Part shown: in pieces, positions 1-64,000 of the stretch | How positions within the stretch are numbered: the stretch's first letter is position 1 | How the letters are laid out: each line of letters begins with the position of its first letter | The notes under the pieces: generated by a model | Database searches by the model: none | Told to the model about the DNA's origin: nothing | Seen by the model: only the letters and a program-made list of their open reading frames with translations | Program-made: the position numbers and the translations under genes | Source: Calothrix sp. NIES-4105 | GTDB taxonomy: Bacteria > Cyanobacteriota > Cyanobacteriia > Cyanobacteriales > Nostocaceae | Reading direction: 5' to 3' | Assembly (NCBI RefSeq): GCF_002368415.1 | Contig: NZ_AP018290.1 | Coordinates: 3,299,614 to 3,363,613 of the forward strand | Length of the DNA stretch: 64,000 nt

Positions 1-240
1 CGCGGCTACCGTGTATACACAAGTTTTTCAAAGTTATCTTTCTTCCCTTTCTTCTCTTCCTTTGTGACATGCAGTGACCTTTGTGGTTTATTCCTTTAGG
101 GAACCACGAAGACACAAAGGGCACAAAGAGGGGAATATAAGAATGATTATTAAAGATGTGTGTACAGGGTAGCTTCCACGCGCTCTGTTGGAGGGATTTT
201 CTAAACCTATAGTTAAATTTGATACTTTCCAAACATCCTC

Positions 241-1512
241 TTAGTGCATTTCTGTGTTTTGCGACTTTAGCTGTGATTTAATGAGCGGCATTTTGGGCGA
301 TAGAAAAAAGCCAACCAAGCTAGCAAATAGAATTGGTGTAAAGGGAGTAAAGCCTGTTAGTTTTGTAAGTAGTAACGTTGTGCTAATTGGAGTGCGAGTA
401 ACTGCGGCATTAATTGCTGCCATTACTGAAATCATTGCTAGTACAGGATGCACTCCTGGAATTAAAGTAGCTATTGCTTTACCTAAACATGCTCCGGTAA
501 AAAACAGTGGAATAATAAACCCACCTCGCCACTCGCCGTTTACAGTGACGCTAATCGCAACCATTTTGGCGAGTACTATAATTAGTAACGTATAAGCACT
601 AAAATTATTCTCAACAACTGCATTAAGTTGCTCATGTCCAAAGTAGCGGGTTAATGGTATAGCTATTGCCAAACTCCCCAATACTAACCCTGCTATTGTT
701 GTTCGCACATAAATAGGTGCAGGAATTTTTGCAAAAACCTGCCTGCAAAGTTTAAAAATACTGATAAATACCCATGCTGCAATAGCCCCGACGATTGCGT
801 ATAAAATAGCTACAATAAAGTCGTCAATATTATTAACTTGATACTGGGGAAAATTCCAGGTAGGCGCAATACCTAAGTGCGTAATTACAACAAACACTAA
901 ATAGCTGGCGCAACTAGAGACAATAGCAGGTAAAACCGCTTCATAGTACTCCAGAAAATACTCATGGTGCAAAATCTCTAATGCGAAAAAAGCACCTCCC
1001 AACGGGGCGCCAAATAAAGCTGTAAAACCAGCTGCCATACCCGCAATACTAAGGGAGCGTAACTTTTCACCTTCTAGATGCAGCCTATCTGCAAACCAAG
1101 TCCCCAAAGAACCTGTTACCTGAACCATCGGCGCCTCTGGTCCAAGACTTCCTCCTGCCGAAATGCTAATGAGTGAAGATAGAATCATTGAGGGGTTTTC
1201 GCGCTTTTCAATTCTTCCCCCGCGAAAATGGATGTTATCGACTATTAAAGCAATTTCGCCTGGATTACCAAGAAAATGTATCACTAATCCTATCAGTAAT
1301 CCAGATAAGGGCATTATGACTAATAAGCTATAACCTTGAAATGAACTTAAAAACTTAGTCATTTGCTCTAGAACATGCCAGTATAATCCAGCAAATAAAC
1401 CGCTGCAAATTCCTATAGCTGCCCAGCACAAAAGCCAACGCGATACTGTTAAAGGATTGCGCGCGGTTAAGCCGTTGAGCCAAGCTAAAGTTTGTTGTTG
1501 ATGTCTTTTCAC
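241..1512 (-). CDS. ClC-family chloride channel/transporter
   Basis: Integral membrane protein of the ClC family (anion channel or H+/Cl- antiporter). Visible family signatures are the SLGPEAPMVQ segment near residues 120-131, equivalent to the G(K/R)EGP selectivity loop, and the late GGFIIPLFFTGACLG segment. Hydrophobic helices fill most of the 423 residues. At 423 aa it is near the usual size of bacterial ClC cores, with no CBS domains. The start is a GTG with no clear ribosome-binding site, so it is uncertain. The next gene upstream on the same strand (HPP protein) is separated by about 30 bp, so the two may be co-transcribed. The ion carried cannot be told from sequence. Confidence 0.9.
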   Translation of the reverse strand: MKRHQQQTLAWLNGLTARNPLTVSRWLLCWAAIGICSGLFAGLYWHVLEQMTKFLSSFQGYSLLVIMPLSGLLIGLVIHFLGNPGEIALIVDNIHFRGGRIEKRENPSMILSSLISISAGGSLGPEAPMVQVTGSLGTWFADRLHLEGEKLRSLSIAGMAAGFTALFGAPLGGAFFALEILHHEYFLEYYEAVLPAIVSSCASYLVFVVITHLGIAPTWNFPQYQVNNIDDFIVAILYAIVGAIAAWVFISIFKLCRQVFAKIPAPIYVRTTIAGLVLGSLAIAIPLTRYFGHEQLNAVVENNFSAYTLLIIVLAKMVAISVTVNGEWRGGFIIPLFFTGACLGKAIATLIPGVHPVLAMISVMAAINAAVTRTPISTTLLLTKLTGFTPFTPILFASLVGFFLSPKMPLIKSQLKSQNTEMH

Positions 1513-1545
1513 GAAACTTTGTTTTTTAAATTGTATGTTTTAAAT

Positions 1546-2106
1546 TTAATTTACAGAGTAAGCTTTGGTTGCGACAAACTTATTAAAAGTGTATGTACAA
1601 AATAAGATAATCACTGACCCTGCTAAAACTGGAGTAAATAAAAATCCCCATGAAGCATTACTCATTGCTCCAACAAGTGCTACTGCTCCACCTGGTGGAT
1701 GAAGTGTTTTAGTTAACTGCATTAACTTAATTGCAATAGCAACTGAAGCAGCTTGAACCCAAGGTGCATCTCCAAACAAATGAACTAGAGTAATGCAGGT
1801 TAAAGCGCCCAGAATATTTCCTCCAATTACATTACGAGGTTGAGCTAGAGGACTTTCTGGAACTGCGTATAATAGTACTGCACTCGCTCCAAACGGCGCC
1901 GCAATTAATGGATACCTTGTATGTAATGTTAAATATACAAGAACTGCTATCCCCAAAAAACTGCCTACACCAGACAGTAAAATCTGTCTAGGTGAAAAAT
2001 TTGGCTGATTTACAGAGCTTCTACAGAGTTTCAATATATTTTCTTTTAAATGTATCCATATTAGTTGGAAGGTATTATCTGGCTTTTGTTGAGGAAATTT
2101 TTTCAT
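1546..2106 (-). CDS. HPP-family integral membrane protein
   Basis: HPP family, named for the His-Pro-Pro motif visible here as LHPPGGAVALVGAMS. It has about four to five hydrophobic segments. Plant and cyanobacterial HPP proteins have been linked to nitrite transport; that function is family knowledge, not shown here. I chose the ATG at 2106 (186 aa). The frame extends to a GTG at 2145, but that extension runs into an interspersed low-complexity repeat and is unlikely to be coding. It lies just upstream of the ClC gene on the same strand, suggesting an anion-transport pair. Confidence 0.85.
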   Translation of the reverse strand: MKKFPQQKPDNTFQLIWIHLKENILKLCRSSVNQPNFSPRQILLSGVGSFLGIAVLVYLTLHTRYPLIAAPFGASAVLLYAVPESPLAQPRNVIGGNILGALTCITLVHLFGDAPWVQAASVAIAIKLMQLTKTLHPPGGAVALVGAMSNASWGFLFTPVLAGSVIILFCTYTFNKFVATKAYSVN

Positions 2107-2129
2107 AAATATTGTTTGAGTAGTTTTTT

Positions 2130-2225
2130 TTAACCACAGAGACACAGAGAGCGCAGAGAAGAAAGATTCTTGAGTTTGAACTTGCTTCCAACTGTCTCTG
2201 TGTCCTCTGCGCCTCTTTGGTAATC
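2130..2225. repeat. imperfect inverted low-complexity repeat (ACCACAGAGACACAGAG type)
   Basis: Two arms of the type CCACAGAGACACAGAG face each other, separated by about 40 bases. Single arms of the same family occur at 100-133 and 4438-4466. This is an interspersed non-coding repeat family that can fold into a long imperfect hairpin. Confidence 0.6.
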
Positions 2226-2342
2226 ATCTTTACCGCACTGTATCTACTACAATGTCATGATAACTTAATATTTGCGTAAATTGTAACAAAATACACAGAT
2301 TTTTTTTTAAAATTTATTTATAGCAATTATAATTAAAGCTCG

Positions 2343-3395
2343 TTATTGCGATATTACAACTTCTTTTTCCTCGATTAGCTCATAGCCTTTAGCTAACTTA
2401 TCAATTGCTTTGTCGAGTAACTCGGCGCCTTGTTCTACGGTTTCTATTTTATTCAACCCACTTCGTAAGTCAGAGGCACCAACAAATCCTTTTGCATACC
2501 AAGCCATATGTTTACGCGCTTGGTAAATACCGCGTTCTCCTTTATATTCATACAAAGCTTCTAAATGCTCTTTGGCACATGCGAGTCTTTGTACTGGTGT
2601 AGGCGCCGCTAATATTTCCCCTGTTTTCAGAAAATAATCAATTTCTCCTACCAAAAAAGGATATCCCAAAGTCCCGCGCGAACACATTACACCATCGGCG
2701 CCTGTTTCTTCTAAGCATCGCACTGCTGACTCTACACAAAATATATCCCCATTGGCAATTACTGGAATATCTAATATTTGTTTTACCTTGCCTATCCATT
2801 CCCAACGCGCGTTACCTGTATAACCTTGGGCACGAGTACGACCATGTACAGTAATCATCTGGGCACCTGCATCTTGCATTCTCAGAGCAAAATCAAGTAT
2901 TGTAATCTCTGCATCGTCCCATCCTATCCGTGTTTTTACGGTGACAGGTACATCCACCGCTTTAACTATTTCTCTGACTATTTCCTCGGCTACTTCCGGT
3001 TGTCGTAACAGCGAAGAACCCCCTCCCTTACGAGTAATTTTATTTACCGGACACCCCATATTTATATCAACAGTATCGGCGCCTTCACTAACTGCTTTTC
3101 GTGCTGCTTCAGCTAAAAAATGTGGACGACAATCAAATAATTGAATACTTACCGGACGTTCGTTTGGGTCAATCTCCATGATGATGGGAATTTCTTTGAT
3201 ATGCTGCAACCTGGAAGCGTGAACCATCTCAGTATATAACATTGACTGCTGTGCATAACGACGAACAAGGCGCCGGAACACCAAATCAGTTACACCCGAT
3301 AAAGGAGATTGAAGCACACGACTATTAACTGAGACGGTGCCAATTTTAAGAGGTGTAGAGAGTCTCGCTTTTAGTTGTGGAGACAGTTGTAGCAT
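2343..3395 (-). CDS. dus: tRNA-dihydrouridine synthase (DusB/NifR3 type)
   Basis: FMN enzyme that reduces uridine in the D-loop of tRNA. It is a TIM barrel of usual length (350 aa). The catalytic cysteine is C115 in INMGCPVNKI, followed by RKGGGSSLL. Further family motifs are VKTRIGWDD, VHGRTRAQGYTG (FMN/tRNA binding), IPVIANGDI and GADGVMCSRGTLGYP. It is monocistronic, with about 200 bp to the HPP gene. Assignment to the family is secure; which of the Dus specificities it has is not determined. Confidence 0.95.
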   Translation of the reverse strand: MLQLSPQLKARLSTPLKIGTVSVNSRVLQSPLSGVTDLVFRRLVRRYAQQSMLYTEMVHASRLQHIKEIPIIMEIDPNERPVSIQLFDCRPHFLAEAARKAVSEGADTVDINMGCPVNKITRKGGGSSLLRQPEVAEEIVREIVKAVDVPVTVKTRIGWDDAEITILDFALRMQDAGAQMITVHGRTRAQGYTGNARWEWIGKVKQILDIPVIANGDIFCVESAVRCLEETGADGVMCSRGTLGYPFLVGEIDYFLKTGEILAAPTPVQRLACAKEHLEALYEYKGERGIYQARKHMAWYAKGFVGASDLRSGLNKIETVEQGAELLDKAIDKLAKGYELIEEKEVVISQ

Positions 3396-3525
3396 AGGAG
3401 ATAAATATAAAGTTATAGAGAACGCTATATTTCAAGCCTAACGCTAAGTGCCATGTTTCGCTCGTGCTTCTCGCGCTTCTTCATAACGTTTATCGCATTT
3501 CGATATATTGAGCTTCAGGTATATA

Positions 3526-3569
3526 ACAGCACTTAATAACTAAAACTAAAGCAAATAATTAAGTGCTGT
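3526..3569. repeat. short palindromic element at the break of a PIN toxin gene
   Basis: Perfect 12-bp inverted repeat ACAGCACTTAAT / ATTAAGTGCTGT around a 20-base A-rich loop. Its right end supplies the first base of the stop codon of the truncated PIN toxin gene, so the element or its insertion probably broke that gene. Confidence 0.6.
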
Positions 3570-3712
3570 CACGCATCCAAAATCTCACATGCAACCTGCC
3601 AAAGTAATACGCCATCTGTGAGGTTAGAAATTAGAGAAGATGCTTTGGCTTGTTTAATAGTATCGCGTGGGTCGTTTACATAAATTAAAATATTAGTATC
3701 AACGGCGTTCAT
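3569..3712 (-). pseudogene. truncated PIN-domain (VapC-like) toxin
   Basis: A 47-codon frame starting MNAVDTNILIYVNDPR and ending QVACEILDA. The first segment is the classic start of PIN ribonucleases, with the first catalytic Asp in VDTNIL. Intact proteins of this type have about 130-145 residues, so the C-terminal two thirds and the remaining acidic residues are gone. The start overlaps the antitoxin stop by 14 bases, the usual coupling of such pairs. The frame ends at the inverted repeat 3526-3569. It is almost certainly inactive as a nuclease. Confidence 0.75.
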
Positions 3713-3941
3713 GTAGCATATCCCGTGTGAAAGGTTCTGCTTCAGTTGGTATTGGGTTTTGCTGCATCCGTTTAACTAGCGCTTTTAGAAAGCTCTTTTT
3801 GCTTTCTTCGTCAGAAATAGGTGGTGCCACAACATCAGAAGATTTCACAAATAATTCAACTTCAGAACCTTCTGGTATATTACAAGTTGCTTGCAATATA
3901 AAGGCACCATTACTATAAGTTGCCTTTAAAGTTTGGGGCAT
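3699..3941 (-). CDS. DUF104 (AF2212-like) antitoxin
   Basis: An 80-aa protein whose first half (TLKATYSNGAFIL, then IPEGSEVELFV) matches the small beta-rich DUF104 antitoxins that are paired with PIN toxins. The C-terminal charged tail would hold the toxin. It sits directly upstream of, and overlaps, the broken PIN toxin gene, so it is now an orphan antitoxin. Function is inferred from fold-level similarity and context. Confidence 0.75.
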   Translation of the reverse strand: MPQTLKATYSNGAFILQATCNIPEGSEVELFVKSSDVVAPPISDEESKKSFLKALVKRMQQNPIPTEAEPFTRDMLHERR

Positions 3942-4052
3942 AGAGATACTCCATATTAATCTTGCTTACTCATTATAATATATTCATGCATTACAGCACT
4001 TAGTTTTTTCTCACCTTTTATAAGAGAGCTTTAACACCCTCTTATGATCTAA

Positions 4053-4392
4053 TCAGTGTGAACAATTTGCACTTAGTAATGAGGGTGTAGCAGGCGCCAC
4101 AGCAACAAGAGTAACACTTCCATCGGTGCCTTTTACCCATGCTTGTGCCTCAACAATTGGTTTTTCAGGCACCACATTTTTAGAAAGTTGATTATTTGCT
4201 TTTGTTTCATCCAAAGTTGCTCAAGTTAAATTATTATAACTGCCATAGATAAGTGAAGGCGCCGAGGCAGAAAATTATTTTTATCAACACCATCACCAAT
4301 AACAGCATCACAGGCATTTATACTTATATTCCCAGAGTTAATTTTGGCAACAGTATAAAGTTGACCACCGTTTATAGTCAGTAAAACTTATG
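4053..4392 (-). pseudogene. remnant of a filamentous-haemagglutinin-type exoprotein (C-terminal end)
   Basis: On the minus strand the segment reads LLTINGGQLYTVAKINSGNI, then after a frame change YGSYNNLT, a TGA, ATLDETKANNQLS, VVPEKPIVEAQAWV and a terminal stop. The repeat phrase and the closing PIVEAQ(A/G)W phrase are typical of the C-terminal end of cyanobacterial two-partner-secretion haemagglutinin-like proteins, normally near 800-1000 aa. A frameshift, an in-frame stop and loss of all upstream sequence mark it as decayed. Confidence 0.65.
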
Positions 4393-4432
4393 CAAAATTT
4401 GGTAAAATTTAATACTATTCTCACAGAGTAAA

Positions 4433-4470
4433 ATCTTTTTACCACAGAGGCACAGAGAACACAGAGATTT
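4433..4470. repeat. interspersed ACCACAGAGGCACAGAG repeat arm
   Basis: Same low-complexity family as the arms at 2130-2225 and 100-133. It lies between the haemagglutinin remnant and the downstream HTH gene. Confidence 0.5.
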
Positions 4471-4540
4471 AACGAGTTTTAAGTTATATTAATTGATCCC
4501 CCCAAACCTTCTTATTAAGGGGGATCAACCCGATACAAAA

Positions 4541-5623
4541 TTACAAAGCTTCAGGTGGTGCAATTTGGGCGCCGACTGAAACTTTACCGTTAGATTGTAG
4601 TCCGGGTTTGGTGTTTGTTTCTTTATCTTTGGGTGTTTGAGTGGAAGATGAAGTTGTGTTTGTATCGGGAAGTAACCGTTTTGCTTCTGCTTGCTGCGAC
4701 ATTATTGATAGTCCACCCACGGCGCCTGCGACAAGTGCGGTGTAACCTACATATAAATGCATCGGTTTAATATTAAGCCCTATTCCACCAGAAGAATTTT
4801 TTTGCTCTTTATACCAAACTGGTGCTATTGTTTTTGCTGGTTCGGGAGCAGGTAAAGAACTTATTAAGTTAGTTCCATTTAATCCTAATGCATTACCCAT
4901 TACGCGAATAAATCCGCGAACGTATACTTCTTCTGGTAAATTTTCCCATTTCCCATTCTCAATCGCTTGCATTTGGTGGATTGGTACATGGGTATAGATA
5001 TTTAACTGAATTAATGACATTCCTCTCAGTTCGCGCGCTTGTCGTAATTGGTTGCCGATGTCGCTTAAGGCATTAGCGCGTTGTTCTTCTGCTGCAAGTC
5101 TTGCGAGTTCTGCTTGTTTTACTTTCTTAGTTTTATTAAACCACGGTAAGTTGGACTTTTTAACGCTTTTAGCTTCTACACCAGATGAACTAGTGTTTAC
5201 CACTGCGTCTTTTTCATGTTCTGCTTTTGAATGAAACTTTGCACTAGTTAAGCATTCAGATAAATCACCATCCGGTTCACTCGTGTGTTCAGCAGAATCA
5301 TTCGCTCTTTGACCCTCATCAACCTTTGCATCATCAGAATTAGAAGATGAACCTGTACCTGGTTCAATGGACTGTACTTTCTGCTGCTGTTGTACAAACT
5401 GATGAAAAGCTAAACCGATTGCTTCGCGTCCGACAGCTTTAAATAACTGACTTGCTTCTTCAGATGATTCTCCAAACATCTTCTTAACTGTAGCTAACGC
5501 GCGACGGTAAACTCTGCTGCGATGTAGCTCTGCTTCAATTTCGCCTAAGATTGTCCGTAGTTCGTCTTGGCTAATTTCAATAGCAGATTTTCCAGTAATA
5601 CTTAATGAGTATACAGCTGTCAT
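4541..5623 (-). CDS. RodZ-like HTH membrane protein with long N-terminal extension
   Basis: A 360-aa protein. Residues about 1-80 form a helical region (ELRTILGEIEAELHRSR). An acidic/Ser-rich linker follows to about residue 160, then a Lys-rich stretch. A helix-turn-helix of the RodZ/HTH_25 type lies at about 190-265 (LRQARELRGMSLIQL, VYVRGFIRVMG), and one transmembrane helix (YVGYTALVAGAVGGL) at about 295. A short Thr/Ser tail ends the protein. RodZ links MreB to the envelope, but the N-terminal extension is not part of canonical RodZ, so the role is uncertain. A second RodZ-like gene is at 7078. Confidence 0.75.
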   Translation of the reverse strand: MTAVYSLSITGKSAIEISQDELRTILGEIEAELHRSRVYRRALATVKKMFGESSEEASQLFKAVGREAIGLAFHQFVQQQQKVQSIEPGTGSSSNSDDAKVDEGQRANDSAEHTSEPDGDLSECLTSAKFHSKAEHEKDAVVNTSSSGVEAKSVKKSNLPWFNKTKKVKQAELARLAAEEQRANALSDIGNQLRQARELRGMSLIQLNIYTHVPIHQMQAIENGKWENLPEEVYVRGFIRVMGNALGLNGTNLISSLPAPEPAKTIAPVWYKEQKNSSGGIGLNIKPMHLYVGYTALVAGAVGGLSIMSQQAEAKRLLPDTNTTSSSTQTPKDKETNTKPGLQSNGKVSVGAQIAPPEAL

Positions 5624-5989
5624 AATCTTTGTCTAAACCAATAATATTTATAAGAGCGAAAAAAGCTTTCCCTGTGTAATTTCTTCTACTCTCTGCGGAT
5701 GATTCCGGATTTTTATGTATCAATTTCTCAAGTATTTTGAACTACTAAACTAGACCAAAGTAACTTTTATGAACGAACTTATATACAAACAATTACATCT
5801 AAAATTACGTGTAATCGCTTAACAATTTTTAATCCAGTTCTGTAATTGTCTAACCAAACATTAACCAAATATACGCAGTATTTGTACTTACATGACGTAC
5901 AATACTTTGAATTACGTAATATTACTTAAGAATACGTTTTGAAGGCGCATAGTTTTAATCGAATTAATAAACCAATTAGTTAGTATAAG
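5624..5989. other. AT-rich intergenic region
   Basis: About 365 bases upstream of the HTH gene and downstream of the hydrolase gene, both minus strand. I see no gene, RNA or strong hairpin. It presumably carries the promoter of the 4541-5623 gene. Confidence 0.5.
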
Positions 5990-6832
5990 TTAATGAATAC
6001 TCGGTCGGGTTCTCGCTTCAACAATTTTCAGAAAAGACTGCACAGCTTTCAGATATAGAGATGGAGCGAACTCTCCGACGTTGTTATGGTTTGCACCCGG
6101 TACTATTATTATTTCCTTGGGTTCTGGAGCCAAATTATACAGCTGCTTACTCATAAACGCTGGTACAGTTGAATCCTCGGCGCCGTGAATTAATAAGATA
6201 GGTATTTTGATTGATGATATTTTACTGATTGAATCAAAATTTTGTTTCAGAATTAACTTGACGGGGAAAAATCGGAAAAGTTTCCTAGCTATGATTACAT
6301 CCCGAATTGAGGTAAAAGTGCTTTCTACAATCAACCCAGCAGCTTCTTTCTGTTTTGTGGCTAATTCTATCGCAACGGCGCCGCCAAGCGAGTGTCCATA
6401 TATATAGATGTTGTGAGCAGGAACTTTCTTTTCCGTTACGAGATAATTCCAAGCATAGTTTGCGTCTTCATAAACACGACTTTCAGTCGGGTGACGACCA
6501 ACACTTAGCCCAAATCCTCGATAATCGATTAATAATACTGAGAATCCGGCTTTGTAGTAGCCACTTGCTGCATAAACGTTGGCGCCAATATTGGCTGCAT
6601 TTCCGTGGAGATAAAGTAAAACTTTACCATTAGAATACTTAGAATTATCCATCCACCAACCGTACATTTGCTCGATTTTCCCCTTAGAACTAACGGGTAT
6701 CCAAACTTCTTCAAAAGGCACATTATAAACAGCAGGTGTTTTTTCAATATTTGAAGAAGGATAGAAAAGATACTTATGCTGTCGTGCGTACAAGAATAAG
6801 CACACCGCAATGTATGTAATAGAAAGCAACAC
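5990..6832 (-). CDS. membrane-anchored alpha/beta hydrolase (Bem46-like)
   Basis: A 280-aa serine hydrolase. An N-terminal hydrophobic segment (residues 2-15) is likely a membrane anchor. The nucleophile elbow is GHSLGG with S148. The probable acid is D220 in HGAEDSTVP and the histidine is H249 in GANHNNV. The oxyanion-hole region is YLHGNAANIG. Family members are esterases or peptidases of unknown substrate. The start is a GTG at 6832; an upstream start is possible. It is divergent from the RodZ-like gene at 7078. Confidence 0.85.
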   Translation of the reverse strand: MLLSITYIAVCLFLYARQHKYLFYPSSNIEKTPAVYNVPFEEVWIPVSSKGKIEQMYGWWMDNSKYSNGKVLLYLHGNAANIGANVYAASGYYKAGFSVLLIDYRGFGLSVGRHPTESRVYEDANYAWNYLVTEKKVPAHNIYIYGHSLGGAVAIELATKQKEAAGLIVESTFTSIRDVIIARKLFRFFPVKLILKQNFDSISKISSIKIPILLIHGAEDSTVPAFMSKQLYNLAPEPKEIIIVPGANHNNVGEFAPSLYLKAVQSFLKIVEARTRPSIH

Positions 6833-7077
6833 CCCGATACTTAGAATTAACTTGGGGAGTAAATGTATTATCTGTAGCAGCGTTCCTTACCTCCTAATGG
6901 CAATCCTAAACACAATTATTATTCTTTTGGTGACTAAATTTGGTACTCTATTAAATTAGAGACACTCAACCAACTATGAATTCTTAATAATTCTGATTAA
7001 TTAGTTTAAGTATATACACAATAATCAGTATTTTCTCTATTGAATAAGTATAGCTGGATAAGAGGAGAACAAAGTGA

Positions 7078-7932
7078 ATGAATGCAAATGAGGCTCAGTT
7101 AGAGCAATTAAGGGAAATTGGGGCTTATCTACGCAAACGACGCGAAGACAAATCTATAAGTATAGATGAGATCGCAGTACATACGCGGATACGTCCAGCG
7201 TTTATACAAGCCATAGAAGAGGGAAATGCTAACTCTCTCCCAGAAGCTGTTTTTGTACAGGGATTCATTCGCCGCTATTGTGATGCTATTGGCATCGATG
7301 GCGCCACATTAACAGCAAACTTTGGCGATGTATTTTTACCCGTACAAACTGAAAGCGAACCGCAGGATATAGAGAAGACACAAAATTTATATATACCTCT
7401 AGCCGTACCGTATATCTTACTACTAGTTGCCGCTTTTTTAGGACTTATTTATATTCTTGTTCCTCGGCGAGGTGGTGAGTCGGTAGCTCAGAACAAAACT
7501 AACACAACTCAAACGGCTGTTTCTAAAACGGATTCTGTGGTGTCACGCTCATCACAACCAACGTTAAACCCAAAAATAGTAACATCTCTACCACCATCCA
7601 AGGCGCCTGCATTGACTTCTACTCCCAAAACAACTCCAACTCCAACTATTCAAGCTGGTTCTGGAGTTGAAGTTGGAGTTGAATTGCAAGATGCTTCTTG
7701 GATACGAGTGAAGGTTGATGGAAAAACTGATTTTGAAGGAACTTTAAATAAAGGAGATAAAAAAACTTGGAAAGCTCAAAAGGAGGTGTCCATACGTTCG
7801 GGTAATGCTGGTGCTGTTTTAGTGTCAACGAATAAGCAACCTCCAGCTGCTATGGGTCCTCAAGGTAGTGTTCGAGACGTGAAGTACACAAACGAAACCG
7901 CAGCGACACCTACACCTTCCCCCACCCCGTAG
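7078..7932 (+). CDS. RodZ-family protein (HTH_25 + TM + DUF4115)
   Basis: A 284-aa protein with the full RodZ layout: cytoplasmic HTH (residues about 10-85, GAYLRKRREDKSISIDE, VFVQGFIRRYCD), a transmembrane helix about 108-128 (YILLLVAAFLGLIYIL), a Ser/Thr/Pro-rich linker and a C-terminal DUF4115 beta domain from about residue 198 (VELQDASWIRVKVDG). It ends in a Thr-Pro tail. A GAGGAG ribosome-binding site precedes the ATG. RodZ normally couples MreB to the cell wall machinery. Together with 4541-5623 the window has two RodZ-like proteins. Confidence 0.85.
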   Translation: MNANEAQLEQLREIGAYLRKRREDKSISIDEIAVHTRIRPAFIQAIEEGNANSLPEAVFVQGFIRRYCDAIGIDGATLTANFGDVFLPVQTESEPQDIEKTQNLYIPLAVPYILLLVAAFLGLIYILVPRRGGESVAQNKTNTTQTAVSKTDSVVSRSSQPTLNPKIVTSLPPSKAPALTSTPKTTPTPTIQAGSGVEVGVELQDASWIRVKVDGKTDFEGTLNKGDKKTWKAQKEVSIRSGNAGAVLVSTNKQPPAAMGPQGSVRDVKYTNETAATPTPSPTP

Positions 7933-8022
7933 CATAGGCGTCCCGCCTGTGCGTTGGAACAGCGAGACACCTGTGTAGTAGGTTAGTAGTAGGTTAGTAG
8001 TAGGTCAGGCGAGACGCCTAAC
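7933..8022. repeat. GTAGGTTAGTA tandem and inverted repeat between convergent genes
   Basis: Contains tandem units of TAGTAGGT(T/C) and an outer inverted arrangement (GGCGTCCCGCCT ... AGGCGAGACGCC). It lies between the convergent RodZ-like and gatA genes and may act as a bidirectional transcription stop. Confidence 0.5.
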
Positions 8023-9492
8023 CTACAAAGATATTTTGGGTTCGTGCGAATGCCAATCTGTTGACTGTTCGTATGTATATGCGACTTGGAATAATAAGTC
8101 TTCGCGCAGTGCGTTACTTATTAACTGTAAGCCTATTGGCAAGCCTTTATTATCAAAACCGCATGGTACGCTTATACCAGGTAGTCCAGCTAGGTTAACT
8201 GGGATCGTCATTAAGTCTATTAAATACATACTTAATGGGTCGGTTGTTTTCTCTCCTGCTTTAAATGCTGTTATGGGAGCAACGGGAGATACTAATACAT
8301 CGACTTGTTCAAATGCTTTCTCGAAGTCTTGCTTGATTAAAGTCCGTACTTTTTGGGCTTTGAGATAGTACGCATCGTAGTAACCTGATGATAGAGCATA
8401 TGTACCTATCATGATTCGACGTTTGACTTCGGCGCCGAAACCAGTAGCACGAGTGCGGGTGTACATTGATAATAAATTCTCGGCATCTTCCGCGCGCATA
8501 CCATATTTAACTCCGTCATAGCGGGCTAAGTTCGCAGAGGCTTCGGAGGGAGCGATAATGTAATAGCTTGGCAAACCATAGCGGAAACGAGGACAAGAAA
8601 TTTCAACGATTTCTGCTCCTAATTCTTTAAGTTTTTCAATAGCAGTATTGACAGATTGCTCAACAGTTGCATCTAAACCTTCACCGAAAGTTTCCTTGAT
8701 AATACCAATACGAATTTTTTTGCCATTAAATGTCATCGAATCAGGTCTAAGATTTGCCGTGTAGTCGGGAATTTCGACTTTTAGACTAGTTGAGTCTTTA
8801 GGGTCATATCCTGCTATGGCATTTAGTAAAATAGCCGAATCTTCAACGCTACGCGAAAAGGGTCCTATTTGGTCGAGGGAAGAAGCAAATGCTACTAACC
8901 CATACCTTGATACAAGTCCATAAGTAGGTTTAATACCTACAACACCACAAAACGAAGCAGGTTGACGAATTGAACCACCTGTGTCTGAACCTATTGACAC
9001 AACACATTCACCAGCTGCAACTGCTGCTGCTGAACCTCCCGATGAACCACCTGGTACGCGCGATAAGTCCCAAGGATTTGCTGTTTTTTTATAAGCTGAT
9101 GTTTCTGTTGAACCTCCCATCGCGAACTCATCGAGATTAGTTTTACCAACCATCACGGCGCCTGCATCGAATAGCTTTTGCGTTACTGTTGATTCATAAG
9201 GTGGTACAAAATTCTCTAATATTCGTGAAGCGCAAGTTGTGGTGATCCCCTTTGTACACATATTATCCTTGATCCCGATTGGGATACCAGCTAACATGCC
9301 GATTTCTTCACCCGCTGAAATTTTCGCATCCACTGCGCGCGCTTGTTCCAATGCTTTTTCTGCGGTAACACACAAGAAACTTTGTACCTTTGGTTCTAAC
9401 GTTTCTATACGTTTTAGCGCTTCTTGAGCTATTTCTACCGCAGAACGCTCCTTCTTAACTAGTTGCTCATGTAATTCACGAATCGATGCCAT
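8023..9492 (-). CDS. gatA: Glu-tRNA(Gln) amidotransferase subunit A
   Basis: Amidase subunit of GatCAB, which converts Glu-tRNA(Gln) (and Asp-tRNA(Asn)) to the amidated form. The Ser-cisSer-Lys triad is visible as K75 (GIKD), S150 (PGGSSGGS) and S174 (TGGSIRQP), with the spacing of known GatA proteins. Length is 489 aa. The AGGAGAG ribosome-binding site eight bases before the ATG at 9492 decides the start; an in-frame ATG at 9510 overlaps that site. gatB and gatC are not in the window, as usual in cyanobacteria where the genes are dispersed. Confidence 0.97.
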
Positions 9493-9512
9493 AATAATTC
9501 TCTCCTGCATAG

Positions 9513-9655
9513 TGCTGAGTAGGAAGTGCTGAGTAGAAAGTGCTGAGTGCTGAGTTAAATTAGGAGTTAAGAGTTAAAAACTATAATTCATAACTCATAA
9601 CTCATAACTCATAACTCATCACTCAGCACTCAGCACTCAGCACTCAGCACTCATA
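9513..9655. repeat. heptanucleotide STRR hairpin (GCTGAGT / ACTCAGC)
   Basis: Left side carries units of (GT)GCTGAGT, right side carries CATAACT and CACTCAG heptamers in opposite orientation, so the whole can fold into a long hairpin. Heptanucleotide short tandem repeats of this kind are known from heterocystous cyanobacteria. It separates gatA from dnaE-C. Confidence 0.8.
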
Positions 9656-9764
9656 ACTGATTGATTTTAATATAGGTTGGGCACTAGTGCCGACTGCGAG
9701 TGTCCTAAAATGATTGATATAAATTGCTTTTAATTAATTCTATAAGTGTTTTGAGGCGACGGTA

Positions 9765-11111
9765 ATGGTAAAAATAGTTGCTAGAAAATCTCTCGGTGTA
9801 CAAGATGTTTATGACATTGGCGTAGCGCAAGACCATAATTTTGTTATAAAACAAGGCTTTGTAGCTTCTAATTGCTTTAACAAGTCGCACTCTACTGCTT
9901 ATGGATATGTCACTTATCAAACTGCGTATTTAAAAGCAAATTATCCTTTAGAGTATATGGCAGCATTGTTAACGGCTAACAGTGGTGACACCGAAAAGGT
10001 ACAGAAGTATATTTCTACCTGCGTGACTATGGGTATTACAATTGAGCCACCCAATGTTAATCGCTCAGGTATTGATTTCACTCCATCGGATGGCAAAATT
10101 ATGTTCGGACTTTCAGCCGTGCGGGGTTTAGGACAAGGCGCCATTGGTTCAATATTAGAAGCGCGTTCCGAAGGTGGTAACTTCAAATCACTAGGTGATT
10201 TTTGTGACCGTGTTGATTTGCGTGCGGTTGGTCGTAAAACTATCGAATCTCTAATATATTGCGGCGCCTTCGATACGCTCTCGACAAACCGTCAACAATT
10301 AATCCACGACTTAGAATTGACTTTTAACTGGGCACAGTCGCGCGCGAAAGACCGTGCTAGCGGTCAGGGAAATTTATTTGACTTGTTGGGAGGAGGATTT
10401 GGCAGTAACGATAGCAGCAAAAGCAACAGCTTTGATACGGCGCCTTCTTCTAAACCCGTCCCAGATTTTCCTCCTCAAGAAAAACTTCACAAAGAAAAAG
10501 AACTACTTGGCTTCTACGTCTCTGACCACCCTCTCAAATCAATTCGCCAATCCGCGCGTATTCTCTCACCCGTAAACCTATCGCAAATTTCAGAACAAAA
10601 AGAGGACGCTGCAATTTGCACAGTTGTGATGCTCAACAATGTTATAAAACGCATCACCCAGAAAGGCGACCCAATGGCAATTTTACAAATCGAAGACCTA
10701 ACAACACAATCCGAAGCCGTCGTCTTCCCTAAAATCTACGAACGTATTAGTGCATTACTCCAAGTCGATGCGCGATTAATTATTTGGGCTAAAATCAAAC
10801 GTCGCGATGACCAAAACCAAATTATTGTTGACGATGTAGAGCCAGTCGAACAAGTACAAATGATAATGGTTGAGCTAACCCCTGAGCAAGCAACTGTTAT
10901 CGAAGAACAAGACCGCTTACGAAACGTCTTAGTAAAACAAGCAGGTGGCAGCGTCCCAGGTAAAACACCTGTTATCGCTATAGTCCAATCCGGAGGAACC
11001 CGCCAACTCGTTCGTTTAGGCAGACAGTTTTGGGTGCAAGATTCTATCAACGCTATCAGCGCACTACAAAATGCCGACTTTAAAGCACGCATCCAACCCT
11101 TAACTAATTAA
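9765..11111 (+). CDS. dnaE-C: DNA polymerase III alpha, C-terminal half with split-intein C fragment
   Basis: Residues 1-36 (MVKIVARKSLG ... GFVASN) are the C-terminal fragment of the DnaE split intein, with the HNF motif (residues 24-26) and terminal N36. C37 of CFNKSHSTAYG is the +1 extein nucleophile. Residues 37-448 are the C-terminal part of the replicative polymerase, including an OB-fold region near LHKEKELLGFYVSDHPL and AAICTVVMLNNV. The product must be joined in trans to the N-terminal half encoded elsewhere, not in this window. A GAGG site precedes the ATG. This arrangement is characteristic of cyanobacteria. Confidence 0.97.
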   Translation: MVKIVARKSLGVQDVYDIGVAQDHNFVIKQGFVASNCFNKSHSTAYGYVTYQTAYLKANYPLEYMAALLTANSGDTEKVQKYISTCVTMGITIEPPNVNRSGIDFTPSDGKIMFGLSAVRGLGQGAIGSILEARSEGGNFKSLGDFCDRVDLRAVGRKTIESLIYCGAFDTLSTNRQQLIHDLELTFNWAQSRAKDRASGQGNLFDLLGGGFGSNDSSKSNSFDTAPSSKPVPDFPPQEKLHKEKELLGFYVSDHPLKSIRQSARILSPVNLSQISEQKEDAAICTVVMLNNVIKRITQKGDPMAILQIEDLTTQSEAVVFPKIYERISALLQVDARLIIWAKIKRRDDQNQIIVDDVEPVEQVQMIMVELTPEQATVIEEQDRLRNVLVKQAGGSVPGKTPVIAIVQSGGTRQLVRLGRQFWVQDSINAISALQNADFKARIQPLTN

Positions 11112-11114
11112 GTG

Positions 11115-11301
11115 CTGAGTTGAACTAATTAAGTGCTGAGTTGAAAGTGCTGAGTGCTGAGTAGGGTTAGGAGTTACAAGTTAGAAGTTAGGAGTTCAAA
11201 TTCAGAACTTACAACTCACAACTCAGCACTCAGCACTCAGCACTCATCACTCATCACTCAGCACTCATCACTCATCACTCAGCACTCAGCACTCAGCACT
11301 A
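11115..11301. repeat. heptanucleotide STRR hairpin downstream of dnaE-C
   Basis: Same family as 9513-9655: GTGCTGAGT units on the left, AGGAGTTAC-type units in the middle and CACTCAG/CACTCAT heptamers on the right. The inverted arms can pair and could end dnaE-C transcription. Confidence 0.8.
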
Positions 11302-11433
11302 TTTTGTCATCCGTGAAATGACGTATATATTTGGTATTTAATTTATGTAATTAGTTACATATGCGGATGAATAGCATTGCATATACGTGATATTGTTTTA
11401 TACCATATACCATTTTTATATAGCATTCACGGG

Positions 11434-11991
11434 ATGAATAAAAATTGCATGAGCGCAGATGAACTGAATAAATTTGTGGCTTACTGCAAAAAAATTCAGC
11501 CCCAATCGCAGCAAGATATTAAACGCTTTTTTGAAGGAGTTGTAGGGTTTCCCTATGATAAAGAACTGCTTTTACAAGCGTATTTATTTTTAAATATCCA
11601 GAGCTTATTCCCTTGCTGCTCGGAGTTATTGCTGTTTGAAAAATCTCCGATTGCTGACTATACTGATTTGGGTAAGTGTGATTTTGTCTACTTAACTACA
11701 ACTGGTAACTTATTTCTCATCGAAACCAAATTTATCGATACCGAGGCAACAGGCGCCACTGAACGTAAACGTCGTAATAAGCACAGAAATAAAGTCTTTG
11801 AGCAAGTAATTACCTTAAAAAGTCGATTTAGTGAATACTGGGATATTCAACTTACATGTTTGGATTGTGGTGTCTTTACTACCGACTCTGAAGTTCAATG
11901 GCGTGGTAGTAATGCTGGTGTTGTCACAGAATTTATTTCAATAGAGAAGCTTGAACACTGGCGCCGAAATTACCAACGTCATTTAGGTTAG
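11434..11991 (+). CDS. hypothetical protein with PD-(D/E)XK nuclease-like core
   Basis: I do not recognise a named family. The central segment CDFVYLTTTGNLFLIETKF fits the core of PD-(D/E)XK nucleases: an Asp, then a beta strand with E-T-K. Upstream (LLFEKSPIADYTDLG) also looks like the approach to such a core. About 185 aa from the ATG at 11434; the frame is open back to 11377 and another ATG lies at 11449, so the start is unsure. The stop overlaps the convergent glycosidase gene by four bases. A stand-alone DNA/RNA nuclease is an inference only. Confidence 0.6.
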   Translation: MNKNCMSADELNKFVAYCKKIQPQSQQDIKRFFEGVVGFPYDKELLLQAYLFLNIQSLFPCCSELLLFEKSPIADYTDLGKCDFVYLTTTGNLFLIETKFIDTEATGATERKRRNKHRNKVFEQVITLKSRFSEYWDIQLTCLDCGVFTTDSEVQWRGSNAGVVTEFISIEKLEHWRRNYQRHLG

Positions 11992-12974
11992 GTGTTTGGC
12001 CTGACGCTTTTACTATATATAAGAAATGCAGAACCTATTGGGCCTGGGTTTTCAACATAGATTTTATTGTCGTAGTATAATCCAGGAGACATTCCTCCAT
12101 CAAATAACATTGCTTCTTGAATAGAACCTAAACAGTTATTTTTAGCTATCCCTTTCAAAACGTTATTAAATCCGTCTGGTAGCAATTCTTGATTATTCTC
12201 TGATATGCTTATATCCGAGTTAGCTTTTGCATCATTAACTAATAAAATTACATAACCACTATTAGTAACAGCCACCATTGAACGATTAGTAGCTTGTTTA
12301 CAAGCAAACTCACCTAAATCTTGACAAATATCTTTAAAATTTCCATCTCGATAAAATCTGCCGTTACCTCCAACGAGGTTGTAATTTAATATATCATCTT
12401 TCCTTCTACCTGTTGCAATAGTCGCTCGGCGCCGGAGTGTTGCTGCTCCGGAGGATATACCAAACGAAGACCGTTTACTTTGAAAATCTCCTGAATACGC
12501 AACTCCCCGTGAAATATTTAATCCCTGTGGTTTATTTTGTGTATCTATATAATCAGCATTAATTGCAGCTATTGGTAATTGACCCTTCAATTTAGCATTA
12601 TCATCGCTAATAATTTCACGAAATGTTTTCGGTACATACTCCCGCTTAATTTTACCTTGATTATCTTTCTCATATAGCTTGTGCGCCAAGCCAACATTTA
12701 CTTTAAAATCAAGCTTGTCAGATTTTGGATTAAAAATAATTACATGATTAATACCGCGTTCATACAACTCCCCAGAATTATTCGTCTTAAAAAACTTAAT
12801 ACTAGAGTCTTTATTTTCCCCAAAACAATCCTTTTTTGCCTTCTTAGCAACAGGTTCTAACTTTGATGTAGGTGACAGACTTATCTCCTGTGAGGTTGTA
12901 CCTACACTTTGACAACCCGCACAAATCGCTAAAATACTGAAGCTACAACTTGCTAACTTTATTACGTCCTTCAT
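11988..12974 (-). CDS. phosphodiester glycosidase (NAGPA domain) lipoprotein
   Basis: Begins with a lipoprotein signal ending in a lipobox (LAICAGC), so it is probably anchored on the periplasmic side. The rest matches the NAGPA/DUF2233 family: AAINADY, GLNISRGVAYSG, VGGNGRFYRDG and the late AMLFDGGMSPGLYYD segment. Family members cleave sugar phosphodiesters or related surface glycans. The frame starts GTG-ATG and I chose the ATG at 12974. Convergent with, and overlapping, the nuclease-like gene. Confidence 0.8.
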   Translation of the reverse strand: MKDVIKLASCSFSILAICAGCQSVGTTSQEISLSPTSKLEPVAKKAKKDCFGENKDSSIKFFKTNNSGELYERGINHVIIFNPKSDKLDFKVNVGLAHKLYEKDNQGKIKREYVPKTFREIISDDNAKLKGQLPIAAINADYIDTQNKPQGLNISRGVAYSGDFQSKRSSFGISSGAATLRRRATIATGRRKDDILNYNLVGGNGRFYRDGNFKDICQDLGEFACKQATNRSMVAVTNSGYVILLVNDAKANSDISISENNQELLPDGFNNVLKGIAKNNCLGSIQEAMLFDGGMSPGLYYDNKIYVENPGPIGSAFLIYSKSVRPNT

Positions 12975-13011
12975 CACAAATAACTCATCCGTTACATCCG
13001 TTATATCCGTT

Positions 13012-13042
13012 GCAAAAAACCCACTATAACCTTTATAGTGGG
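13012..13042 (-). terminator. intrinsic terminator of the DUF4912 gene
   Basis: Perfect 10-bp stem CCCACTATAA / TTATAGTGGG with a three-base loop, followed on the minus strand by six T residues. It lies about 75 bases after the stop of the DUF4912 gene. Confidence 0.8.
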
Positions 13043-13114
13043 CTTGAACAACATTCAGCTATTAGTTGGATATTATTTTTGTTTAATCAAAAATCCAGAA
13101 TCAAAAATCAAAAA

Positions 13115-14368
13115 TTAGTTAAACCATTCTAAGACAGCTTCGTCTTTAGTATTGGTATTGCGCGATGGGGTTTCACGGTTGAACTTCATTTGAATTGAAC
13201 GAGTTTGTTCGCCATCTGCTGCTATTGCCATAATGGGGTAATCAATTAATCCATCTTGGAACGACATTTGGAAGCGGAAAGTTCCATCTGGATTTAACTT
13301 AATTGGGCGCCCACCAATTGTAACAGTTGCATCAGGTTCGGTAGCACCGTAAACAATTAACTCAGCATCGGCAATTAACCAGAATTTGCGCGGTTGCATT
13401 GGAACTTCTCCCAAACCAACACCCGACATACCAACACCAGACATATTCAAACCTGATGTAGTTGGTACTGCCCACATACCTACACCAGATGGGAATATAT
13501 AAGAACTAATCGCTTGCTCTGGCGCCACTGAACCAGGTACGTGCTGCATCGAACCGAACAATGAACCAGCTACACGCAAAGCTTCGGTAGATTCTGACAT
13601 ACCAAAGATTTGTTCATAAATAGCGTTACCGTTGGCGCCTGCAACACCAGCACCTGTACCAGCAGCAACTTTCTTCGCAGGAGGTACAAGTTCGTATAAA
13701 GTTTTACTACGCAGTTCTTCCTCAAAGTTGACGGTAATAAACACATCTTCAATCCAGTCAGATGGATATACAGGAGGAATATGAACACGCGCGGAACGAG
13801 CAAGCACCAACCAACGACCGTCAGCACAGCGATAACCAATATCAATTACATAATCTCTGTCGCTAACAGGAACAGGTAAATACCATTCGCGCGCCATTTC
13901 ATCGCTAGGGTATTCTTGAATGCTATGAGGGCTTTGTTGGTCAAAGTTTATATCAGTAACATCGTAAATTCTTAAAGCTAATTGCTGTCCACCATTGCGA
14001 CGCAACTCTTCTTTATGCTCTTTGGGCACATCCCAGTAAGCATACGCCCATTGTGGGTCACGAGGCATTAATACGATGCGACTTTCACCATAACCACCAG
14101 GTAAATCTGCCAAAAACTCATCGACATCCGAGAGATTTCCTGCATTGCGGTCTACTTGTCCTAACTCAAACTTTGCTGCTTCCACGACTTCCTGTGCCTC
14201 TAATGTACGAGATTGACTTAATGAAGGTTTGCTACGTTCGACTTCTAAAATAGATGCGAGTAATTGTGTTTTACGCATCCGGCTATAACGAGATACACCA
14301 TAAGCACTAGCTACTTTACGTAACTGTCGTAATGTCATCTCGTCCAACGGTGGGCGTTCTTTTGCCAT
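13115..14368 (-). CDS. DUF4912 protein with Rho-N-like N-terminus
   Basis: A 417-aa protein. The first 45 residues (LDEMTLRQLRKVASAYG, KTQLLASILE) resemble the Rho N-terminal/SAP-like helical domain, which can bind nucleic acid. Residues about 85-215 form the DUF4912 domain (DPQWAYAYWDVPKEHKEEL, LALRIYDVTD, DWYLPV-type segments). A Gly/Ala and Gly-Val-Gly-Met low-complexity stretch follows, then a C-terminal beta domain (AELIVYGATEPDATVTIGG). Function unknown; the combination is widespread in cyanobacteria. It is monocistronic, with its own terminator at 13012-13042. Confidence 0.8.
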   Translation of the reverse strand: MAKERPPLDEMTLRQLRKVASAYGVSRYSRMRKTQLLASILEVERSKPSLSQSRTLEAQEVVEAAKFELGQVDRNAGNLSDVDEFLADLPGGYGESRIVLMPRDPQWAYAYWDVPKEHKEELRRNGGQQLALRIYDVTDINFDQQSPHSIQEYPSDEMAREWYLPVPVSDRDYVIDIGYRCADGRWLVLARSARVHIPPVYPSDWIEDVFITVNFEEELRSKTLYELVPPAKKVAAGTGAGVAGANGNAIYEQIFGMSESTEALRVAGSLFGSMQHVPGSVAPEQAISSYIFPSGVGMWAVPTTSGLNMSGVGMSGVGLGEVPMQPRKFWLIADAELIVYGATEPDATVTIGGRPIKLNPDGTFRFQMSFQDGLIDYPIMAIAADGEQTRSIQMKFNRETPSRNTNTKDEAVLEWFN

Positions 14369-14947
14369 AAATCCTAACTCCAGTTAATCCTTATGATTTT
14401 TAAGTTTTACTTCCCCTGGTTAATTCAACTAATGTAGCTCCAATGTCATTCACAATTGTGATGTGAAAAGTTAACGTTACTATTTGCTAAACTTATAGCT
14501 TAAATAGCATTTTTTTATTTGAATTAATCTAGCTATTACAGTTTGCTTTTCTCCTACGGATATAAACTTCGGAGAAAAGCAAACCCTTATGTTAATGAAT
14601 ATTAACCAATGACCCCCACTAGGGATCAAGGGGTCTCAAAGGGTATTTTTCAAGCCTTTAACGAATTTACACGTTTTCGGGAGCATCACGTCATCATTTC
14701 ATGACATTTTACGCAATTTCAACCTCTTAGAGCCTTCAATCACAAAACTTATGTCATGAAATGCTAACAATACATTTTTAGGTACGTTCCCACATCAAAC
14801 CAACCCGAAAAACGTAGGTTGGGTGTAAGCAACAGCAAAACCCAACTATAATCCAATTTGGAAGCTGATAAAAAGGCGCCATCTAATAATTTGTAGACTT
14901 ACTAGAGGGCGCCATAAATTATAAATATTGAGTAAGTAAACAGGAAG
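14369..14947. other. long intergenic region with an isolated hairpin
   Basis: About 580 bases between two minus-strand genes. It contains the perfect hairpin at 14541-14584, a GTAGGTTGGGT-type repeat near 14813 and two GGCGCCAT sites at 14875 and 14909. I see no convincing frame. It should hold the promoter of the DUF4912 gene. Confidence 0.5.
14541..14584. repeat. perfect 14-bp stem-loop
   Basis: GTTTGCTTTTCTCC pairs with GGAGAAAAGCAAAC around a 16-base loop. There is no T-run on either side, so a simple intrinsic terminator is unlikely. It could be a leader or small-RNA structure upstream of the DUF4912 gene. Confidence 0.6.
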
Positions 14948-15784
14948 TTAAACAATGAGCTTTGAGATGTGCTGTAAAACCCAAGACTCGATATCATTTT
15001 CTTGAATAATATCTGCACCTAGCTCTTTATAAGTATTAAGAGTTTTATTATATGCAAGTTCAATTTGATTATAATTGCTTTGTTCTAATTTTGGTGGTAG
15101 TACAAGGATTGCGACAGGAAAATAAGGTTGATAACTTTTAACATCTGAAATCCTCCAAAGAACAGCATCTTTTAAAGTATCGGGAATATCAACTTCAAAA
15201 GAAATGCCATGTGCTGCAAAATAAGGTTGACCATTCGCGACAACAACATCAAACTTATTATTTGTACTGTTTCCTTTTATAAAATAATCTTGTTTTACCA
15301 ATTCTTTAGTTCTATCTCCAAATTTTTGTTTCAGTGTTTCACGTGTTTTCGACCTAACAATTCTTGCAGCAGCTTTACGGTCACGCATTTTGACTTTGGG
15401 CGTTAACTCTGGCTTTTGCTCATGCAAATAAGTTTTAATACTATCTTCTAACAATCCATCTACAGTATCTAACGCCGCACGAGGTTCCGTGAACTGAATA
15501 CTATTAATCCATCCCCGTGATATTTTTAAAATTTTTTCATAGTTAGACATCCCATTAAATTTTTCAACTGGAAAAAGAAGTCCTTTGTTTGCTTCTTCCT
15601 CCATACTATGAGCAAAATTTTTCAAGAATTCAATATCTTCCATACCAAAACGGCGCGCTCGTTCCCAGTTGCTTACAAAGTGTACTCGAACAGTATCATC
15701 ATTAAAAACAACCACGCCAACATTCATCCGTTCATCCGCAATGGGGTCAGGAACATACTGAATTACACTGTATCTGCTTGCCAT
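14948..15784 (-). CDS. DUF3037 domain protein
   Basis: A 278-aa protein whose start (YSVIQYVPDPIADERMNVGVVVF) is the diagnostic opening of DUF3037 proteins. The middle is charged and helical (KVKMRDRKAAARIVRSK) and the C-terminal part is a predicted alpha/beta region. DUF3037 genes are often found in accessory regions, sometimes near HipA-like kinases, but no such partner is visible here. Function unknown. Confidence 0.75.
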   Translation of the reverse strand: MASRYSVIQYVPDPIADERMNVGVVVFNDDTVRVHFVSNWERARRFGMEDIEFLKNFAHSMEEEANKGLLFPVEKFNGMSNYEKILKISRGWINSIQFTEPRAALDTVDGLLEDSIKTYLHEQKPELTPKVKMRDRKAAARIVRSKTRETLKQKFGDRTKELVKQDYFIKGNSTNNKFDVVVANGQPYFAAHGISFEVDIPDTLKDAVLWRISDVKSYQPYFPVAILVLPPKLEQSNYNQIELAYNKTLNTYKELGADIIQENDIESWVLQHISKLIV

Positions 15785-16039
15785 AGTACCTACTCTTGCT
15801 TTAAAACAAGGTGCCTAAAAATATTCCAGCAATGATTGAGTCGCGCTTTATTAAGAACTCTAACATTACCATTCTTTCATCTATTGTAATCCCCCCTTAC
15901 AATCAGTGAAAAGTAACACTAAGCGTATTTGTTAAGAAAAGACAATACTTTATTTTTGCTCTTAACACAAGTCTCAAGTCTCATGAGGCGCCTTCATAGC
16001 GAAACAGTTCTACTTTATAGAGATTTTGAGTAGACAGAT

Positions 16040-16394
16040 ATGAAACTTGAAAATATCACCACTCGTCTTAGTGAAAACCAAGTAAAAGCTGATAAAGAAT
16101 TAGTTACTCAAATTCAAATCAAATTGCGGGGTTTGGCTTTGTACCCCTGTAATTATTTCAAAACTCGGTAATGGCTTTAGTGACAGTCGAGGAACGAATG
16201 AGATTACTTACGTTGCTTTTGTACAATTCATTGATGAGCGTATTCGGACTAATAATCAGGGCAAATTGCGAACATTGGCAATGACTCTACGAGGAGCTGT
16301 CAAACCACCTATTGGTTTGATTGAACTTGACGCGCGCGTTGCAGCAGAGGTTACTGAAATTATCCGTCGGGTAGTAACCGATGAAATTGTTTAA
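16040..16394 (+). pseudogene. internally deleted copy of the 19349-20764 gene
   Basis: Bases 16040-16140 match the 5' end of the gene at 19349 (MKLENITTRLSENQVKAD against MKLENITSRLSEEQIKAD). From about 16147 it jumps to the 3' part (VIISKLGNGFSDSR ... EIIRRVV). About 1.1 kb of the middle is missing. The junction shifts the frame, so translation from the ATG stops after 43 codons at 16171. It is a paralogous duplicate broken by one deletion. Confidence 0.9.
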
Positions 16395-16607
16395 TTTTGC
16401 TAGAAGCTTTTTCTTATCATCGGGTATCTCACCGGAATGCACCTTCTTTTGGCTTGGGTAAGGTGGCTTAAGCCACCCTACGCAAGAATAAGCATTACAA
16501 GCGCTTTTATTCTCAACAAGCTCGTGGTGCAAGATGTCAGGTATCTACTAAAAATTCTTTACTTGGGTATTTGTAGTTCTATTTAATCAGACCATAAGTT
16601 ACAAACA
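16395..16607 (-). pseudogene. scraps of a Panacea-type antitoxin gene
   Basis: The stretch TAGAAGCTTTTTCTTATCAT at 16403-16422 also occurs inside the antitoxin gene (about 17265-17284). AAAAATTCTTTACTTGG at 16551-16567 resembles the following antitoxin bases. Between them lies a short palindromic insert (GGTGGCTTAAGCCACC, about 16462-16477). This suggests a second, almost erased copy of the antitoxin gene, adjacent to the deleted copy at 16040. Confidence 0.45.
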
Positions 16608-16994
16608 CTAATGTCCAGTATCTTCTAATATTTCTTGAATAATATTTTTTAAATCTTTCTCCGCAGGGCGTTTCTCATACTGCTCATGGTTATAAATCCA
16701 AACAAGTTTAATAATACATTTGTCTGCATTAACTAAATACATCAACCGAACTTGTCCAGAGGCGCCTTTCCCTGCTTTAATTTCTAGTTTATGAAAAGTC
16801 CATTCATCAGGTAATTGGATTTTTGCAGGTAAAGGTTCTTGGCGAGAGTTTATTGGATACGGGTCATTAATTAAGCCTTCTAGAGCTTCTGTGACAAGTT
16901 GAGCAAAACCAACGCCAAGAGTTTTAGCAACTTTTTTAAGAGAACGCTGAAAATTATCAGTTGTTTCAATCGAGAAGGGAGTTAATCCAGTCAC
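16608..16994 (-). CDS. RelE/ParE-like toxin of a Panacea pair
   Basis: A 128-aa protein with a RelE/ParE-superfamily pattern: an N-terminal helical hairpin (FQRSLKKVAKTLG), a strand pair ending VRLMYLVNADKCIIKLVWIYNH and a C-terminal helix (EYEKRPAEKDLKNII-type). Its start overlaps the end of the Panacea antitoxin gene by 29 bases, so translation is coupled. Expected to be an mRNA interferase or translation inhibitor, but key catalytic residues vary in this superfamily and activity is an inference. Confidence 0.7.
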   Translation of the reverse strand: MTGLTPFSIETTDNFQRSLKKVAKTLGVGFAQLVTEALEGLINDPYPINSRQEPLPAKIQLPDEWTFHKLEIKAGKGASGQVRLMYLVNADKCIIKLVWIYNHEQYEKRPAEKDLKNIIQEILEDTGH

Positions 16995-17553
16995 GGACTT
17001 CTCCTTTTTTAATGCGAGTTGAAGACTCCGAAGTCAAAGCATCTTCTAATACTTTGGACATGACTATTTCATATGCAGGGTGATTACGTTCTATGAAATC
17101 AAGCTTTTGATAGCCTAATGCTTTCATATCTTCAACACGTATTGGTTCAGTCGAACTTGCTCTAGGTGCTAATCCTTTACGTGCTTTTTTCCAAGGGAAT
17201 TCCCCGTGAGTCATCTCACTAAGTTTATAAGCATGATAACCACCAAAATTTTCCCAGACCTCCTCTAGAAGCTTTTTCTTATCATTAGGAATACCTTCCA
17301 AAAACTCTTTACTTGGAACAGGTAATTGTTGAGCTTCAAACTCGCTATAATATTTATAAGCAGGAGGGCATACAGGCCCATACCGCCATGCTTGAATTTC
17401 TTCTAGAAATAACGGTTCATCGTACATTGCCAAGTGAAGGCATTGCGAATAATATAAAAGCTTTTGAATCTTCATATTAGTAATTTCCGCTTCCATACCA
17501 TCTTCATAGGCTCTGATGATAAAGTAGCGAGCCACATCTAGTAATTCAACCAT
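16966..17553 (-). CDS. Panacea (SocA/DUF4065) domain antitoxin
   Basis: A 195-aa protein with the Panacea/SocA signature: KIQKLLYYSQCLHLAMYDEPLF, then EIQAWRYGPVCPPAYKYY, typical of DUF4065. Panacea is a general antitoxin domain that neutralises many unrelated toxins. The partner here is the overlapping RelE-like gene. Unusually for toxin-antitoxin pairs the antitoxin is large. Gene order is antitoxin then toxin. Confidence 0.85.
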   Translation of the reverse strand: MVELLDVARYFIIRAYEDGMEAEITNMKIQKLLYYSQCLHLAMYDEPLFLEEIQAWRYGPVCPPAYKYYSEFEAQQLPVPSKEFLEGIPNDKKKLLEEVWENFGGYHAYKLSEMTHGEFPWKKARKGLAPRASSTEPIRVEDMKALGYQKLDFIERNHPAYEIVMSKVLEDALTSESSTRIKKGEVRDWINSLLD

Positions 17554-17638
17554 ATTTAGACGCGCAAATTAGATTTGCTACTTTCAATATTTATTAAATA
17601 AACTTTATGATTTTATATTATAGCATAAATATGTATAT

Positions 17639-17663
17639 TAAAAAGCCTGCGTGTTGGCAGGCT
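17639..17663 (-). terminator. intrinsic terminator of the 17774-18907 gene
   Basis: Stem AGCCTGC / GCAGGCT with a six-base loop, followed on the minus strand by TTTTTAA. It lies about 110 bases beyond the stop of the peptidoglycan-binding gene. Confidence 0.75.
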
Positions 17664-17711
17664 CTGCTAGTATAGCGATACTTAAAATTAGAGATACTTC
17701 ACGTAGTGAGG

Positions 17712-17768
17712 ATGACAATGTTGTAATGTGTTCAGTATGACAATGTTATAATGTGTTCACTATGACAC
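17712..17768. repeat. two direct repeats of about 24 bp
   Basis: Two tandem copies of ATGACAATGTT(G/A)TAATGTG followed by TTCA, then a third partial copy ATGACACTT. They lie between the terminator and the stop of the upstream gene. No function evident. Confidence 0.6.
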
Positions 17769-17773
17769 TTTAA

Positions 17774-18907
17774 TTACATTTTGGTGTTAGGACGCATTAG
17801 CCAAATTGCTTCTTCTGACATAAGAGCTTCGATGCTTTCTTCGCGAATTAAGGAACTTTCAAAACTTGCTTGTGCGAAGGAAATGGTACCGGAGCTTGCA
17901 AAATTGTTCTTGGTTGCAACGCGCGTGTGTCCACCGTCTTGAACTCCACTACCTTGGTGGTCAACCATTAAGAAGTCACCAGGTTGAATTTTTGTAAATA
18001 ATTGTTGAAGTCTTGTTCTTAGTTGTGCTTCGCTTAATGATGCTGGTTTGATTTCGTCTATTAATAAGAAGCGAGCTGGGTTGTTGTTTGCAGCAGCATA
18101 TTTGTCAGTCCATCTGAACCATTGGTTCGCGTTGGGGTATTCACCTTTATTGTCGTTGGTGTTGTCTCTGTAATAAGGAGGTTCATAACCACCTTTACGC
18201 AGAACGTTTCCACCGAACAAGTTGCATTTCCAACGATCTTTGAGGAAATCAAACGGTTTGTTGGTAGGTACGTTGTGTCTGGGGTCGATGTTTATCCAAG
18301 GTTGAGGTACACCGTAGTATTTCGCGACTTCACCTGTGGAAAGTTCTATTGCTGCATTGACCAAATCTTTTGGAGTGGCGCCTGTAATTCCTGGTACATC
18401 AGTTTTACGAAGTGCTGCATCGATAGCTTTTGCTGTTTTGGCGCCAACTTTACCATCAACAAGTAACGCATTACTTTGTTGGAATGCACGTACAGCTTTG
18501 ACGGTTTCATCACCATAGTCACCATCGGTGCCAAACTCAGGTAGCATGTAATTTAATTTATTAGTACGGCTAGCTAAACCAATTAGCGCACGCTGTACAT
18601 TACGAACCGAAGGATGGTTACGCCCGTTTTCAGGTAAACTAATATTGCCATTGAGTAAGTCGGTGTCACCAGCAAGATTTGCAATTGGTTGTGCAACTGT
18701 AACGTTACTACCGAGAGATTTTAAAAGTTTATTCAACCAGCTACCTACACCAGGTTCTAACGTGTCAGCGTAACGAGTTGCAATTGTTTCAGCTTCTTGT
18801 CTGTTTGTTTGTCCAGCCTTAATGCGTCTTTCTAATTCGACCATTTCGGCAGCAGTAAAACGCGCGTTAGTTATTAAATTTTGAATAGGAGTTGATAAAG
18901 CTGGCAT
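17774..18907 (-). CDS. peptidoglycan-binding protein with papain-like (CHAP/NlpC-type) C-terminus
   Basis: A 377-aa protein. The ATG at 18907 has a GGAG site eight bases upstream and is preferred over an in-frame ATG at 18979. Residues about 95-170 carry a PG_binding_1 domain (HPSVRNVQRALIGL, FGTDGDYGDETVKAVRAFQ, VDGKVGAKTAKAID). The C-terminal part has a Cys in DRWKCNLFGGNVL and a His in DGGHTRVAT, a pattern that fits a CHAP or NlpC/P60-like amidase. No signal peptide is seen. Probable wall hydrolase or wall-associated effector; the catalytic assignment is inferred. Confidence 0.7.
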   Translation of the reverse strand: MPALSTPIQNLITNARFTAAEMVELERRIKAGQTNRQEAETIATRYADTLEPGVGSWLNKLLKSLGSNVTVAQPIANLAGDTDLLNGNISLPENGRNHPSVRNVQRALIGLASRTNKLNYMLPEFGTDGDYGDETVKAVRAFQQSNALLVDGKVGAKTAKAIDAALRKTDVPGITGATPKDLVNAAIELSTGEVAKYYGVPQPWINIDPRHNVPTNKPFDFLKDRWKCNLFGGNVLRKGGYEPPYYRDNTNDNKGEYPNANQWFRWTDKYAAANNNPARFLLIDEIKPASLSEAQLRTRLQQLFTKIQPGDFLMVDHQGSGVQDGGHTRVATKNNFASSGTISFAQASFESSLIREESIEALMSEEAIWLMRPNTKM

Positions 18908-19001
18908 GTAGTTTCTCCGAAATAATAATCTTTTTGGTTTGAATTTTCTTGTGGTTTTAACTACATGCTCAGTCTGCATATTTCGGAAACAGCGTGATAT
19001 T

Positions 19002-19139
19002 TTATCTCGCTGCTTCTATTTCTTGCACAGTTAACGATCTGGCTTGTGCCACTTGTTCGACACTTAACCCCATTTGTAACAACTGAGCTACTGCGTCTAA
19101 CCTCGCTTGCCGTTCGGCATTCGCGAGTTGTTTTTCACT
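19002..19139 (-). pseudogene. C-terminal tail of an Rpn/Uma2-type nuclease gene
   Basis: Minus strand reads EKQLANAERQARLDA, then LLQMGLSVEQVAQAR and a stop. This tail is typical of cyanobacterial Rpn-family recombination-promoting nucleases and relatives. The N-terminal nuclease domain is absent; upstream bases are AT-rich non-coding. Confidence 0.65.
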
Positions 19140-19348
19140 AGTAATACAATAATTAATAGTGTTTATATACTAAAGTACATTTGTGATAGATATTTTTCCG
19201 TCACTGCTTGAATATAAATAAGCAACAAAAAGTGCTTTTCATATTCAAGAGTGTTCCATTAAAAAATCTCCCAAATTTATTCACTTTTCCGTAATGTTTA
19301 AGTATAAAATTGTATAAATATCAAACTTTATACAAAAGCATATATAAT

Positions 19349-20764
19349 ATGAAACTAGAAAATATAACTTCCCGTCTTAGCGAGGAGCAAATAAAAGCTG
19401 ATATTGAGCTAGTTACACAAATTCAAATGAAATTACGGGGTCTAGGTTTGTATCCGGGTGGAAAATTTGTAGATGGTGACTTTGGACCGAGAACACGAAA
19501 CGCAATTAAAAGCTTTTGTGATGCTATTAATATTCCGTTTCCTCAATATGATAGAAACTTTGCTCAAAATCTTTTAACCAAAAAGCAATTACCTTCTGTT
19601 TTGGCAATGGTAACTAGCCGCGCGCAAACTTTCCAAAATTTACTTGATATTGCAAAAGCTACTAAACTCTCTACAGACGAACTTGCTCCTTTTTTGCATA
19701 GAGGTATTAAAAATTCTAAGTATATTATAGAAATTTCTCAATATGCAGAACGGTTGACTGCTAAGTATGAAACTCAGGTACCATCAACTTATACACCATA
19801 CCCAAAACGAGGAGTAATTCCGACTATTGATAGTCAAGGTTTAAACTTTCTGCATTCTGATATTAAGGAAGCTTGTGTTTGCATTGGTAATTTTGTCAAT
19901 GGGGAAATACAAGCGCGCTGGTTAGGAAAAAATGCTCTTGAAGAACGTCAGTTTTGGAGTGCTACAAAGATTATCCCAATTTTAAGTACTGTTTGTGAAG
20001 CTAATACACGGGCGCCTGGAGTTGATATTGCTAACTGCTATATCAATGAAACACAATACAAATTGAGCGATATTATTTTAGATATTATTAGCTACCAAGG
20101 TAAAATCACTTCCTCAAACGCCGCAGCAGCAAGCTTAAATTTGTTTCAAACCCCAACAGCTTTGGAAACATGGGTTAAAAATATTACAGGTAATCAACAG
20201 CTTAGTTTTCGGAGTGGGTATGGTGGAAACCCATTTATTAGACAACCAAAACTATTTGATAGGGTTACAGGTAAACAAGTACTTAATTCACCGGGAGTGC
20301 CGCTAGAAGTAGATAAGAATTACTTATCGGCATACGATTTGACACGGTTAATCTCAATGTTAGGATGGCATTGGCATTTACCCGCAGATACTCGTTTAGG
20401 TGGCGCCCAATGGCAAAGTTTAAAATCTATAGTTCAAACAATGGGTAACGACCGTGCAAGATATATAGATATAGCAATAGAAACTCTTGGGTTAGAAAAT
20501 GTTATTAACTCCCCGGTAATTATCTCAAAACTGGGTAATGGCTTTAGTGATAGCAGGGAGTCACATGAAATTACTTACGTTGCGTTTGTGGAATTTATTG
20601 ATGAACGTAACCGTAGCACGAACCAAGTTGGTAAATTTAAAACCTTCGCGATGACATTACGAGCAGCAGTTAAACCACCTCGTACTTTGGTTGAACTTGA
20701 CGCGCGTATGGCAGCAGAAGTTACTGAAATTATCCGTCGCGTTGTAGCCGATGAAATTATCTAG
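19349..20764 (+). CDS. PG_binding protein with SxxK serine-hydrolase-like domain
   Basis: A 471-aa protein from the ATG at 19349, the start shared with the deleted copy at 16040. Residues about 15-65 form a peptidoglycan-binding-like domain (TQIQMKLRGLGLYPGG, VDGDFGPRTRNAIKSF). The large C-terminal domain has FWSATKIIPILS, a possible Ser-x-x-Lys active site of the beta-lactamase/DD-peptidase fold, and later AYDLTRLISMLGWHWHLP. No signal peptide is clear. It may act on cell wall, together with the 17774 gene that shares the binding domain. Hydrolase function is inferred. Confidence 0.6.
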   Translation: MKLENITSRLSEEQIKADIELVTQIQMKLRGLGLYPGGKFVDGDFGPRTRNAIKSFCDAINIPFPQYDRNFAQNLLTKKQLPSVLAMVTSRAQTFQNLLDIAKATKLSTDELAPFLHRGIKNSKYIIEISQYAERLTAKYETQVPSTYTPYPKRGVIPTIDSQGLNFLHSDIKEACVCIGNFVNGEIQARWLGKNALEERQFWSATKIIPILSTVCEANTRAPGVDIANCYINETQYKLSDIILDIISYQGKITSSNAAAASLNLFQTPTALETWVKNITGNQQLSFRSGYGGNPFIRQPKLFDRVTGKQVLNSPGVPLEVDKNYLSAYDLTRLISMLGWHWHLPADTRLGGAQWQSLKSIVQTMGNDRARYIDIAIETLGLENVINSPVIISKLGNGFSDSRESHEITYVAFVEFIDERNRSTNQVGKFKTFAMTLRAAVKPPRTLVELDARMAAEVTEIIRRVVADEII

Positions 20765-21087
20765 TGTTCTATGTCATTAATTTTGGGGGTTAGTAGTAGC
20801 GATTCCGGAGCGTCAAAAATCTTAATTTAGAGGGCTAGAGCAACAACTACGAACTCCTCAAAGCTATTTAACAGTACTACTGGTTAACCAAACCTTTACT
20901 CAAGATGGGCGCCTGCATGAGTACTACTGGTTAACTTAACCAGTAGTACCAAATTGCGTCAGTTACATAAGTACATCAATACATTTTGTTTTAGGAGTTG
21001 GCGCCAATCTTAAAATCTATGAACTATGTAGTAAAAATTCTTATCGGTACTGCACAGGCGAGACACCGGGAGCTACAAAGCGTTAAT
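20765..21087. other. intergenic region with repeat
   Basis: Between convergent genes. It holds the palindrome 20921-20949, an additional half copy AGTACTACTGGTTAACC at about 20871, and two GGCGCC sites. No frame is convincing. Confidence 0.5.
20921..20949. repeat. perfect palindrome GTACTACTGGTTAA / TTAACCAGTAGTAC
   Basis: Two 14-base arms flank one C. A second left arm lies 50 bases upstream. Located between convergent genes, it could be a factor-bound or bidirectional stop signal, or a small mobile palindrome. Confidence 0.65.
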
Positions 21088-22068
21088 TTACCCAAATATG
21101 AAAATCCATAATGGCAACACGAAAAGTAATAATATTGTTGATACAAGAATACTGCTAGCAATTAAATCGCGGTCTAAGTTATATTCTTCTGCGAGAACTA
21201 AACCTAGAAATGCTGATGGCATACCTGACATTAGAACCATTGCAAAACTTGATGAAGCAGGCAATCTAAATATAAATTTAGTAAAAATTCCAACTAGTAA
21301 GGGTATTACAAAAACTCGTAAAGTAGCCGGAATCAACGCTAATTTAAGGCTTTTCCATCCTTGTAATTGAGCTATTCTAATCCCGATGAGTAAAAAAGCA
21401 CAAGCAATAACAACGCTAATTGATTGCTGTAGTCCATATTCAATAATATCTGGTAGCGTTACGGAGCGCGTTAAGTGTCCTCCGAGAAATGCCCATAATG
21501 CAGGTACTGTTAAAATATCGCGTAGCTGCGTTAATAAGTTATTCTGCTGTTGGCTATGGCTATAATAACTAGCAATCCAAACGCCTAAACCAAATGCACC
21601 AATGACATTATGGGTAACACTGAATATTACAGCTAAATTTAATGCATCAGCATCAACTAACGAAGGTGCAACTGCAAGTCCAACGAAACCAGTATTACCC
21701 AAAACAGCAGCGAGAAGAAAACTCCCCTCGCTGACTCGACTCAATGGTTGTATTTTTGAGTTGTCGTCTACAGACTTTTGCTGGTTGGCTAATAATTTCC
21801 ATATCCATATAACCGAAAGTGTCACCAGCAAACCAATAAAGATAGCACAAACGGTTATTACAGGTGCCCAAAATGAGGTGTTAATTGCTTGATACTGCTT
21901 TTCGTTACCCTGACGAGACAATGCAATGAGTTCAAGAGGGACTCCAACCCAGTAAAGACCACGACCTAACATCTTCGAGAAAGACTTAGGTAGTGAGCGA
22001 AATATGAATAACCCTAACCCTGTCCAAATAACTAGGGGTGTATAAGCTTGAAATAATGTGTCAATCAT
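21088..22068 (-). CDS. AEC-family transporter
   Basis: A 326-aa integral membrane protein of the auxin efflux carrier/malonate transporter family. It has about ten hydrophobic segments in two halves. Family-like segments are LAAVLGNTGFVGLAVAPS (first half) and VLMSGMPSAFLGLVLAEEY (second half), with a central soluble loop. It exports organic acids or related anions in other bacteria; substrate here unknown. It stands alone, with about 95 bp to the ftn2 gene stop. Confidence 0.88.
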   Translation of the reverse strand: MIDTLFQAYTPLVIWTGLGLFIFRSLPKSFSKMLGRGLYWVGVPLELIALSRQGNEKQYQAINTSFWAPVITVCAIFIGLLVTLSVIWIWKLLANQQKSVDDNSKIQPLSRVSEGSFLLAAVLGNTGFVGLAVAPSLVDADALNLAVIFSVTHNVIGAFGLGVWIASYYSHSQQQNNLLTQLRDILTVPALWAFLGGHLTRSVTLPDIIEYGLQQSISVVIACAFLLIGIRIAQLQGWKSLKLALIPATLRVFVIPLLVGIFTKFIFRLPASSSFAMVLMSGMPSAFLGLVLAEEYNLDRDLIASSILVSTILLLFVLPLWIFIFG

Positions 22069-22164
22069 TAAATTAAATTGTAATGGCTAGTAAGGAGGAG
22101 TTAGAATTTACCTTCTTCCCAACATAAATGCATCCATTACCAAGTTACCTTAATTAACATCAAG

Positions 22165-24384
22165 TTAGTTTACCAAAGCAATGTCACGGATACGCCATCC
22201 TTTGTCTACACGAACTACTTCGTATCTAACTCTTACTGTGTCTTTATCTTGTTCTCTTGTTTGACCATTTTCGTAGTAAGTGGTACTTTCTACTACTGTT
22301 GCTTGTACTGTCATGTGATTTTTGTTATTGGCATCTGGTTTAACAGATACATTTGATACTGCGTGTTCGTACTGCCGATGTTTATTACTTGATTTCATTT
22401 GTAAAGCTATACCTCGCCAGTATGATAGTGCTGAACCAGTTAGTATTTGATTCAAACTGTCTATATCATGGTTAGAACCTAAAGAAGCTGATTTTGCTGA
22501 TAACCAACTCTGAACAACTTGGGCTGCTGTTTCTTGAGTTAAAGTTCCTTCTGGGTACTGCGGTTGACTACCTGGTGTGGGAATTTCTACAGGTGGCTGG
22601 TTTATTTGTATTGATAGCTGTTCGCCTTGTAATGCCGGACCTGGTATTAATATATTTTTTAACCAGCTAAATGCTGTACTAATTAATAGCCAAAATAAAA
22701 ATACACCTGCTACTGTTGCTAGTACTTTTAGCAACAGACCTGCATTTCGGTTACGAAGTCTACGTCGTGGCGCCACACGCTGGTTCGCGTTGGCTACATT
22801 CTTTGTACTTGATGGTTGTCTACGTCGTTTCGTTTTTGGGATAGCTACTATATTTGTATCAACTTGATTATTCTGACTTTGTGTACGTCCGTTCGTTTGT
22901 CTTGCCGTTACAGGTACTGGCTCATGAAGTCTACTATTATAATCATTACTCGGTACATTGTAATTTACAGGCGCCGACTGAGGAATCTCTGATACTTTGT
23001 CCCGATAGTAATTAGGTCGAGCCGTGACTGTAGAATTACTGTAAATCTTTGATGCACTATTCGATGTAGCATTAGTCGGCGAAGCTTTAGAAGTGCGCCA
23101 ATCACTTTCAATATTTTCTGCATCACTAGGCAAAGCTTCTAAATAAGCTTGCACGTTAGAGTCAGCAAAGTATTCTTTGAGCGATGCTACTTGATCTGCT
23201 AAATCTAGAAAATGTGGAAAAACTTCATTTTGCAACCAGCGTTCACCGTACAAACATAATCCTGGTAATAAATCTGGCGAACTTAGGGAATGTTCGCGAA
23301 TAAAAGCCAAAGCTTCGTATTCTTGACTTAATTCTAACGCTCTAGTCGCTTCAAGAGTTTGACCCAAAAGTAACGCGCATAAAGATTGCTCAAGATGAAC
23401 ATCTTGCCGCTTACCCAAACGCAACAGCATTTGTTTTGCTTGCCTTATTAATGCTGGTTGACGTTGAGTAAATCCGCGCGCGATTAAAGCATAAACAGCT
23501 AAATATGTAGCAACAGCTGAAGGACGTTTACTTTCAAACTCAAAGAGTTCATGCTGTTCTGCTACAGTTAAATGATGCCGTAACTGCTGAACAAAGCGTA
23601 AAAAATCGTCAATATTTAATCCTGATTGGTCATTACCTAGCCCGTCTATTCCACCACGCTCTTCTAAAACCTGCTGTAATAGCTCTAACCCCCGCTTCCT
23701 GTCTGCTGCTTGCTCAATTGGCAGTGCAACCAATTCGAGGATACGGTATGGACGCAATCTATGTAAATCAGCTATTATTTCTGCTCGAACACTTGGGAAC
23801 ATTCCTTCTTTTAAGAGCAACTCTTCTCCCGTCTCGAGCGAAATTGCTGCGTTCTCATAGTTTCCTTGCTGCCATTGCTCGCGTCCTAATTCTAAACACG
23901 CTAGCGCTACTGTTAATACTATATCCGGACGTTCGGACGCAAAATTCTCATTATCTGTTTTACTTTTATTAACGAGGTATGGGCGCCCAAGCTTAAGAAC
24001 TTGTTCGTACTCTCCAAGCTCCTGTAAAATCAGCAAAGCGCCGACTAATTCGTCATCGTTGACCTCAATACTTGGGGTTTGGACATCTACATTTTGATTA
24101 AGGCTAGTAGCAGTAACCCTATTTTCAACAGCAACGGCAACTGAGGCGCCGTTTTGAGTATATGCATGAGCTAAATACACCCTATCGTACTCTTTGCGCT
24201 CTTTTGGATTAGATAAAACCACGTAAGCTTCTTCGACTAATTGTTTTCGAGATGTTGTTGCTGCAATTGAATATTCTCGTCGAGGCAGTTGGACAATGCG
24301 GTCGTTATAAGCTTGCCGCAATTGTTCATCGCTTGCCACCAACGGTAATCCTAATATACGGTAGTAATCTAGCCCAATTCGCAC
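22165..24384 (-). CDS. ftn2: cell division protein Ftn2/ZipN (ARC6 homologue)
   Basis: A 739-aa division protein. The N-terminal J-domain-like region (LDYYRILGLPLVASDEQLRQAY, VLSNPKERKEYDRVY) lacks the HPD motif, as in ARC6/Ftn2. A helical TPR-like middle follows. A basic stretch at about 525-545 precedes a single transmembrane helix (LLKVLATVAGVFLFWLLIS). The C-terminal IMS domain covers about 610-739 (EETAAQVVQSWLSAKSAS-type). It anchors and tethers FtsZ filaments to the membrane in cyanobacteria and plastids. Confidence 0.93.
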   Translation of the reverse strand: MRIGLDYYRILGLPLVASDEQLRQAYNDRIVQLPRREYSIAATTSRKQLVEEAYVVLSNPKERKEYDRVYLAHAYTQNGASVAVAVENRVTATSLNQNVDVQTPSIEVNDDELVGALLILQELGEYEQVLKLGRPYLVNKSKTDNENFASERPDIVLTVALACLELGREQWQQGNYENAAISLETGEELLLKEGMFPSVRAEIIADLHRLRPYRILELVALPIEQAADRKRGLELLQQVLEERGGIDGLGNDQSGLNIDDFLRFVQQLRHHLTVAEQHELFEFESKRPSAVATYLAVYALIARGFTQRQPALIRQAKQMLLRLGKRQDVHLEQSLCALLLGQTLEATRALELSQEYEALAFIREHSLSSPDLLPGLCLYGERWLQNEVFPHFLDLADQVASLKEYFADSNVQAYLEALPSDAENIESDWRTSKASPTNATSNSASKIYSNSTVTARPNYYRDKVSEIPQSAPVNYNVPSNDYNSRLHEPVPVTARQTNGRTQSQNNQVDTNIVAIPKTKRRRQPSSTKNVANANQRVAPRRRLRNRNAGLLLKVLATVAGVFLFWLLISTAFSWLKNILIPGPALQGEQLSIQINQPPVEIPTPGSQPQYPEGTLTQETAAQVVQSWLSAKSASLGSNHDIDSLNQILTGSALSYWRGIALQMKSSNKHRQYEHAVSNVSVKPDANNKNHMTVQATVVESTTYYENGQTREQDKDTVRVRYEVVRVDKGWRIRDIALVN

Positions 24385-25011
24385 AGCCTACTTCCCCAAA
24401 GAGCGTATTGTATGATGTTTCACCTGAACCATTCCAGGCATTCTCAAACCGTGCCATAATAATACCTTTTTGAACTTAGACGGCTTTGTGTTAAACACAA
24501 CAACTTAACTGTTGTCTTAAGGTGTGTAACTGGCGCATCTAAGGTATAAAAAGAGCGTCTAACCGCGCTAGCCAATTACTTATTTGAGTAGATTAGCTAA
24601 AATATACGGGTGTATTTTAAGCTTTAACTTGATGACATAATTAAAAAAAAGTAAAAAAATAGTTAAGATAAACTGGGAATGTAGAACAGATAGCTTAATG
24701 AACACCTAACTATTACCCGAATGGGAAGTTATAGTAATTTTCAAGCTGGAGACGAATTATACATCGTAATGACTGTTGTTCGCTACTCCAATCGCGAGTA
24801 GAATTCTATCATAACGATATTATTGTTACAATTACCTAGAAGCATATAGATAATAAGTAACGCTTTCCCAAAAGTAAAAAATTGTTAATCAAAATGCAGA
24901 ATCTTGCTATTATAACTGCTAGTTTGAAGCTGGCGTCTTACCAGAGTGCAAGAAAGAAGCTATAAAAATCATGGTGACATTCAGTGTGACTACGGGGATA
25001 CTCAAAATATA
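24385..25011. other. divergent intergenic region between ftn2 and pdhA
   Basis: About 630 bases holding both promoters. There is an imperfect hairpin near 24497-24530 (CACAACAAC ... GTTGTC...GTGTG) and AT-rich tracts. An in-frame extension of pdhA begins at 24946 but is not preferred. No RNA gene recognised. Confidence 0.45.
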
Positions 25012-26046
25012 ATGGTTCAAGAACGCACGTTACCAACCTTTGATGCGGCATCCGCACAAATTACTATTGAAGAAGGCTTGCTGCTTTACGAAGATATGGT
25101 TCTAGGGCGCATGTTTGAAGATAAATGCGCCGAAATGTACTACCGAGGAAAAATGTTTGGCTTTGTCCACCTTTACAACGGTCAAGAAGCTGTTTCCAGT
25201 GGTATTGTCAAAGCTATGAAACCGGGAGAGGACTTTGTTAGCAGTACATACCGTGACCACGTTCATGCTTTAAGTGCCGGAGTTCCTGCCAAAGAAGTCA
25301 TGGCAGAGCTATTTGGCAAAGCAACAGGTTGTAGCAAAGGGCGTGGTGGTTCGATGCACATGTTCTCAGCAGAACATCGTTTACTCGGTGGATATGCGTT
25401 TGTTGCTGAAGGTATTCCGGTAGCGGCAGGTGCTGCATTCCAAAGCAAGTACCGCAAAGAAGTGCTAGGCGATACCAATCCTATGCAGGTAACAGCTTGT
25501 TTCTTTGGTGATGGCGCCGCTAATAACGGGCAGTTCTTTGAAACGCTAAACATGGCAGCACTATGGAAATTGCCAATACTTTTCGTTGTAGAAAATAATA
25601 AATGGGCGATTGGAATGGCGCACGAACGTGCGACTTCTGACCCTGAAATCTACAAGAAAGCCAGCGTGTTCAATATGGTAGGTGTTGAAGTTGATGGTAT
25701 GGACGTTCTAGCTGTGTATTCAGCGGCAAAAGAAGCTGTACGACGTGCGCGCGCAGGAGAAGGTCCAACTCTTATTGAAGCATTAACCTACCGCTTCCGA
25801 GGTCACTCATTAGCAGACCCTGATGAACTGCGAAGCAAAGAGGAAAAAGAATTTTGGTTCGCGCGCGACCCAATCAAAAAGCTAGCTAACGAGTTGCAAA
25901 CAAGAAAATTGGCAACTGCCAAAGAATTAAAAGCTATCGACAAAAAGATACAAACTGAAGTCGAAGAAGCTGTTAAGTTTGCTGAAAGCAGTCCCGAACC
26001 AAGTCCAAACGAGTTGTATCGTTATATTTTCGCCGAAGACGAATAA
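25012..26046 (+). CDS. pdhA: pyruvate dehydrogenase E1 component, alpha subunit
   Basis: Thiamine-diphosphate enzyme subunit that decarboxylates pyruvate in the pyruvate dehydrogenase complex. The TPP motif runs from [10 protein letters not shown] to VVENNKW with family spacing. Other conserved parts are [10 protein letters not shown], the phosphorylation-loop region [12 protein letters not shown] and HLYNGQEAV. The ATG at 25012 gives 344 aa, the size of cyanobacterial PdhA; the frame is open to 24946. E1 beta is not adjacent, as common in cyanobacteria. Confidence 0.96.
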
Positions 26047-26049
26047 ACA

Positions 26050-26119
26050 GTGGAAAGTGCTGAGTGCTGAGTGCTGAGTAGAAAGCGCTCGGAACTCAGC
26101 ACTCAGAACGAGCGCACTA
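26050..26119. repeat. short STRR hairpin downstream of pdhA
   Basis: GTGCTGAGT x3 then AACTCAGCACTCAG, plus an inner pair GCGCTCGG/GAGCGCAC. Same heptamer family as 9513-9655; probably acts as the 3' structure of the pdhA transcript. Confidence 0.7.
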
Positions 26120-26126
26120 AAAACAT

Positions 26127-26999
26127 ATGTATTCTATTTCTCTTCAACAAAAGCAGTACAAGACTTACATACTCACCGACTCTACTGCTAACTCCGAGTT
26201 AGAAGTTGTGCCCGAACGTGGTGGAATAATTACCAAATGGCGCCGTCAGGGAAAAGAAATTTTCTATTTGGATGAAGAACGCTTCCTTGACCCAGAGTTG
26301 AGTGTTCGGGGTGGTAATCCGATTTTATTCCCCATTTGCGGTAACTTGCCAGAAAATACTTATACCACAGGTAGTAAACAATATACCCTCAAACAGCACG
26401 GATTCGCGCGCGATTTACCTTGGGTATCTATTGGTTCTGTATCAGATGAAGGAGTATCGCTGCAAGTTAGTTTACATAGCAACGAGCAAACGCAGGCAGT
26501 TTACCCGTTTAACTTTCAGATAACTTTTACCTACCAACTCAAGGGTAACAGCCTCAATATTTACCAACACTACACAAATAAGTCATCTCAACCAATGCCC
26601 TTTTCCTTTGGTTTTCATCCTTACTTTGTTGTGCAGGATAAAAATCAACTTCAGTTTGACATCCCCTCACAAGAGTACCAAGACCAGAAAACCAAAGATT
26701 TACATACATTTAACGGCAGTTTCGACTTTAACCGCTCGGAAATAGACGTAGCGTTCAAACAACTTAGTAAACAGACAGCCACCGTTACCGACAATAGCCG
26801 TAAACTCAAATTAACCTTCGATTACGATAACGTATTCTCAACCCTAGTATTTTGGACACTCAAAGACAAAGACTTCTACTGCCTTGAACCTTGGAGTGCT
26901 GGTAGGAATGCTATAAACACAGGTGAAAACCTTACCCTGCTTCAACCCGGCGCCAGTTACTCAACATTTTTTAAATTAACAGCAAATTTTTTCTCGTAA
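26127..26999 (+). CDS. aldose 1-epimerase family protein
   Basis: A 290-aa galactose-mutarotase-fold protein. Conserved parts are VPERGGIITKW, RGGNPILFPICGNLP, the catalytic His regions LKQHGFARDLPW and FGFHPYFV, and the catalytic Glu segment CLEPWSAGRNA. It interconverts anomers of hexoses or hexose phosphates. The ATG at 26127 follows an STRR repeat. It is separate from pdhA, and no sugar operon is adjacent. Confidence 0.9.
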   Translation: MYSISLQQKQYKTYILTDSTANSELEVVPERGGIITKWRRQGKEIFYLDEERFLDPELSVRGGNPILFPICGNLPENTYTTGSKQYTLKQHGFARDLPWVSIGSVSDEGVSLQVSLHSNEQTQAVYPFNFQITFTYQLKGNSLNIYQHYTNKSSQPMPFSFGFHPYFVVQDKNQLQFDIPSQEYQDQKTKDLHTFNGSFDFNRSEIDVAFKQLSKQTATVTDNSRKLKLTFDYDNVFSTLVFWTLKDKDFYCLEPWSAGRNAINTGENLTLLQPGASYSTFFKLTANFFS

Positions 27000-27060
27000 C
27001 CCCTTTACAAAACTATAGATGCCTGTGTTAAAGTGTATAAGCCAGCGATAAACACGGCGC

Positions 27061-27132
27061 GGGTGGCTAACTCAACGGTAGAGTACTCGGCTTTTAACCG
27101 ATTAGTTCCGGGTTCGAATCCCGGGCCACCCA
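27061..27132 (+). tRNA. trnK: tRNA-Lys (anticodon TTT)
   Basis: Acceptor stem GGGTGGC / GCCACCC with discriminator A, D-arm ACTC-AACGGTA-GAGT, anticodon loop CTTTTAA (anticodon TTT at its centre), T-arm CCGGG-TTCGAAT-CCCGG. It is 72 nt with a short variable loop. The outermost anticodon-stem pair is a C-T mismatch, which I read as natural in cyanobacterial tRNA-Lys. CCA is not encoded. Confidence 0.95.
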
Positions 27133-27501
27133 CTGTAGCAAAAAGCACATTGAAAATGTCAACACGTAGGTTGGGTTCTCGCGTAGAAAACCCAGCCTAA
27201 ATGCTGTTTTAAATTAAAAATTGCCGAGTGTGAGTATTGAAATATAAGTTACAGATTTAATTTTATCTTCAACTCATAATTGTTTATTATCACCGCTCCT
27301 AACTCCAACACTCAACACTCAATACTCAATACTCAATACGAGCGCACGAGCGCACTACTAAATCTCTCTTAAACTTTTTAAACATAAACACCCATCACTA
27401 GTTATAATTTCCTATAAGTTGAAAAAAACATTAAGATTCAGCGTAGTACATACGCTTGTCATTCAACCGATTATCTGACCACACATTCAGGAGGACTATC
27501 T
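27133..27501. other. intergenic region upstream of fba
   Basis: Contains a GTAGGTTGGGTT-type repeat near 27165 and heptamer repeats near 27310-27345 (ACTCAACACTCAATACTCAATACTCAATACGAGCGCACGAGCGCAC). The AT-rich 27360-27480 stretch should hold the fba promoter. The AGGAGG ribosome-binding site is just before 27502. Confidence 0.5.
27310..27358. repeat. heptamer repeat ACTCAAT/ACGAGCGC
   Basis: Tandem ACTCAA(C/T) heptamers followed by two copies of CGAGCGCA. Variant of the CACTCAG repeat family. Confidence 0.6.
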
Positions 27502-28581
27502 ATGGCGCTCGTACCAATGCGGCTCATGTTGGACCACGCCGCTGAGAACGGTTACGGCATTCCAGCTTTTAACGTAAACAACTTGGAGCAGATTCAAGCA
27601 ATTGTGCAGGCTGCCCATGAGACAGATAGCCCCGTAATATTACAAGCTTCACGTGGCGCGCGTAAGTATGCAGGTGAGAACTTCCTTCGCCACTTAATTT
27701 TGGCGGCAGCAGAAACTTATCCTCATCTTCCGATTGCCATGCACCAAGACCACGGGAACGAGCCTTCAACTTGCTACTCAGCAATGAAGAACGGTTTTAC
27801 CAGCGTAATGATGGATGGTTCACTGCAAGCTGATGCAAAAACTCCTGCGACTTTTGAGTATAACGTTGAGGTTACTCGCGAAGTTGTAAAAGTTGCTCAC
27901 GCTTTAGGTGTTAGCGTCGAAGGTGAACTCGGTTGTTTGGGTTCATTGGAAACTGGTATGGGCGAAGCAGAAGACGGACACGGTTTTGAAGGTAAACTCG
28001 ACCATTCCCAACTTCTTACCGACCCAGACGAAGCAGTTCAATTCGTTGAACAAACTCAAGTAGATGCTCTAGCTGTTGCTATCGGTACCAGCCACGGCGC
28101 CTACAAGTTTACTCGTAAACCAACAGGTGAAATTTTGGCAATCAGCCGTATTGAAGAAATTCACCGTCGTTTGCCCAACACCCACTTGGTAATGCACGGT
28201 TCTTCCTCCGTACCTGAAGATTTAATTGCACTAATTAACCAGTACGGTGGCGCCATTCCTGAAACCTACGGTGTACCTGTTGAAGAAATTCAAAAAGGTA
28301 TTAAATGTGGTGTACGTAAGGTAAATATTGACACTGATAACCGCTTGGCAATTACTGCTGCGGTACGTGAAGCTTTAGCAAAAGACACCAAGGAATTTGA
28401 CCCCCGTCACTTCCTCAAACCTTCCATTAAGTACATGCAAAAAGTTTGTGCTGAACGCTACCAACAATTCGGGACTGCTGGTAACGCAAGCAAAATCAAA
28501 CAACAATCTTTAGATGACTTCGCTGCTAAGTACGCTAAAGGTGAACTTGCTGCACTTACCAAAGCGGCTGCAACAGTTTAA
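27502..28581 (+). CDS. fba: class II fructose-bisphosphate aldolase (Calvin-cycle type)
   Basis: Zn-dependent aldolase, 359 aa, joining DHAP with GAP or erythrose 4-phosphate in the Calvin cycle and gluconeogenesis. Metal and substrate motifs are [47 protein letters not shown] and [12 protein letters not shown] strong AGGAGG site seven bases upstream fixes the start. Followed by a large STRR hairpin. Confidence 0.97.
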
Positions 28582-28585
28582 ATAG

Positions 28586-28747
28586 AGTGCTGAGTTGAAA
28601 GTGCTGAGTGCTGAGTATAGTTAGGTGGCGCGGAGTTCTGAGTTCTGAGTTGGGAGTTTTAAATTATTACTTAGCACTCAGCACTCAGCACTCAGCACTC
28701 AGCACTCAGCACTTAGCACTCAGCACTCAGCACTCAGCACTCAGCAC
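28586..28747. repeat. large STRR hairpin downstream of fba
   Basis: Left arm of GTGCTGAGT units, a central spacer, and a right side of about eleven consecutive CACTCAG-type heptamers (two carry TTAG instead of CTCAG). It is the longest run of this family in the window and lies between convergent genes. Confidence 0.85.
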
Positions 28748-28758
28748 TTCCTACTTAT

Positions 28759-29730
28759 TTAAACTTGTATATTTTGAAAAATAATCTTCATTAATTGAAC
28801 TTGTGTAAATGGTTTAGTTAAGTACCCGGAGGCGCCTACTATTTTAGATTTAGCTTTATCAACTAAACTTGTCCTTGCTGTCACCATAATTACTGGTGTA
28901 TTCTTGAAATACGAGTGCTTCCTTAATAAACTACAAAATTCATAACCGTTCAAATTTGGCATTGCAATATCGAGTAAAATTAAATCCGGCTTAACACGAA
29001 TAGTTTGCATTAAAGCTTTCAATGAATCATTCACCTCAACAACATTAAAAAAACTTTCATCTAAAAAATTTTTAATCATGTTTGATATACTTGGACTATC
29101 ATCAATACACATAATTGTGTATTGTAGTTTCTGAGGTGGTTTAGATTTTTTAGATTTATTAGTATATTGATATGTGGTATTTTTAGTTGTATTCTTAGAA
29201 TTATGTTTGTTTTGAGAAGGAGTTTGTTCGATAAGTGAAAGTACATCCAAACGGCAGTACCTTGGCATCTTCTCAATGAAGCTATTAGAAGCTAATTCAT
29301 AACAACCTTCTTGCAATAGTAAGAATGATTGTAAAACTTCCATCGCTATTTCTTCAATAAGTGTTGCAGCTTGAGCTTGGCTAAGATATTTTTGATTGAC
29401 CAACCAGCAAATTGCCAAATAATCTGGGTTGGGTATTGCTTGATTTTCAATACCAGTTTCAAAAATCGCTTTTAATCGAATATATACTTCATTGTTAAGC
29501 GCTGGAACATTTTTACTCAGTATTTGCAACTTTTTATAAAGTATTTCAAACATTCCCGACTCATAGCAAGCGTATACAAGCTTTCCTTTCTCCAAATATA
29601 TCAGCCAGGAAACGGAGGTACTGAAAACTTGTAAACAACCAGTTGTATTTGCATTAACTACTTTGTTTAAAATTAGCAATGGCTGTAATCGTTGGAAAAA
29701 GCGGTATCTACCAATCGGGAGTGTTTGCAT
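28759..29730 (-). CDS. PatA/PixG-type response regulator
   Basis: A 323-aa protein. Residues about 1-175 are the PatA-type N-terminal domain (DUF4388-like; TTGCLQVFSTSVSWLIYLEKGKL). A Lys/Asn/Thr-rich linker follows, then a CheY-like receiver at about 203-320. Receiver residues are visible: acidic pair in CIDDSPS, phospho-acceptor Asp in LILLDIAMP, Thr in IMVTAR and Lys in YLTKPF. No output domain follows the receiver. In cyanobacteria such proteins act in phototaxis, pilus control or heterocyst patterning. No adjacent histidine kinase, so the pathway is unknown. Confidence 0.85.
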   Translation of the reverse strand: MQTLPIGRYRFFQRLQPLLILNKVVNANTTGCLQVFSTSVSWLIYLEKGKLVYACYESGMFEILYKKLQILSKNVPALNNEVYIRLKAIFETGIENQAIPNPDYLAICWLVNQKYLSQAQAATLIEEIAMEVLQSFLLLQEGCYELASNSFIEKMPRYCRLDVLSLIEQTPSQNKHNSKNTTKNTTYQYTNKSKKSKPPQKLQYTIMCIDDSPSISNMIKNFLDESFFNVVEVNDSLKALMQTIRVKPDLILLDIAMPNLNGYEFCSLLRKHSYFKNTPVIMVTARTSLVDKAKSKIVGASGYLTKPFTQVQLMKIIFQNIQV

Positions 29731-30044
29731 TTCTTTAGTAGTTATGATAGTTGAAAACTGCTAATAGATATAGATATATAAATTAATGATTTTTAGCAAT
29801 CCGGTAGATGTTCGTCAATACTGCAATAGCACCAACTAACCACTAGAGCGCCATTAAATATAATTTCCTATGTCAAGATAATTTTCCGGATACTTTTACA
29901 TATCTCAAATTATCAGCATAAAATTTAGTTCAATCTGAGCTTTTATGTATGATACAATATTTTATACTAAGATAAATAAATACTTATAAATGTAATTTTA
30001 AGATATAATTATACTTAGATTTGTAATCAACTTTACAGATAACT
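29731..30044. other. AT-rich divergent promoter region
   Basis: About 310 bases between the PatA-like and RluD-type genes. AT-rich with several TATAAT-like stretches (for example near 29953 and 29962). Nothing else seen. Confidence 0.45.
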
Positions 30045-30977
30045 GTGACTGAATTTTATCTTGAAGTAGAAGAGACTGGAGAACGTTTAGACCGCTATTT
30101 GGCCTTGGAATTGCCAGATTTATCTCGTTCGCGCGTTCAAAGTCTTATCGAACAGGGTTGTGTCCATCTTAATAACCAAAAAAGTACATCAAAGAAAGTA
30201 ACGGTAAAATCGGGTGATTTAATCACGGTTACTATTCCAGAAGCTCAACCTCTCGAACTCAGTGCCGAAAATCGAGTGCTTGATATTCTTTACGAAGATG
30301 ACCAGTTAGTCATTATTAATAAACCTGCGAATTTAGTCGTTCATCCTGCACCAGGTCATCCCAACGGTACTTTAGTTAATGCCTTACTTGCACATTGTCC
30401 TAATTTACCAGGAATTGGTGGAGTTCAGCGTCCGGGTATTGTGCATCGCTTAGACAAAGACACAACAGGCGCCATTGTCATAGCCAAAACAGAACAAGCA
30501 CACCAGCACCTCCAAGCACAACTCAAAGCTAAAACTGCACGTCGTGAATATCTTGGTATAGTTTATGGGGCGCCAAAAACCGAAACGGGAACTATTGATT
30601 TACCAATTGGGCGCCATCCAGTAGACCGTAAAAAAATGGCAGTTGTTCCAGTCGAAAAAGGAGGACGTTCAGCTGTTACTCACTGGCAAATACAAGAACG
30701 TCTCGGTAATTACACACTTATACGCTTTCAGCTAGAAACTGGACGTACCCATCAAATTCGAGTTCATAGCGCACAAATTGGTCATCCTATTGTCGGCGAC
30801 CCTATATATAGTTCGGCACGTTCTTTGGGCGTAAATTTATCAGGTCAAGCACTCCACGCATGGCGCCTAAAGCTCCAACACCCCGTTACTGAAGAATATA
30901 TAGAAGCTGTCGCGGCGCCCAGTAATGAGTTTACAAAACTTCTGGAAGCGTTACGAAGGCGAAGTGGTGCTACATAA
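30045..30977 (+). CDS. RluD-type large-subunit rRNA pseudouridine synthase
   Basis: A 310-aa enzyme with an N-terminal S4 RNA-binding domain (RLDRYLALELPDLSRSRVQSLI) and an RsuA/RluD catalytic domain. The catalytic aspartate is D137 in HRLDKDTTG. LETGRTHQIRVH and GDPIYSS are further family motifs. It converts uridines to pseudouridine in 23S rRNA (RluD/RluC family). The start is GTG. Monocistronic. Confidence 0.95.
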   Translation: MTEFYLEVEETGERLDRYLALELPDLSRSRVQSLIEQGCVHLNNQKSTSKKVTVKSGDLITVTIPEAQPLELSAENRVLDILYEDDQLVIINKPANLVVHPAPGHPNGTLVNALLAHCPNLPGIGGVQRPGIVHRLDKDTTGAIVIAKTEQAHQHLQAQLKAKTARREYLGIVYGAPKTETGTIDLPIGRHPVDRKKMAVVPVEKGGRSAVTHWQIQERLGNYTLIRFQLETGRTHQIRVHSAQIGHPIVGDPIYSSARSLGVNLSGQALHAWRLKLQHPVTEEYIEAVAAPSNEFTKLLEALRRRSGAT

Positions 30978-31071
30978 GTAATATTCTTATGACTTTGGTT
31001 AAAGATTATTCTGTATTGTCCGGATAGTGGTCATAAAAGATGAAAACATATTTGTAACCCGTCTGCTGGCA

Positions 31072-31087
31072 CCAGTTTTGCTATAAT
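31072..31087 (+). promoter_or_regulatory. possible extended -10 promoter
   Basis: TTTTGCTATAAT contains a TG-N-TATAAT extended -10 element. It lies about 275 bases upstream of the small basic gene at 31363 and is the best promoter candidate of that intergenic region, implying a long leader. A 20-codon frame (MYIEEKSKITQ...) begins in that leader at 31135; I do not call it a gene. Confidence 0.4.
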
Positions 31088-31362
31088 CTATGAAATTGAA
31101 TCTGAAATTTTCCGGAAAGTAAACTTCACACGATGTATATAGAGGAGAAAAGTAAAATTACTCAACGGTTATCAAGCTGCGATAACTTTGTCTAGATATG
31201 ATTTTTTTTGGCTAATCAATCTGCCTTAACGCGGCTTTCACAAAAATTGTTAATTTAATTCTTGGAAATTATTTAGAAAAAAGGTAATTTATGAAGTGAG
31301 ATTAATTTGTATTCAATGTGTAAATTTAAAAACTATAAAAAGAATAAAAGGTATATATAGAT

Positions 31363-31599
31363 ATGCGACTTAAGCGATGGGAATCTCCTCGAAAGGAAGG
31401 GAGAAACGATAAAGGTAGAGGTGGTTCAGCTAGGCAAAGACAACTCAAAAAGCAACAGCAGATGCTGCGAAAGCGACTTAAAGAAGAAACAAAACAAAAC
31501 AAGCAAAGCGAAAATCTAAATAACAACAATCAAAAACTGGGGGAAGAAAGATTAATTTTCTCCCAGTTTTTTTTTAATTACTATTTCAAAATTAATTAG
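31363..31599 (+). CDS. small, very basic hypothetical protein
   Basis: A 78-codon frame starting MRLKRWESPRKEGRN, rich in Lys, Arg and Gln to residue 50, then Asn-rich. I recognise no family; it looks like a nucleic-acid or ribosome-associated small protein. The C-terminal part (QKLGEERLIFSQFFF) is encoded by the stem and T-run of the terminator at 31532-31577, so the tail may not be under selection. The region could instead produce a small RNA. Confidence 0.45.
   Translation: MRLKRWESPRKEGRNDKGRGGSARQRQLKKQQQMLRKRLKEETKQNKQSENLNNNNQKLGEERLIFSQFFFNYYFKIN
31532..31577 (+). terminator. intrinsic terminator
   Basis: AAAAACTGGGGGAA pairs with TTCTCCCAGTTTTT around an AT-rich loop and is followed by a run of T. 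A strong plus-strand intrinsic terminator that overlaps the end of the small basic frame. Confidence 0.8.
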
Positions 31600-32060
31600 T
31601 ATTTTTTAATCTACCGACAGCTTATATTAGTTTAATAAATATGTAAAATTTACTGAGTTTGGTAGTTTTTTTTACAGAAATGTAATTATAATATCGGTAC
31701 CAAGATATTTAAAGGTATATGGTATAACTTAGTATTTAATGTAAAAATTTTATATTTTAGATACTATATTTATGTACTTTGGCTAAATATATGAAAAAGG
31801 TAAAAAGTAAATATAAACATTATGTAAATTTACAGAAAAAACCTGATAAATGTTTTTTTTGTCAGTAAAGTAATATACAATAAACTTAATGAAGAGATTA
31901 CCAGGGAATACGAAAAATTACTGATACGCAAATTGCATCTCCACGTGTTGACTTTTAATTGTATTCCAGTATGAAAAGGTAGTTGAGAATACTTACTTTT
32001 TTCATATCTAGAAAGATTTGAATTTATTTATCTATTTTTGTTTTACACAAGGAGTTAGTT
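31600..32060. other. AT-rich intergenic region upstream of the WecG-type gene
   Basis: About 460 bases, strongly AT-rich, with no frame of note. The AAGGAG ribosome-binding site of the next gene is at about 32049. A promoter is expected here but no single one stands out. Confidence 0.4.
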
Positions 32061-32855
32061 ATGGTAGGAGAAGTGTTTCTGCCTACTAAGAGAGTTCTTG
32101 ATTTCCCAATCACTGCTTTAAAGCTTGACGACCAAGTAGAAACAATTCTGCAATGGGCAGTTACACACGAAAGTAAGACAGTTTGTGTGGCAAATGTACA
32201 CATGCTGATGGAAGCGCATTGGAATCCTGAGTTTGCACATGTTCTCAAAGGTGCAGACATTGTGACTCCAGATGGTATGCCTCTAGTTTGGATGATGCGG
32301 CAAATGGGCGCCCGATATCAAGACCGGGTAGCGGGAATGGATATTATGTTGTCACTGTGCAAATTGGCCCAAACCAAAAACGTCAGTGTATTTTATTTAG
32401 GTTCACAGACTGAAATTCTTTCGCGGATGCGGAAACGTTTGGAAAAGGAATTTCCAAAGCTAAAAATTGCAGCGATGGAACCTTTACCTTTTCGTCCCTT
32501 GACGGAGGCAGAAGACGAAGCGCTGATTGAGAAGATTCACTCCAGTGGTGCTGGTGTAGTACTTGTGTCTTTAGGTTGTCCAAAACAAGAAAACTGGATG
32601 GCTCAACATAAAGACAAAGTCCAAGCAGTGATGATTGGATTAGGTGGTGTTTTCCCTGTATACGCAGGAATCCATAAACGGGCGCCTCGTGTCGTTCGCG
32701 AGATGGGATTGGAATGGCTTTACCGTTGGATGCAAGAACCGCGTCGGCTTTGGCAGCGTTACACCAAGACAATTCCGCCGTTTATCTGGCTTGCAATCAA
32801 ACAGCTACTAACAGATAAAGCTATAACACAAGCATTTGATGGAACAAGCGATTAA
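32061..32855 (+). CDS. WecG/TagA/CpsF-family glycosyltransferase
   Basis: A 264-aa GT26-family enzyme. Visible motifs are VCVANVHMLMEAHWNPEF, DIVTPDGMPLVW, RVAGMDIML, FYLGSQTEIL, LVSLGCPKQENWM and RAPRVVREMGLEWLYRWMQEPRRLWQR (in parts). It transfers a sugar to a lipid-linked glycan intermediate on the inner membrane face. A good AAGGAG site precedes the ATG. It stands alone here, 20 kb from the polysaccharide locus. Confidence 0.93.
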   Translation: MVGEVFLPTKRVLDFPITALKLDDQVETILQWAVTHESKTVCVANVHMLMEAHWNPEFAHVLKGADIVTPDGMPLVWMMRQMGARYQDRVAGMDIMLSLCKLAQTKNVSVFYLGSQTEILSRMRKRLEKEFPKLKIAAMEPLPFRPLTEAEDEALIEKIHSSGAGVVLVSLGCPKQENWMAQHKDKVQAVMIGLGGVFPVYAGIHKRAPRVVREMGLEWLYRWMQEPRRLWQRYTKTIPPFIWLAIKQLLTDKAITQAFDGTSD

Positions 32856-33245
32856 AACACTGAAGAGCCTCAAAAATTAATAATTGTGATCTATCAATTC
32901 CAAATCAAGTCTAATAGTGTATTTGCATACTATTAGCTGCTACCAATATTATTTACAAGGACGAGATATAAGGCTTACTATACCTTGATTCCCCGCAATT
33001 ACCCCGAAGTTCTGGAGGGTTTTGCGTAAGTTCTGCAAAGTAATATTGAAGATATAGAAGCAGTAAAATTCAATTTTACAAAGCTAATTTTGTAGAGGCG
33101 CCTTGGTCTAGGAGTCTCTACATTTTGTTATTTTTTTTAAGCATTATATTTAAATAATCTCAAGTTTCAGCAAATCGAAAACTTTCGTAAGTTAATGACA
33201 AATAGTGATTATATGATATTCATAATACAAATAAAGTATTAAATA
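32856..33245. other. intergenic region at the left border of the RiPP locus
   Basis: About 390 bases without a convincing gene. A short stem CTAATAG ... CTATTAG lies near 32910-32937 and one GGCGCC at about 33097. It ends abruptly where ABC-transporter homology begins at 33246. Confidence 0.45.
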
Positions 33246-33554
33246 TTGAACGGTGGACAATGGCAACGTTTGGCATTAGGACGCGCGTTTTTTAGACGTG
33301 CCAGCATTATTATCCTTGATGAACCAACTAGCGCGATGGATGCTTGGGGAGAACATGACTGGCTAGAAAGATTTCGTCATTTAGCCGCAGGTCGTACCTC
33401 AATAGTAATTACCCACCGTTTTACTTTAGCTATGCGCGCGCATATTATCCATGTTATGCGCGCGGGTCAAATTGTCGAAACAGGTAGTCATGATGAATTG
33501 CTGGCTCTTGATGGTTTTTATGCCCAGTCATGGCATGACCAAATGCAATCGTAA
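33246..33554 (+). pseudogene. 3' fragment of an ABC exporter gene (NBD end)
   Basis: Encodes only the last 102 codons of an ABC exporter: signature remnant LNGGQWQRLALGRA, Walker B IIILDEPTSAMD, the H-loop VITHRF and the tail GSHDELLALDGFYAQSW. It is a close paralogue of the ends of the exporters at 38936 and 49628. The membrane domain and Walker A are absent and no start codon with a binding site precedes it. The reading frame is still intact, so the loss is recent or it is a recombination scar. Confidence 0.85.
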
Positions 33555-33564
33555 CATTCCATTG

Positions 33565-33598
33565 CAGGTTGGGTTACGCAAAGCCTTCACCCAACCTG
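33565..33598. repeat. stem-loop CAGGTTGGGT / ACCCAACCTG
   Basis: Ten-base perfect stem around a 14-base loop. Member of the GTAGGTTGGGT interspersed repeat family also seen near 14813 and 27165. No T-run. Confidence 0.6.
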
Positions 33599-33849
33599 TA
33601 CTTTATCTAATCTTTACATTTTACGTAATTTATAAGATTTATGTATATTTGTTAACAAATGTTATTTTGCACACTTGTAATACCATATAGGCGTAGTTAG
33701 ACTTTAAAAGTTCTCAGATTCCCAGATTTGCGACTTCTTTAAGAAGTTGGGAATCTTAAGGAAATCTTTCCGGATATCAGTAAAAATCAGTGAAGAGCTT
33801 ATACGATAAAAAATTAATTAAGTAAATTTACCAGGTGGATAAAAACGTT

Positions 33850-34164
33850 ATGATTTTAAAAGAACTAGACCAAAAAATGTTAGAGTCCTCAGTTATAGTC
33901 GCGTCAAGCGAACAAATTTCTTCTGACCTAGGTGAGGAAGCAGTAATCTTAAACCTCAAGTCTGGAGTTTACCACGGTTTAAATGAAGTAGGCGCCAGTA
34001 TCTGGAAGCTGATCCAAGAACCATTAACAATTAAAGAAATTGAACACAAACTTTTGGAAGAATACAACGTTGAACCCGAACAGTGCCAAAGTGACTTGAT
34101 AGCACTACTCTCCGACCTTTTAGCAGCAGAACTAATTGTGATTAACAATGAGACAACTGCGTAA
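33850..34164 (+). CDS. PqqD-like RiPP recognition element protein (lasso B1), set 1
   Basis: A 104-aa winged-helix RRE protein that would bind the precursor leader and present it to the protease. The PqqD-like pattern is visible: EEAVILNLKSGVYHGLNEVG, IWKLIQEP, then two helices to the C-terminus. The ATG at 33850 matches the start of the paralogue at 42787 (also 104 aa), so the GTG at 33835 is not used. The last 17 bases overlap the start of a truncated B2 gene, the same overlap as in set 2. Confidence 0.9.
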   Translation: MILKELDQKMLESSVIVASSEQISSDLGEEAVILNLKSGVYHGLNEVGASIWKLIQEPLTIKEIEHKLLEEYNVEPEQCQSDLIALLSDLLAAELIVINNETTA

Positions 34165-34216
34165 TTTTTTGAACGGTTTGTTGCTGTCAATATTGATTCT
34201 AAGATATTTTTTTTAA
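34148..34216 (+). pseudogene. 5' stub of a lasso B2 protease gene
   Basis: Starts MRQLRNFLN, matching the B2 start MKRLRNFLK at 34937, and overlaps the B1 stop exactly as in set 2. After nine codons homology is lost and a stop follows at codon 23. The intact B2 starts 790 bases further on, after a decayed B1 copy. Confidence 0.8.
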
Positions 34217-34813
34217 TTGGAACATTCTTACCAATTAATTTAATCAGAGCGAAATCCTTGTAGAAATATTATATGTAGAGACTAACATGTTAGTCTCTAC
34301 ATTCATTTATAGAGAATCCACTGTATTGTTAAGAATCTAAACATTGCAAAGTAGTATAAAAAGTTTTATTTTTTTAGTAGGCTTCATATAATTTTTACAC
34401 TTACCGTATTATTAGTAATGTTATGTATTTTTTGTGACAAGTTATTTGGATTGCAGTTGCTTAGTTATTTAAGCACTGTTACACTGAATCGAGTTTAAAG
34501 CTAAGAAAACGAACAAATAGAAATCGTTATCTTACAAAAAGGAAGCATCGTAGTTCAAGCAAAAATTAAACTGTCATTCTGAAGGCGCCATAAAGCTCCG
34601 CTTTACTCCAATGCACCTCATACAGACGGTTCCTATAAAAGGAAAGCTAGTCTCACTCTAAGTAAAATTACTGGTAAAGATTCGGCTGAAGAAGTTTTAG
34701 ATATCGTGATGGAATTGATAAATAAATTTTAGGATATTAAACAAATAATTCCGGATACCAGTAAAACTTCTAGTATAATTTATACAGATAATAGTAAGTA
34801 AATTTACTAAATG
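34217..34813. other. decayed spacer between two B1/B2 modules
   Basis: AT-rich, contains the duplicated non-coding block 34374-34600 and a short open stretch at 34640-34731 (KASLTLSKITGKDS, then EEVLDIVMELINKF) ending in TAG, which looks like the tail of an unidentified protein. No complete gene. Confidence 0.45.
34374..34600. repeat. non-coding block duplicated upstream of set 2
   Basis: Resembles 42276-42520: both contain CTTCATATAATTTTTACACTT, a CAGTTGCTTA(G/A) stretch, CGAACAA(A/G)T..AAATCGTTATCTT, GGGAAGCATCGTA-like bases and the CATTCTGAA(G/A)GCG.CATAAAGC segment. Shows that the duplicated unit included DNA upstream of B1. Confidence 0.7.
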
Positions 34814-34953
34814 TAAGAAACTATTGAACACAAGCTTTAACTTTTGGAGGAATACGAGGTTGAACTAAAACAGCGTCAAAGCTATTTATAGCACTACTAT
34901 CTGACCTTTTAGCAGTTTCCCTAATTGTGATTAAGAATGAAACGACTGCGTAA
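34814..34953 (+). pseudogene. 3' remnant of a second B1 (RRE) gene
   Basis: Matches the last third of the B1 genes at DNA level (ETIEHK, LLEEYEVE, then ALL.DLLA and ending in ACTGCGTAA) but has several frame breaks and stops. It lies immediately before, and overlaps, the intact B2 gene exactly where a B1 gene should end. Confidence 0.8.
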
Positions 34954-35383
34954 TTTTTTGAAACGGAGCAACCGATCTAAAATTCTGTTATTAACCGCAT
35001 TGATTTTACTAACAAGTATTCGATTCGGTTTGTTGCTACTACCATTTCGTAACTTGTTAAAGCTGATAACACTTATTAGCGAAGGGTTATTACACAAAAT
35101 TGCTGTAAACAAAGTTTCTCTCGGTCAGATTGTTTGGGCAGTAGACGTTGTTACTCGTTATATGCCTGGTGGCGCCAAATGCCTTGCGCGCGCTTTAACA
35201 ACCCAAGTATTGATGAACTGGTGCGGATATAAACCTGAACTCCGTATTGGTGTATCTAAAGGTGAAACAGGAACCTTTGAAGCACATGCTTGGATTGAAT
35301 ATCAAGGACGAGTGGTAATAGGTTATCTTCAAGACCTTCCACGCTTTGTTCCTTTTCCATCTCTCGAAGGAGTCAATATATGA
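34937..35383 (+). CDS. lasso-peptide B2 protein (transglutaminase-like leader peptidase), set 1
   Basis: A 148-aa protein of the McjB C-terminal/transglutaminase-like family that removes the leader of RiPP precursors. Active-site residues are C82 in GGAKCLARALT and H117 in FEAHAWIEYQG. The N-terminal 50 residues are basic, then hydrophobic, typical of stand-alone B2. The stop overlaps the cyclase start by four bases (ATGA). Its original upstream partner B1 is decayed; the functional B1 is probably the gene at 33850. Confidence 0.92.
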   Translation: MKRLRNFLKRSNRSKILLLTALILLTSIRFGLLLLPFRNLLKLITLISEGLLHKIAVNKVSLGQIVWAVDVVTRYMPGGAKCLARALTTQVLMNWCGYKPELRIGVSKGETGTFEAHAWIEYQGRVVIGYLQDLPRFVPFPSLEGVNI

Positions 35384-37404
35384 GCGGCATTATGGGGATT
35401 TACTACCTTGATGGTAGCCCAGTAAAGCGGGAAAACTTAGTGAAGATGGTCGATATTTTGGCACATCGCGGACCTGATGGCGCCGATACTTGGGTAGAGG
35501 GTGCAGTTGGGTTTGGGCATCGGATGCTATGGACAACACCAGAATCTTTGATAGAAAAGTTACCTTTAGCCAATCAAATTGGCATCGTAATTACTTCTGA
35601 TGCTCGCATAGATAACCGTCATGAACTTATAAGTGTGTTACAATTTAATGATTGTCCACCTGATAAAATTACGGATAGCCAGTTAATATTGGCTGCCTAT
35701 GAAAAGTGGGGAGAGTCTTGTCCAGAGCATCTATTGGGTGACTTTGCTTTTGCAATTTGGGATAAACAAAAGCAGATACTATTCTGTGCTAGGGACCACA
35801 TGGGCATCAAACCCTTTTACTATTACTACCAAGCAGGTGAAATTTTTGCTTTTGGCTCTGAAATTAAAGCTTTATTGTGTTTGCAGGAGGTACCACGCCA
35901 ACTAAATGAGGTCAAGGTAGGCGACTATCTGGCAGCAAACTTGCAAGATAAATCCAACACCTTTTACCAAGGTATCTTTCGCCTTCCTCCGGCAAGTAGC
36001 TTAATGGTGAATGCCAAAGGTATACAAATACAGTCTTACTGGAAACTTGACCCCAAGCGGGAACTACGGCTAAATTCTGATGAAGAGTATGCCGAAGCGT
36101 TACGGGAAATCTTTGCGGAAGCTGTACGATGTAGGTTGCGTAGCGCTTTTACCCTTGGTTCTCATCTTAGTGGTGGGTTGGACTCTTCTTCTATTACTTG
36201 CATGGCACGACAGTTGCTGATACAAGAAGGAAAAAATCGCTCATTGCACACCTTCTCAAATATCTTTGATGCTGTTCCCGAAAGTGACGAGCGCTCTTTT
36301 ATTGAGGTTGTTCTTGCCCAAGGTGACATGATTCCTCACTATGTCCATGCTGACGAAATGGGTCCTTTGTCAAACTTAGAGGAAATCTTCCGTTATCAGG
36401 ATGAAGTCATTTCCGTACCTAACCATTTCTTTGCGTGGAAAATGAACGATGCTGTTAACAAAGCAGGTATTCGGGTTGTTTTGGATGGCTTTGACGGCGA
36501 TAACACCATATCTCATGGGAATGATTATTTTGCTGAATTGGCAAATAAAGGAGAGTGGGCAACCTTTGCTGTTGAAACTGAGGCTATAAAGGAACTTATT
36601 GGTGCTTCACCTATTAGTATCTTGCGCTATTATGGTTTAAGAAGCCTAGAGCAACTCGCGCGCCAACGGAAATGGGTTGCTTTTTTTAGAGAAACCAATG
36701 AAATATTGCGGTACTTTAATGTTTCTCGGCGCCAGATTTTTCTGCACCACGGCATAAAACCTTTGCTTCCTAAGTTTGTGCTACAGGTTTTGCGGTTTCT
36801 ACGTGGACATCATCAACTTGAGAGTCGCGGACAGGCGCTCGTTAATCCTAAGTTTGCGAAGCGCATCGGCTTACAAAAGCGTGTCGAAACTTTCAAGAAT
36901 CACTCAAGTCAACCGATCACAGAAAGAGAAGGTCACTGGCAAGGTTTGACTTCTGGCATTTTAACCCAAGCGCTAGAAATATCCGATCAGTATGCAGCAG
37001 TGTTTGGCTTGGAAGTTCGTCACCCCTTCATGGATAAACGCTTGCTAGAGTTTTGTCTATCCCTACCTGCTGAACAAAAGTTACACAAAGGATGGTCGCG
37101 TCTAGTAATGCGCCGTGCGATGAAGAATATCTTGCCTGAGAAGGTGCAGTGGCGCCGTGACAAAGCAGATATGTCTCCTAGTTGCCATTACAGTCTCTTG
37201 ACATTAGATCGACAAATTCTCGATCAGGTGATGCTCAACGATTTGGAGAGTATTGAAACTTACGCAGATACAAAATTTGTGCGTACAGCTTATGACCGAT
37301 TGATATCAAACAGCGAAGTTTACTCTCAGCAAGATTTAATATCAGCTTGGATGGGAGCAATGTTAGCACTTTCTTTGCGCTATACCAAATTATGTAGACC
37401 GTAA
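35380..37404 (+). CDS. asparagine-synthetase-like lasso cyclase (C protein), set 1
   Basis: A 674-aa AsnB-like protein that in lasso systems activates a side-chain carboxylate as AMP ester and closes the macrolactam. The ATP-binding loop SGGLDSSSITCMAR is at about 262-275, and FDGDNTISHG and WSRLVMRRAM follow. The N-terminal glutaminase domain keeps its fold motifs (LAHRGPDGAD, GFGHRMLWTT) but has Ser in place of the catalytic Cys2 (MSGIMGIYY), as expected when no glutamine is used. Translationally coupled to B2. Confidence 0.92.
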   Translation: MSGIMGIYYLDGSPVKRENLVKMVDILAHRGPDGADTWVEGAVGFGHRMLWTTPESLIEKLPLANQIGIVITSDARIDNRHELISVLQFNDCPPDKITDSQLILAAYEKWGESCPEHLLGDFAFAIWDKQKQILFCARDHMGIKPFYYYYQAGEIFAFGSEIKALLCLQEVPRQLNEVKVGDYLAANLQDKSNTFYQGIFRLPPASSLMVNAKGIQIQSYWKLDPKRELRLNSDEEYAEALREIFAEAVRCRLRSAFTLGSHLSGGLDSSSITCMARQLLIQEGKNRSLHTFSNIFDAVPESDERSFIEVVLAQGDMIPHYVHADEMGPLSNLEEIFRYQDEVISVPNHFFAWKMNDAVNKAGIRVVLDGFDGDNTISHGNDYFAELANKGEWATFAVETEAIKELIGASPISILRYYGLRSLEQLARQRKWVAFFRETNEILRYFNVSRRQIFLHHGIKPLLPKFVLQVLRFLRGHHQLESRGQALVNPKFAKRIGLQKRVETFKNHSSQPITEREGHWQGLTSGILTQALEISDQYAAVFGLEVRHPFMDKRLLEFCLSLPAEQKLHKGWSRLVMRRAMKNILPEKVQWRRDKADMSPSCHYSLLTLDRQILDQVMLNDLESIETYADTKFVRTAYDRLISNSEVYSQQDLISAWMGAMLALSLRYTKLCRP

Positions 37405-37428
37405 TTATTTATTAAGTATTAAATTTAG

Positions 37429-37456
37429 TTGACATCTACCGTAATATATGTAAGAC
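37429..37456 (+). promoter_or_regulatory. candidate promoter of precursor gene A1
   Basis: TTGACA at 37429-37434, 16-base spacer, TAAGAC at 37451-37456 (weak -10). It lies 68 bases before the precursor start, after the cyclase stop, so the precursor can be expressed separately and more strongly than the enzymes. An AAGGAG ribosome-binding site is at 37511-37516. Confidence 0.5.
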
Positions 37457-37523
37457 TAGAGATGCCGTTACTTTTGCGTAAAAGCAAGGTTACGAGTTCC
37501 AACAAACAACAAGGAGTTTCAAA

Positions 37524-37745
37524 ATGAAGAAGAGCTACGAAGCACCAAGACTGAACAGCCACGGTCGCGTTAACAAGCTCACTGCAGCCAGTGGACAACT
37601 AGGATTCAATGACTTTTTCTTTGCTGAAAAGGGTGAACCTACCCAAATGAATGGCTCATTAAATGTGTGTGTTACTAAACCCGGAACTGGGGTCTGCGTG
37701 AATCCAAAATCAACCGATCCCAAGTATACACCTACCAAAAAATAG
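37524..37745 (+). CDS. lasso-type RiPP precursor A1 with an unusually long core
   Basis: A 73-aa precursor. The leader has Y5-x2-P8-x-L10-x3-G14-x5-T20, the pattern read by RRE proteins, with T20 as the usual -2 Thr. A core starting at A22 (ASGQLGFND) would place D30 at position 9, fitting an Ala1-Asp9 ring. The remaining tail is about 43 residues, rich in Pro, Lys and Thr, with two cysteines (C49, C58) and no C-terminal Ser. Lasso cores usually have 13-25 residues, so the mature form is uncertain. Strong AAGGAG site; own promoter and terminator. Confidence 0.85.
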   Translation: MKKSYEAPRLNSHGRVNKLTAASGQLGFNDFFFAEKGEPTQMNGSLNVCVTKPGTGVCVNPKSTDPKYTPTKK

Positions 37746-37854
37746 AGAGCAAGGAATGCTGTAGTAGCCGCTACAGCCTGCTGAATAAACAGCTTTTAAA
37801 GTCCTTGCAACTCTTAATCTACCTTCGCTGTAGAAGCTAGAGCTTGCTAACGCA

Positions 37855-37883
37855 AAGGGCTACGGGCATCCGTAGCCCTTTTT
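37855..37883 (+). terminator. intrinsic terminator after precursor A1
   Basis: Perfect 11-bp stem AAGGGCTACGG / CCGTAGCCCTT with GCAT loop, then TTT. It lies 110 bases after the precursor stop and before the kinase gene, so it should cap the abundant precursor mRNA and let only some readthrough into the tailoring genes. Confidence 0.85.
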
Positions 37884-37962
37884 CAACCTTCTTCAAAAAG
37901 AAGCAAAACAAGTTAGCACGATCATAACAACCAACTTTAATTTTGTTCAAGGATACTCAAAA

Positions 37963-38895
37963 GTGTTTGCTTATACTGCTTATAATCTCCACATTCACTC
38001 TGAGTTCCGTTTTCCGGAACTCAGCGAGAGCGAAGTTGCACAACAGCCAGATGTGCTGATTTCGCTGCGTTCCATTAGCCAGTTAGAAATTGAAACAGCT
38101 GATGGCGCCAACAAGTTAGTGGGATTTTTAGAGTTAGAAAATATCACAGCGGGCAGGTTTTTGGTTGAGTCGGGACGCAAAATTGTCGTCGAACCAAACC
38201 CAGGAATTGATCAAGATTTGCTTCGTCCTTGTATTCTCGGACCAATTTTTGCCGTGCTGCTGCGACAGCGTTCCTATCTCGTCCTTCATGCTAGTAGCGT
38301 TGCCATCAATAATAAAGCAGTAGCGTTTTTGGGACATTCCGGATGGGGTAAGTCAACCTTAGCAAATGCTTTTTATAACCAAGGCTATAGTTTACTTACA
38401 GATGATGTGATGGCGATAAAAGTTGAGAGTAACCCCCCGATTACTTTTCCCAGCTTTCCCCAAGTCAAATTATTACCAGATGCTGCGGCTTCTTTAGGAT
38501 ACGACTTTGAGAAATTAACATCAATTCATGTTAGGGTAGCAAAACGGAATAATCGTCTTGACCAAAGGTTTTCGCAAATTGCTTTACCAGTTAAGCGGAT
38601 TTATGTATTGGAAAATGTGGCAGCTACTTGTAACGAAATAGAGTCTCTGTCACCTCAGAATGCTCTTATGGAACTAGTTCGCCACTCCCGCGCGACCGAT
38701 TTACTAACTACACCAGAGTTTGTTAGCTCTCATCTGCGTCAGTGCGCTAATTTAGTAAAGAATATATCTATATGTCGTTTAAAAAGAAAGCCTTCTTTAG
38801 ATGCATTACCGGAGTTAGTGAAGCTAATAGAAGAAGATATTGCTCAAACAATATTTGATAATTATGATAATATCCAGATATTCGCATCTGCCTAA
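37963..38895 (+). CDS. HPr-kinase-like protein (lasso tailoring kinase), set 1
   Basis: A 310-aa protein related to the HPr kinase/phosphorylase C domain. The P-loop GHSGWGKST is at about 124-132, after LVLHASSVAINNKAV; LLTDDVMAI is the probable catalytic/Mg site and PQVKLLPDA a conserved segment. Homologues in lasso clusters phosphorylate a C-terminal Ser of the precursor. Precursor A1 ends in Lys-Lys, so its target is not obvious. GTG start with an AAGGA site. Followed by the exporter. Confidence 0.82.
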   Translation: MFAYTAYNLHIHSEFRFPELSESEVAQQPDVLISLRSISQLEIETADGANKLVGFLELENITAGRFLVESGRKIVVEPNPGIDQDLLRPCILGPIFAVLLRQRSYLVLHASSVAINNKAVAFLGHSGWGKSTLANAFYNQGYSLLTDDVMAIKVESNPPITFPSFPQVKLLPDAAASLGYDFEKLTSIHVRVAKRNNRLDQRFSQIALPVKRIYVLENVAATCNEIESLSPQNALMELVRHSRATDLLTTPEFVSSHLRQCANLVKNISICRLKRKPSLDALPELVKLIEEDIAQTIFDNYDNIQIFASA

Positions 38896-38935
38896 GAGTA
38901 TATTTTAAAAAGTTAAAAGAAAGGGATTAAAAATT

Positions 38936-40759
38936 TTGAATAAAATATTAGGCAGAGCAATCGCTCGAATTTCTTATTTACCAAAAACACTGGATTTAGT
39001 TTGGACTGCATCTAAAGGATGGACGATCGTCTGGGCTATATTACTAGTTATCCAGGGACTCACGCCAGTTGCTATGGTCTACCTGACTCGCGCGGCAGTT
39101 GATGGTTTAGTAGCAGTTATGGGAGCTGGGGTAACTTGGCAAAGCGCTCAACCGATTATAATTCCAGCAGCAGCTATGGCTTGCGTTTTATTGGTGGGAG
39201 GAAGTTTGCAAACCGTGATGGAGTGGGTACGGACGGCTCAATCTGAATTTGTCCACGACCATATTACCACCTTGATTCATCAAAAGTCTGTAGCGGTAGA
39301 TTATGCCTTTTATGAATCATCAGAGTATTATGATCGCCTGAACCGAGCGCGTAGCGATGCCAGTGGTCAATCACTTTCTCTGCTAGAAAATTTGGGTAAT
39401 GGACTGCAAAACAGCATTACCTTACTATCAATGGCAGCAATATTACTTCCTTATGGTGCTTGGCTAGCAGTTGTAATATTAATCAGTGCGCTGCCATCTT
39501 TATATATAATGCTAAATTTGAATCGCTACTATCACCGTTGGTGGGAACAAAGCACTACAGAACGGCGCCGTGTAGAATACTATGATGTACTGCTGACTAA
39601 CAGCAACACTGCTGCGGAATTACGACTATTTAACTTAGGTCAAGAGTTCCAGTCAGCTTACTTAAAATCACGCCATCGATTGAGAGCGGAATATCTACAA
39701 ATAGCCAAAATCCAAGGTTTAGGGCGCCTTAGTGCGATGATTGTAGGACTTTTAGTTTTTATCGCTCCCTTAAGTTGGATAGTGTGGCGAATTTTGCAAG
39801 GAAAGATGACCCTTGGTGAACTTGCCCTGTTTTTCCAGGCATTTCAACAAAGTCGGAGTGTGATGAGTTCTTTGTTGGGTAATCTAGGACAAATTTATAG
39901 AAGTAGTTTATTTGTAAGTAACTTATTTGAATTTTTGGAATTAAAACCGCAAATTGTCAGTCCACCCCAACCCCAACCTATTCCCAAGCAACTGAAACAG
40001 GGAATTAGCTTTCAACAAGTTAGTTTTGAGTATCCGGGTAGTGATCGCCCTGTCTTAGAAAATTTTAATTTGACAATTCCAGCGGGCAAAATAGTCGCAA
40101 TTGTCGGGGATAACGGCGCCGGAAAGAGTACTTTAATCAAGTTACTTTGTCGTTTCTATGACCCAGAGTCTGGTTGCATTAAACTAGACGGAATTGATAT
40201 TCGCGATTTATCTGTCACCGAATACCAGCGTTTAATTACAGTTTTGTTCCAGTTTCCTGTTTCTTACTACGTCACCGCTGCCGAAAACATTGCTTTTGGT
40301 GATTGGTCAGCAACTCCAAGCTTAGATGAAATTGAGTTGGCGGCTAAAGATGCTGGTATTGATGAGAAAATTACTAGCTTACCTCAAGGTTACAACTCAA
40401 TATTAGGCAAATTATTTCCTACAGGTACAGAACTCAGCGGCGGACAATGGCAGCGCCTTGCTTTAGCAAGAGCATTTTTGCGACGTGCCGAAATTATTAT
40501 CCTTGATGAACCAACCAGTGCAATGGATCCTTGGGCAGAGTTTGATTGGTTAGAGCGATTCCGCACTATGGCAAATGGACGGACTGCTGTTGTAATTACT
40601 CACCGTTTTACCTTAGCAATGCGCGCGGATATTATTCATGTTATGCGTGCCGGTAAGATTGTGGAATCAGGAAGCCATGATGAATTGCTGGCTCAAAATG
40701 GTTTTTATGCTCAGTCTTGGAAAGAGCAAATGTCCGTTAATAATAATGTTTCTGTTTAA
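38936..40759 (+). CDS. ABC exporter (lasso D protein), set 1
   Basis: A 607-aa half-transporter: transmembrane domain in the first 320 residues and one nucleotide-binding domain. Walker A GDNGAGKST is at about 392-400, signature LSGGQWQRLALARA, Walker B IIILDEPTSAMD, H-loop VITHRF. There is no C39 peptidase domain, consistent with leader removal by B2. The start is TTG with an AAGGGA site. Exports the mature peptide and may give immunity. Only two bases separate it from the next gene. Confidence 0.92.
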   Translation: MNKILGRAIARISYLPKTLDLVWTASKGWTIVWAILLVIQGLTPVAMVYLTRAAVDGLVAVMGAGVTWQSAQPIIIPAAAMACVLLVGGSLQTVMEWVRTAQSEFVHDHITTLIHQKSVAVDYAFYESSEYYDRLNRARSDASGQSLSLLENLGNGLQNSITLLSMAAILLPYGAWLAVVILISALPSLYIMLNLNRYYHRWWEQSTTERRRVEYYDVLLTNSNTAAELRLFNLGQEFQSAYLKSRHRLRAEYLQIAKIQGLGRLSAMIVGLLVFIAPLSWIVWRILQGKMTLGELALFFQAFQQSRSVMSSLLGNLGQIYRSSLFVSNLFEFLELKPQIVSPPQPQPIPKQLKQGISFQQVSFEYPGSDRPVLENFNLTIPAGKIVAIVGDNGAGKSTLIKLLCRFYDPESGCIKLDGIDIRDLSVTEYQRLITVLFQFPVSYYVTAAENIAFGDWSATPSLDEIELAAKDAGIDEKITSLPQGYNSILGKLFPTGTELSGGQWQRLALARAFLRRAEIIILDEPTSAMDPWAEFDWLERFRTMANGRTAVVITHRFTLAMRADIIHVMRAGKIVESGSHDELLAQNGFYAQSWKEQMSVNNNVSV

Positions 40760-40761
40760 CT

Positions 40762-41982
40762 ATGCAAGAAATTCTCTGCGAAGAGGCACAACGGCCGCCA
40801 TCCGTATCATTACCTAATATATACGGCATTCCTATCGACTCAGAAGCTTTGGCTAAGTACAGCCATGAACTTCAGCTAGAACCCAGCGAAGCACTTCTAG
40901 AGATGGCTCAAGCTATTGCCTATAGTCCCATTTGGTCAGAAATGCCAGGAAATATATTGATTGTTCGTTCCACTCCTCAACCAGCACTTTCTGTGTTGGG
41001 TTACTTTGATGAGGCTGGTCAAGTGCGAATTGCTACAGAACTTCGGGATTTAAATCTGAACGTAACTCGTCTGCGCTACGTCAGTTATCGTCAAGCGGAA
41101 GCAGATTGTCAGCTTCTGGCAAAACAATTAGTTGACCGCTTTGGTGATGAAATAAAACAGTTTCACTTCACTGGGATTCCCCGTGGAGGGCTGATAGTAT
41201 TGGGAATGCTAGCTTACACTTTGGGCTTAACTCCCGACCAATTAGAACCACCGCCATCGCCCGATGTGCCTTGGGTAGTGGTGGATGACTGTGTTTTTAC
41301 TGGTTCTCGACTAAGCCACTTTTTGCAATCCCATTCCCACGAGACAGTAATATTTGCCCATCTTTACTCTCATCCCGATTTGCGAAAAGCGATTGCAGCT
41401 CGTGAACCGCGCGTTATTGCCTGTCTCAGCGCTCAAGATATTCATGACTACGCACCAGAAAACCTCGGTGAGAATTACGCAAACTGGCAAGCACAGTGCC
41501 TCACACAACTAGATGGAATTCGTTACTGGGTAGGGAAGACAGACAATATCTGCTTTAGTTGGAATGAACCAGATCGCTTTTTTTGGAACCCTGTGACTAA
41601 AAGCATGGAAGGTTGTTGGCTGTTGATTCCTCCAAAAATATGCTTGAAAAATCGACTCAAAGCTGCTACTCAAGCTCCAATAATTAAGACTCAGCCAGAG
41701 AGTAAAGGACTCATTCAACCAGGTCAGCAAGTCATCTTTGGAGAGTATGAGGGACAGATTGTGATTGGTGATTTGGCAACTCAAGAAAGTTTTTGCTTGA
41801 CTGGTGTAGCAGCCGATATTTGGCAAGCGATTGTTGAATACGGCGATGTGGAACAAGTTATTACGTCACTATTAAGCAGCTATAACGTTGAGGAAGACAC
41901 ACTTCGGTGTGATGTGGAGACTTTTATAGATGAGTTGTACGCCAGCGGTTTGTTAATTAAATGCAATCCCCGCAGTTGTTGA
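40762..41982 (+). CDS. phosphoribosyltransferase-like protein fused to a C-terminal RRE (PqqD) domain
   Basis: A 406-aa fusion. Residues about 85-255 carry a type I PRTase pattern: FTGIPRGGLIVLG, then the PRPP loop WVVVDDCVFTGSRL at about 170-183. Residues about 315-400 form a PqqD-like winged helix (VIFGEYEGQIVIGDLATQES, IWQAIVEYGDVEQV). The middle is not recognised. A leader-binding domain fused to a PRPP-binding enzyme suggests direct action on the precursor, or use as a scaffold. Translationally coupled to the exporter. The 3' end overlaps an ABC remnant. Confidence 0.8.
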   Translation: MQEILCEEAQRPPSVSLPNIYGIPIDSEALAKYSHELQLEPSEALLEMAQAIAYSPIWSEMPGNILIVRSTPQPALSVLGYFDEAGQVRIATELRDLNLNVTRLRYVSYRQAEADCQLLAKQLVDRFGDEIKQFHFTGIPRGGLIVLGMLAYTLGLTPDQLEPPPSPDVPWVVVDDCVFTGSRLSHFLQSHSHETVIFAHLYSHPDLRKAIAAREPRVIACLSAQDIHDYAPENLGENYANWQAQCLTQLDGIRYWVGKTDNICFSWNEPDRFFWNPVTKSMEGCWLLIPPKICLKNRLKAATQAPIIKTQPESKGLIQPGQQVIFGEYEGQIVIGDLATQESFCLTGVAADIWQAIVEYGDVEQVITSLLSSYNVEEDTLRCDVETFIDELYASGLLIKCNPRSC

Positions 41983-42100
41983 TAGTAACGGCGCCGACAA
42001 AAGTACGCTAATCAAGTTAATTTATTGTTGTTACGACCCAGAGTTCGGAAATATTGAACTAGATAATATAGATATACGCCAACTACACCACCTTCTATAA
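41972..42100 (+). pseudogene. Walker-A fragment of an ABC exporter gene
   Basis: Reads VVDSNGADKSTLIKLIYCCY, then DPEFGNIELDNIDIRQL and a stop, matching IVGDNGAGKSTLIKLLCRFY of the intact exporters. The Walker A glycine before the lysine is changed (GADKST), and both sides are missing. It overlaps the last 11 bases of the PRTase-RRE gene. Complementary in content to the 3' fragment at 33246. Confidence 0.85.
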
Positions 42101-42121
42101 ATAAATTGTGCGAAACCAATG

Positions 42122-42147
42122 TCCTGACGTTACATGTAACGTCAGGA
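42122..42147. repeat. perfect 26-bp palindrome TCCTGACGTTACATGTAACGTCAGGA
   Basis: Thirteen-base arms without a loop. Immediately after the ABC remnant and before set 2. Followed by TAATTGTTT, so a weak terminator or a protein-binding operator are both possible. Confidence 0.65.
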
Positions 42148-42786
42148 TAATTGTTTATATACTAACGTCTCTACAATCAAATGTAATTTATTTAACAAGA
42201 GTAGATTGGGTGGAGGCTAAAGGAACCCAACATCAACCAAAAGTAGTATTCTTTAATCAAAAAAAAGTTTCATTTTTAGCAGTACTTCATATAATTTTTA
42301 CACTTTCAGCATTTTCACTGGTATTTTGTATGTTTTCTGAAAAGTCTTAATTATTACAGTTGCTTAACTACTTAAGTATTGTTACACTTAAATAGTTCAA
42401 GGTTAAAGAAAAACGAACAAGTCAAAATCGTTATCTTGCCAAAGGGAAGCATCGTATCCAAGCAAAAACAAAACCGCCATTCTGAAAGCGGCATAAAGCG
42501 GAGCTTTATGAGCAGGCTGAATTTGAAAGATTTGGAGATATTAACGAAGGAAAAAGAAAGAAGGAAGTCTTCTTTTTTATGACCCAACGGATTCAAGTCC
42601 AAGAGCGAAATCCTGGATTGATGGTTGGTAGAGTTAGCGGGTTTAAATAGCCCTGCAATTGTCTTTGTTTAAACTTATATCTAACTACTTACTTCATTGC
42701 TTAACGAACAAATCCGGAGCCAAGTAGCTTTTTTATAACATTTGATACAAATATCTAAGTAAAATTATTAAAAAAAGAGAAGTATT
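42148..42786. other. spacer upstream of set 2
   Basis: About 640 bases, AT-rich, including the duplicated block 42276-42520 and a frame-like stretch MSRLNLKDLEILTKEKERR at about 42508. No recognised gene. Promoter of set 2 expected near the 3' end. Confidence 0.45.
42276..42520. repeat. non-coding block, paralogue of 34374-34600
   Basis: Same order of shared stretches as listed for 34374-34600, here followed by GGAGCTTTATGAGCAGG. Marks the duplication unit upstream of set 2. Confidence 0.7.
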
Positions 42787-43101
42787 ATGAATTTAAAACA
42801 ACTAGAACAACAAATGTTAGAGTCCTCAGTTGTAGTTGCTTCAAGCGAGCAAATTTCTTCTGACCTAGGTGAAGAAGCAGTAATTTTAAACCTTAAATCT
42901 GGAGTCTACCACGGGTTAAATGAAGTAGGCGCCACTATTTGGAAGCTGGTTCAAGAACCAAGGACAATTAAAGAAATTGAACATAAACTTTTAGAAGAAT
43001 ACGACGTTGAACCCGAACAGTGCCAAAGCGATGTGATAGCACTACTCTCCGACCTTTTAGCAGCAGAACTGATTGTAATTAAGAATGAAACGACTGCGTA
43101 A
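42787..43101 (+). CDS. PqqD-like RRE protein (lasso B1), set 2
   Basis: A 104-aa paralogue of the 33850 gene, nearly identical through SGVYHGLNEVGA and the C-terminal helices; differences cluster in the first ten residues and around IWKLVQEPRT. ATG start with GAGAAG seven bases upstream. Overlaps B2 by 17 bases. Because both B1 proteins are so alike, either might read both leaders. Confidence 0.92.
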   Translation: MNLKQLEQQMLESSVVVASSEQISSDLGEEAVILNLKSGVYHGLNEVGATIWKLVQEPRTIKEIEHKLLEEYDVEPEQCQSDVIALLSDLLAAELIVIKNETTA

Positions 43102-43531
43102 TTTTTTAAGGATGAGCAACCGAGCGCGCGTTTTGTTGTTAACAGCATTAATATTATTAACATGTGTTCGATTGGGTTTGTTGCTGCTTCCGTTTCGTCA
43201 CTTGTTAAAGCTAATAACACGTATTAGCGAAGGGTTCTTGCACGATATAGCTGTAAACAAATTTTCTCTCGGTCAGATTGTTTGGGCAGTAAACGTTGTT
43301 ACTCGTTATATGCCAGGTGGCGCCAAATGCCTTGCGCGCGCGTTAACAACCCAAGTATTAATGAACTGGTGCGGATATAAACCCGAACTCCGTATCGGTG
43401 TATCTAAAGGTGAAACAGGAACCTTTGAAGCACATGCTTGGGTTGAATATCAAGGACAAGTGGTAATAGGTTATCTTCAAGACCTTCCACGCTTTGTTCC
43501 TTTACCATCTCTCGAAGGAGTTAATATATGA
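43085..43531 (+). CDS. lasso-peptide B2 leader peptidase, set 2
   Basis: A 148-aa paralogue of 34937-35383 with the same Cys (GGAKCLARALT) and His (FEAHAWVEYQG). Start inside B1, stop overlapping the cyclase start by four bases (ATGA): a fully coupled B1-B2-C operon, which shows the ancestral arrangement lost in set 1. Confidence 0.93.
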   Translation: MKRLRNFLRMSNRARVLLLTALILLTCVRLGLLLLPFRHLLKLITRISEGFLHDIAVNKFSLGQIVWAVNVVTRYMPGGAKCLARALTTQVLMNWCGYKPELRIGVSKGETGTFEAHAWVEYQGQVVIGYLQDLPRFVPLPSLEGVNI

Positions 43532-45462
43532 GTGGCATTATGGGGATTTACCAACTTGATGGTAGCCCAGTAGAACGGGAAAACTTAGTGAAGATGTCCG
43601 ATATTTTGGCACACCGAGGACCTGATGGCGCCGACATTTGGGTTGAAGGTGCAGTTGGATTTGGACATCGGATGCTGTGGACAACTCCTGAATCTTTACT
43701 AGAAAAGTTACCTTTGGTTAATATTACCAACGATATTGGCATTACAACTGATTGTCGCATTGACAATAGGGAAGAACTTATTTGTGTATTCCAGTTTGAG
43801 AACTGTCCACCTGAGAAAATTACAGATAGCCAGTTAATATTAGCAGCCTATGAGAAATGGGGTGAACAATGTCCGGAGCATCTGTTGGGGGACTTTGCCT
43901 TTGCGATTTGGGATAAGCGCGAGCAAAAGTTGTTTTGTGCCCGCGATCATTTTGGGGTCAAGCCATTCTACTATTACCATAAGAACGATTTTTTCACTTT
44001 TGCAACTGAAATCAAAGCACTCTTGTGTGTGCCAGAAGTGCCGCGCGTACTCAATCGAGTTAGAATTGGTGACTATTTGGCAGACATGTATGAAGACAAT
44101 GCCATTACCTTCTACCAAGATATTTTTCGACTTCCCCCTGCTCACAGCATGGTAGTTAATCAATCTGGAGTCCAAATTAAATGCTATTGGTCTTTAGACC
44201 GCGACCGAGAATTGATTTTGGACTCAGACGAAGAATATGCAGCGAAATTTCGTGAAATTTTTGCTGAAGCTGTGCGTTGTCGTTTACGTAGTGCCTTCCC
44301 AATTGGCTCCATGCTCAGTGGTGGCTTGGATTCATCTTCCATCACCTGCATGGCAAGAAAACTTTTGACCGAAAATAACGAACAACCTTTGCATACCTAT
44401 TCAGCTGTCTTTGATGAGGTGCCAGAATCTGATGAAAGTCCTTACATTAAAGCAGTTCTAGCACAAGGAGGAACTGTTGGGCACTATTTACATGCGGATA
44501 AAGTTAGCCCTTTAACTGACTTAGAGCAAGTACATTGGCATCTTGATGAACCCGTGTTTGCTGGCAATTTGTATATTAATTGGAACATATATGATATTGC
44601 CAAAAATCAGAACATCCGTATAATGCTTGACGGATTTGATGGTGATAATACAGTTTCACATGGTATTGGTTATTTATCGGAATTAGCACTTGCGGGACGA
44701 TGGTTAACTCTATGCCGAGAGATTCAAGGATTTGCTAAGAACTTCAAATTTTCTTTCTGGCAGATATATTGGCAATATGTCTATAAGTATGGTTTCAATC
44801 GATTACGCAAACACAAACCTTTCAACCTCATCTACAGATTATTGCAAGCTGGGTCTAAAAGATTATGGCGAACTAATGTTCAAGAACCGTCTCAATATGT
44901 AATATTTAATCCCGCTTTCTTTGAAACAATTGGCTTAGAGCAGCGTCGTCAAAACTTACAGCAAAAGCGTAATTTACCACAGCTAAATCAAAGACATCAT
45001 CATTATCAATGCCTAACTCTTGGGGTTTTACCATACACACTGGAAATTCTTGACCGTGCATCTGCTGGATTTGGTATTGAATTGCGCTATCCGTTTTGGG
45101 ATAAACGACTGGTGGAATTTTGTTTATCTATACCAGCGAATCAGAAAATGTCTCAAGGATGGACTCGTGCAGTTTTGCGACGCGCGATGGCAGGCCTTCT
45201 ACCCCAAGAAGTGCAATGGCGAGGTGGTAAAGGAAATCTATCCTTTGGTTTTGATAATGGACTGTTGAAGTTTGAACGAGAACGCTTGGAGCTATTGTTA
45301 ACAAAAGAGCTAAATTTGATTGAAGAGTACATTAACAAGAAAGCTGTGGCATCAGCTTGTCACAAATTTATCTCCCAGCAGTCTCATGATGATGAGACAA
45401 GTATGACTTGGAAGGCTCTAGACCTAGCACTTTGGTTAAATTACACAGGCTTAAATTCTTAA
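43528..45462 (+). CDS. asparagine-synthetase-like lasso cyclase (C protein), set 2
   Basis: A 644-aa paralogue of the set 1 cyclase. SGGLDSSSITCMAR at about 265-278, FDGDNTVSHG, and Ser instead of Cys at position 2 (MSGIMGIYQ). The N-terminal 240 residues are much more similar to set 1 than the middle (about 330-480), as expected if the middle reads the different core peptides. From about 43.63 kb onward the DNA lacks the otherwise frequent GGCGCC for 4 kb. Confidence 0.92.
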   Translation: MSGIMGIYQLDGSPVERENLVKMSDILAHRGPDGADIWVEGAVGFGHRMLWTTPESLLEKLPLVNITNDIGITTDCRIDNREELICVFQFENCPPEKITDSQLILAAYEKWGEQCPEHLLGDFAFAIWDKREQKLFCARDHFGVKPFYYYHKNDFFTFATEIKALLCVPEVPRVLNRVRIGDYLADMYEDNAITFYQDIFRLPPAHSMVVNQSGVQIKCYWSLDRDRELILDSDEEYAAKFREIFAEAVRCRLRSAFPIGSMLSGGLDSSSITCMARKLLTENNEQPLHTYSAVFDEVPESDESPYIKAVLAQGGTVGHYLHADKVSPLTDLEQVHWHLDEPVFAGNLYINWNIYDIAKNQNIRIMLDGFDGDNTVSHGIGYLSELALAGRWLTLCREIQGFAKNFKFSFWQIYWQYVYKYGFNRLRKHKPFNLIYRLLQAGSKRLWRTNVQEPSQYVIFNPAFFETIGLEQRRQNLQQKRNLPQLNQRHHHYQCLTLGVLPYTLEILDRASAGFGIELRYPFWDKRLVEFCLSIPANQKMSQGWTRAVLRRAMAGLLPQEVQWRGGKGNLSFGFDNGLLKFERERLELLLTKELNLIEEYINKKAVASACHKFISQQSHDDETSMTWKALDLALWLNYTGLNS

Positions 45463-45643
45463 TTTTACGCTCAATACGAGCAGCTAACGGGTGCAATATT
45501 CAAAAATAAATTTTTAGATGGTTGTCCTGTTGGAGAGTTTTAAAAAGAACATCCAACAGCACAGCTAGCCTAAAGATTCGCTCGTTCAAGAGTGTAACTT
45601 TTGGAAAGCTGTTTATCTCAGTCAAAAACATAAGGAAAAAACA

Positions 45644-45796
45644 ATGAATACCAACAAAAAAGCTTATGCTGCACCTTCCCTTACTGTTCACGGTTCTGTA
45701 GGAACCATTACCCAACAAGGCGGACCACCAATACGTGTGGACGTTCCATTCGGTACACCTTTAGGAGACAACGGTATCACTGACGTTACCTCATAA
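45644..45796 (+). CDS. lasso-type RiPP precursor A2, copy 1
   Basis: A 50-aa precursor, too short for many gene callers. Leader pattern Y8-x2-P11-x-L13-x3-G17-x5-T23 equals that of A1. Asp33 is ten residues after T23. With Thr at -2 the core is QGGPPIRVD followed by VPFGTPLGDNGITDVTS; alternatively G26-D33 forms an eight-residue ring. The core ends in Ser, the expected target of the HPr-like kinase. AAGGA binding site seven bases before ATG. Confidence 0.88.
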   Translation: MNTNKKAYAAPSLTVHGSVGTITQQGGPPIRVDVPFGTPLGDNGITDVTS

Positions 45797-45845
45797 GAGG
45801 ATGTTGAATACTGAGTAACTCCAAAGGATTACCTTTATAACGCAA

Positions 45846-45880
45846 AGTAGAGGCTTAATGTTAGGCTATAAGCCTCTACT
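45846..45880 (+). terminator. hairpin closing unit 1 of the precursor array
   Basis: Perfect 12-bp stem AGTAGAGGCTTA / TAAGCCTCTACT with an 11-base loop, 50 bases after the precursor stop. No T-run, so it may stabilise or process mRNA rather than terminate. Confidence 0.55.
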
Positions 45881-45973
45881 ATCCAACAGCACAGCTAGCC
45901 TAAAGATTCGCTCTTTCAAGAGTGTAGCTTTTAGAAAGCTGTTTATCTCAGTCAAAAACACAAGCAAAAAACA

Positions 45974-46126
45974 ATGAACACCAGCAAAAAAGCTTACACT
46001 GCACCTTCCCTTACTGTTCACGGTTCTGTAGGAACCATTACCCAACAAGGCGGACCACCAATACGTGTGGACGTTCCATTCGGTACACCTTTAGGAGACA
46101 ACGGTATCACTGACGTTACCTCATAA
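45974..46126 (+). CDS. lasso-type RiPP precursor A2, copy 2
   Basis: A 50-aa precursor with the same core as copy 1. The leader differs only at residue 4 (Ser for Asn) and residue 9 (Thr for Ala). The ribosome-binding region is changed from AAGGAA to AAGCAA, so translation may be weaker. The unit ends in the same hairpin. Confidence 0.87.
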   Translation: MNTSKKAYTAPSLTVHGSVGTITQQGGPPIRVDVPFGTPLGDNGITDVTS

Positions 46127-46175
46127 GAGGATGTTGAATACTGAGTAACTCCAAAGGATTACCTTTATAACGCAA

Positions 46176-46210
46176 AGTAGAGGCTTAATGTTAGGCTATA
46201 AGCCTCTACT
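46176..46210 (+). terminator. hairpin closing unit 2 of the precursor array
   Basis: Same 12-bp stem as 45846-45880. A decayed version (GTAGAGTCTTA ... TAAGTTTTTAC) follows at about 46425-46457 in unit 3. Confidence 0.55.
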
Positions 46211-46380
46211 ATCCAACAGCACAGCTAACCTAAAAATTCGCTCGCACATTCGCTTACTGTCCAAGGTTTTGTAGGAATCATTACCCTACAAATTAAACTG
46301 GCAGTACATGTAAATGCTCCAATTGATACACTTCTATAGCATAGCAATATCATTGACGTTACCACATGCTAAGAGGATAG
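46211..46380 (+). pseudogene. decayed third precursor copy
   Basis: Aligns with units 1 and 2: TCGCTTACTGTCCAAGG (leader), GTAGGAATCATTACCC (GTITQ region), then a diverged core and ATTGACGTTACC near the end. The start region with the ATG is deleted and a TAG interrupts the core. Confidence 0.8.
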
Positions 46381-46513
46381 TCAAATACTTGAGTAACTCC
46401 AAGGGATTATTTTAACAACGTGAAGTAGAGTCTTAATCCTAAGCTATAAGTTTTTACTTAACAAAATCTTGTTAAAAGTCAATCTATTCAATAGAATATT
46501 GTATAAAATATAT

Positions 46514-47728
46514 ATGGATAATAATTATAATTTTACACATCTTATTTATCCCTATAATCCAACAGATTTTTTTCAATATAATTGGGAAAAAAAATATATT
46601 TATATATCGAGAAAAGACGATTTTTACTATAAAAATGTACTGAATGAGGACGATATTGATTTATTCTTACAAGATAAAAAAAGGCAAGCAGAAAACGATA
46701 ATTTTCTTTTAGTCAAGGATGGTCAAAAGTTAGATTATAACTATTGGGCAAAAAAGCGGGATAAAACCAATCAGTATTTAATAGATACTAACAAAATATT
46801 TACTCTATTAAATCAGGGCGTTACCTTAGTTATCAATAGTGGACATAAATCTATTCCAAAATTAATAAATTTCTGCAATTCTCTGGAAAAAGAGTTACGA
46901 TTTAGAGTTAGAACAAATATTTATATTACACCGCCAACAGCACAGGGTTTAGCTCCACATTATGATGAACATGATGTTTGCATTCTACAAATTACAGGTA
47001 CTAAAATTTGGCATTTATATCACTCCCCGATAAAACTACCCTGCAACGAAAATCATAAAATTAAAGATTTCCCGGCTTTGGGAGAACCTGATTTTACGGT
47101 TGAATTACAACCAGGAGATTTATTATATATTCCTAGAGGACTTATTCATCAAGCTTTTACCACAGATAAAACCTCTATCCATATTGCATTAGGTTTATAC
47201 CCTACTTATGGGTTTGAACTGTTGCAAGAACTTGTGGAACTTGCTCAAGATAATCCTACCTTTAGAAAAGCAATACCTCATGGATTTACTAATGATGAGG
47301 ATAAAAAGCTATTTAATGAGGAATTTCGCCAACTTTGTCAGGAGTTAGTTGATAATTTGGATGTAGATGCTCTTTTGGCAAGAAAAGATAAACAGTTTAT
47401 AGAAGCTAAGGGTACAGAAGATGGCAATCGTTTTCAAGATTGGTTAAATATTAATCAAATAAATTTGAATACTGTATTATCACGCCGACAAACTGTTGTT
47501 TTTTCTACAGATAAAGATGCCGAAAATATTTATATAAATTTCTATAACAAAAGATTAGTTTTTCCAAAATTTATGGCGATTTCATTAACTACTATAATAT
47601 CTAGTGATTCTTTTGTGGTTAAAGATATTGGTGGTTTGATAAATGATAAAGGTAAACTCGATTTGGCGACTAAATTTGTACAAGAAGGATTCTTAAAAAT
47701 CGAAAATTTAAATGCGGATGTTCCTTAA
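46514..47728 (+). CDS. JmjC/cupin-fold Fe(II)/2-oxoglutarate hydroxylase-like protein
   Basis: A 404-aa protein of the cupin_4 (RoxA/YcfD/MINA-like) family. The iron triad is suggested by H and D in APHYDEHDVC (about 147-153) and a distal His in IPRGLIHQAF (about 208), with QPGDLLYIPRG before it. Family members hydroxylate ribosomal or other peptides. Within this operon it probably hydroxylates the A2 core. The frame is open back to a TTG at 46469; I chose the ATG at 46514. Very AT-rich. Confidence 0.83.
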   Translation: MDNNYNFTHLIYPYNPTDFFQYNWEKKYIYISRKDDFYYKNVLNEDDIDLFLQDKKRQAENDNFLLVKDGQKLDYNYWAKKRDKTNQYLIDTNKIFTLLNQGVTLVINSGHKSIPKLINFCNSLEKELRFRVRTNIYITPPTAQGLAPHYDEHDVCILQITGTKIWHLYHSPIKLPCNENHKIKDFPALGEPDFTVELQPGDLLYIPRGLIHQAFTTDKTSIHIALGLYPTYGFELLQELVELAQDNPTFRKAIPHGFTNDEDKKLFNEEFRQLCQELVDNLDVDALLARKDKQFIEAKGTEDGNRFQDWLNINQINLNTVLSRRQTVVFSTDKDAENIYINFYNKRLVFPKFMAISLTTIISSDSFVVKDIGGLINDKGKLDLATKFVQEGFLKIENLNADVP

Positions 47729-47753
47729 TATTAAATAAAGGCAGATATCAACT

Positions 47754-48740
47754 ATGAAGCTAGCTAATAAACTCAATGCTGAAGCGGCGCCTCTGCCGGG
47801 TACAGAATCACATATAACTTCTGACGCAAAAGGAGATATATATTTTTATACCGCATATGGATTAAGAATTAACTCAACACTACCTATTCCGGAATTACTA
47901 AGCAGTAATCATACAGAAGCAGATGTCGTCATTCGGTTTGGTAAATTGGACAAAAGTCCATTAAAAGATAAGTCTATAATACATTCTTATAAATTAACTG
48001 CTGATGGAATGTATTTATTTCTATTAGGAGCGGGGACGTTTCTCATTCGTAATGGCAACGAAATCATCATTGAACCTGAGCCAGATGCTTCGGCAAGCAA
48101 AATACGTCTTTTGCTTTTAGGTGCAGCAATTGGGACGTTACTCCATCAGCGAGGATACCTGACTCTTCATGCAAGTGCAGTTGCAATGAATAATGGTGCT
48201 GTCGTTTTTATCGGCGATAAAGGGTGGGGTAAGTCTACAATAGCAGCAAATCTTCACGCGCGAGGACACAATCTGATTGCTGATGATGTGGTTGCTGTTG
48301 ACTTACATAGTGAGCAACAGGCTATTGTTCTACCTGCTTTTCCCCAACTAAAACTATGGCCTGATGCAGTAACATCCTTGGGAAGTAACCCCGAAGAATT
48401 GCCGCAGCTAGTTTCCAATATTGAAAAAAGAGATTTTCGACCCAATTACGGTTTTATGCTCACAAATATTCCTCTCAAGCAAATTTACGTGCTTGGTAAA
48501 GGTGAGGCTGTAGAAATAAAACCTCTCAATTCTCAAGAAGTTTTAACTTACCTAATTCGTAATTCTTACATTACTAGATTTGGCGAAGAGTTGATCCAAT
48601 CTGACAGAGCATCCTATTTTCGAAAGTTAACTCAACTTGCTAAAAAAGTTTCTATCTCTTATCTGCTACGACCAAAAGATTTGTCCTTGCTCCCTGAAAC
48701 TGTAAGACTTATAGAAGAAAATCAAAATGATTATAACTAA
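47754..48740 (+). CDS. HPr-kinase-like protein (lasso tailoring kinase), set 2
   Basis: A 328-aa paralogue of the set 1 kinase with an N-terminal extension of about 28 residues. P-loop GDKGWGKST at about 153-161, LIADDVVAVD, PAFPQLKLWPDAV. Here the cognate precursor ends in Ser, so C-terminal Ser phosphorylation as in paeninodin-type systems is a direct prediction. The end overlaps the frame of the next gene. Confidence 0.85.
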   Translation: MKLANKLNAEAAPLPGTESHITSDAKGDIYFYTAYGLRINSTLPIPELLSSNHTEADVVIRFGKLDKSPLKDKSIIHSYKLTADGMYLFLLGAGTFLIRNGNEIIIEPEPDASASKIRLLLLGAAIGTLLHQRGYLTLHASAVAMNNGAVVFIGDKGWGKSTIAANLHARGHNLIADDVVAVDLHSEQQAIVLPAFPQLKLWPDAVTSLGSNPEELPQLVSNIEKRDFRPNYGFMLTNIPLKQIYVLGKGEAVEIKPLNSQEVLTYLIRNSYITRFGEELIQSDRASYFRKLTQLAKKVSISYLLRPKDLSLLPETVRLIEENQNDYN

Positions 48741-48756
48741 CAGAAATGAGGTAAAA

Positions 48757-49581
48757 ATGCAAACGTCTTTGGTTGAGTCTGGTTACAGTAATATTGATAA
48801 TACTAACAATCCGACGAAGTACGTGCGCCGATTAGATAAGCAGGGGGCAACCAATCTTTGGCAGGGAGTCAAAGCTCAAATGCTCTCTTTATTAGAGGTC
48901 GGCAAAGGGGATTCGGTGATTGATGTTGGGTGTGGTACGGGTTCCGATGTGCGAGCAATCGCTCAAATTGTGGGGGAAAATGGTCGGGTAGTTGGGGTAG
49001 ATAGCAGCACTACTATGATCCAAGAGGCTCTTCAACGTGCTAAGGGATTAAATTTACCTACAGAGTTTTATGTTGGAGATGCTGAAAATTTAGAATTTCC
49101 AGATAATAGCTTTGATTGTTGTCGGGTTGAACGAGTGCTACAGCATTTGCACAATCCACAACAGTCACTTCTAGAAATAGTACGGGTAGCAAATCTTGGG
49201 GCACGTATTGTAATAGTAGAGCCAGACTATGGTTCTATCAAGATTGAAGGCGCCGATCCAACAGTAACTAGTAAATTAATCAAACGTCGATGCAGCCACT
49301 TCCGCAGTCCCAACATTGGAATGCAACTTCCTTTGTTATACAAGCGTCTGGAACTTGAAAAAATTGCTGTGACAGTGACACCAGTGGTTAACGATAATTT
49401 TGAGGATAACCATGAAAAATTTTTATTATCCAAGTATGTTGAACCTGCCGTAACAATAGGTCTAGTATCGGCACAAGAGGGAAGCAAATGGATAAACGAT
49501 TTGAAGGGCGCCGCAGATCAAGGAAATTACCGTCATACTATTAGCTTATTTCTAGTGAGTGGACGCAAACCAGATGTTTAA
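48757..49581 (+). CDS. SAM-dependent methyltransferase (UbiE-like)
   Basis: A 274-aa class I methyltransferase. SAM-binding motif DVGCGTGSDVRA at about 56-67, VVGVDSSTTM, and YVGDAENLEFPDNSFDC. The GAGG site five bases upstream selects the ATG at 48757 over 48727. Probably O- or N-methylates the peptide (for example a C-terminal carboxylate or phosphate); lasso O-methyltransferases are known, but target assignment here is inference. Confidence 0.85.
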   Translation: MQTSLVESGYSNIDNTNNPTKYVRRLDKQGATNLWQGVKAQMLSLLEVGKGDSVIDVGCGTGSDVRAIAQIVGENGRVVGVDSSTTMIQEALQRAKGLNLPTEFYVGDAENLEFPDNSFDCCRVERVLQHLHNPQQSLLEIVRVANLGARIVIVEPDYGSIKIEGADPTVTSKLIKRRCSHFRSPNIGMQLPLLYKRLELEKIAVTVTPVVNDNFEDNHEKFLLSKYVEPAVTIGLVSAQEGSKWINDLKGAADQGNYRHTISLFLVSGRKPDV

Positions 49582-49627
49582 AAGTTTTGAAATCATTATA
49601 AATAACTAGTAAATATAAATAGTTCGT

Positions 49628-51457
49628 ATGTTCAAGCGTTTTTCAGGTCAATTATCATATTTGTCACAGACCTTTAATCTAATTTGGGCTGCATCTCGAA
49701 ATTGGACTTTAGCTTGGATGATTTTAATAGTCTTTCAGGGAGTACTACCCGCTGCTTCTGTTTACCTAACTCGACTGGTAGTTGATAGCATAGTCCGGGT
49801 AGTGGGTAAAGGTATTTCTTGGCAAAGTACTCAAGCAATTTTAATTCCAGTAGGTTTAATGGCAGGTGTTCTACTTTTAACTGAATTCCTGCAAGGCGCC
49901 AGCGAATGGATTAAGACTGCACAGTCCGAATTAGTACAAGATTATATTAGTGGTTTAGTTCACAAACAATCTATAGCAATTGATTTTGGTTGCTATGAAT
50001 CCTCAGAATACAACGACCGTTTAGAAAGAGCGCGAGATGGTGCTGGTAGTCGTTCGCTAGCTTTGTTAGAAAATACTGGCACTGTGTTACAGAGCAGCAT
50101 CACGCTTTTTGCAGTGGCAGCAATACTAATTCCTTATGGTTTTTGGCTGCCAATTCTTCTAGTTGTTAGTGCTTTCCCTGCTTTCTATGTAGCTTTTAAT
50201 CTAAATTTACACCAGTTTCAGTGGTCGCAGCGAACAACTACAGACCGACGACGACTTCAATATTATGAGTTGTTACTAACCAGCAGTTGGGCTGCTAAAG
50301 AATTACGGCTATTTAACTTCGGTTCCTATTTTCAATCAGCTTATCAAAAATTGCGCGGGCGCCTACGCAACGAGCAGATTAAATTAATTCAACGGCGAAC
50401 TTTTAGCCGTATAGCTGCTGCATTTATAGCGCTGTTAGTTACTGGTGCTTCTCTTGCTTGGATGGGTCGGCAAGTGTTGCTAGGAATTATTACTTTAGGT
50501 GATTTGGCGCTTTTCTATCAAGCTTTTAAACAAGGGCAGAACATTGTAAAATCTTTGTTAGGAAGTTTAGGACAAATATACAAAAATAGTTTATTTATTA
50601 ATAATTTATTTGAGTTTTTGAAATTAAAGCCTCAAATCGTAGACCCTCCCCAACCCTTGCCTATACCCTCAAAACTTCAACGGGGAATTAATCTTCGACA
50701 AGTTACTTTCCGCTATCCTGGTAGCGAACAACCAGTATTAGAGAACTTTAATCTCTCCATTCCTGCTGGTAAAATTGTGGCGATTGTAGGAGATAACGGT
50801 GCTGGTAAAAGTACACTTATCAAACTTCTGTGCCGCTTTTACGATCCAGACTCTGGAAGCATTGACTTAGATGGTAATGACATCCGAGAGTATTGTGTTG
50901 AAGCATTCCGAAAGTTAATTACGGTTTTGTTTCAAGACCCACTACCTTACTATGTTTCGGTTGCAGATAATATTGCGATGGGTGATTTATCCATAATTCC
51001 CAGCCAAGCTGAAATTGAAGCATCTGCCAGAGGCGCCGGAATTCATGATAGAATTACACGCTTACCTAATGGTTACGACTCATTGCTCGGTAAATGGTTT
51101 CCCGGTGGTACCGATTTGAGCGGTGGAGAATGGCAGCGTTTAGCACTAGCACGAGCATTCTTGAGAAAAGGTGAAATTATTATCCTCGATGAACCAACAA
51201 GTGCAATGGATCCTTGGGCAGAGCATGATTGGTTAGAACGCTTTCGGAAAATGGCAAATGGTCGTACTGCAATTGTAATTACTCACCGTTTCACTTTAGC
51301 AATGCGCGCGGATATTATTCATGTTATGCGCGCGGGTCAAATCGTCGAGTCGGGTAGTCACGATGAATTACTGGCTCTAAATGGTCTTTACGCTGAATCG
51401 TGGAAATCACAGATGGAGTCAAATCAAGAACAAAGTGTTTATACACAGATTACATAA
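49628..51457 (+). CDS. ABC exporter (lasso D protein), set 2
   Basis: A 609-aa paralogue of the set 1 exporter. Membrane domain about 1-325, Walker A GDNGAGKST, Q-loop VLFQDPLPYY (set 1 has Phe in place of that Asp), signature LSGGEWQRLALARA, Walker B IIILDEPTSAMD. No peptidase domain. Comes 47 bases after the methyltransferase. Confidence 0.93.
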   Translation: MFKRFSGQLSYLSQTFNLIWAASRNWTLAWMILIVFQGVLPAASVYLTRLVVDSIVRVVGKGISWQSTQAILIPVGLMAGVLLLTEFLQGASEWIKTAQSELVQDYISGLVHKQSIAIDFGCYESSEYNDRLERARDGAGSRSLALLENTGTVLQSSITLFAVAAILIPYGFWLPILLVVSAFPAFYVAFNLNLHQFQWSQRTTTDRRRLQYYELLLTSSWAAKELRLFNFGSYFQSAYQKLRGRLRNEQIKLIQRRTFSRIAAAFIALLVTGASLAWMGRQVLLGIITLGDLALFYQAFKQGQNIVKSLLGSLGQIYKNSLFINNLFEFLKLKPQIVDPPQPLPIPSKLQRGINLRQVTFRYPGSEQPVLENFNLSIPAGKIVAIVGDNGAGKSTLIKLLCRFYDPDSGSIDLDGNDIREYCVEAFRKLITVLFQDPLPYYVSVADNIAMGDLSIIPSQAEIEASARGAGIHDRITRLPNGYDSLLGKWFPGGTDLSGGEWQRLALARAFLRKGEIIILDEPTSAMDPWAEHDWLERFRKMANGRTAIVITHRFTLAMRADIIHVMRAGQIVESGSHDELLALNGLYAESWKSQMESNQEQSVYTQIT

Positions 51458-51510
51458 TTAAATCAATTTCTGATTTTAGACTGGATCAAATATATTACCA
51501 AAAATAACAA

Positions 51511-52641
51511 GTGAACCAAATGCTAACTATATTTAGAGAAAATACCAACGTTTTAGGAACAACTCTTCGTCCTGAAGATGAGCTAATTCTTTGTTGTGCC
51601 CGTGCTAAATTAGATGAAGAGACAGTTCAGCGCATCAAAATTTTAGTTAAAGGAGATATAGACTGGGAGTATTTTATTAAAAAAGCACGCTTTCATCGAG
51701 TGATTCCGCTTTTATATGCAAATTTAAGTAATATTGCAAAAGAATCTATTCCCGAAGACGTATTTAGTCGAATCAGTTCTATTTTTAATACTAACATTCA
51801 ACGCACTTTGCTTTTAAGTGCAGAACTTATCAAAATTTTAAAATTGTTAAAAGAAAACGGAATAACGGGAGTTCCTTATAAAGGTCCAGCTTTGTCAGCT
51901 TCATTATACGGTAACGTCGCATTGCGTCCTGCGGGTGATTTAGATATTGTTGTACAAAAATCAGATGTTTTGAAGTTCAAACAATTACTGATTGCTTGTG
52001 GATACGAATCTTTATATAAAATGACCGATGCGGAAGAAGTCGCTTTTCTTGAAGATAAAAGACAACATACTTATGGTTTAACTAACAAAAGCAAGAGCAT
52101 TCTAATTGAAATTCATTGGCGAATTACACCAGAATATACATCACCAATTGAAACTAAGCATTTTTGGGGAAAGCTTGAGCCATTCACATTTTCTGGCACA
52201 ACAATATCAAATTTAACACTAGAAGATTGGTTGCCAATTCTATGCGTACATGCTTCTAGGCATCGTTGGGAAAGATTAAATTGGCTGTGTGATATTGCAG
52301 ACCTGATCAGAGTTAAACCAGACGTTAACTGGGATAGTGTAATTCAATTAACATATGAATTAGATTGTCAGCGAATGCTGTTTTTAGCTCTTTACTTAAC
52401 TCATAATCTTCTGGGAGTCCAATTACCAATCGAAGTGTTACGGAAAATAGAAGCAGATAAGGGTTCAGTTGCTCTTGCATCTGATATTTGTCAGGAACTT
52501 TTTACAGATAATAAACAAAAATTTATGGCAATGACTATTTATCAAATTAGAATCAAGCAACGGTGGCAAAACAAATTTCTTTATTTTCAATCTTTCGTGC
52601 GTTGGTTGCTTAACCCGAATAAAGAGGAGCATAGTCATTAA
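51511..52641 (+). CDS. nucleotidyltransferase-fold protein (NTP_transf_5 family), RiPP-associated
   Basis: A 376-aa protein of the uncharacterised nucleotidyltransferase family PF14907. The core is GVPYKGPALSASLYG, then RPAGDLDIVV, with the Asp-x-Asp metal pair in DLDIVV, and LIEIHWRI further on. The same family occurs next to several RiPP and glycan loci. A partner paralogue is at 57055 in the rhamnose locus. It could transfer a nucleotide to a peptide or sugar; the reaction is unknown. GTG start; ATG three codons later is an alternative. Confidence 0.8.
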   Translation: MNQMLTIFRENTNVLGTTLRPEDELILCCARAKLDEETVQRIKILVKGDIDWEYFIKKARFHRVIPLLYANLSNIAKESIPEDVFSRISSIFNTNIQRTLLLSAELIKILKLLKENGITGVPYKGPALSASLYGNVALRPAGDLDIVVQKSDVLKFKQLLIACGYESLYKMTDAEEVAFLEDKRQHTYGLTNKSKSILIEIHWRITPEYTSPIETKHFWGKLEPFTFSGTTISNLTLEDWLPILCVHASRHRWERLNWLCDIADLIRVKPDVNWDSVIQLTYELDCQRMLFLALYLTHNLLGVQLPIEVLRKIEADKGSVALASDICQELFTDNKQKFMAMTIYQIRIKQRWQNKFLYFQSFVRWLLNPNKEEHSH

Positions 52642-52711
52642 TTATGGGTATTGAGTGAAGGAAAACTATATTTTACGCCCTCTTTGTCGGCGCCTATAAT
52701 AAAAACCATTA

Positions 52712-52876
52712 AACAGTGACTGTTAAAGAACAATGGGTCGGCTCAATTGATGCCGATGTTGGGAATCTAAAAATTTTCCCGCTTTCCAATTTTTTTGGCC
52801 AATTTTTTTGGCCAATTTTTTTGGCTAATTTTTTTGGCTAATTTTTTGGACAGTGGATACTGTCAAAGGGCAGAAT
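52712..52876 (+). pseudogene. fragment of a heparinase II/III-like gene
   Basis: Resembles the segment near 61440-61555 inside the lyase gene: ACTGTT, GGCTCAATTGATGC, GTTGG(G/A)AATCTAAAAATTTTCCC, then after the repeat expansion GGACAGTGGATA.TGTCAAAGG. It is a displaced partial copy, not translatable. Confidence 0.85.
52787..52850. repeat. 12-bp tandem repeat AATTTTTTTGGC(C/T)
   Basis: About five units of (C/T)AATTTTTTTGG(C/T) fill the position that in the intact lyase reads TCTAATTTTTCTTGG. The expansion arose after duplication of the fragment. Confidence 0.85.
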
Positions 52877-53034
52877 TGTAACAAATCTTGTTGTTAGTAT
52901 GATGTGTATAAAGTAAAATAAATCAGAAATTACATACGTAGGTATACTTAATTATTACATTTTATCTCATCGAAGCGGCGGAGTATCCCAAATAAAAAGT
53001 AAAACTTAGAATGTAGCTAGTCTTACAAATAAAC

Positions 53035-54135
53035 ATGCAAACTGTATTGGTAACAGGCGGTGCCGGATTTATTGGAGCTAACTTTGTCCTTAAGGCAAGA
53101 CTTGAACGATGGGCTAACGTAATTAATTTGGATAAATTGACTTACGCTAGCAATTTACAAAGTCTAGCAGAACTTCAAGAAGACTCCGGCTATAGTTTTG
53201 TCCAAGGAGATATTGGGGATCAGAAGCTCGTAGGTAATTTACTCGAACAGTATCAGCCGGATGCAGTTATTAACTTTGCGGCTGAAAGTCATGTTGACCG
53301 TTCAATTTTCAGTCCAGAGGATTTTATTCAAACAAATGTATTAGGTACGTTTAAACTATTAGAAGCTAGTAAGCATTATTGGCAAAAGCTATCACCACAG
53401 AACCAACAACAATTTCGATTTTTACACGTATCTACAGATGAGGTATACGGTTCATTAAGTCCTACTGACCCAGCTTTTCGAGAAGATACTCCTTATGCGC
53501 CGAATAGTCCTTATGCAGCATCGAAGGCAGCATCTGACCATTTTGTGCGCGCGTATCATCATACTTATGGTTTGCCGACTTTAACGACGAACTGTTCTAA
53601 CAATTATGGTCCGCGTCAGTTTCCAGAGAAACTAATTCCTTTGATGATTCTTAATGCCTTAGAGGGTAAACAGCTACCAATATATGGCGATGGCCAAAAC
53701 GTCAGAGACTGGCTTTATGTGACTGACCACTGCGAAGCTATTTATCTTGTCCTTCAAAAAGGCAAAGTTGGTGAAACTTATAATATTGGGGGTTTGAACG
53801 AACAAACTAACTTGACGGTGATTGAGAAAATTTGCGCTATTCTTGATCAACTGGCGCCGAAATCAAATTATCGCCACTCTAGTTTGATGACCTTCGTCAA
53901 AGATCGTCCCGGTCATGATCGACGATACGCTATCGACTGTAGTAAAATTAGCCGCGAGTTAGGTTGGGCGCCCAAAGAAAGCTTTGACAGTGGTTTACTC
54001 AAAACTATTGAGTGGTATTTGAGTAACTCGGGCTGGGTTGAAGCAGTACGTTCAGGCGCTTACCAAAACTGGATTAAGCAAAACTACGATAGCAGATTCA
54101 TATTTGCAACGGATGTGAACGGATGTAACGGATAG
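53035..54135 (+). CDS. rfbB: dTDP-glucose 4,6-dehydratase
   Basis: Second step of dTDP-L-rhamnose synthesis. SDR fold: NAD motif TGGAGFIGANF, YASNL, STDEVYGSL and the catalytic Tyr-Lys in SPYAASKAASDH; RPGHDRRYAID near the C-terminus. 366 aa; the last residues (TDVNGCNG) come from a GGATGTAACGGAT repeat that extends the reading frame. First gene of the rfbBACD run. Confidence 0.95.
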   Translation: MQTVLVTGGAGFIGANFVLKARLERWANVINLDKLTYASNLQSLAELQEDSGYSFVQGDIGDQKLVGNLLEQYQPDAVINFAAESHVDRSIFSPEDFIQTNVLGTFKLLEASKHYWQKLSPQNQQQFRFLHVSTDEVYGSLSPTDPAFREDTPYAPNSPYAASKAASDHFVRAYHHTYGLPTLTTNCSNNYGPRQFPEKLIPLMILNALEGKQLPIYGDGQNVRDWLYVTDHCEAIYLVLQKGKVGETYNIGGLNEQTNLTVIEKICAILDQLAPKSNYRHSSLMTFVKDRPGHDRRYAIDCSKISRELGWAPKESFDSGLLKTIEWYLSNSGWVEAVRSGAYQNWIKQNYDSRFIFATDVNGCNG

Positions 54136-54146
54136 TTAATTCGTAG

Positions 54147-54176
54147 GTAGGGTTCCGTGCTAGCGCGGAACCCTAC
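54147..54176. repeat. stem-loop GTAGGGTTCCG / CGGAACCCTAC
   Basis: Perfect 11-bp stem with eight-base loop between rfbB and rfbA. No T-run; an interspersed repeat rather than a clear terminator. Confidence 0.55.
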
Positions 54177-54239
54177 ATCGAATATCATCGAATATATTTA
54201 ACAAATGTATATAATAAATGCTTGTTTGAGGAGTATTTA

Positions 54240-55190
54240 ATGAAAGGTATTATTCTAGCAGGTGGTTCCGGTACACGTCTTTATCCTTTAACGCAAGTCG
54301 TTAGCAAACAACTAATGCCTGTTTATGACAAGCCGATGATATATTATCCCTTGTCTGTATTGATGTTAGCTGGAATCAAGGAAATTTTAATTATTTCTAC
54401 TCCAGCAGATTTACCTTTGTTCCAGCAACTTTTAAAGGATGGAAGTCAGTGGGGTTTAAAGTTTAGTTATGTTGAGCAGCCAAAACCAGAAGGTTTAGCG
54501 CAAGCGTTTATCTTGGGTAAAGATTTTATAGGTAATGAGCCTGTTTGTTTAATCTTAGGAGACAACATATTATATGGACATGGTTTAACAGATATCTTGC
54601 ATCGTGCAGCTAAATTGACTCAAGGTGGCTTAATATTTGGTTATCAAGTCAAAGACCCTCGACAATACGGTGTAATTGAGTTTGATGCTAGAGGACATGC
54701 AATTAGTCTCGAAGAAAAACCGTTAGAACCGAAATCTAAATATGCTGTACCGGGTATTTACTTTTATGATTCGCAAGTGGTGGAAATAGCTTCTAACCTT
54801 AAACCCTCTGCACGCGGGGAACTAGAAATCACCGATGTGAATATGGCTTATTTAAATAAAGGTCAACTCCAAGTGGAAGTTTTAGGTCGAGGGTATGCAT
54901 GGTTAGATACTGGTACTCATGAATCACTACATCAAGCCGCAAACTATATCCAAACGTTAGAAGAACGGCAAGGGCTAAAAATAGCTTGTATTGAAGAAAT
55001 CGCCTATCGCTTCGGATATATTGACTCTCATCAACTGCGTGCCTTAACTAAACTAATGGCTAAGAGTAGCTACGGTCGCTATGTAATGCAAATTTTAGAT
55101 GATGAGCAAAATATTATACCTACACAAAATATACCCCCAGTTATAGATATCTGTAGGGGCGCGTTAACAGATATCCTAAAACGGTGTTAA
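54240..55190 (+). CDS. rfbA: glucose-1-phosphate thymidylyltransferase
   Basis: First step of dTDP-L-rhamnose synthesis. Nucleotide-binding [13 protein letters not shown], then [60 protein letters not shown] precedes the ATG at 54240, six codons inside an open frame. 316 aa; the normal end is near MQILDDE, and the last ~25 residues include the first unit of a 58-bp repeat ([15 protein letters not shown]). Confidence 0.95.
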
Positions 55191-55330
55191 ATATTTCATA
55201 AACCCGCCTCTACAGGGCGCGTTAACAGATATCCTAAAACGGTGTTAAATATTTCATAAACCCGCCTCTACAGGGCGCGTTAACAGATATCCTAAAACGG
55301 TGTTAAATATTTCATAAACCCGCCTCTACA
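55157..55330. repeat. 58-bp repeat, three exact-looking copies
   Basis: Units start at 55157, 55215 and 55273, each beginning GGGCGCGTTAACAGATATCC and ending CCGCCTCTACA. The rfbA stop codon lies within unit 1, so the tail of the protein is repeat-encoded. Confidence 0.95.
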
Positions 55331-55372
55331 AAATCCATTCATGTGCGTAGCAAAATTAACAAGGGTATTACA

Positions 55373-55918
55373 ATGAAGGTGATACAAACAAAAATTCCTG
55401 ATGTGGTTATTATAGAACCGCAAGTTTTCGGAGATGAGCGAGGTTTTTTTCTTGAAAGCTACAACCAAAAAGCTCTACTAGAAAAAGCAGGTATTAAAGA
55501 ATACTTTGTACAAGATAATCACTCGCGTTCAGCCAAGAATGTGTTGCGTGGTCTGCACTACCAAATTCAGCAACCTCAAGGAAAACTTGTAAGAGTTGTG
55601 GTCGGTGCAGTATTTGATGTGGCTGTAGACTTGCGAAAAAGCTCTAAAACTTTTGGTCAATGGGTTGGTGTGCATCTGACAGATGAGAATAAGCAGCAGC
55701 TTTGGATACCACCGGGTTTTGCTCACGGTTTTGTGGTGTTGTCTGAATACGCGGAGTGTTTGTACAAAACTACAGACTTCTATGCGCCAGAGTACGAACG
55801 TTCGATTCTTTGGAATGACCCTGATTTAAGAATTGCTTGGCCGCTTCAAGAAGAACCTATTTTGTCTGGAAAAGATAAAGCTGGTAAGTTACTCCAAGAT
55901 GCTGAGGTATTCGTATGA
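55373..55918 (+). CDS. rfbC: dTDP-4-dehydrorhamnose 3,5-epimerase
   Basis: Third step of the pathway. Cupin-type epimerase: FGDERGFFLESYNQKA, QDNHSRSAKNVLRGLHYQ (catalytic His), VVVGAVFDVAVDLRKSS, WIPPGFAHGFVVLSE. ATG at 55373 gives 181 aa, the usual size. Stop overlaps the rfbD start (ATGA). Confidence 0.95.
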   Translation: MKVIQTKIPDVVIIEPQVFGDERGFFLESYNQKALLEKAGIKEYFVQDNHSRSAKNVLRGLHYQIQQPQGKLVRVVVGAVFDVAVDLRKSSKTFGQWVGVHLTDENKQQLWIPPGFAHGFVVLSEYAECLYKTTDFYAPEYERSILWNDPDLRIAWPLQEEPILSGKDKAGKLLQDAEVFV

Positions 55919-56808
55919 AAATTTTACTTACAGGTACAACTGGACAGGTTGGTTGGGAGTTGCAACGAACTTTGATGACTTTGGGTGAAGTAATTTCAAT
56001 AGGACGCAATGCTAGTCACCCAATGCAGATGGACTTGGCTCAACCGGATAGTATTCGCCGCATTATCCGTGAAATCAAGCCTGATTTAATTGTTAATCCT
56101 GCTGCTTACACTGCGGTGGATAAGGCAGAATCTGAAGAAGAATTAGCAATGGCGATTAATGGAATTGCTCCTGGTATCATTGCTGAGGAGGCTTTAAAAT
56201 TAGGCGCCGCTATTATTCATTATTCAACAGATTATGTATTTGATGGCGAAAGTAATATTCCTTATACAGAGTCAAATGAACCAAACCCGCAGAATATCTA
56301 TGGAAAAACTAAATTAGCTGGTGAGCAAGCTATTCAAGCGGTAGGGGCGCCACATTTAATTTTACGCACTAGCTGGGTATATGGGCTACGAGGTAAAAAT
56401 TTTTTGCTCACAATGCTCAAGCTAGCGCGCGAACGCGAAGAAATTCGGGTTGTAGATGACCAAATTGGGGCGCCGACCTGGAGCTGGATGATAGCCCAAA
56501 TAACGGCACAAATTTTATCTCAGGCTCTTGGTAATATGTCTGATTTTTTAGCTGATAAAGGTGGTTTGTATCACTTAACCGCTAGCGGATATACCAGTTG
56601 GTATGGCTTTGCCAAAGCAATTTTTGAGCATGATGATAGCGAACGCACTCTCCAGCGGTTGCTGCCGATTATGAGTGAGCAATATCCAACACCTGCAAAG
56701 CGACCTAGTTATTCTTGCTTAAATACAGAGAAGCTATATAATACTTTTGGACTTTTTATGTCTGAATGGGAAAGATGTTTAGAATTAGCGCTTAATTCAA
56801 ACAAATAA
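55915..56808 (+). CDS. rfbD: dTDP-4-dehydrorhamnose reductase
   Basis: Last step to dTDP-L-rhamnose. SDR-type: TGTTGQVGWEL at the start, VNPAAYTAVDKAES, STDYVFDGESNIPYTE, NIYGKTKLAGEQA (catalytic Tyr/Lys) and LRTSWVYG. 297 aa. Coupled to rfbC by a four-base overlap. Confidence 0.95.
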   Translation: MKILLTGTTGQVGWELQRTLMTLGEVISIGRNASHPMQMDLAQPDSIRRIIREIKPDLIVNPAAYTAVDKAESEEELAMAINGIAPGIIAEEALKLGAAIIHYSTDYVFDGESNIPYTESNEPNPQNIYGKTKLAGEQAIQAVGAPHLILRTSWVYGLRGKNFLLTMLKLAREREEIRVVDDQIGAPTWSWMIAQITAQILSQALGNMSDFLADKGGLYHLTASGYTSWYGFAKAIFEHDDSERTLQRLLPIMSEQYPTPAKRPSYSCLNTEKLYNTFGLFMSEWERCLELALNSNK

Positions 56809-56962
56809 AGTTATTGTTTATGAATTAATTTCCGTAGGCAAATAATTAATTGTATAAAATTATATAGAAGGTTAGTAAAATTACTGCCAGCAGTCCGGAT
56901 AGAGATGCAATACACATGTAATAGCTTAAAGCTAGTGCAGGTGATAAAAATTTGGGGCGTTT

Positions 56963-56997
56963 AAGATTCCCGACTTCTCAAAGAAGTCGGGAATCTT
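56963..56997 (+). terminator. hairpin after the rfb operon
   Basis: Perfect 16-bp stem AAGATTCCCGACTTCT / AGAAGTCGGGAATCTT with a three-base loop, 155 bases after rfbD. A related imperfect element is at about 33719-33761. The absence of a T-run leaves termination uncertain; it may belong to an interspersed palindrome family. Confidence 0.55.
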
Positions 56998-57054
56998 ACC
57001 ACCCGCAGACACGCGCGTTATTTAATTGATAGAAAATTGGATACAGAGCAAAAT

Positions 57055-58269
57055 ATGCAAACTTTAACTATAGCTAATAGCAAAAAGCAAAAAACTAGTT
57101 ATAATTTTTCTCCTGAACTTGAGCTACTTCTTTGTTGTACTCGTACTAAAATTGATGACAAAATAGCTGAACGGATAAAAATTCTTGTTAAGCAAGATAT
57201 TGATTGGCAATATCTCGTACAAACAGCAATGACGCATGGGGTAATGCCGCTGTTATACTGGAACCTGAAAAATACTTGTCCAGAATCTGTACCAAATCAT
57301 GCCTTGAATTTTATCCGTAAGGTTGCCCAACATAATTCTGGGAATAATCTGATTCTGACTCAAGAGTTAGTAAATGTTTTACGTTTATTTCAAACGCATC
57401 AAATTCCTGCTCTCCCTTTTAAAGGTCCTTTGCTAGCAACTTCTGTCTATGGCAACCTTTCCCTACGTTATATCTCAGACTTAGATATCTTAGTCAGCCA
57501 AGAAAACTTTCAAAAAGCCGCTGACTTGCTGGTAGCTCAGGGATATAAATATTGCGAAGAAGCGAATGTACGGTGGGAAAGCCATCTTATCAAGGATGAT
57601 GGCATACATAACATAGACCTTCACTGTGAGATTGTACCTCGGCATCTTTCATGTTCTATCAGCGAAAATTACTGGTGGGAAAACACAGAGCCATTTTCTC
57701 TTGCTGGTCTAACAGTACCTAACCTTTTACCAGAAGCTCAGTTCTTCTTAATCTGTCTAAACGGGAACAAGGAGTGTTGGAAGTCTCTGAACCGCATTTG
57801 TGATGTTGCTGAGGTTATTCGTGCTTATCCACAAATGGATTGGCAAGAAATTTTGGATAAAGCCGATAAATTGAGATGTAAAAGGCTTGTTGCTCTGGCA
57901 CTTTTTCTAGCAAAAGACCTACTACAAGCACCTGTACCAGAAGCGGTTTTAGAACGAATACAATTGTATCCAAAAGTAAAAGTCTTGGCGCAACAAATTA
58001 CCCAACAGCTTTTTGTTGAAAGTAATGAGCGAATTTTAGAAGTTCATAGATGCCTATTCCACATTAAAACCAGAGAAAATCTACAATCAAAAATCCAAGT
58101 TTTAGTAGACTTGATGAATTATTCTGGTTGGTTGCAACCAACAGAAAAGGATTTAGATTTAGTCAAATTACCGAAGAATTTTTACTTTCTATATTATTTA
58201 GTTCGTCCAATTAGAGTTTTTCAAAAATATCAACGTACTTTGTTGGAATATATAGGGATTAAAATATAG
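57055..58269 (+). CDS. nucleotidyltransferase-fold protein (NTP_transf_5 family)
   Basis: A 404-aa paralogue of 51511-52641: LELLLCCTRTKIDDKIAERIKIL at the N-terminus, ALPFKGPLLATSVYG, then RYISDLDILVSQ with the Asp-x-Asp pair, and IDLHCEIVP where the other has IEIHWRI. Start at the ATG at 57055; the frame is open to a TTG at 57037. Placed at the head of the glycosyltransferase run, so a sugar or lipid substrate is as likely as a peptide. Confidence 0.78.
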   Translation: MQTLTIANSKKQKTSYNFSPELELLLCCTRTKIDDKIAERIKILVKQDIDWQYLVQTAMTHGVMPLLYWNLKNTCPESVPNHALNFIRKVAQHNSGNNLILTQELVNVLRLFQTHQIPALPFKGPLLATSVYGNLSLRYISDLDILVSQENFQKAADLLVAQGYKYCEEANVRWESHLIKDDGIHNIDLHCEIVPRHLSCSISENYWWENTEPFSLAGLTVPNLLPEAQFFLICLNGNKECWKSLNRICDVAEVIRAYPQMDWQEILDKADKLRCKRLVALALFLAKDLLQAPVPEAVLERIQLYPKVKVLAQQITQQLFVESNERILEVHRCLFHIKTRENLQSKIQVLVDLMNYSGWLQPTEKDLDLVKLPKNFYFLYYLVRPIRVFQKYQRTLLEYIGIKI

Positions 58270-58318
58270 CAATTTAAATGCATCATTGGTCACAAAAAAT
58301 TATAACTAACAAAGTAAT

Positions 58319-59551
58319 ATGAATATTAACTATAATATTACTAAACGAAAACTGATGTTATTTGACCTCTGTGTCAAAGGTCATCACTCAAGTTACATCC
58401 AGCGTTTGATTGAGTATTGGCAAGGTAAAAAATTGTCAGGGCAGCTAGATATTGTTGTCTCGCCAAAATTCTTTAAAAGACATGGTGGTGTAGTCGCATT
58501 ATCTTCAGAGAATGTCAAGTTTACAGCAATTACTGATGAGGAAGAAGCTAACCTTAATTCTAGGAAATCAAAGGTTGCACGGAATTTACGTAACTTAAAA
58601 GAATGGAATATTTATACTAAGTACGCAAAATATTTGCAAGCTTCGCACAGTTTGTTAATGTACTTTGATACATGTGGACTACCCCTCGCTTGGGGTGTAA
58701 AATCCCCCTGTCCATTTTCTGGTATTTATTTCCGACCAACATTCCATTACAACGAGTTTACAGATTATCAACCTTCTTGGAAAGACCGCTTGCAGGAGAC
58801 GCGCGAGAGATTTATTATGTCTAGGATATTGGGAAATAACCAATTACAGACTTTGTTTTGTCTCGACCCATTTGCAGTCAAACACTTAAATAAGTTTAAC
58901 AAAAACGTCAAAGCAGTTCATTTACCAGACCCAGTAGAAATACTTAACTCCTCAGAAATTCAGCCAAGCAGCTTTAAAGAAAATTTGGGTGTTGAACCAG
59001 GTAGGCGGATATTTCTTTTGTTTGGAACTATAACAGCACGCAAGGGAATTTATCAGTTATTAGAATCTCTATTATTGTTACCATCCGAAGTTTGCCAGAA
59101 ATTATGCTTATTAATTGTGGGAGAGTCAGAAATTCAAGAGGAACTCGAAAAACTTATAGCAAATATTTGTCAAGTTAAACCTATACAAATTATTAGACGT
59201 TACGAGTTTATTCCTGATTCCGAAATCCAAACTTATTTTCAACTCACGGATTTTGTGTTGGCGCCCTATCAACGCCATGTTGGTATGAGTGGTATTTTAC
59301 TGTTAGGCGCCGCTGCACTAAAGCCAGTCTTAAGCTCAAACTATGGTTTAATGGGAGAAATGGTGCAGCGCAACCAGCTTGGTTTAACTGTGGATACGAC
59401 TAAACCAGAAGACATTGCCTCCGGATTGACTCGCTTGCTACTAGAACCTGCTAAAAAATTATGTAATTATACCCAAATGAGTCTGTTTGCCCAGGAAAAT
59501 TCAGTCGAACGGTTTGCTAGTGTTATATTTGAGCATCTTGGTTGGCGCTAA
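58319..59551 (+). CDS. glycosyltransferase (GT-B fold)
   Basis: A 410-aa GT4-like enzyme. N-terminal acceptor half begins LMLFDLCVKGHHSSYIQRLI. The donor half has FLLFGTITARKGIYQLLES, and VLAPYQRHVGMSGILLLGAAALKPVLSSN, typical of GT-B donors although the usual EX7E is not clear (no E before GM). It would extend a surface polysaccharide. Flanked by related genes on the same strand. Confidence 0.8.
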   Translation: MNINYNITKRKLMLFDLCVKGHHSSYIQRLIEYWQGKKLSGQLDIVVSPKFFKRHGGVVALSSENVKFTAITDEEEANLNSRKSKVARNLRNLKEWNIYTKYAKYLQASHSLLMYFDTCGLPLAWGVKSPCPFSGIYFRPTFHYNEFTDYQPSWKDRLQETRERFIMSRILGNNQLQTLFCLDPFAVKHLNKFNKNVKAVHLPDPVEILNSSEIQPSSFKENLGVEPGRRIFLLFGTITARKGIYQLLESLLLLPSEVCQKLCLLIVGESEIQEELEKLIANICQVKPIQIIRRYEFIPDSEIQTYFQLTDFVLAPYQRHVGMSGILLLGAAALKPVLSSNYGLMGEMVQRNQLGLTVDTTKPEDIASGLTRLLLEPAKKLCNYTQMSLFAQENSVERFASVIFEHLGWR

Positions 59552-59676
59552 TGGTGATAATTATTATCATTGAGTGCGTAAGTACTATTAACTGTAAGGT
59601 GGGCAGTGCCCACCCTACTATCAGAGGTATGCATAAACTGGTTTTATTCGAGTAAATACTATCAAGATATCATTTT

Positions 59677-61926
59677 ATGTGGCTAGAGCAGTTGCATGAG
59701 GCAACAAGAGAACTTATAGACGAAGTTTTTGTCGTGCTGAAAAGAGTTAAATTTAATTTAACTAAACAAATTTTTTCCCCTTTACTATCTGCTTCGCTGA
59801 CTAAGCTAAATACTCCAAAATTATCCATTACATCCTGCAAAATTCAGGACTTATCATCCCTATCAATAAAGGAACTGTATTCTTTATATCCAAAGCGAAT
59901 TGAAAGATTATTTGCCAAACTTGACCTTAATAAAAAAGGATTAGAAACAGTTAAAAAGGCTGTCATTAAACAAGATTTAACTGCTGCTTGCGAAGCTCTA
60001 ATTACCTATTATAAAGAAGCTGAAACTGTTACTTGGCTACGTAACGAAGCTTTGACAGTGAATGCGTGTCAAGAGTCAGTAGAGGCAATGCTCAACGATA
60101 CCTTTACATTTCAATTAGTAACGGGTAAAGCCTTGCGTCACGACAGTGGTTTACTTGACTGGTCTTATAATGGTCCCCAAAACGATAAAGAATGGGCATG
60201 GTTTTTTAATCGACACTACCATTTGCTGGATTTATGTATTGCATATCAAAAGACTGGTAATTTAGATTATGTTCATTGTATTAACAACCATGTGATTGAC
60301 TGGGTTATCTCTAGCCCTTGTAAGACAAGTCCTCAAACATGGGCAACTTGGCGCGGTTTGGAAGTTGCTTTTCGCATGACTCATTGGGCTGCTGTATTTT
60401 ATGCTTTGCAACAGGTCACTGAGTTCAGTGACGCAACTCGCATTCTCATGTTGTCAAGTATTCCCGAACATGCTTCTTACCTTAGATACCTACATACTTG
60501 GCGCCCAAACTTATTAGTTAAAGAGATGAACGGTTTGGCGACAGCAGGTTTATGTTGGCCAGAGTTTAAAGATGCCAAGCAATGGTTTGAGTATGCTAGC
60601 AGTCGCTTGATTAATCAAAGCAAACAACAGGTTTATCCTGATGGTGTCCATAAAGAGCTAACAAGCCATTACCACCTGAGAACACTAGAAAATTTTGAAA
60701 AATTTGCTCAATTACTAAGCGCGTCGGGTTACAACATTTCCTCAGAATTCAAAGATAGACTGGAACGCATGTGGAACTATCTTGCTTATTCTATGCGTCC
60801 AGATGGTCACAGCTTGCTTAACAACGATTCTGACCGAGACTATAATCGACCCTTAGTTAATCAATTTGCAGCAACTTATCAGCGACCTGACTGGATTTAT
60901 ATTGCGACTAATGGCTCTTCAGGTAGTTTGCCAGAGGGTACACCATCTAGATTTTTCCCTTGGGCAGGTCAAATGATTATGCGAAGTGGGTGGGATAATT
61001 CCGCTCATTGGGGTTTTTTTGATATTGGTGCTTTGGGAACTAATTACCACGTACATTACGATAAGTTGCACTTGTCCATTGCTGCTTATGGACGGGATTT
61101 ATTAGTAGACAGTGGAAGGTTTCGCTATGTACGCGATAATTTTTGGGGATACTTTCGAGAATCTGCTGGTCATAATCTAATTTTAATTGACGGCAAAGGT
61201 CAAAAAAGTGACATTAAACAGTTGCACTCGCCTATAATTGGAAAGACTGCTATTGCTCCCGAATTTGATTTTGCGAGAGGCACATTCAACGGGGGTTTTA
61301 GTGGCATCCAGGGAAAAGCAAGTCATTCACGGGCTGTTGTATATTTACGGGGAAAGTACTGGGTAGTAGTTGACTACATTTTTACAAACAAACCACGTAT
61401 AATAGAAGCAATTTGGCATTTCCATCCAGATTGCACCGTGACTGTTCAAGGACAATCAGTTGGCTCAATTGATGCTAATGTTGGAAATCTAAAAATTTTC
61501 CCAGTTTCTAATTTTTCTTGGACAGTGGATATTGTCAAAGGACAAGAATCTCCTGTGCAAGGCTGGTGGAGTAGAGAATATAATCATATAACCCCCAGTT
61601 CCACAGCAATTTATTCGACAGAAATTACAGCATCTACTACCTTCGCTTGGGTATTGGCGCCAGCTAGAGGTAAAATACCGAAAATCAGTGTGGAAATTTT
61701 ACCTTATCCAGAAGCCTCAATATTTTTAACCATCAAAATTGACGGTACACTAGAAGAAAAAATTGCCGTTCGCATGAGTGGTGATGAAGTAATTAATCTA
61801 GGTGATGGTTTAGAGTTAGATGGTGATTGCGCTATTCTCCGTACTGGTAAAAAACCAATTGTTGCTTTGGGGTGCATTAATGATATTGATGGCAATATTA
61901 TCGCCACATCAAACGACATAACATAA
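59677..61926 (+). CDS. heparinase II/III-like polysaccharide lyase
   Basis: A 749-aa protein. The first ~400 residues form an (alpha/alpha) toroid (Hepar_II_III_N-like: WAWFFNRHYHLLDLC, LRYLHTWRPNLLVKEMNGL, DGVHKELTSHYHLRTLENF). The C-terminal half is the beta-sandwich with HVHYDKLHLSIAAYGRDLLVDSG. Candidate catalytic residues are the His/Tyr of SHYHLR and YHVHYDK. It degrades or edits uronic-acid-type polysaccharide during export or turnover. No N-terminal signal peptide is obvious. A decayed fragment of this gene is at 52712. Confidence 0.85.
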   Translation: MWLEQLHEATRELIDEVFVVLKRVKFNLTKQIFSPLLSASLTKLNTPKLSITSCKIQDLSSLSIKELYSLYPKRIERLFAKLDLNKKGLETVKKAVIKQDLTAACEALITYYKEAETVTWLRNEALTVNACQESVEAMLNDTFTFQLVTGKALRHDSGLLDWSYNGPQNDKEWAWFFNRHYHLLDLCIAYQKTGNLDYVHCINNHVIDWVISSPCKTSPQTWATWRGLEVAFRMTHWAAVFYALQQVTEFSDATRILMLSSIPEHASYLRYLHTWRPNLLVKEMNGLATAGLCWPEFKDAKQWFEYASSRLINQSKQQVYPDGVHKELTSHYHLRTLENFEKFAQLLSASGYNISSEFKDRLERMWNYLAYSMRPDGHSLLNNDSDRDYNRPLVNQFAATYQRPDWIYIATNGSSGSLPEGTPSRFFPWAGQMIMRSGWDNSAHWGFFDIGALGTNYHVHYDKLHLSIAAYGRDLLVDSGRFRYVRDNFWGYFRESAGHNLILIDGKGQKSDIKQLHSPIIGKTAIAPEFDFARGTFNGGFSGIQGKASHSRAVVYLRGKYWVVVDYIFTNKPRIIEAIWHFHPDCTVTVQGQSVGSIDANVGNLKIFPVSNFSWTVDIVKGQESPVQGWWSREYNHITPSSTAIYSTEITASTTFAWVLAPARGKIPKISVEILPYPEASIFLTIKIDGTLEEKIAVRMSGDEVINLGDGLELDGDCAILRTGKKPIVALGCINDIDGNIIATSNDIT

Positions 61927-61936
61927 ATAAAATACA

Positions 61937-63109
61937 ATGAATGACCAACGAATAGCTTGGTTACTAACCGCAGCACCTTATTACTGGCATCCTGTCTTCA
62001 GTGAGTTTGTACGGCAATTTCCTCAGACAATTCTATTTACAGCCAAATGGCCTAAATTTGCTCGCGGCTACGAAGATTCATTTGCAGTTAAAGTAGTAGG
62101 AAACCGCAAATTTTTAAAAGTCGGTTCTTCTACAACAGGGTACGGCGATACGCTGATGTTTCTATCTCCAAATATTATAGTACATTTAATCAAATTCAGA
62201 CCTCACGTAATTTTTGCTGATGGTTTTTGTTTGTGGACTATTTTTGCCTTACTTCTAAAATTCTTATTTTGGTGGCGTATTGTTATTGTTTATGATGGTA
62301 GCTCACCAAGTGTTGATTACAAAAATTCAAAATTTAGAACATTTTTGCGTCGATTAATGGCTAGATTTATTGACGGTTGCATCACAAATAATAATGCTGG
62401 AAAAAATTATTTAGTCGATGTGTTAGGAATAAACAAAAATATAGTCTTTGCTCGACCATATTTAGTGCCCGATCTTAAGGCATTGCTACATAGTTCGCAA
62501 TCGCAAAATAATATTATACAAAATATTACAACACAATCACACTACAAATATACACCAGTTTTTCTATATATTGGACAAATTATTCCTAGAAAAGGAGTAC
62601 GTGAACTTCTAGAAGCTTGTTCGATTCTAAAAAATCAAGGTTATTTTAACTATATTCTTCTAATTGCTGGTGAAGGATGGCAGCAGCAGGAATTAGAAAA
62701 ATTCAGTATTAGCCATAATTTAGAGAATAATATTAAATGGTTAGGACAAGTAGAGTATAGCGAGTTGGGAAGCTATTTAAAATATGCCGATGTTTTTATT
62801 TTCCCCACCCATGAAGATGTCTGGGGAATGGCACTAACTGAAGCAATAGCTTTAGGTAAAGCTGTTATTTGTTCTATGCAGGCAGGTTCTTGCGAACTTG
62901 TAGTGGAAGGTAAAAACGGTCACCTATTTAACTCAAAAAATCCGGGAAAGTTGGCAGAATTAATGAAGTATTTTATAGATAATCCAGAATTAGCTATATC
63001 AATGGGTCGCTATTCAGAACAATTAATGAGTCAACATACTCCACAAATAGCCGCAGAATTCCTTACTCAGGTTGTATATAGCGTTTCCCACTCTCGTGAG
63101 GTACAGTAG
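61937..63109 (+). CDS. glycosyltransferase family 4
   Basis: A 390-aa GT-B enzyme. Donor-binding half: FLYIGQIIPRKGVRELLEA, LLIAGEGWQQQELEKF, IKWLGQVEYSELGSYLKYADVFIFPTHEDVWGMALTEAIALGKAV (in parts), with the E-x7-E motif in EDVWGMALTE. A hydrophobic stretch (ALLLKFLFWWRIVIVY) suggests membrane contact. Starts ten bases after the lyase stop, so it is probably in the same operon. Confidence 0.88.
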   Translation: MNDQRIAWLLTAAPYYWHPVFSEFVRQFPQTILFTAKWPKFARGYEDSFAVKVVGNRKFLKVGSSTTGYGDTLMFLSPNIIVHLIKFRPHVIFADGFCLWTIFALLLKFLFWWRIVIVYDGSSPSVDYKNSKFRTFLRRLMARFIDGCITNNNAGKNYLVDVLGINKNIVFARPYLVPDLKALLHSSQSQNNIIQNITTQSHYKYTPVFLYIGQIIPRKGVRELLEACSILKNQGYFNYILLIAGEGWQQQELEKFSISHNLENNIKWLGQVEYSELGSYLKYADVFIFPTHEDVWGMALTEAIALGKAVICSMQAGSCELVVEGKNGHLFNSKNPGKLAELMKYFIDNPELAISMGRYSEQLMSQHTPQIAAEFLTQVVYSVSHSREVQ

Positions 63110-63114
63110 CAACT

Positions 63115-64000
63115 GTGAGTAAACCATCTGTTGTTATATTTAACAGCCATTTGCTTCCACCTTCTCAGACTTTCGTGCGTAATCTTGGAGAAAAACTGCA
63201 AAATTTTACTCCGTACTATGTAGGTTCGCGTTATGTTAAAGGATTAACTTTGCCCAAAGAAAAGACCTTAGTTGTTAATCAAGGAGACTTTCGGGGTAAA
63301 GCAGAGGAAAGCTTGTTCAAAATTTTCGGATTTGCGCCAAAGCTGTATCGAGAAGTAAAGCAGTTGAATCCAGTTTTAATCCACGCTCAATTTGGACTGA
63401 GTGCCTCGCTAGCACTACCTTTAGCACAAACATTAAAGCTTCCTTTACTCGTTCACTTTAGAGGTGCAGACGCTACACAACAAGAAGATTATGTCCGCTA
63501 CTCCTCTATCAACCACTGGGTTTACTATCACCGTTGTAAAAATCTCAAAGCTGAGGCACGGCTTTTCATTGCCGTCTCCAAATTTATTCGTGAAAAGCTT
63601 TTAGAACAAGGGTTTCCTAACGAAAAAATAATTGTCAATTATGACGGCATTGATACAAACAAATTTCAGCCAGATGCATTAGTATCCCGCGAGCCAGTAG
63701 TGCTTTTTGTCGGTCGTCTAGTTGAAAAAAAGGGGTGTAAGTACCTAATTCAGGCAATGGCTAAAGTACAGTCTGTTTTCCCTGATGTGGAATTAGTATT
63801 AATTGGCGATGGTCCGCTTCGCAAAAGCCTGGAAGAGCAAGCGTCAAAACTGCTTCATCGCTACCAATTTTTGGGAATACAACCGCCAGATGTTGTCCAA
63901 AGTTGGATGAATCGTGCTCAGTTACTTGTGGCATCAAGCGTTACCGCTACTAATGGAGATTCTGAGGGTTTACCTACTGTCATTGTTGAGGCTCAAGCAA
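63115..64000 (+). CDS. glycosyltransferase family 4, cut by the window end
   Basis: Open from a GTG at 63115, five bases after the previous stop, to the end of the window (295 codons, no stop). Reads VSKPSVVIFNSHLLPPSQTF, HAQFGLSASLALPLAQ, LLVHFRGADATQQED, NYDGIDTNKFQP, VLFVGRLVEKKGCKYLIQAM, VLIGDGPLRKSLEE and ends in NGDSEGLPTVIVEAQA, the donor-site E-x7-E. A colanic-acid-type GT4. The missing end is probably under 100 codons. Confidence 0.88.
   Translation, partial: MSKPSVVIFNSHLLPPSQTFVRNLGEKLQNFTPYYVGSRYVKGLTLPKEKTLVVNQGDFRGKAEESLFKIFGFAPKLYREVKQLNPVLIHAQFGLSASLALPLAQTLKLPLLVHFRGADATQQEDYVRYSSINHWVYYHRCKNLKAEARLFIAVSKFIREKLLEQGFPNEKIIVNYDGIDTNKFQPDALVSREPVVLFVGRLVEKKGCKYLIQAMAKVQSVFPDVELVLIGDGPLRKSLEEQASKLLHRYQFLGIQPPDVVQSWMNRAQLLVASSVTATNGDSEGLPTVIVEAQA

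Follow-up and report, generated by a model that had tools for sequence, protein, structure and literature searches.

What does a phosphoribosyltransferase (PRT) domain do in a pathway for lasso peptides, and why is it joined there to an RRE domain? The question is raised by a gene at 40762..41982 (+ strand) of the window, i.e., the whole stretch of 64,000 nucleotides of Calothrix sp. NIES-4105 DNA analysed here. This PRT-RRE gene closes a complete lasso operon, in which all genes lie on the + strand: the discrete RRE protein B1 (33835..34164; PqqD E 7e-20), the leader peptidase B2 (34937..35383; NF033537, 108 bits), the lasso macrolactam cyclase C (35380..37404; NF033535, 1046 bits), the lasso precursor A (37524..37745; NF033528, 37.1 bits vs. 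33), an HprK-like kinase (37963..38895) and the ABC exporter D (38936..40759; profile match), which ends two bases upstream of the fusion gene. The precursor has the leader motif YEAP and an internal GSLNVC, and its core probably begins ASGQLGFND. The kinase scores below the NCBIfam cut-offs and is identified by its His, P-loop Lys and Asp-Asp residues, all of them present, and by its place in trees. A RiPP operon had been proposed here in a first-pass annotation made from the letters of the sequence, and the NCBIfam and Pfam profiles that find A, B1, B2, C and D upstream of the gene agree with it. After the fusion gene there is a terminator-like hairpin (42120..42149, + strand), a consensus match only; the region 37300-43000 holds eight such sites compared to 4.5 in shuffled sequences. 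A scan of window positions 30000-54000 against Rfam gave no match at the gathering score.

The reading frame runs from ATG to TGA, with two bases between it and the exporter stop codon (ending at 40759), and encodes a protein of 406 aa. A PRPP loop and a C-terminal PqqD-like domain had been noticed earlier in this protein, and both Pfam and the frame bear the observation out: Pribosyltran (PF00156) is matched with 27.4 bits (cut-off 26.3; E 2.4e-6; best stretch residues 172-215) and PqqD (PF05402) with 42.4 bits (cut-off 23.4; E 8.7e-11; residues 337-398). The window protein was aligned with those of 30 of the 33 homologous loci found by a contig scan (alignment A2, 31 rows), and the same 31 sequences were the input for an AF2 model (mean pLDDT 92.8, pTM 0.88), in which the PRT fold and the winged helix are both predicted with high confidence. 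The model, the alignment and Foldseek comparisons also reveal elements beyond the PRPP loop, namely a pyrophosphate loop, a hood-like motif and an extra N-terminal domain. The latter is an alpha/beta domain (residues 17-104; 40810..41073; + strand) modelled with a pLDDT of 90.5; it is absent or short in 5 of the 31 aligned rows, and no PDB fold matches it significantly (best E 0.083). Then follow, all on the + strand, the pyrophosphate-loop motif IPRGG (residues 139-143; 41176..41190), the PRPP-loop motif VVVDDCVFTGSR (residues 172-183; 41275..41310), the hood-like motif FSWNEPD (residues 265-271; 41554..41574) and the PqqD-like RRE domain (residues 318-400; 41713..41961), which is delineated by Pfam, AF2, Foldseek and its leader-pocket residues. 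Residues invariant in all 31 rows include P140, R141, G142 and G143 of the first loop, D175, D176, G181 and R183 of the second, F265, W267 and P270 of the hood-like motif, and W286. The idea of a chance motif was rejected, as the loop residues are invariant across A2.

How widespread is the protein? In its own genome (12.0 Mb) there is one match to it. Among 386 genomes of the phylum, the own genome included, 25 have a match, which is near full-length only in the window's genome and in G296 and elsewhere confined to residues 272-406. A contig scan built on an alignment of two sequences reached further, although it saw only DNA encoding IVLGMLAY or IFA[HP]LYSH and would miss relatives without these words, whether inside or outside RiPP loci. 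It matched 86 stretches, and 33 homologous loci (L029-L061) were confirmed among them. These belong to Cyanobacteriota, Halomonadaceae, Gemmatimonadota, Chloroflexota, Verrucomicrobiota, Deinococcota and others; the taxa are cyanobacteria, Halomonas, Billgrantia, a Chromatiaceae MAG, a Rhodobacteraceae MAG, Gemmatimonadetes, Chloroflexi, Nitrospirae, Opitutales/Opitutia, Trueperaceae, Acidobacteria, Spirochaetaceae, an unclassified bacterium and a 5.2 kb archaeal MAG contig, single labels being unsure as many of the loci are on MAG contigs. The closest homologues of the window protein are in cyanobacteria. In the genus-level group of L055 the protein occurs in 13 of 90 genomes (one copy broken and one split) and lasso B2 in 21 of 90; nine genomes have both, not always at a common locus (Fisher p 1.7e-4). 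A plasmid search with the fusion protein gave one record, matched in the PqqD part only. The PRT-RRE homologue of Halomonas socia (L061, 9959-11145) is split over two frames, so that it is either a pseudogene or a sequencing error, and two precursors and a kinase remain beside it.

For the gene neighborhoods, 40 PRT loci were compared: L029-L061, six loci of the Halomonas group (L095-L100) and the window, with the broken copy of G428 left out (L002, L028 and L035 are the same record). Profile searches placed the cyclase at 33 of the 40. The first-pass annotation had proposed to look for the same fusion near lasso genes, and since the cyclase is present at 26 of the 33 scan loci, the homologues are not found only outside RiPP loci. 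B2 is at 22 of the 40 loci and occurs somewhere in 23 of the 27 genomes searched, and NTP_transf_5 is often in the same locus as the PRT. We take as the main clue the link of the PRT to the HprK-like kinase, on which the first-pass annotation is silent; this kinase is encoded (at least 100 bits) at 31/40 PRT loci and 25/33 scan loci. In 23 of these 31 the two frames are within 250 bases of each other, in five the kinase lies across the exporter and in three it is more distant. Eight of the nine loci without a kinase have a contig end less than 2 kb from the PRT. At the remaining locus, L057, the only trace of a kinase is a stretch of 96 aa resembling one (76 bits) on the opposite strand; the PRT of this locus is without lasso genes in 18.8 kb, and no B2 match is found in the genome. 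The PRT of L049 has no RRE at its end; a kinase gene comes immediately after it, and a discrete B1 is encoded just upstream. At L035 (8968-11146) a kinase-PRT pair occurs with no lasso gene within 14.97 kb, and a lasso locus of that genome (L142), on another contig, has its own kinase and no PRT.

Kinases are also common in lasso loci that have no PRT. As controls served 73 PRT-free lasso loci found by B2, with only part of the B2 places taken, from cyanobacteria (20), the Halomonas group (13), Chloroflexota, the phylum of L047 (15), and Gemmatimonadota, the phylum of L039 (25). A kinase is present in 52 of the 73. Among loci with at least 5 kb of flanking sequence in each direction, counted from B2 in the controls and from the PRT in the PRT loci, it is present in 46 of 58 controls and 19 of 20 PRT loci (p 0.17). 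Presence alone is therefore neither specific nor proof of coupling, and as it did not discriminate, a kinase tree was used instead. This was a quick tree without bootstraps and without a paeninodin kinase, comprising 85 of 92 kinases, 31 of them PRT-linked. Six were excluded for scoring under 220 bits, and L101 because it duplicates L058. The PRT label changes twice on it, compared to 25.4 times on average in shuffles, and none of the 500 shuffles was as low. One set consists of 24 kinases, all PRT-linked (SH-aLRT 88, or 98 when L109 is added), from Gemmatimonadota, Chloroflexota, Nitrospirota, Verrucomicrobiota, Deinococcota, Acidobacteriota, Halomonadaceae, Chromatiaceae and one unclassified bacterium. 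The PRT-free kinases of the Halomonas group, Chloroflexota and Gemmatimonadota fall outside this set, with the exception of L109, a PRT-free Chloroflexota kinase on a long branch adjoining it. Seven cyanobacterial PRT-linked kinases share a set with six PRT-free ones.

In a tree of cyclases (100 rows with at least 300 bits out of 107 matches, without L101) the PRT-linked members are clustered as well, with five changes vs. 30.0 in shuffles, and part of the kinase signal is thus the shared ancestry of the whole cassette. PRT distances follow those of the cyclase with a rank r of 0.74 (27 loci), of B1 with 0.77 (20 loci) and of the kinase with 0.49 (27 loci); when only the 21 non-cyanobacterial loci are taken, the cyclase reaches 0.83 and the kinase 0.84. 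As judged by eye, GGK[ST] forms the end of the P-loop in 17 of the 24 non-cyanobacterial PRT-linked kinases (L038-L061, L095-L100) and in just two of the PRT-free kinases seen (L069 and L109), a possible sequence signature of part of the PRT-linked group.

The peptides encoded at these loci differ as well. From the output of a pattern search, 39 precursors were picked by hand at 31 of the 40 PRT loci, and another 46 at loci that have a kinase and no PRT; a partly masked precursor of L029 was left out, and several control loci yielded none. In the leader pattern the Pro was required, and the Tyr place could be Y, W, F, H or L; by eye the Tyr of YxxP is found in 39/39 PRT-linked precursors. Paeninodin-type kinases act on the C-terminal Ser (PMC9266682, PMC8498205). 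It ends 13 of the 46 control precursors and no PRT-linked one (p 1.5e-4; by locus 12/32 and 0/31), which leaves 33/46 and 39/39, respectively, without it. The paeninodin-type pairing of a kinase with a C-terminal Ser is consequently not what the PRT loci display: the kinase is present and the Ser is found in 0/39. Instead, 28 of the 39 have G[ST][VILA] in the tail compared to seven of the 46 controls (p 1.6e-7; by locus 24/31 vs. 6/32), and the looser G[ST] is in 37/39 vs. 29/46 (p 4.8e-4), p-values that describe a contrast and are not proof, because the motif was defined post hoc, the sequences are related and the core start is misplaced in a few cases. Eleven of the 39 lack G[ST][VILA] under the tail rule, which is approximate given that the core start is wrong for L045, L052, L100 and L124, among a few. 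In the cyanobacterial PRT-linked precursors (window 37524-37745; L030, L033, L034 and L040) two Cys residues follow the G-[ST] motif and possibly form a disulfide. This Cys pair was considered as the reason for the PRT and rejected, as most of the non-cyanobacterial PRT-linked precursors are without it.

Predicted folds, conserved loop residues, a leader pocket, linkage and shared inheritance of the cassette and a distinct class of precursors thus characterize the PRT-RRE loci. Our preferred explanation, held with moderate confidence, is that PRT-RRE is a lasso tailoring enzyme which the RRE guides to the precursor and which, as a partner of the kinase, modifies the peptide tail, possibly by phosphoribosylating a phosphoserine. 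The C-terminal RRE would bind the YxxP leader and thereby bring the tail of the core to the PRT-type active site. The HprK-like kinase of the cassette would phosphorylate the internal Ser/Thr in G-[ST]-[VILA], and the PRT domain would move 5-phosphoribosyl from PRPP onto the Ser/Thr, likeliest onto the phosphate made by the kinase, with release of pyrophosphate. Binding of the leader, the use of PRPP, the atom modified, the order of the steps, and the donor and acceptor are all inferred. Phosphoribosyl on the internal Ser/Thr phosphate would be the chemically simplest joint product of a kinase and a PRT. An HprK-like kinase, LppK, phosphorylates an internal Ser according to PMC13381572, and in PMC10994848 the PRTase Rv3806c moves phosphoribosyl onto decaprenyl phosphate. 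PsmN puts a hexose on the phosphorylated Ser of a lasso peptide, whether directly or not being left open in a review (PMC9266682). The strongest form of the proposal, a relay of kinase and PRT in a widespread class of lasso peptides that yields ribosyl-1-phosphoryl-serine, and hence a gene-encoded peptide phosphoribosylated by a PRT-fold enzyme, is tentative and must be considered rather doubtful.

The kinase and the PRT might also work apart, the phosphoribosyl of PRPP being placed directly on a core side chain or terminus while the kinase acts at another site. The conserved PRT loop residues would suit this, and as kinases are common in PRT-free loci, the kinase may have a task of its own. 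The clustering of the PRT-linked kinases, together with the pair that stands alone at L035, is read by us as support for joint action, and we judge ribosylation independent of the kinase to be unlikely.

Whether the domain transfers anything depends on its active site. The middle domain has the type I PRT fold in the predicted model, its nearest PDB structures being entries of XGPRT (6kqc, 5xtk and 1a95), and the match is a moderate one (E about 1e-5, TM by target approximately 0.5, rmsd 4-9 Å over 126-145 columns). It is another fold than that of Rv3806c. PF00156 is matched by only 8 of the 31 rows at E 0.01, and a profile search of the PDB sequences with the alignment returned PqqD-type chains only and no PRT chain, so the PRT assignment rests on fold, Pfam and motifs. 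The PRPP loop of type I PRTs comprises an acidic pair followed by T/S-G-x-T/S. Here the DD and the T/S-G are kept in 31/31 rows, and the last position is Arg in 31/31: R183 stands in the place of the last Thr of the XGPRT phosphate loop. Position 179 aligns with Gpt D92, which we take to be the Asp that contacts the purine base; all 31 rows have L, F, I or Y there. The stretch between the two loops, where XGPRT has its flexible loop, has lost 17 residues in the window protein compared to Gpt. With the base-contact Asp lost, the loop Thr changed to Arg and the loop stretch shortened, PRPP transfer is not assured; judged from its residues the enzyme may still hold PRPP, and a purine is an unlikely substrate.

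These differences invite a reading in which the fold no longer transfers. It would bind the phosphate or pyrophosphate of the peptide, or a nucleotide, as an RRE-bearing partner of the kinase without PRPP chemistry, presenting the substrate or trimming polyphosphate. The lost Asp, the invariant Arg of the phosphate loop and the shortened loop region all fit such a protein, and so does the adjoining kinase. The acidic pair of PRTases, however, binds the ribose hydroxyls, and its invariance in 31/31 rows would be unexpected if no ribose were bound; altogether, we consider a non-transferring fold quite unlikely.

The C-terminal domain is much closer to known structures. Foldseek finds leader-bound TbiB1 (5v1v) nearest, with E 9e-6, rmsd 1.9 Å over 86 columns and TM by target 0.89; the TM by target is 0.83-0.89 for TbiB1, and the rmsd to TbiB1 and TfuB1 is 1.4-1.9 Å. 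The beta3-alpha3 winged helix of an RRE is present in the AF2 model, and PqqD is matched at E 0.01 by 25 of the 31 rows, four of the others being cut or without the domain. The residues that hold the leader in PbaB1 and LppB are given in PMC13381572, where LppB D70 bonds to the leader Tyr. When these contacts, as given there, are mapped on the window RRE by alignment, with a presumed numbering offset of 18, they meet like residues, namely L346, V349, I353, L370, Y374, V376, F388, L392 and L397. D384 occupies the place of LppB D70; of the 27 rows that have the domain, 23 carry D at this position and four carry E. Leader binding by the RRE is on these grounds probable. The window domain is also acidic, with two K/R and 15 D/E (net charge -13), and over the 27 rows the net charge is from -14 to +1, negative in 26; as a charge count of one domain, this tends to speak against DNA binding.

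The first-pass annotation had offered, as its second possibility, a regulator that senses the leader peptide. Such a protein, sensing either PRPP or the leader and controlling the operon, would be of the PurR or PyrR kind; PRT-fold regulators of this type are known, and regulators too have the winged-helix fold. The RRE, however, is acidic and has leader-pocket residues, and the nearest structures are leader-bound B1 proteins. The gene is co-directional inside biosynthetic operons, its distances follow those of the cyclase and B1 (rank r 0.73-0.77), and in 19 of the 26 non-cyanobacterial precursor-bearing loci the leader motif is on the same strand at most 255 bases from the PRT frame. A regulator is therefore very unlikely. 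Of the earlier interpretation, the domain make-up, the lasso context, the leader pocket and the lack of a description in the open-access literature searched stand; the regulator is disfavored, and PRPP-dependent modification of the core is plausible. A housekeeping gene of purine salvage caught in the operon by chance has XGPRT as the nearest fold in its favor and was rejected with next to no probability left, as the Asp at the D92 place is replaced in 31/31 rows, an RRE is fused and the cyclase adjoins at 33 of the 40 loci.

How, then, does the proposed RRE-guided tailoring enzyme relate to systems already described? With XGPRT (Gpt of E. coli, 1a95, and of Y. pestis, 6kqc) it shares the fold, the RGG of the pyrophosphate loop and the Asp pair and T/S-G of the PRPP loop, at approximately 20% identity in Foldseek alignments. 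It departs in the lost Asp, the Arg and the shortened stretch discussed above, and it adds an N-terminal domain, a helical insert and the fused RRE. The discrete lasso RREs (TbiB1, TfuB1/FusB1 and PbaB1) are alike in fold and in the residues of the YxxP pocket, but the window RRE is fused behind a PRT domain and is additional to a B1. Pathways of the paeninodin and pseudomycoidin type have A, B1, B2, C, D and a kinase in common with the window operon (HprK-like kinase; NTP transferase PsmN), and lack the extra PRT-RRE of the loci described here, where the precursors are without C-terminal Ser; outside cyanobacteria the PRT-linked kinases are also set apart from the PRT-free ones, in a tree that has no paeninodin kinase. 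The linear polyphosphorylated peptides (LppK/LppB/LppN) likewise combine an RRE with an HprK-like kinase acting on an internal Ser, and are defined in PMC13381572 as having no macrolactam cyclase; the term ribosyl has no match in that paper. Rv3806c moves phosphoribosyl from PRPP to a phosphate acceptor, as proposed here, but is membrane-bound and has a lipid acceptor (PMC10994848).

No described RiPP tailoring enzyme of this make-up was known at the first pass, and none was found in the open-access literature searched. The PRT-RRE fusion is in no title or abstract start among the matches listed, in open-access literature with subscription papers mostly outside, and PqqD together with a phosphoribosyltransferase domain gave no match in the open-access literature. 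One of the papers matched by lasso peptide and phosphoribosyltransferase (PMC11705953) concerns the regulatory subunit hisZ of ATP phosphoribosyltransferase. The word phosphoribosyl is absent from the main text of the RRE surveys PMC7470986 and PMC12710340; the latter reports 1,158 Pfam domains among the proteins retrieved, and its supplements may list the PRT domain.

The product of the cassette is probably a lasso peptide to which the PRT-RRE fusion has attached a chemical group not described so far. Nucleotides and similar small molecules are the usual products of type I PRTases, and a conserved leader-guided PRTase, if true, would extend the PRT fold to peptide tailoring. The PRT-RRE and kinase group would in addition be a genetic handle for a class of lasso peptides across phyla, and it makes testable the role of HprK-like kinases at the many lasso loci whose precursors have no C-terminal Ser.

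A second lasso operon, without a PRT, lies in tandem at 42787-52641 of the window. Its genes encode B1, B2, C, two precursors, a JmjC/cupin protein, an HprK-like kinase, a methyltransferase, an ABC exporter and NTP_transf_5, and the precursors, both ending in Ser, are near-identical (DNA repeats 97%). Short remnants of ABC exporters are found upstream of the first operon (33246-33554) and directly after the PRT stop codon (about 41985-42100), and suggest, as far as sequence goes, duplication and decay of an operon. Stretches of 300 bases of B1 and B2 are 90 and 86% identical between the two operons, and the cyclases approximately 64% at the protein level. B1 and B2 overlap in the second operon and are separated in the first by approximately 770 bases (34165-34936), within which 34382-34488 matches 42285-42391 at 76%.
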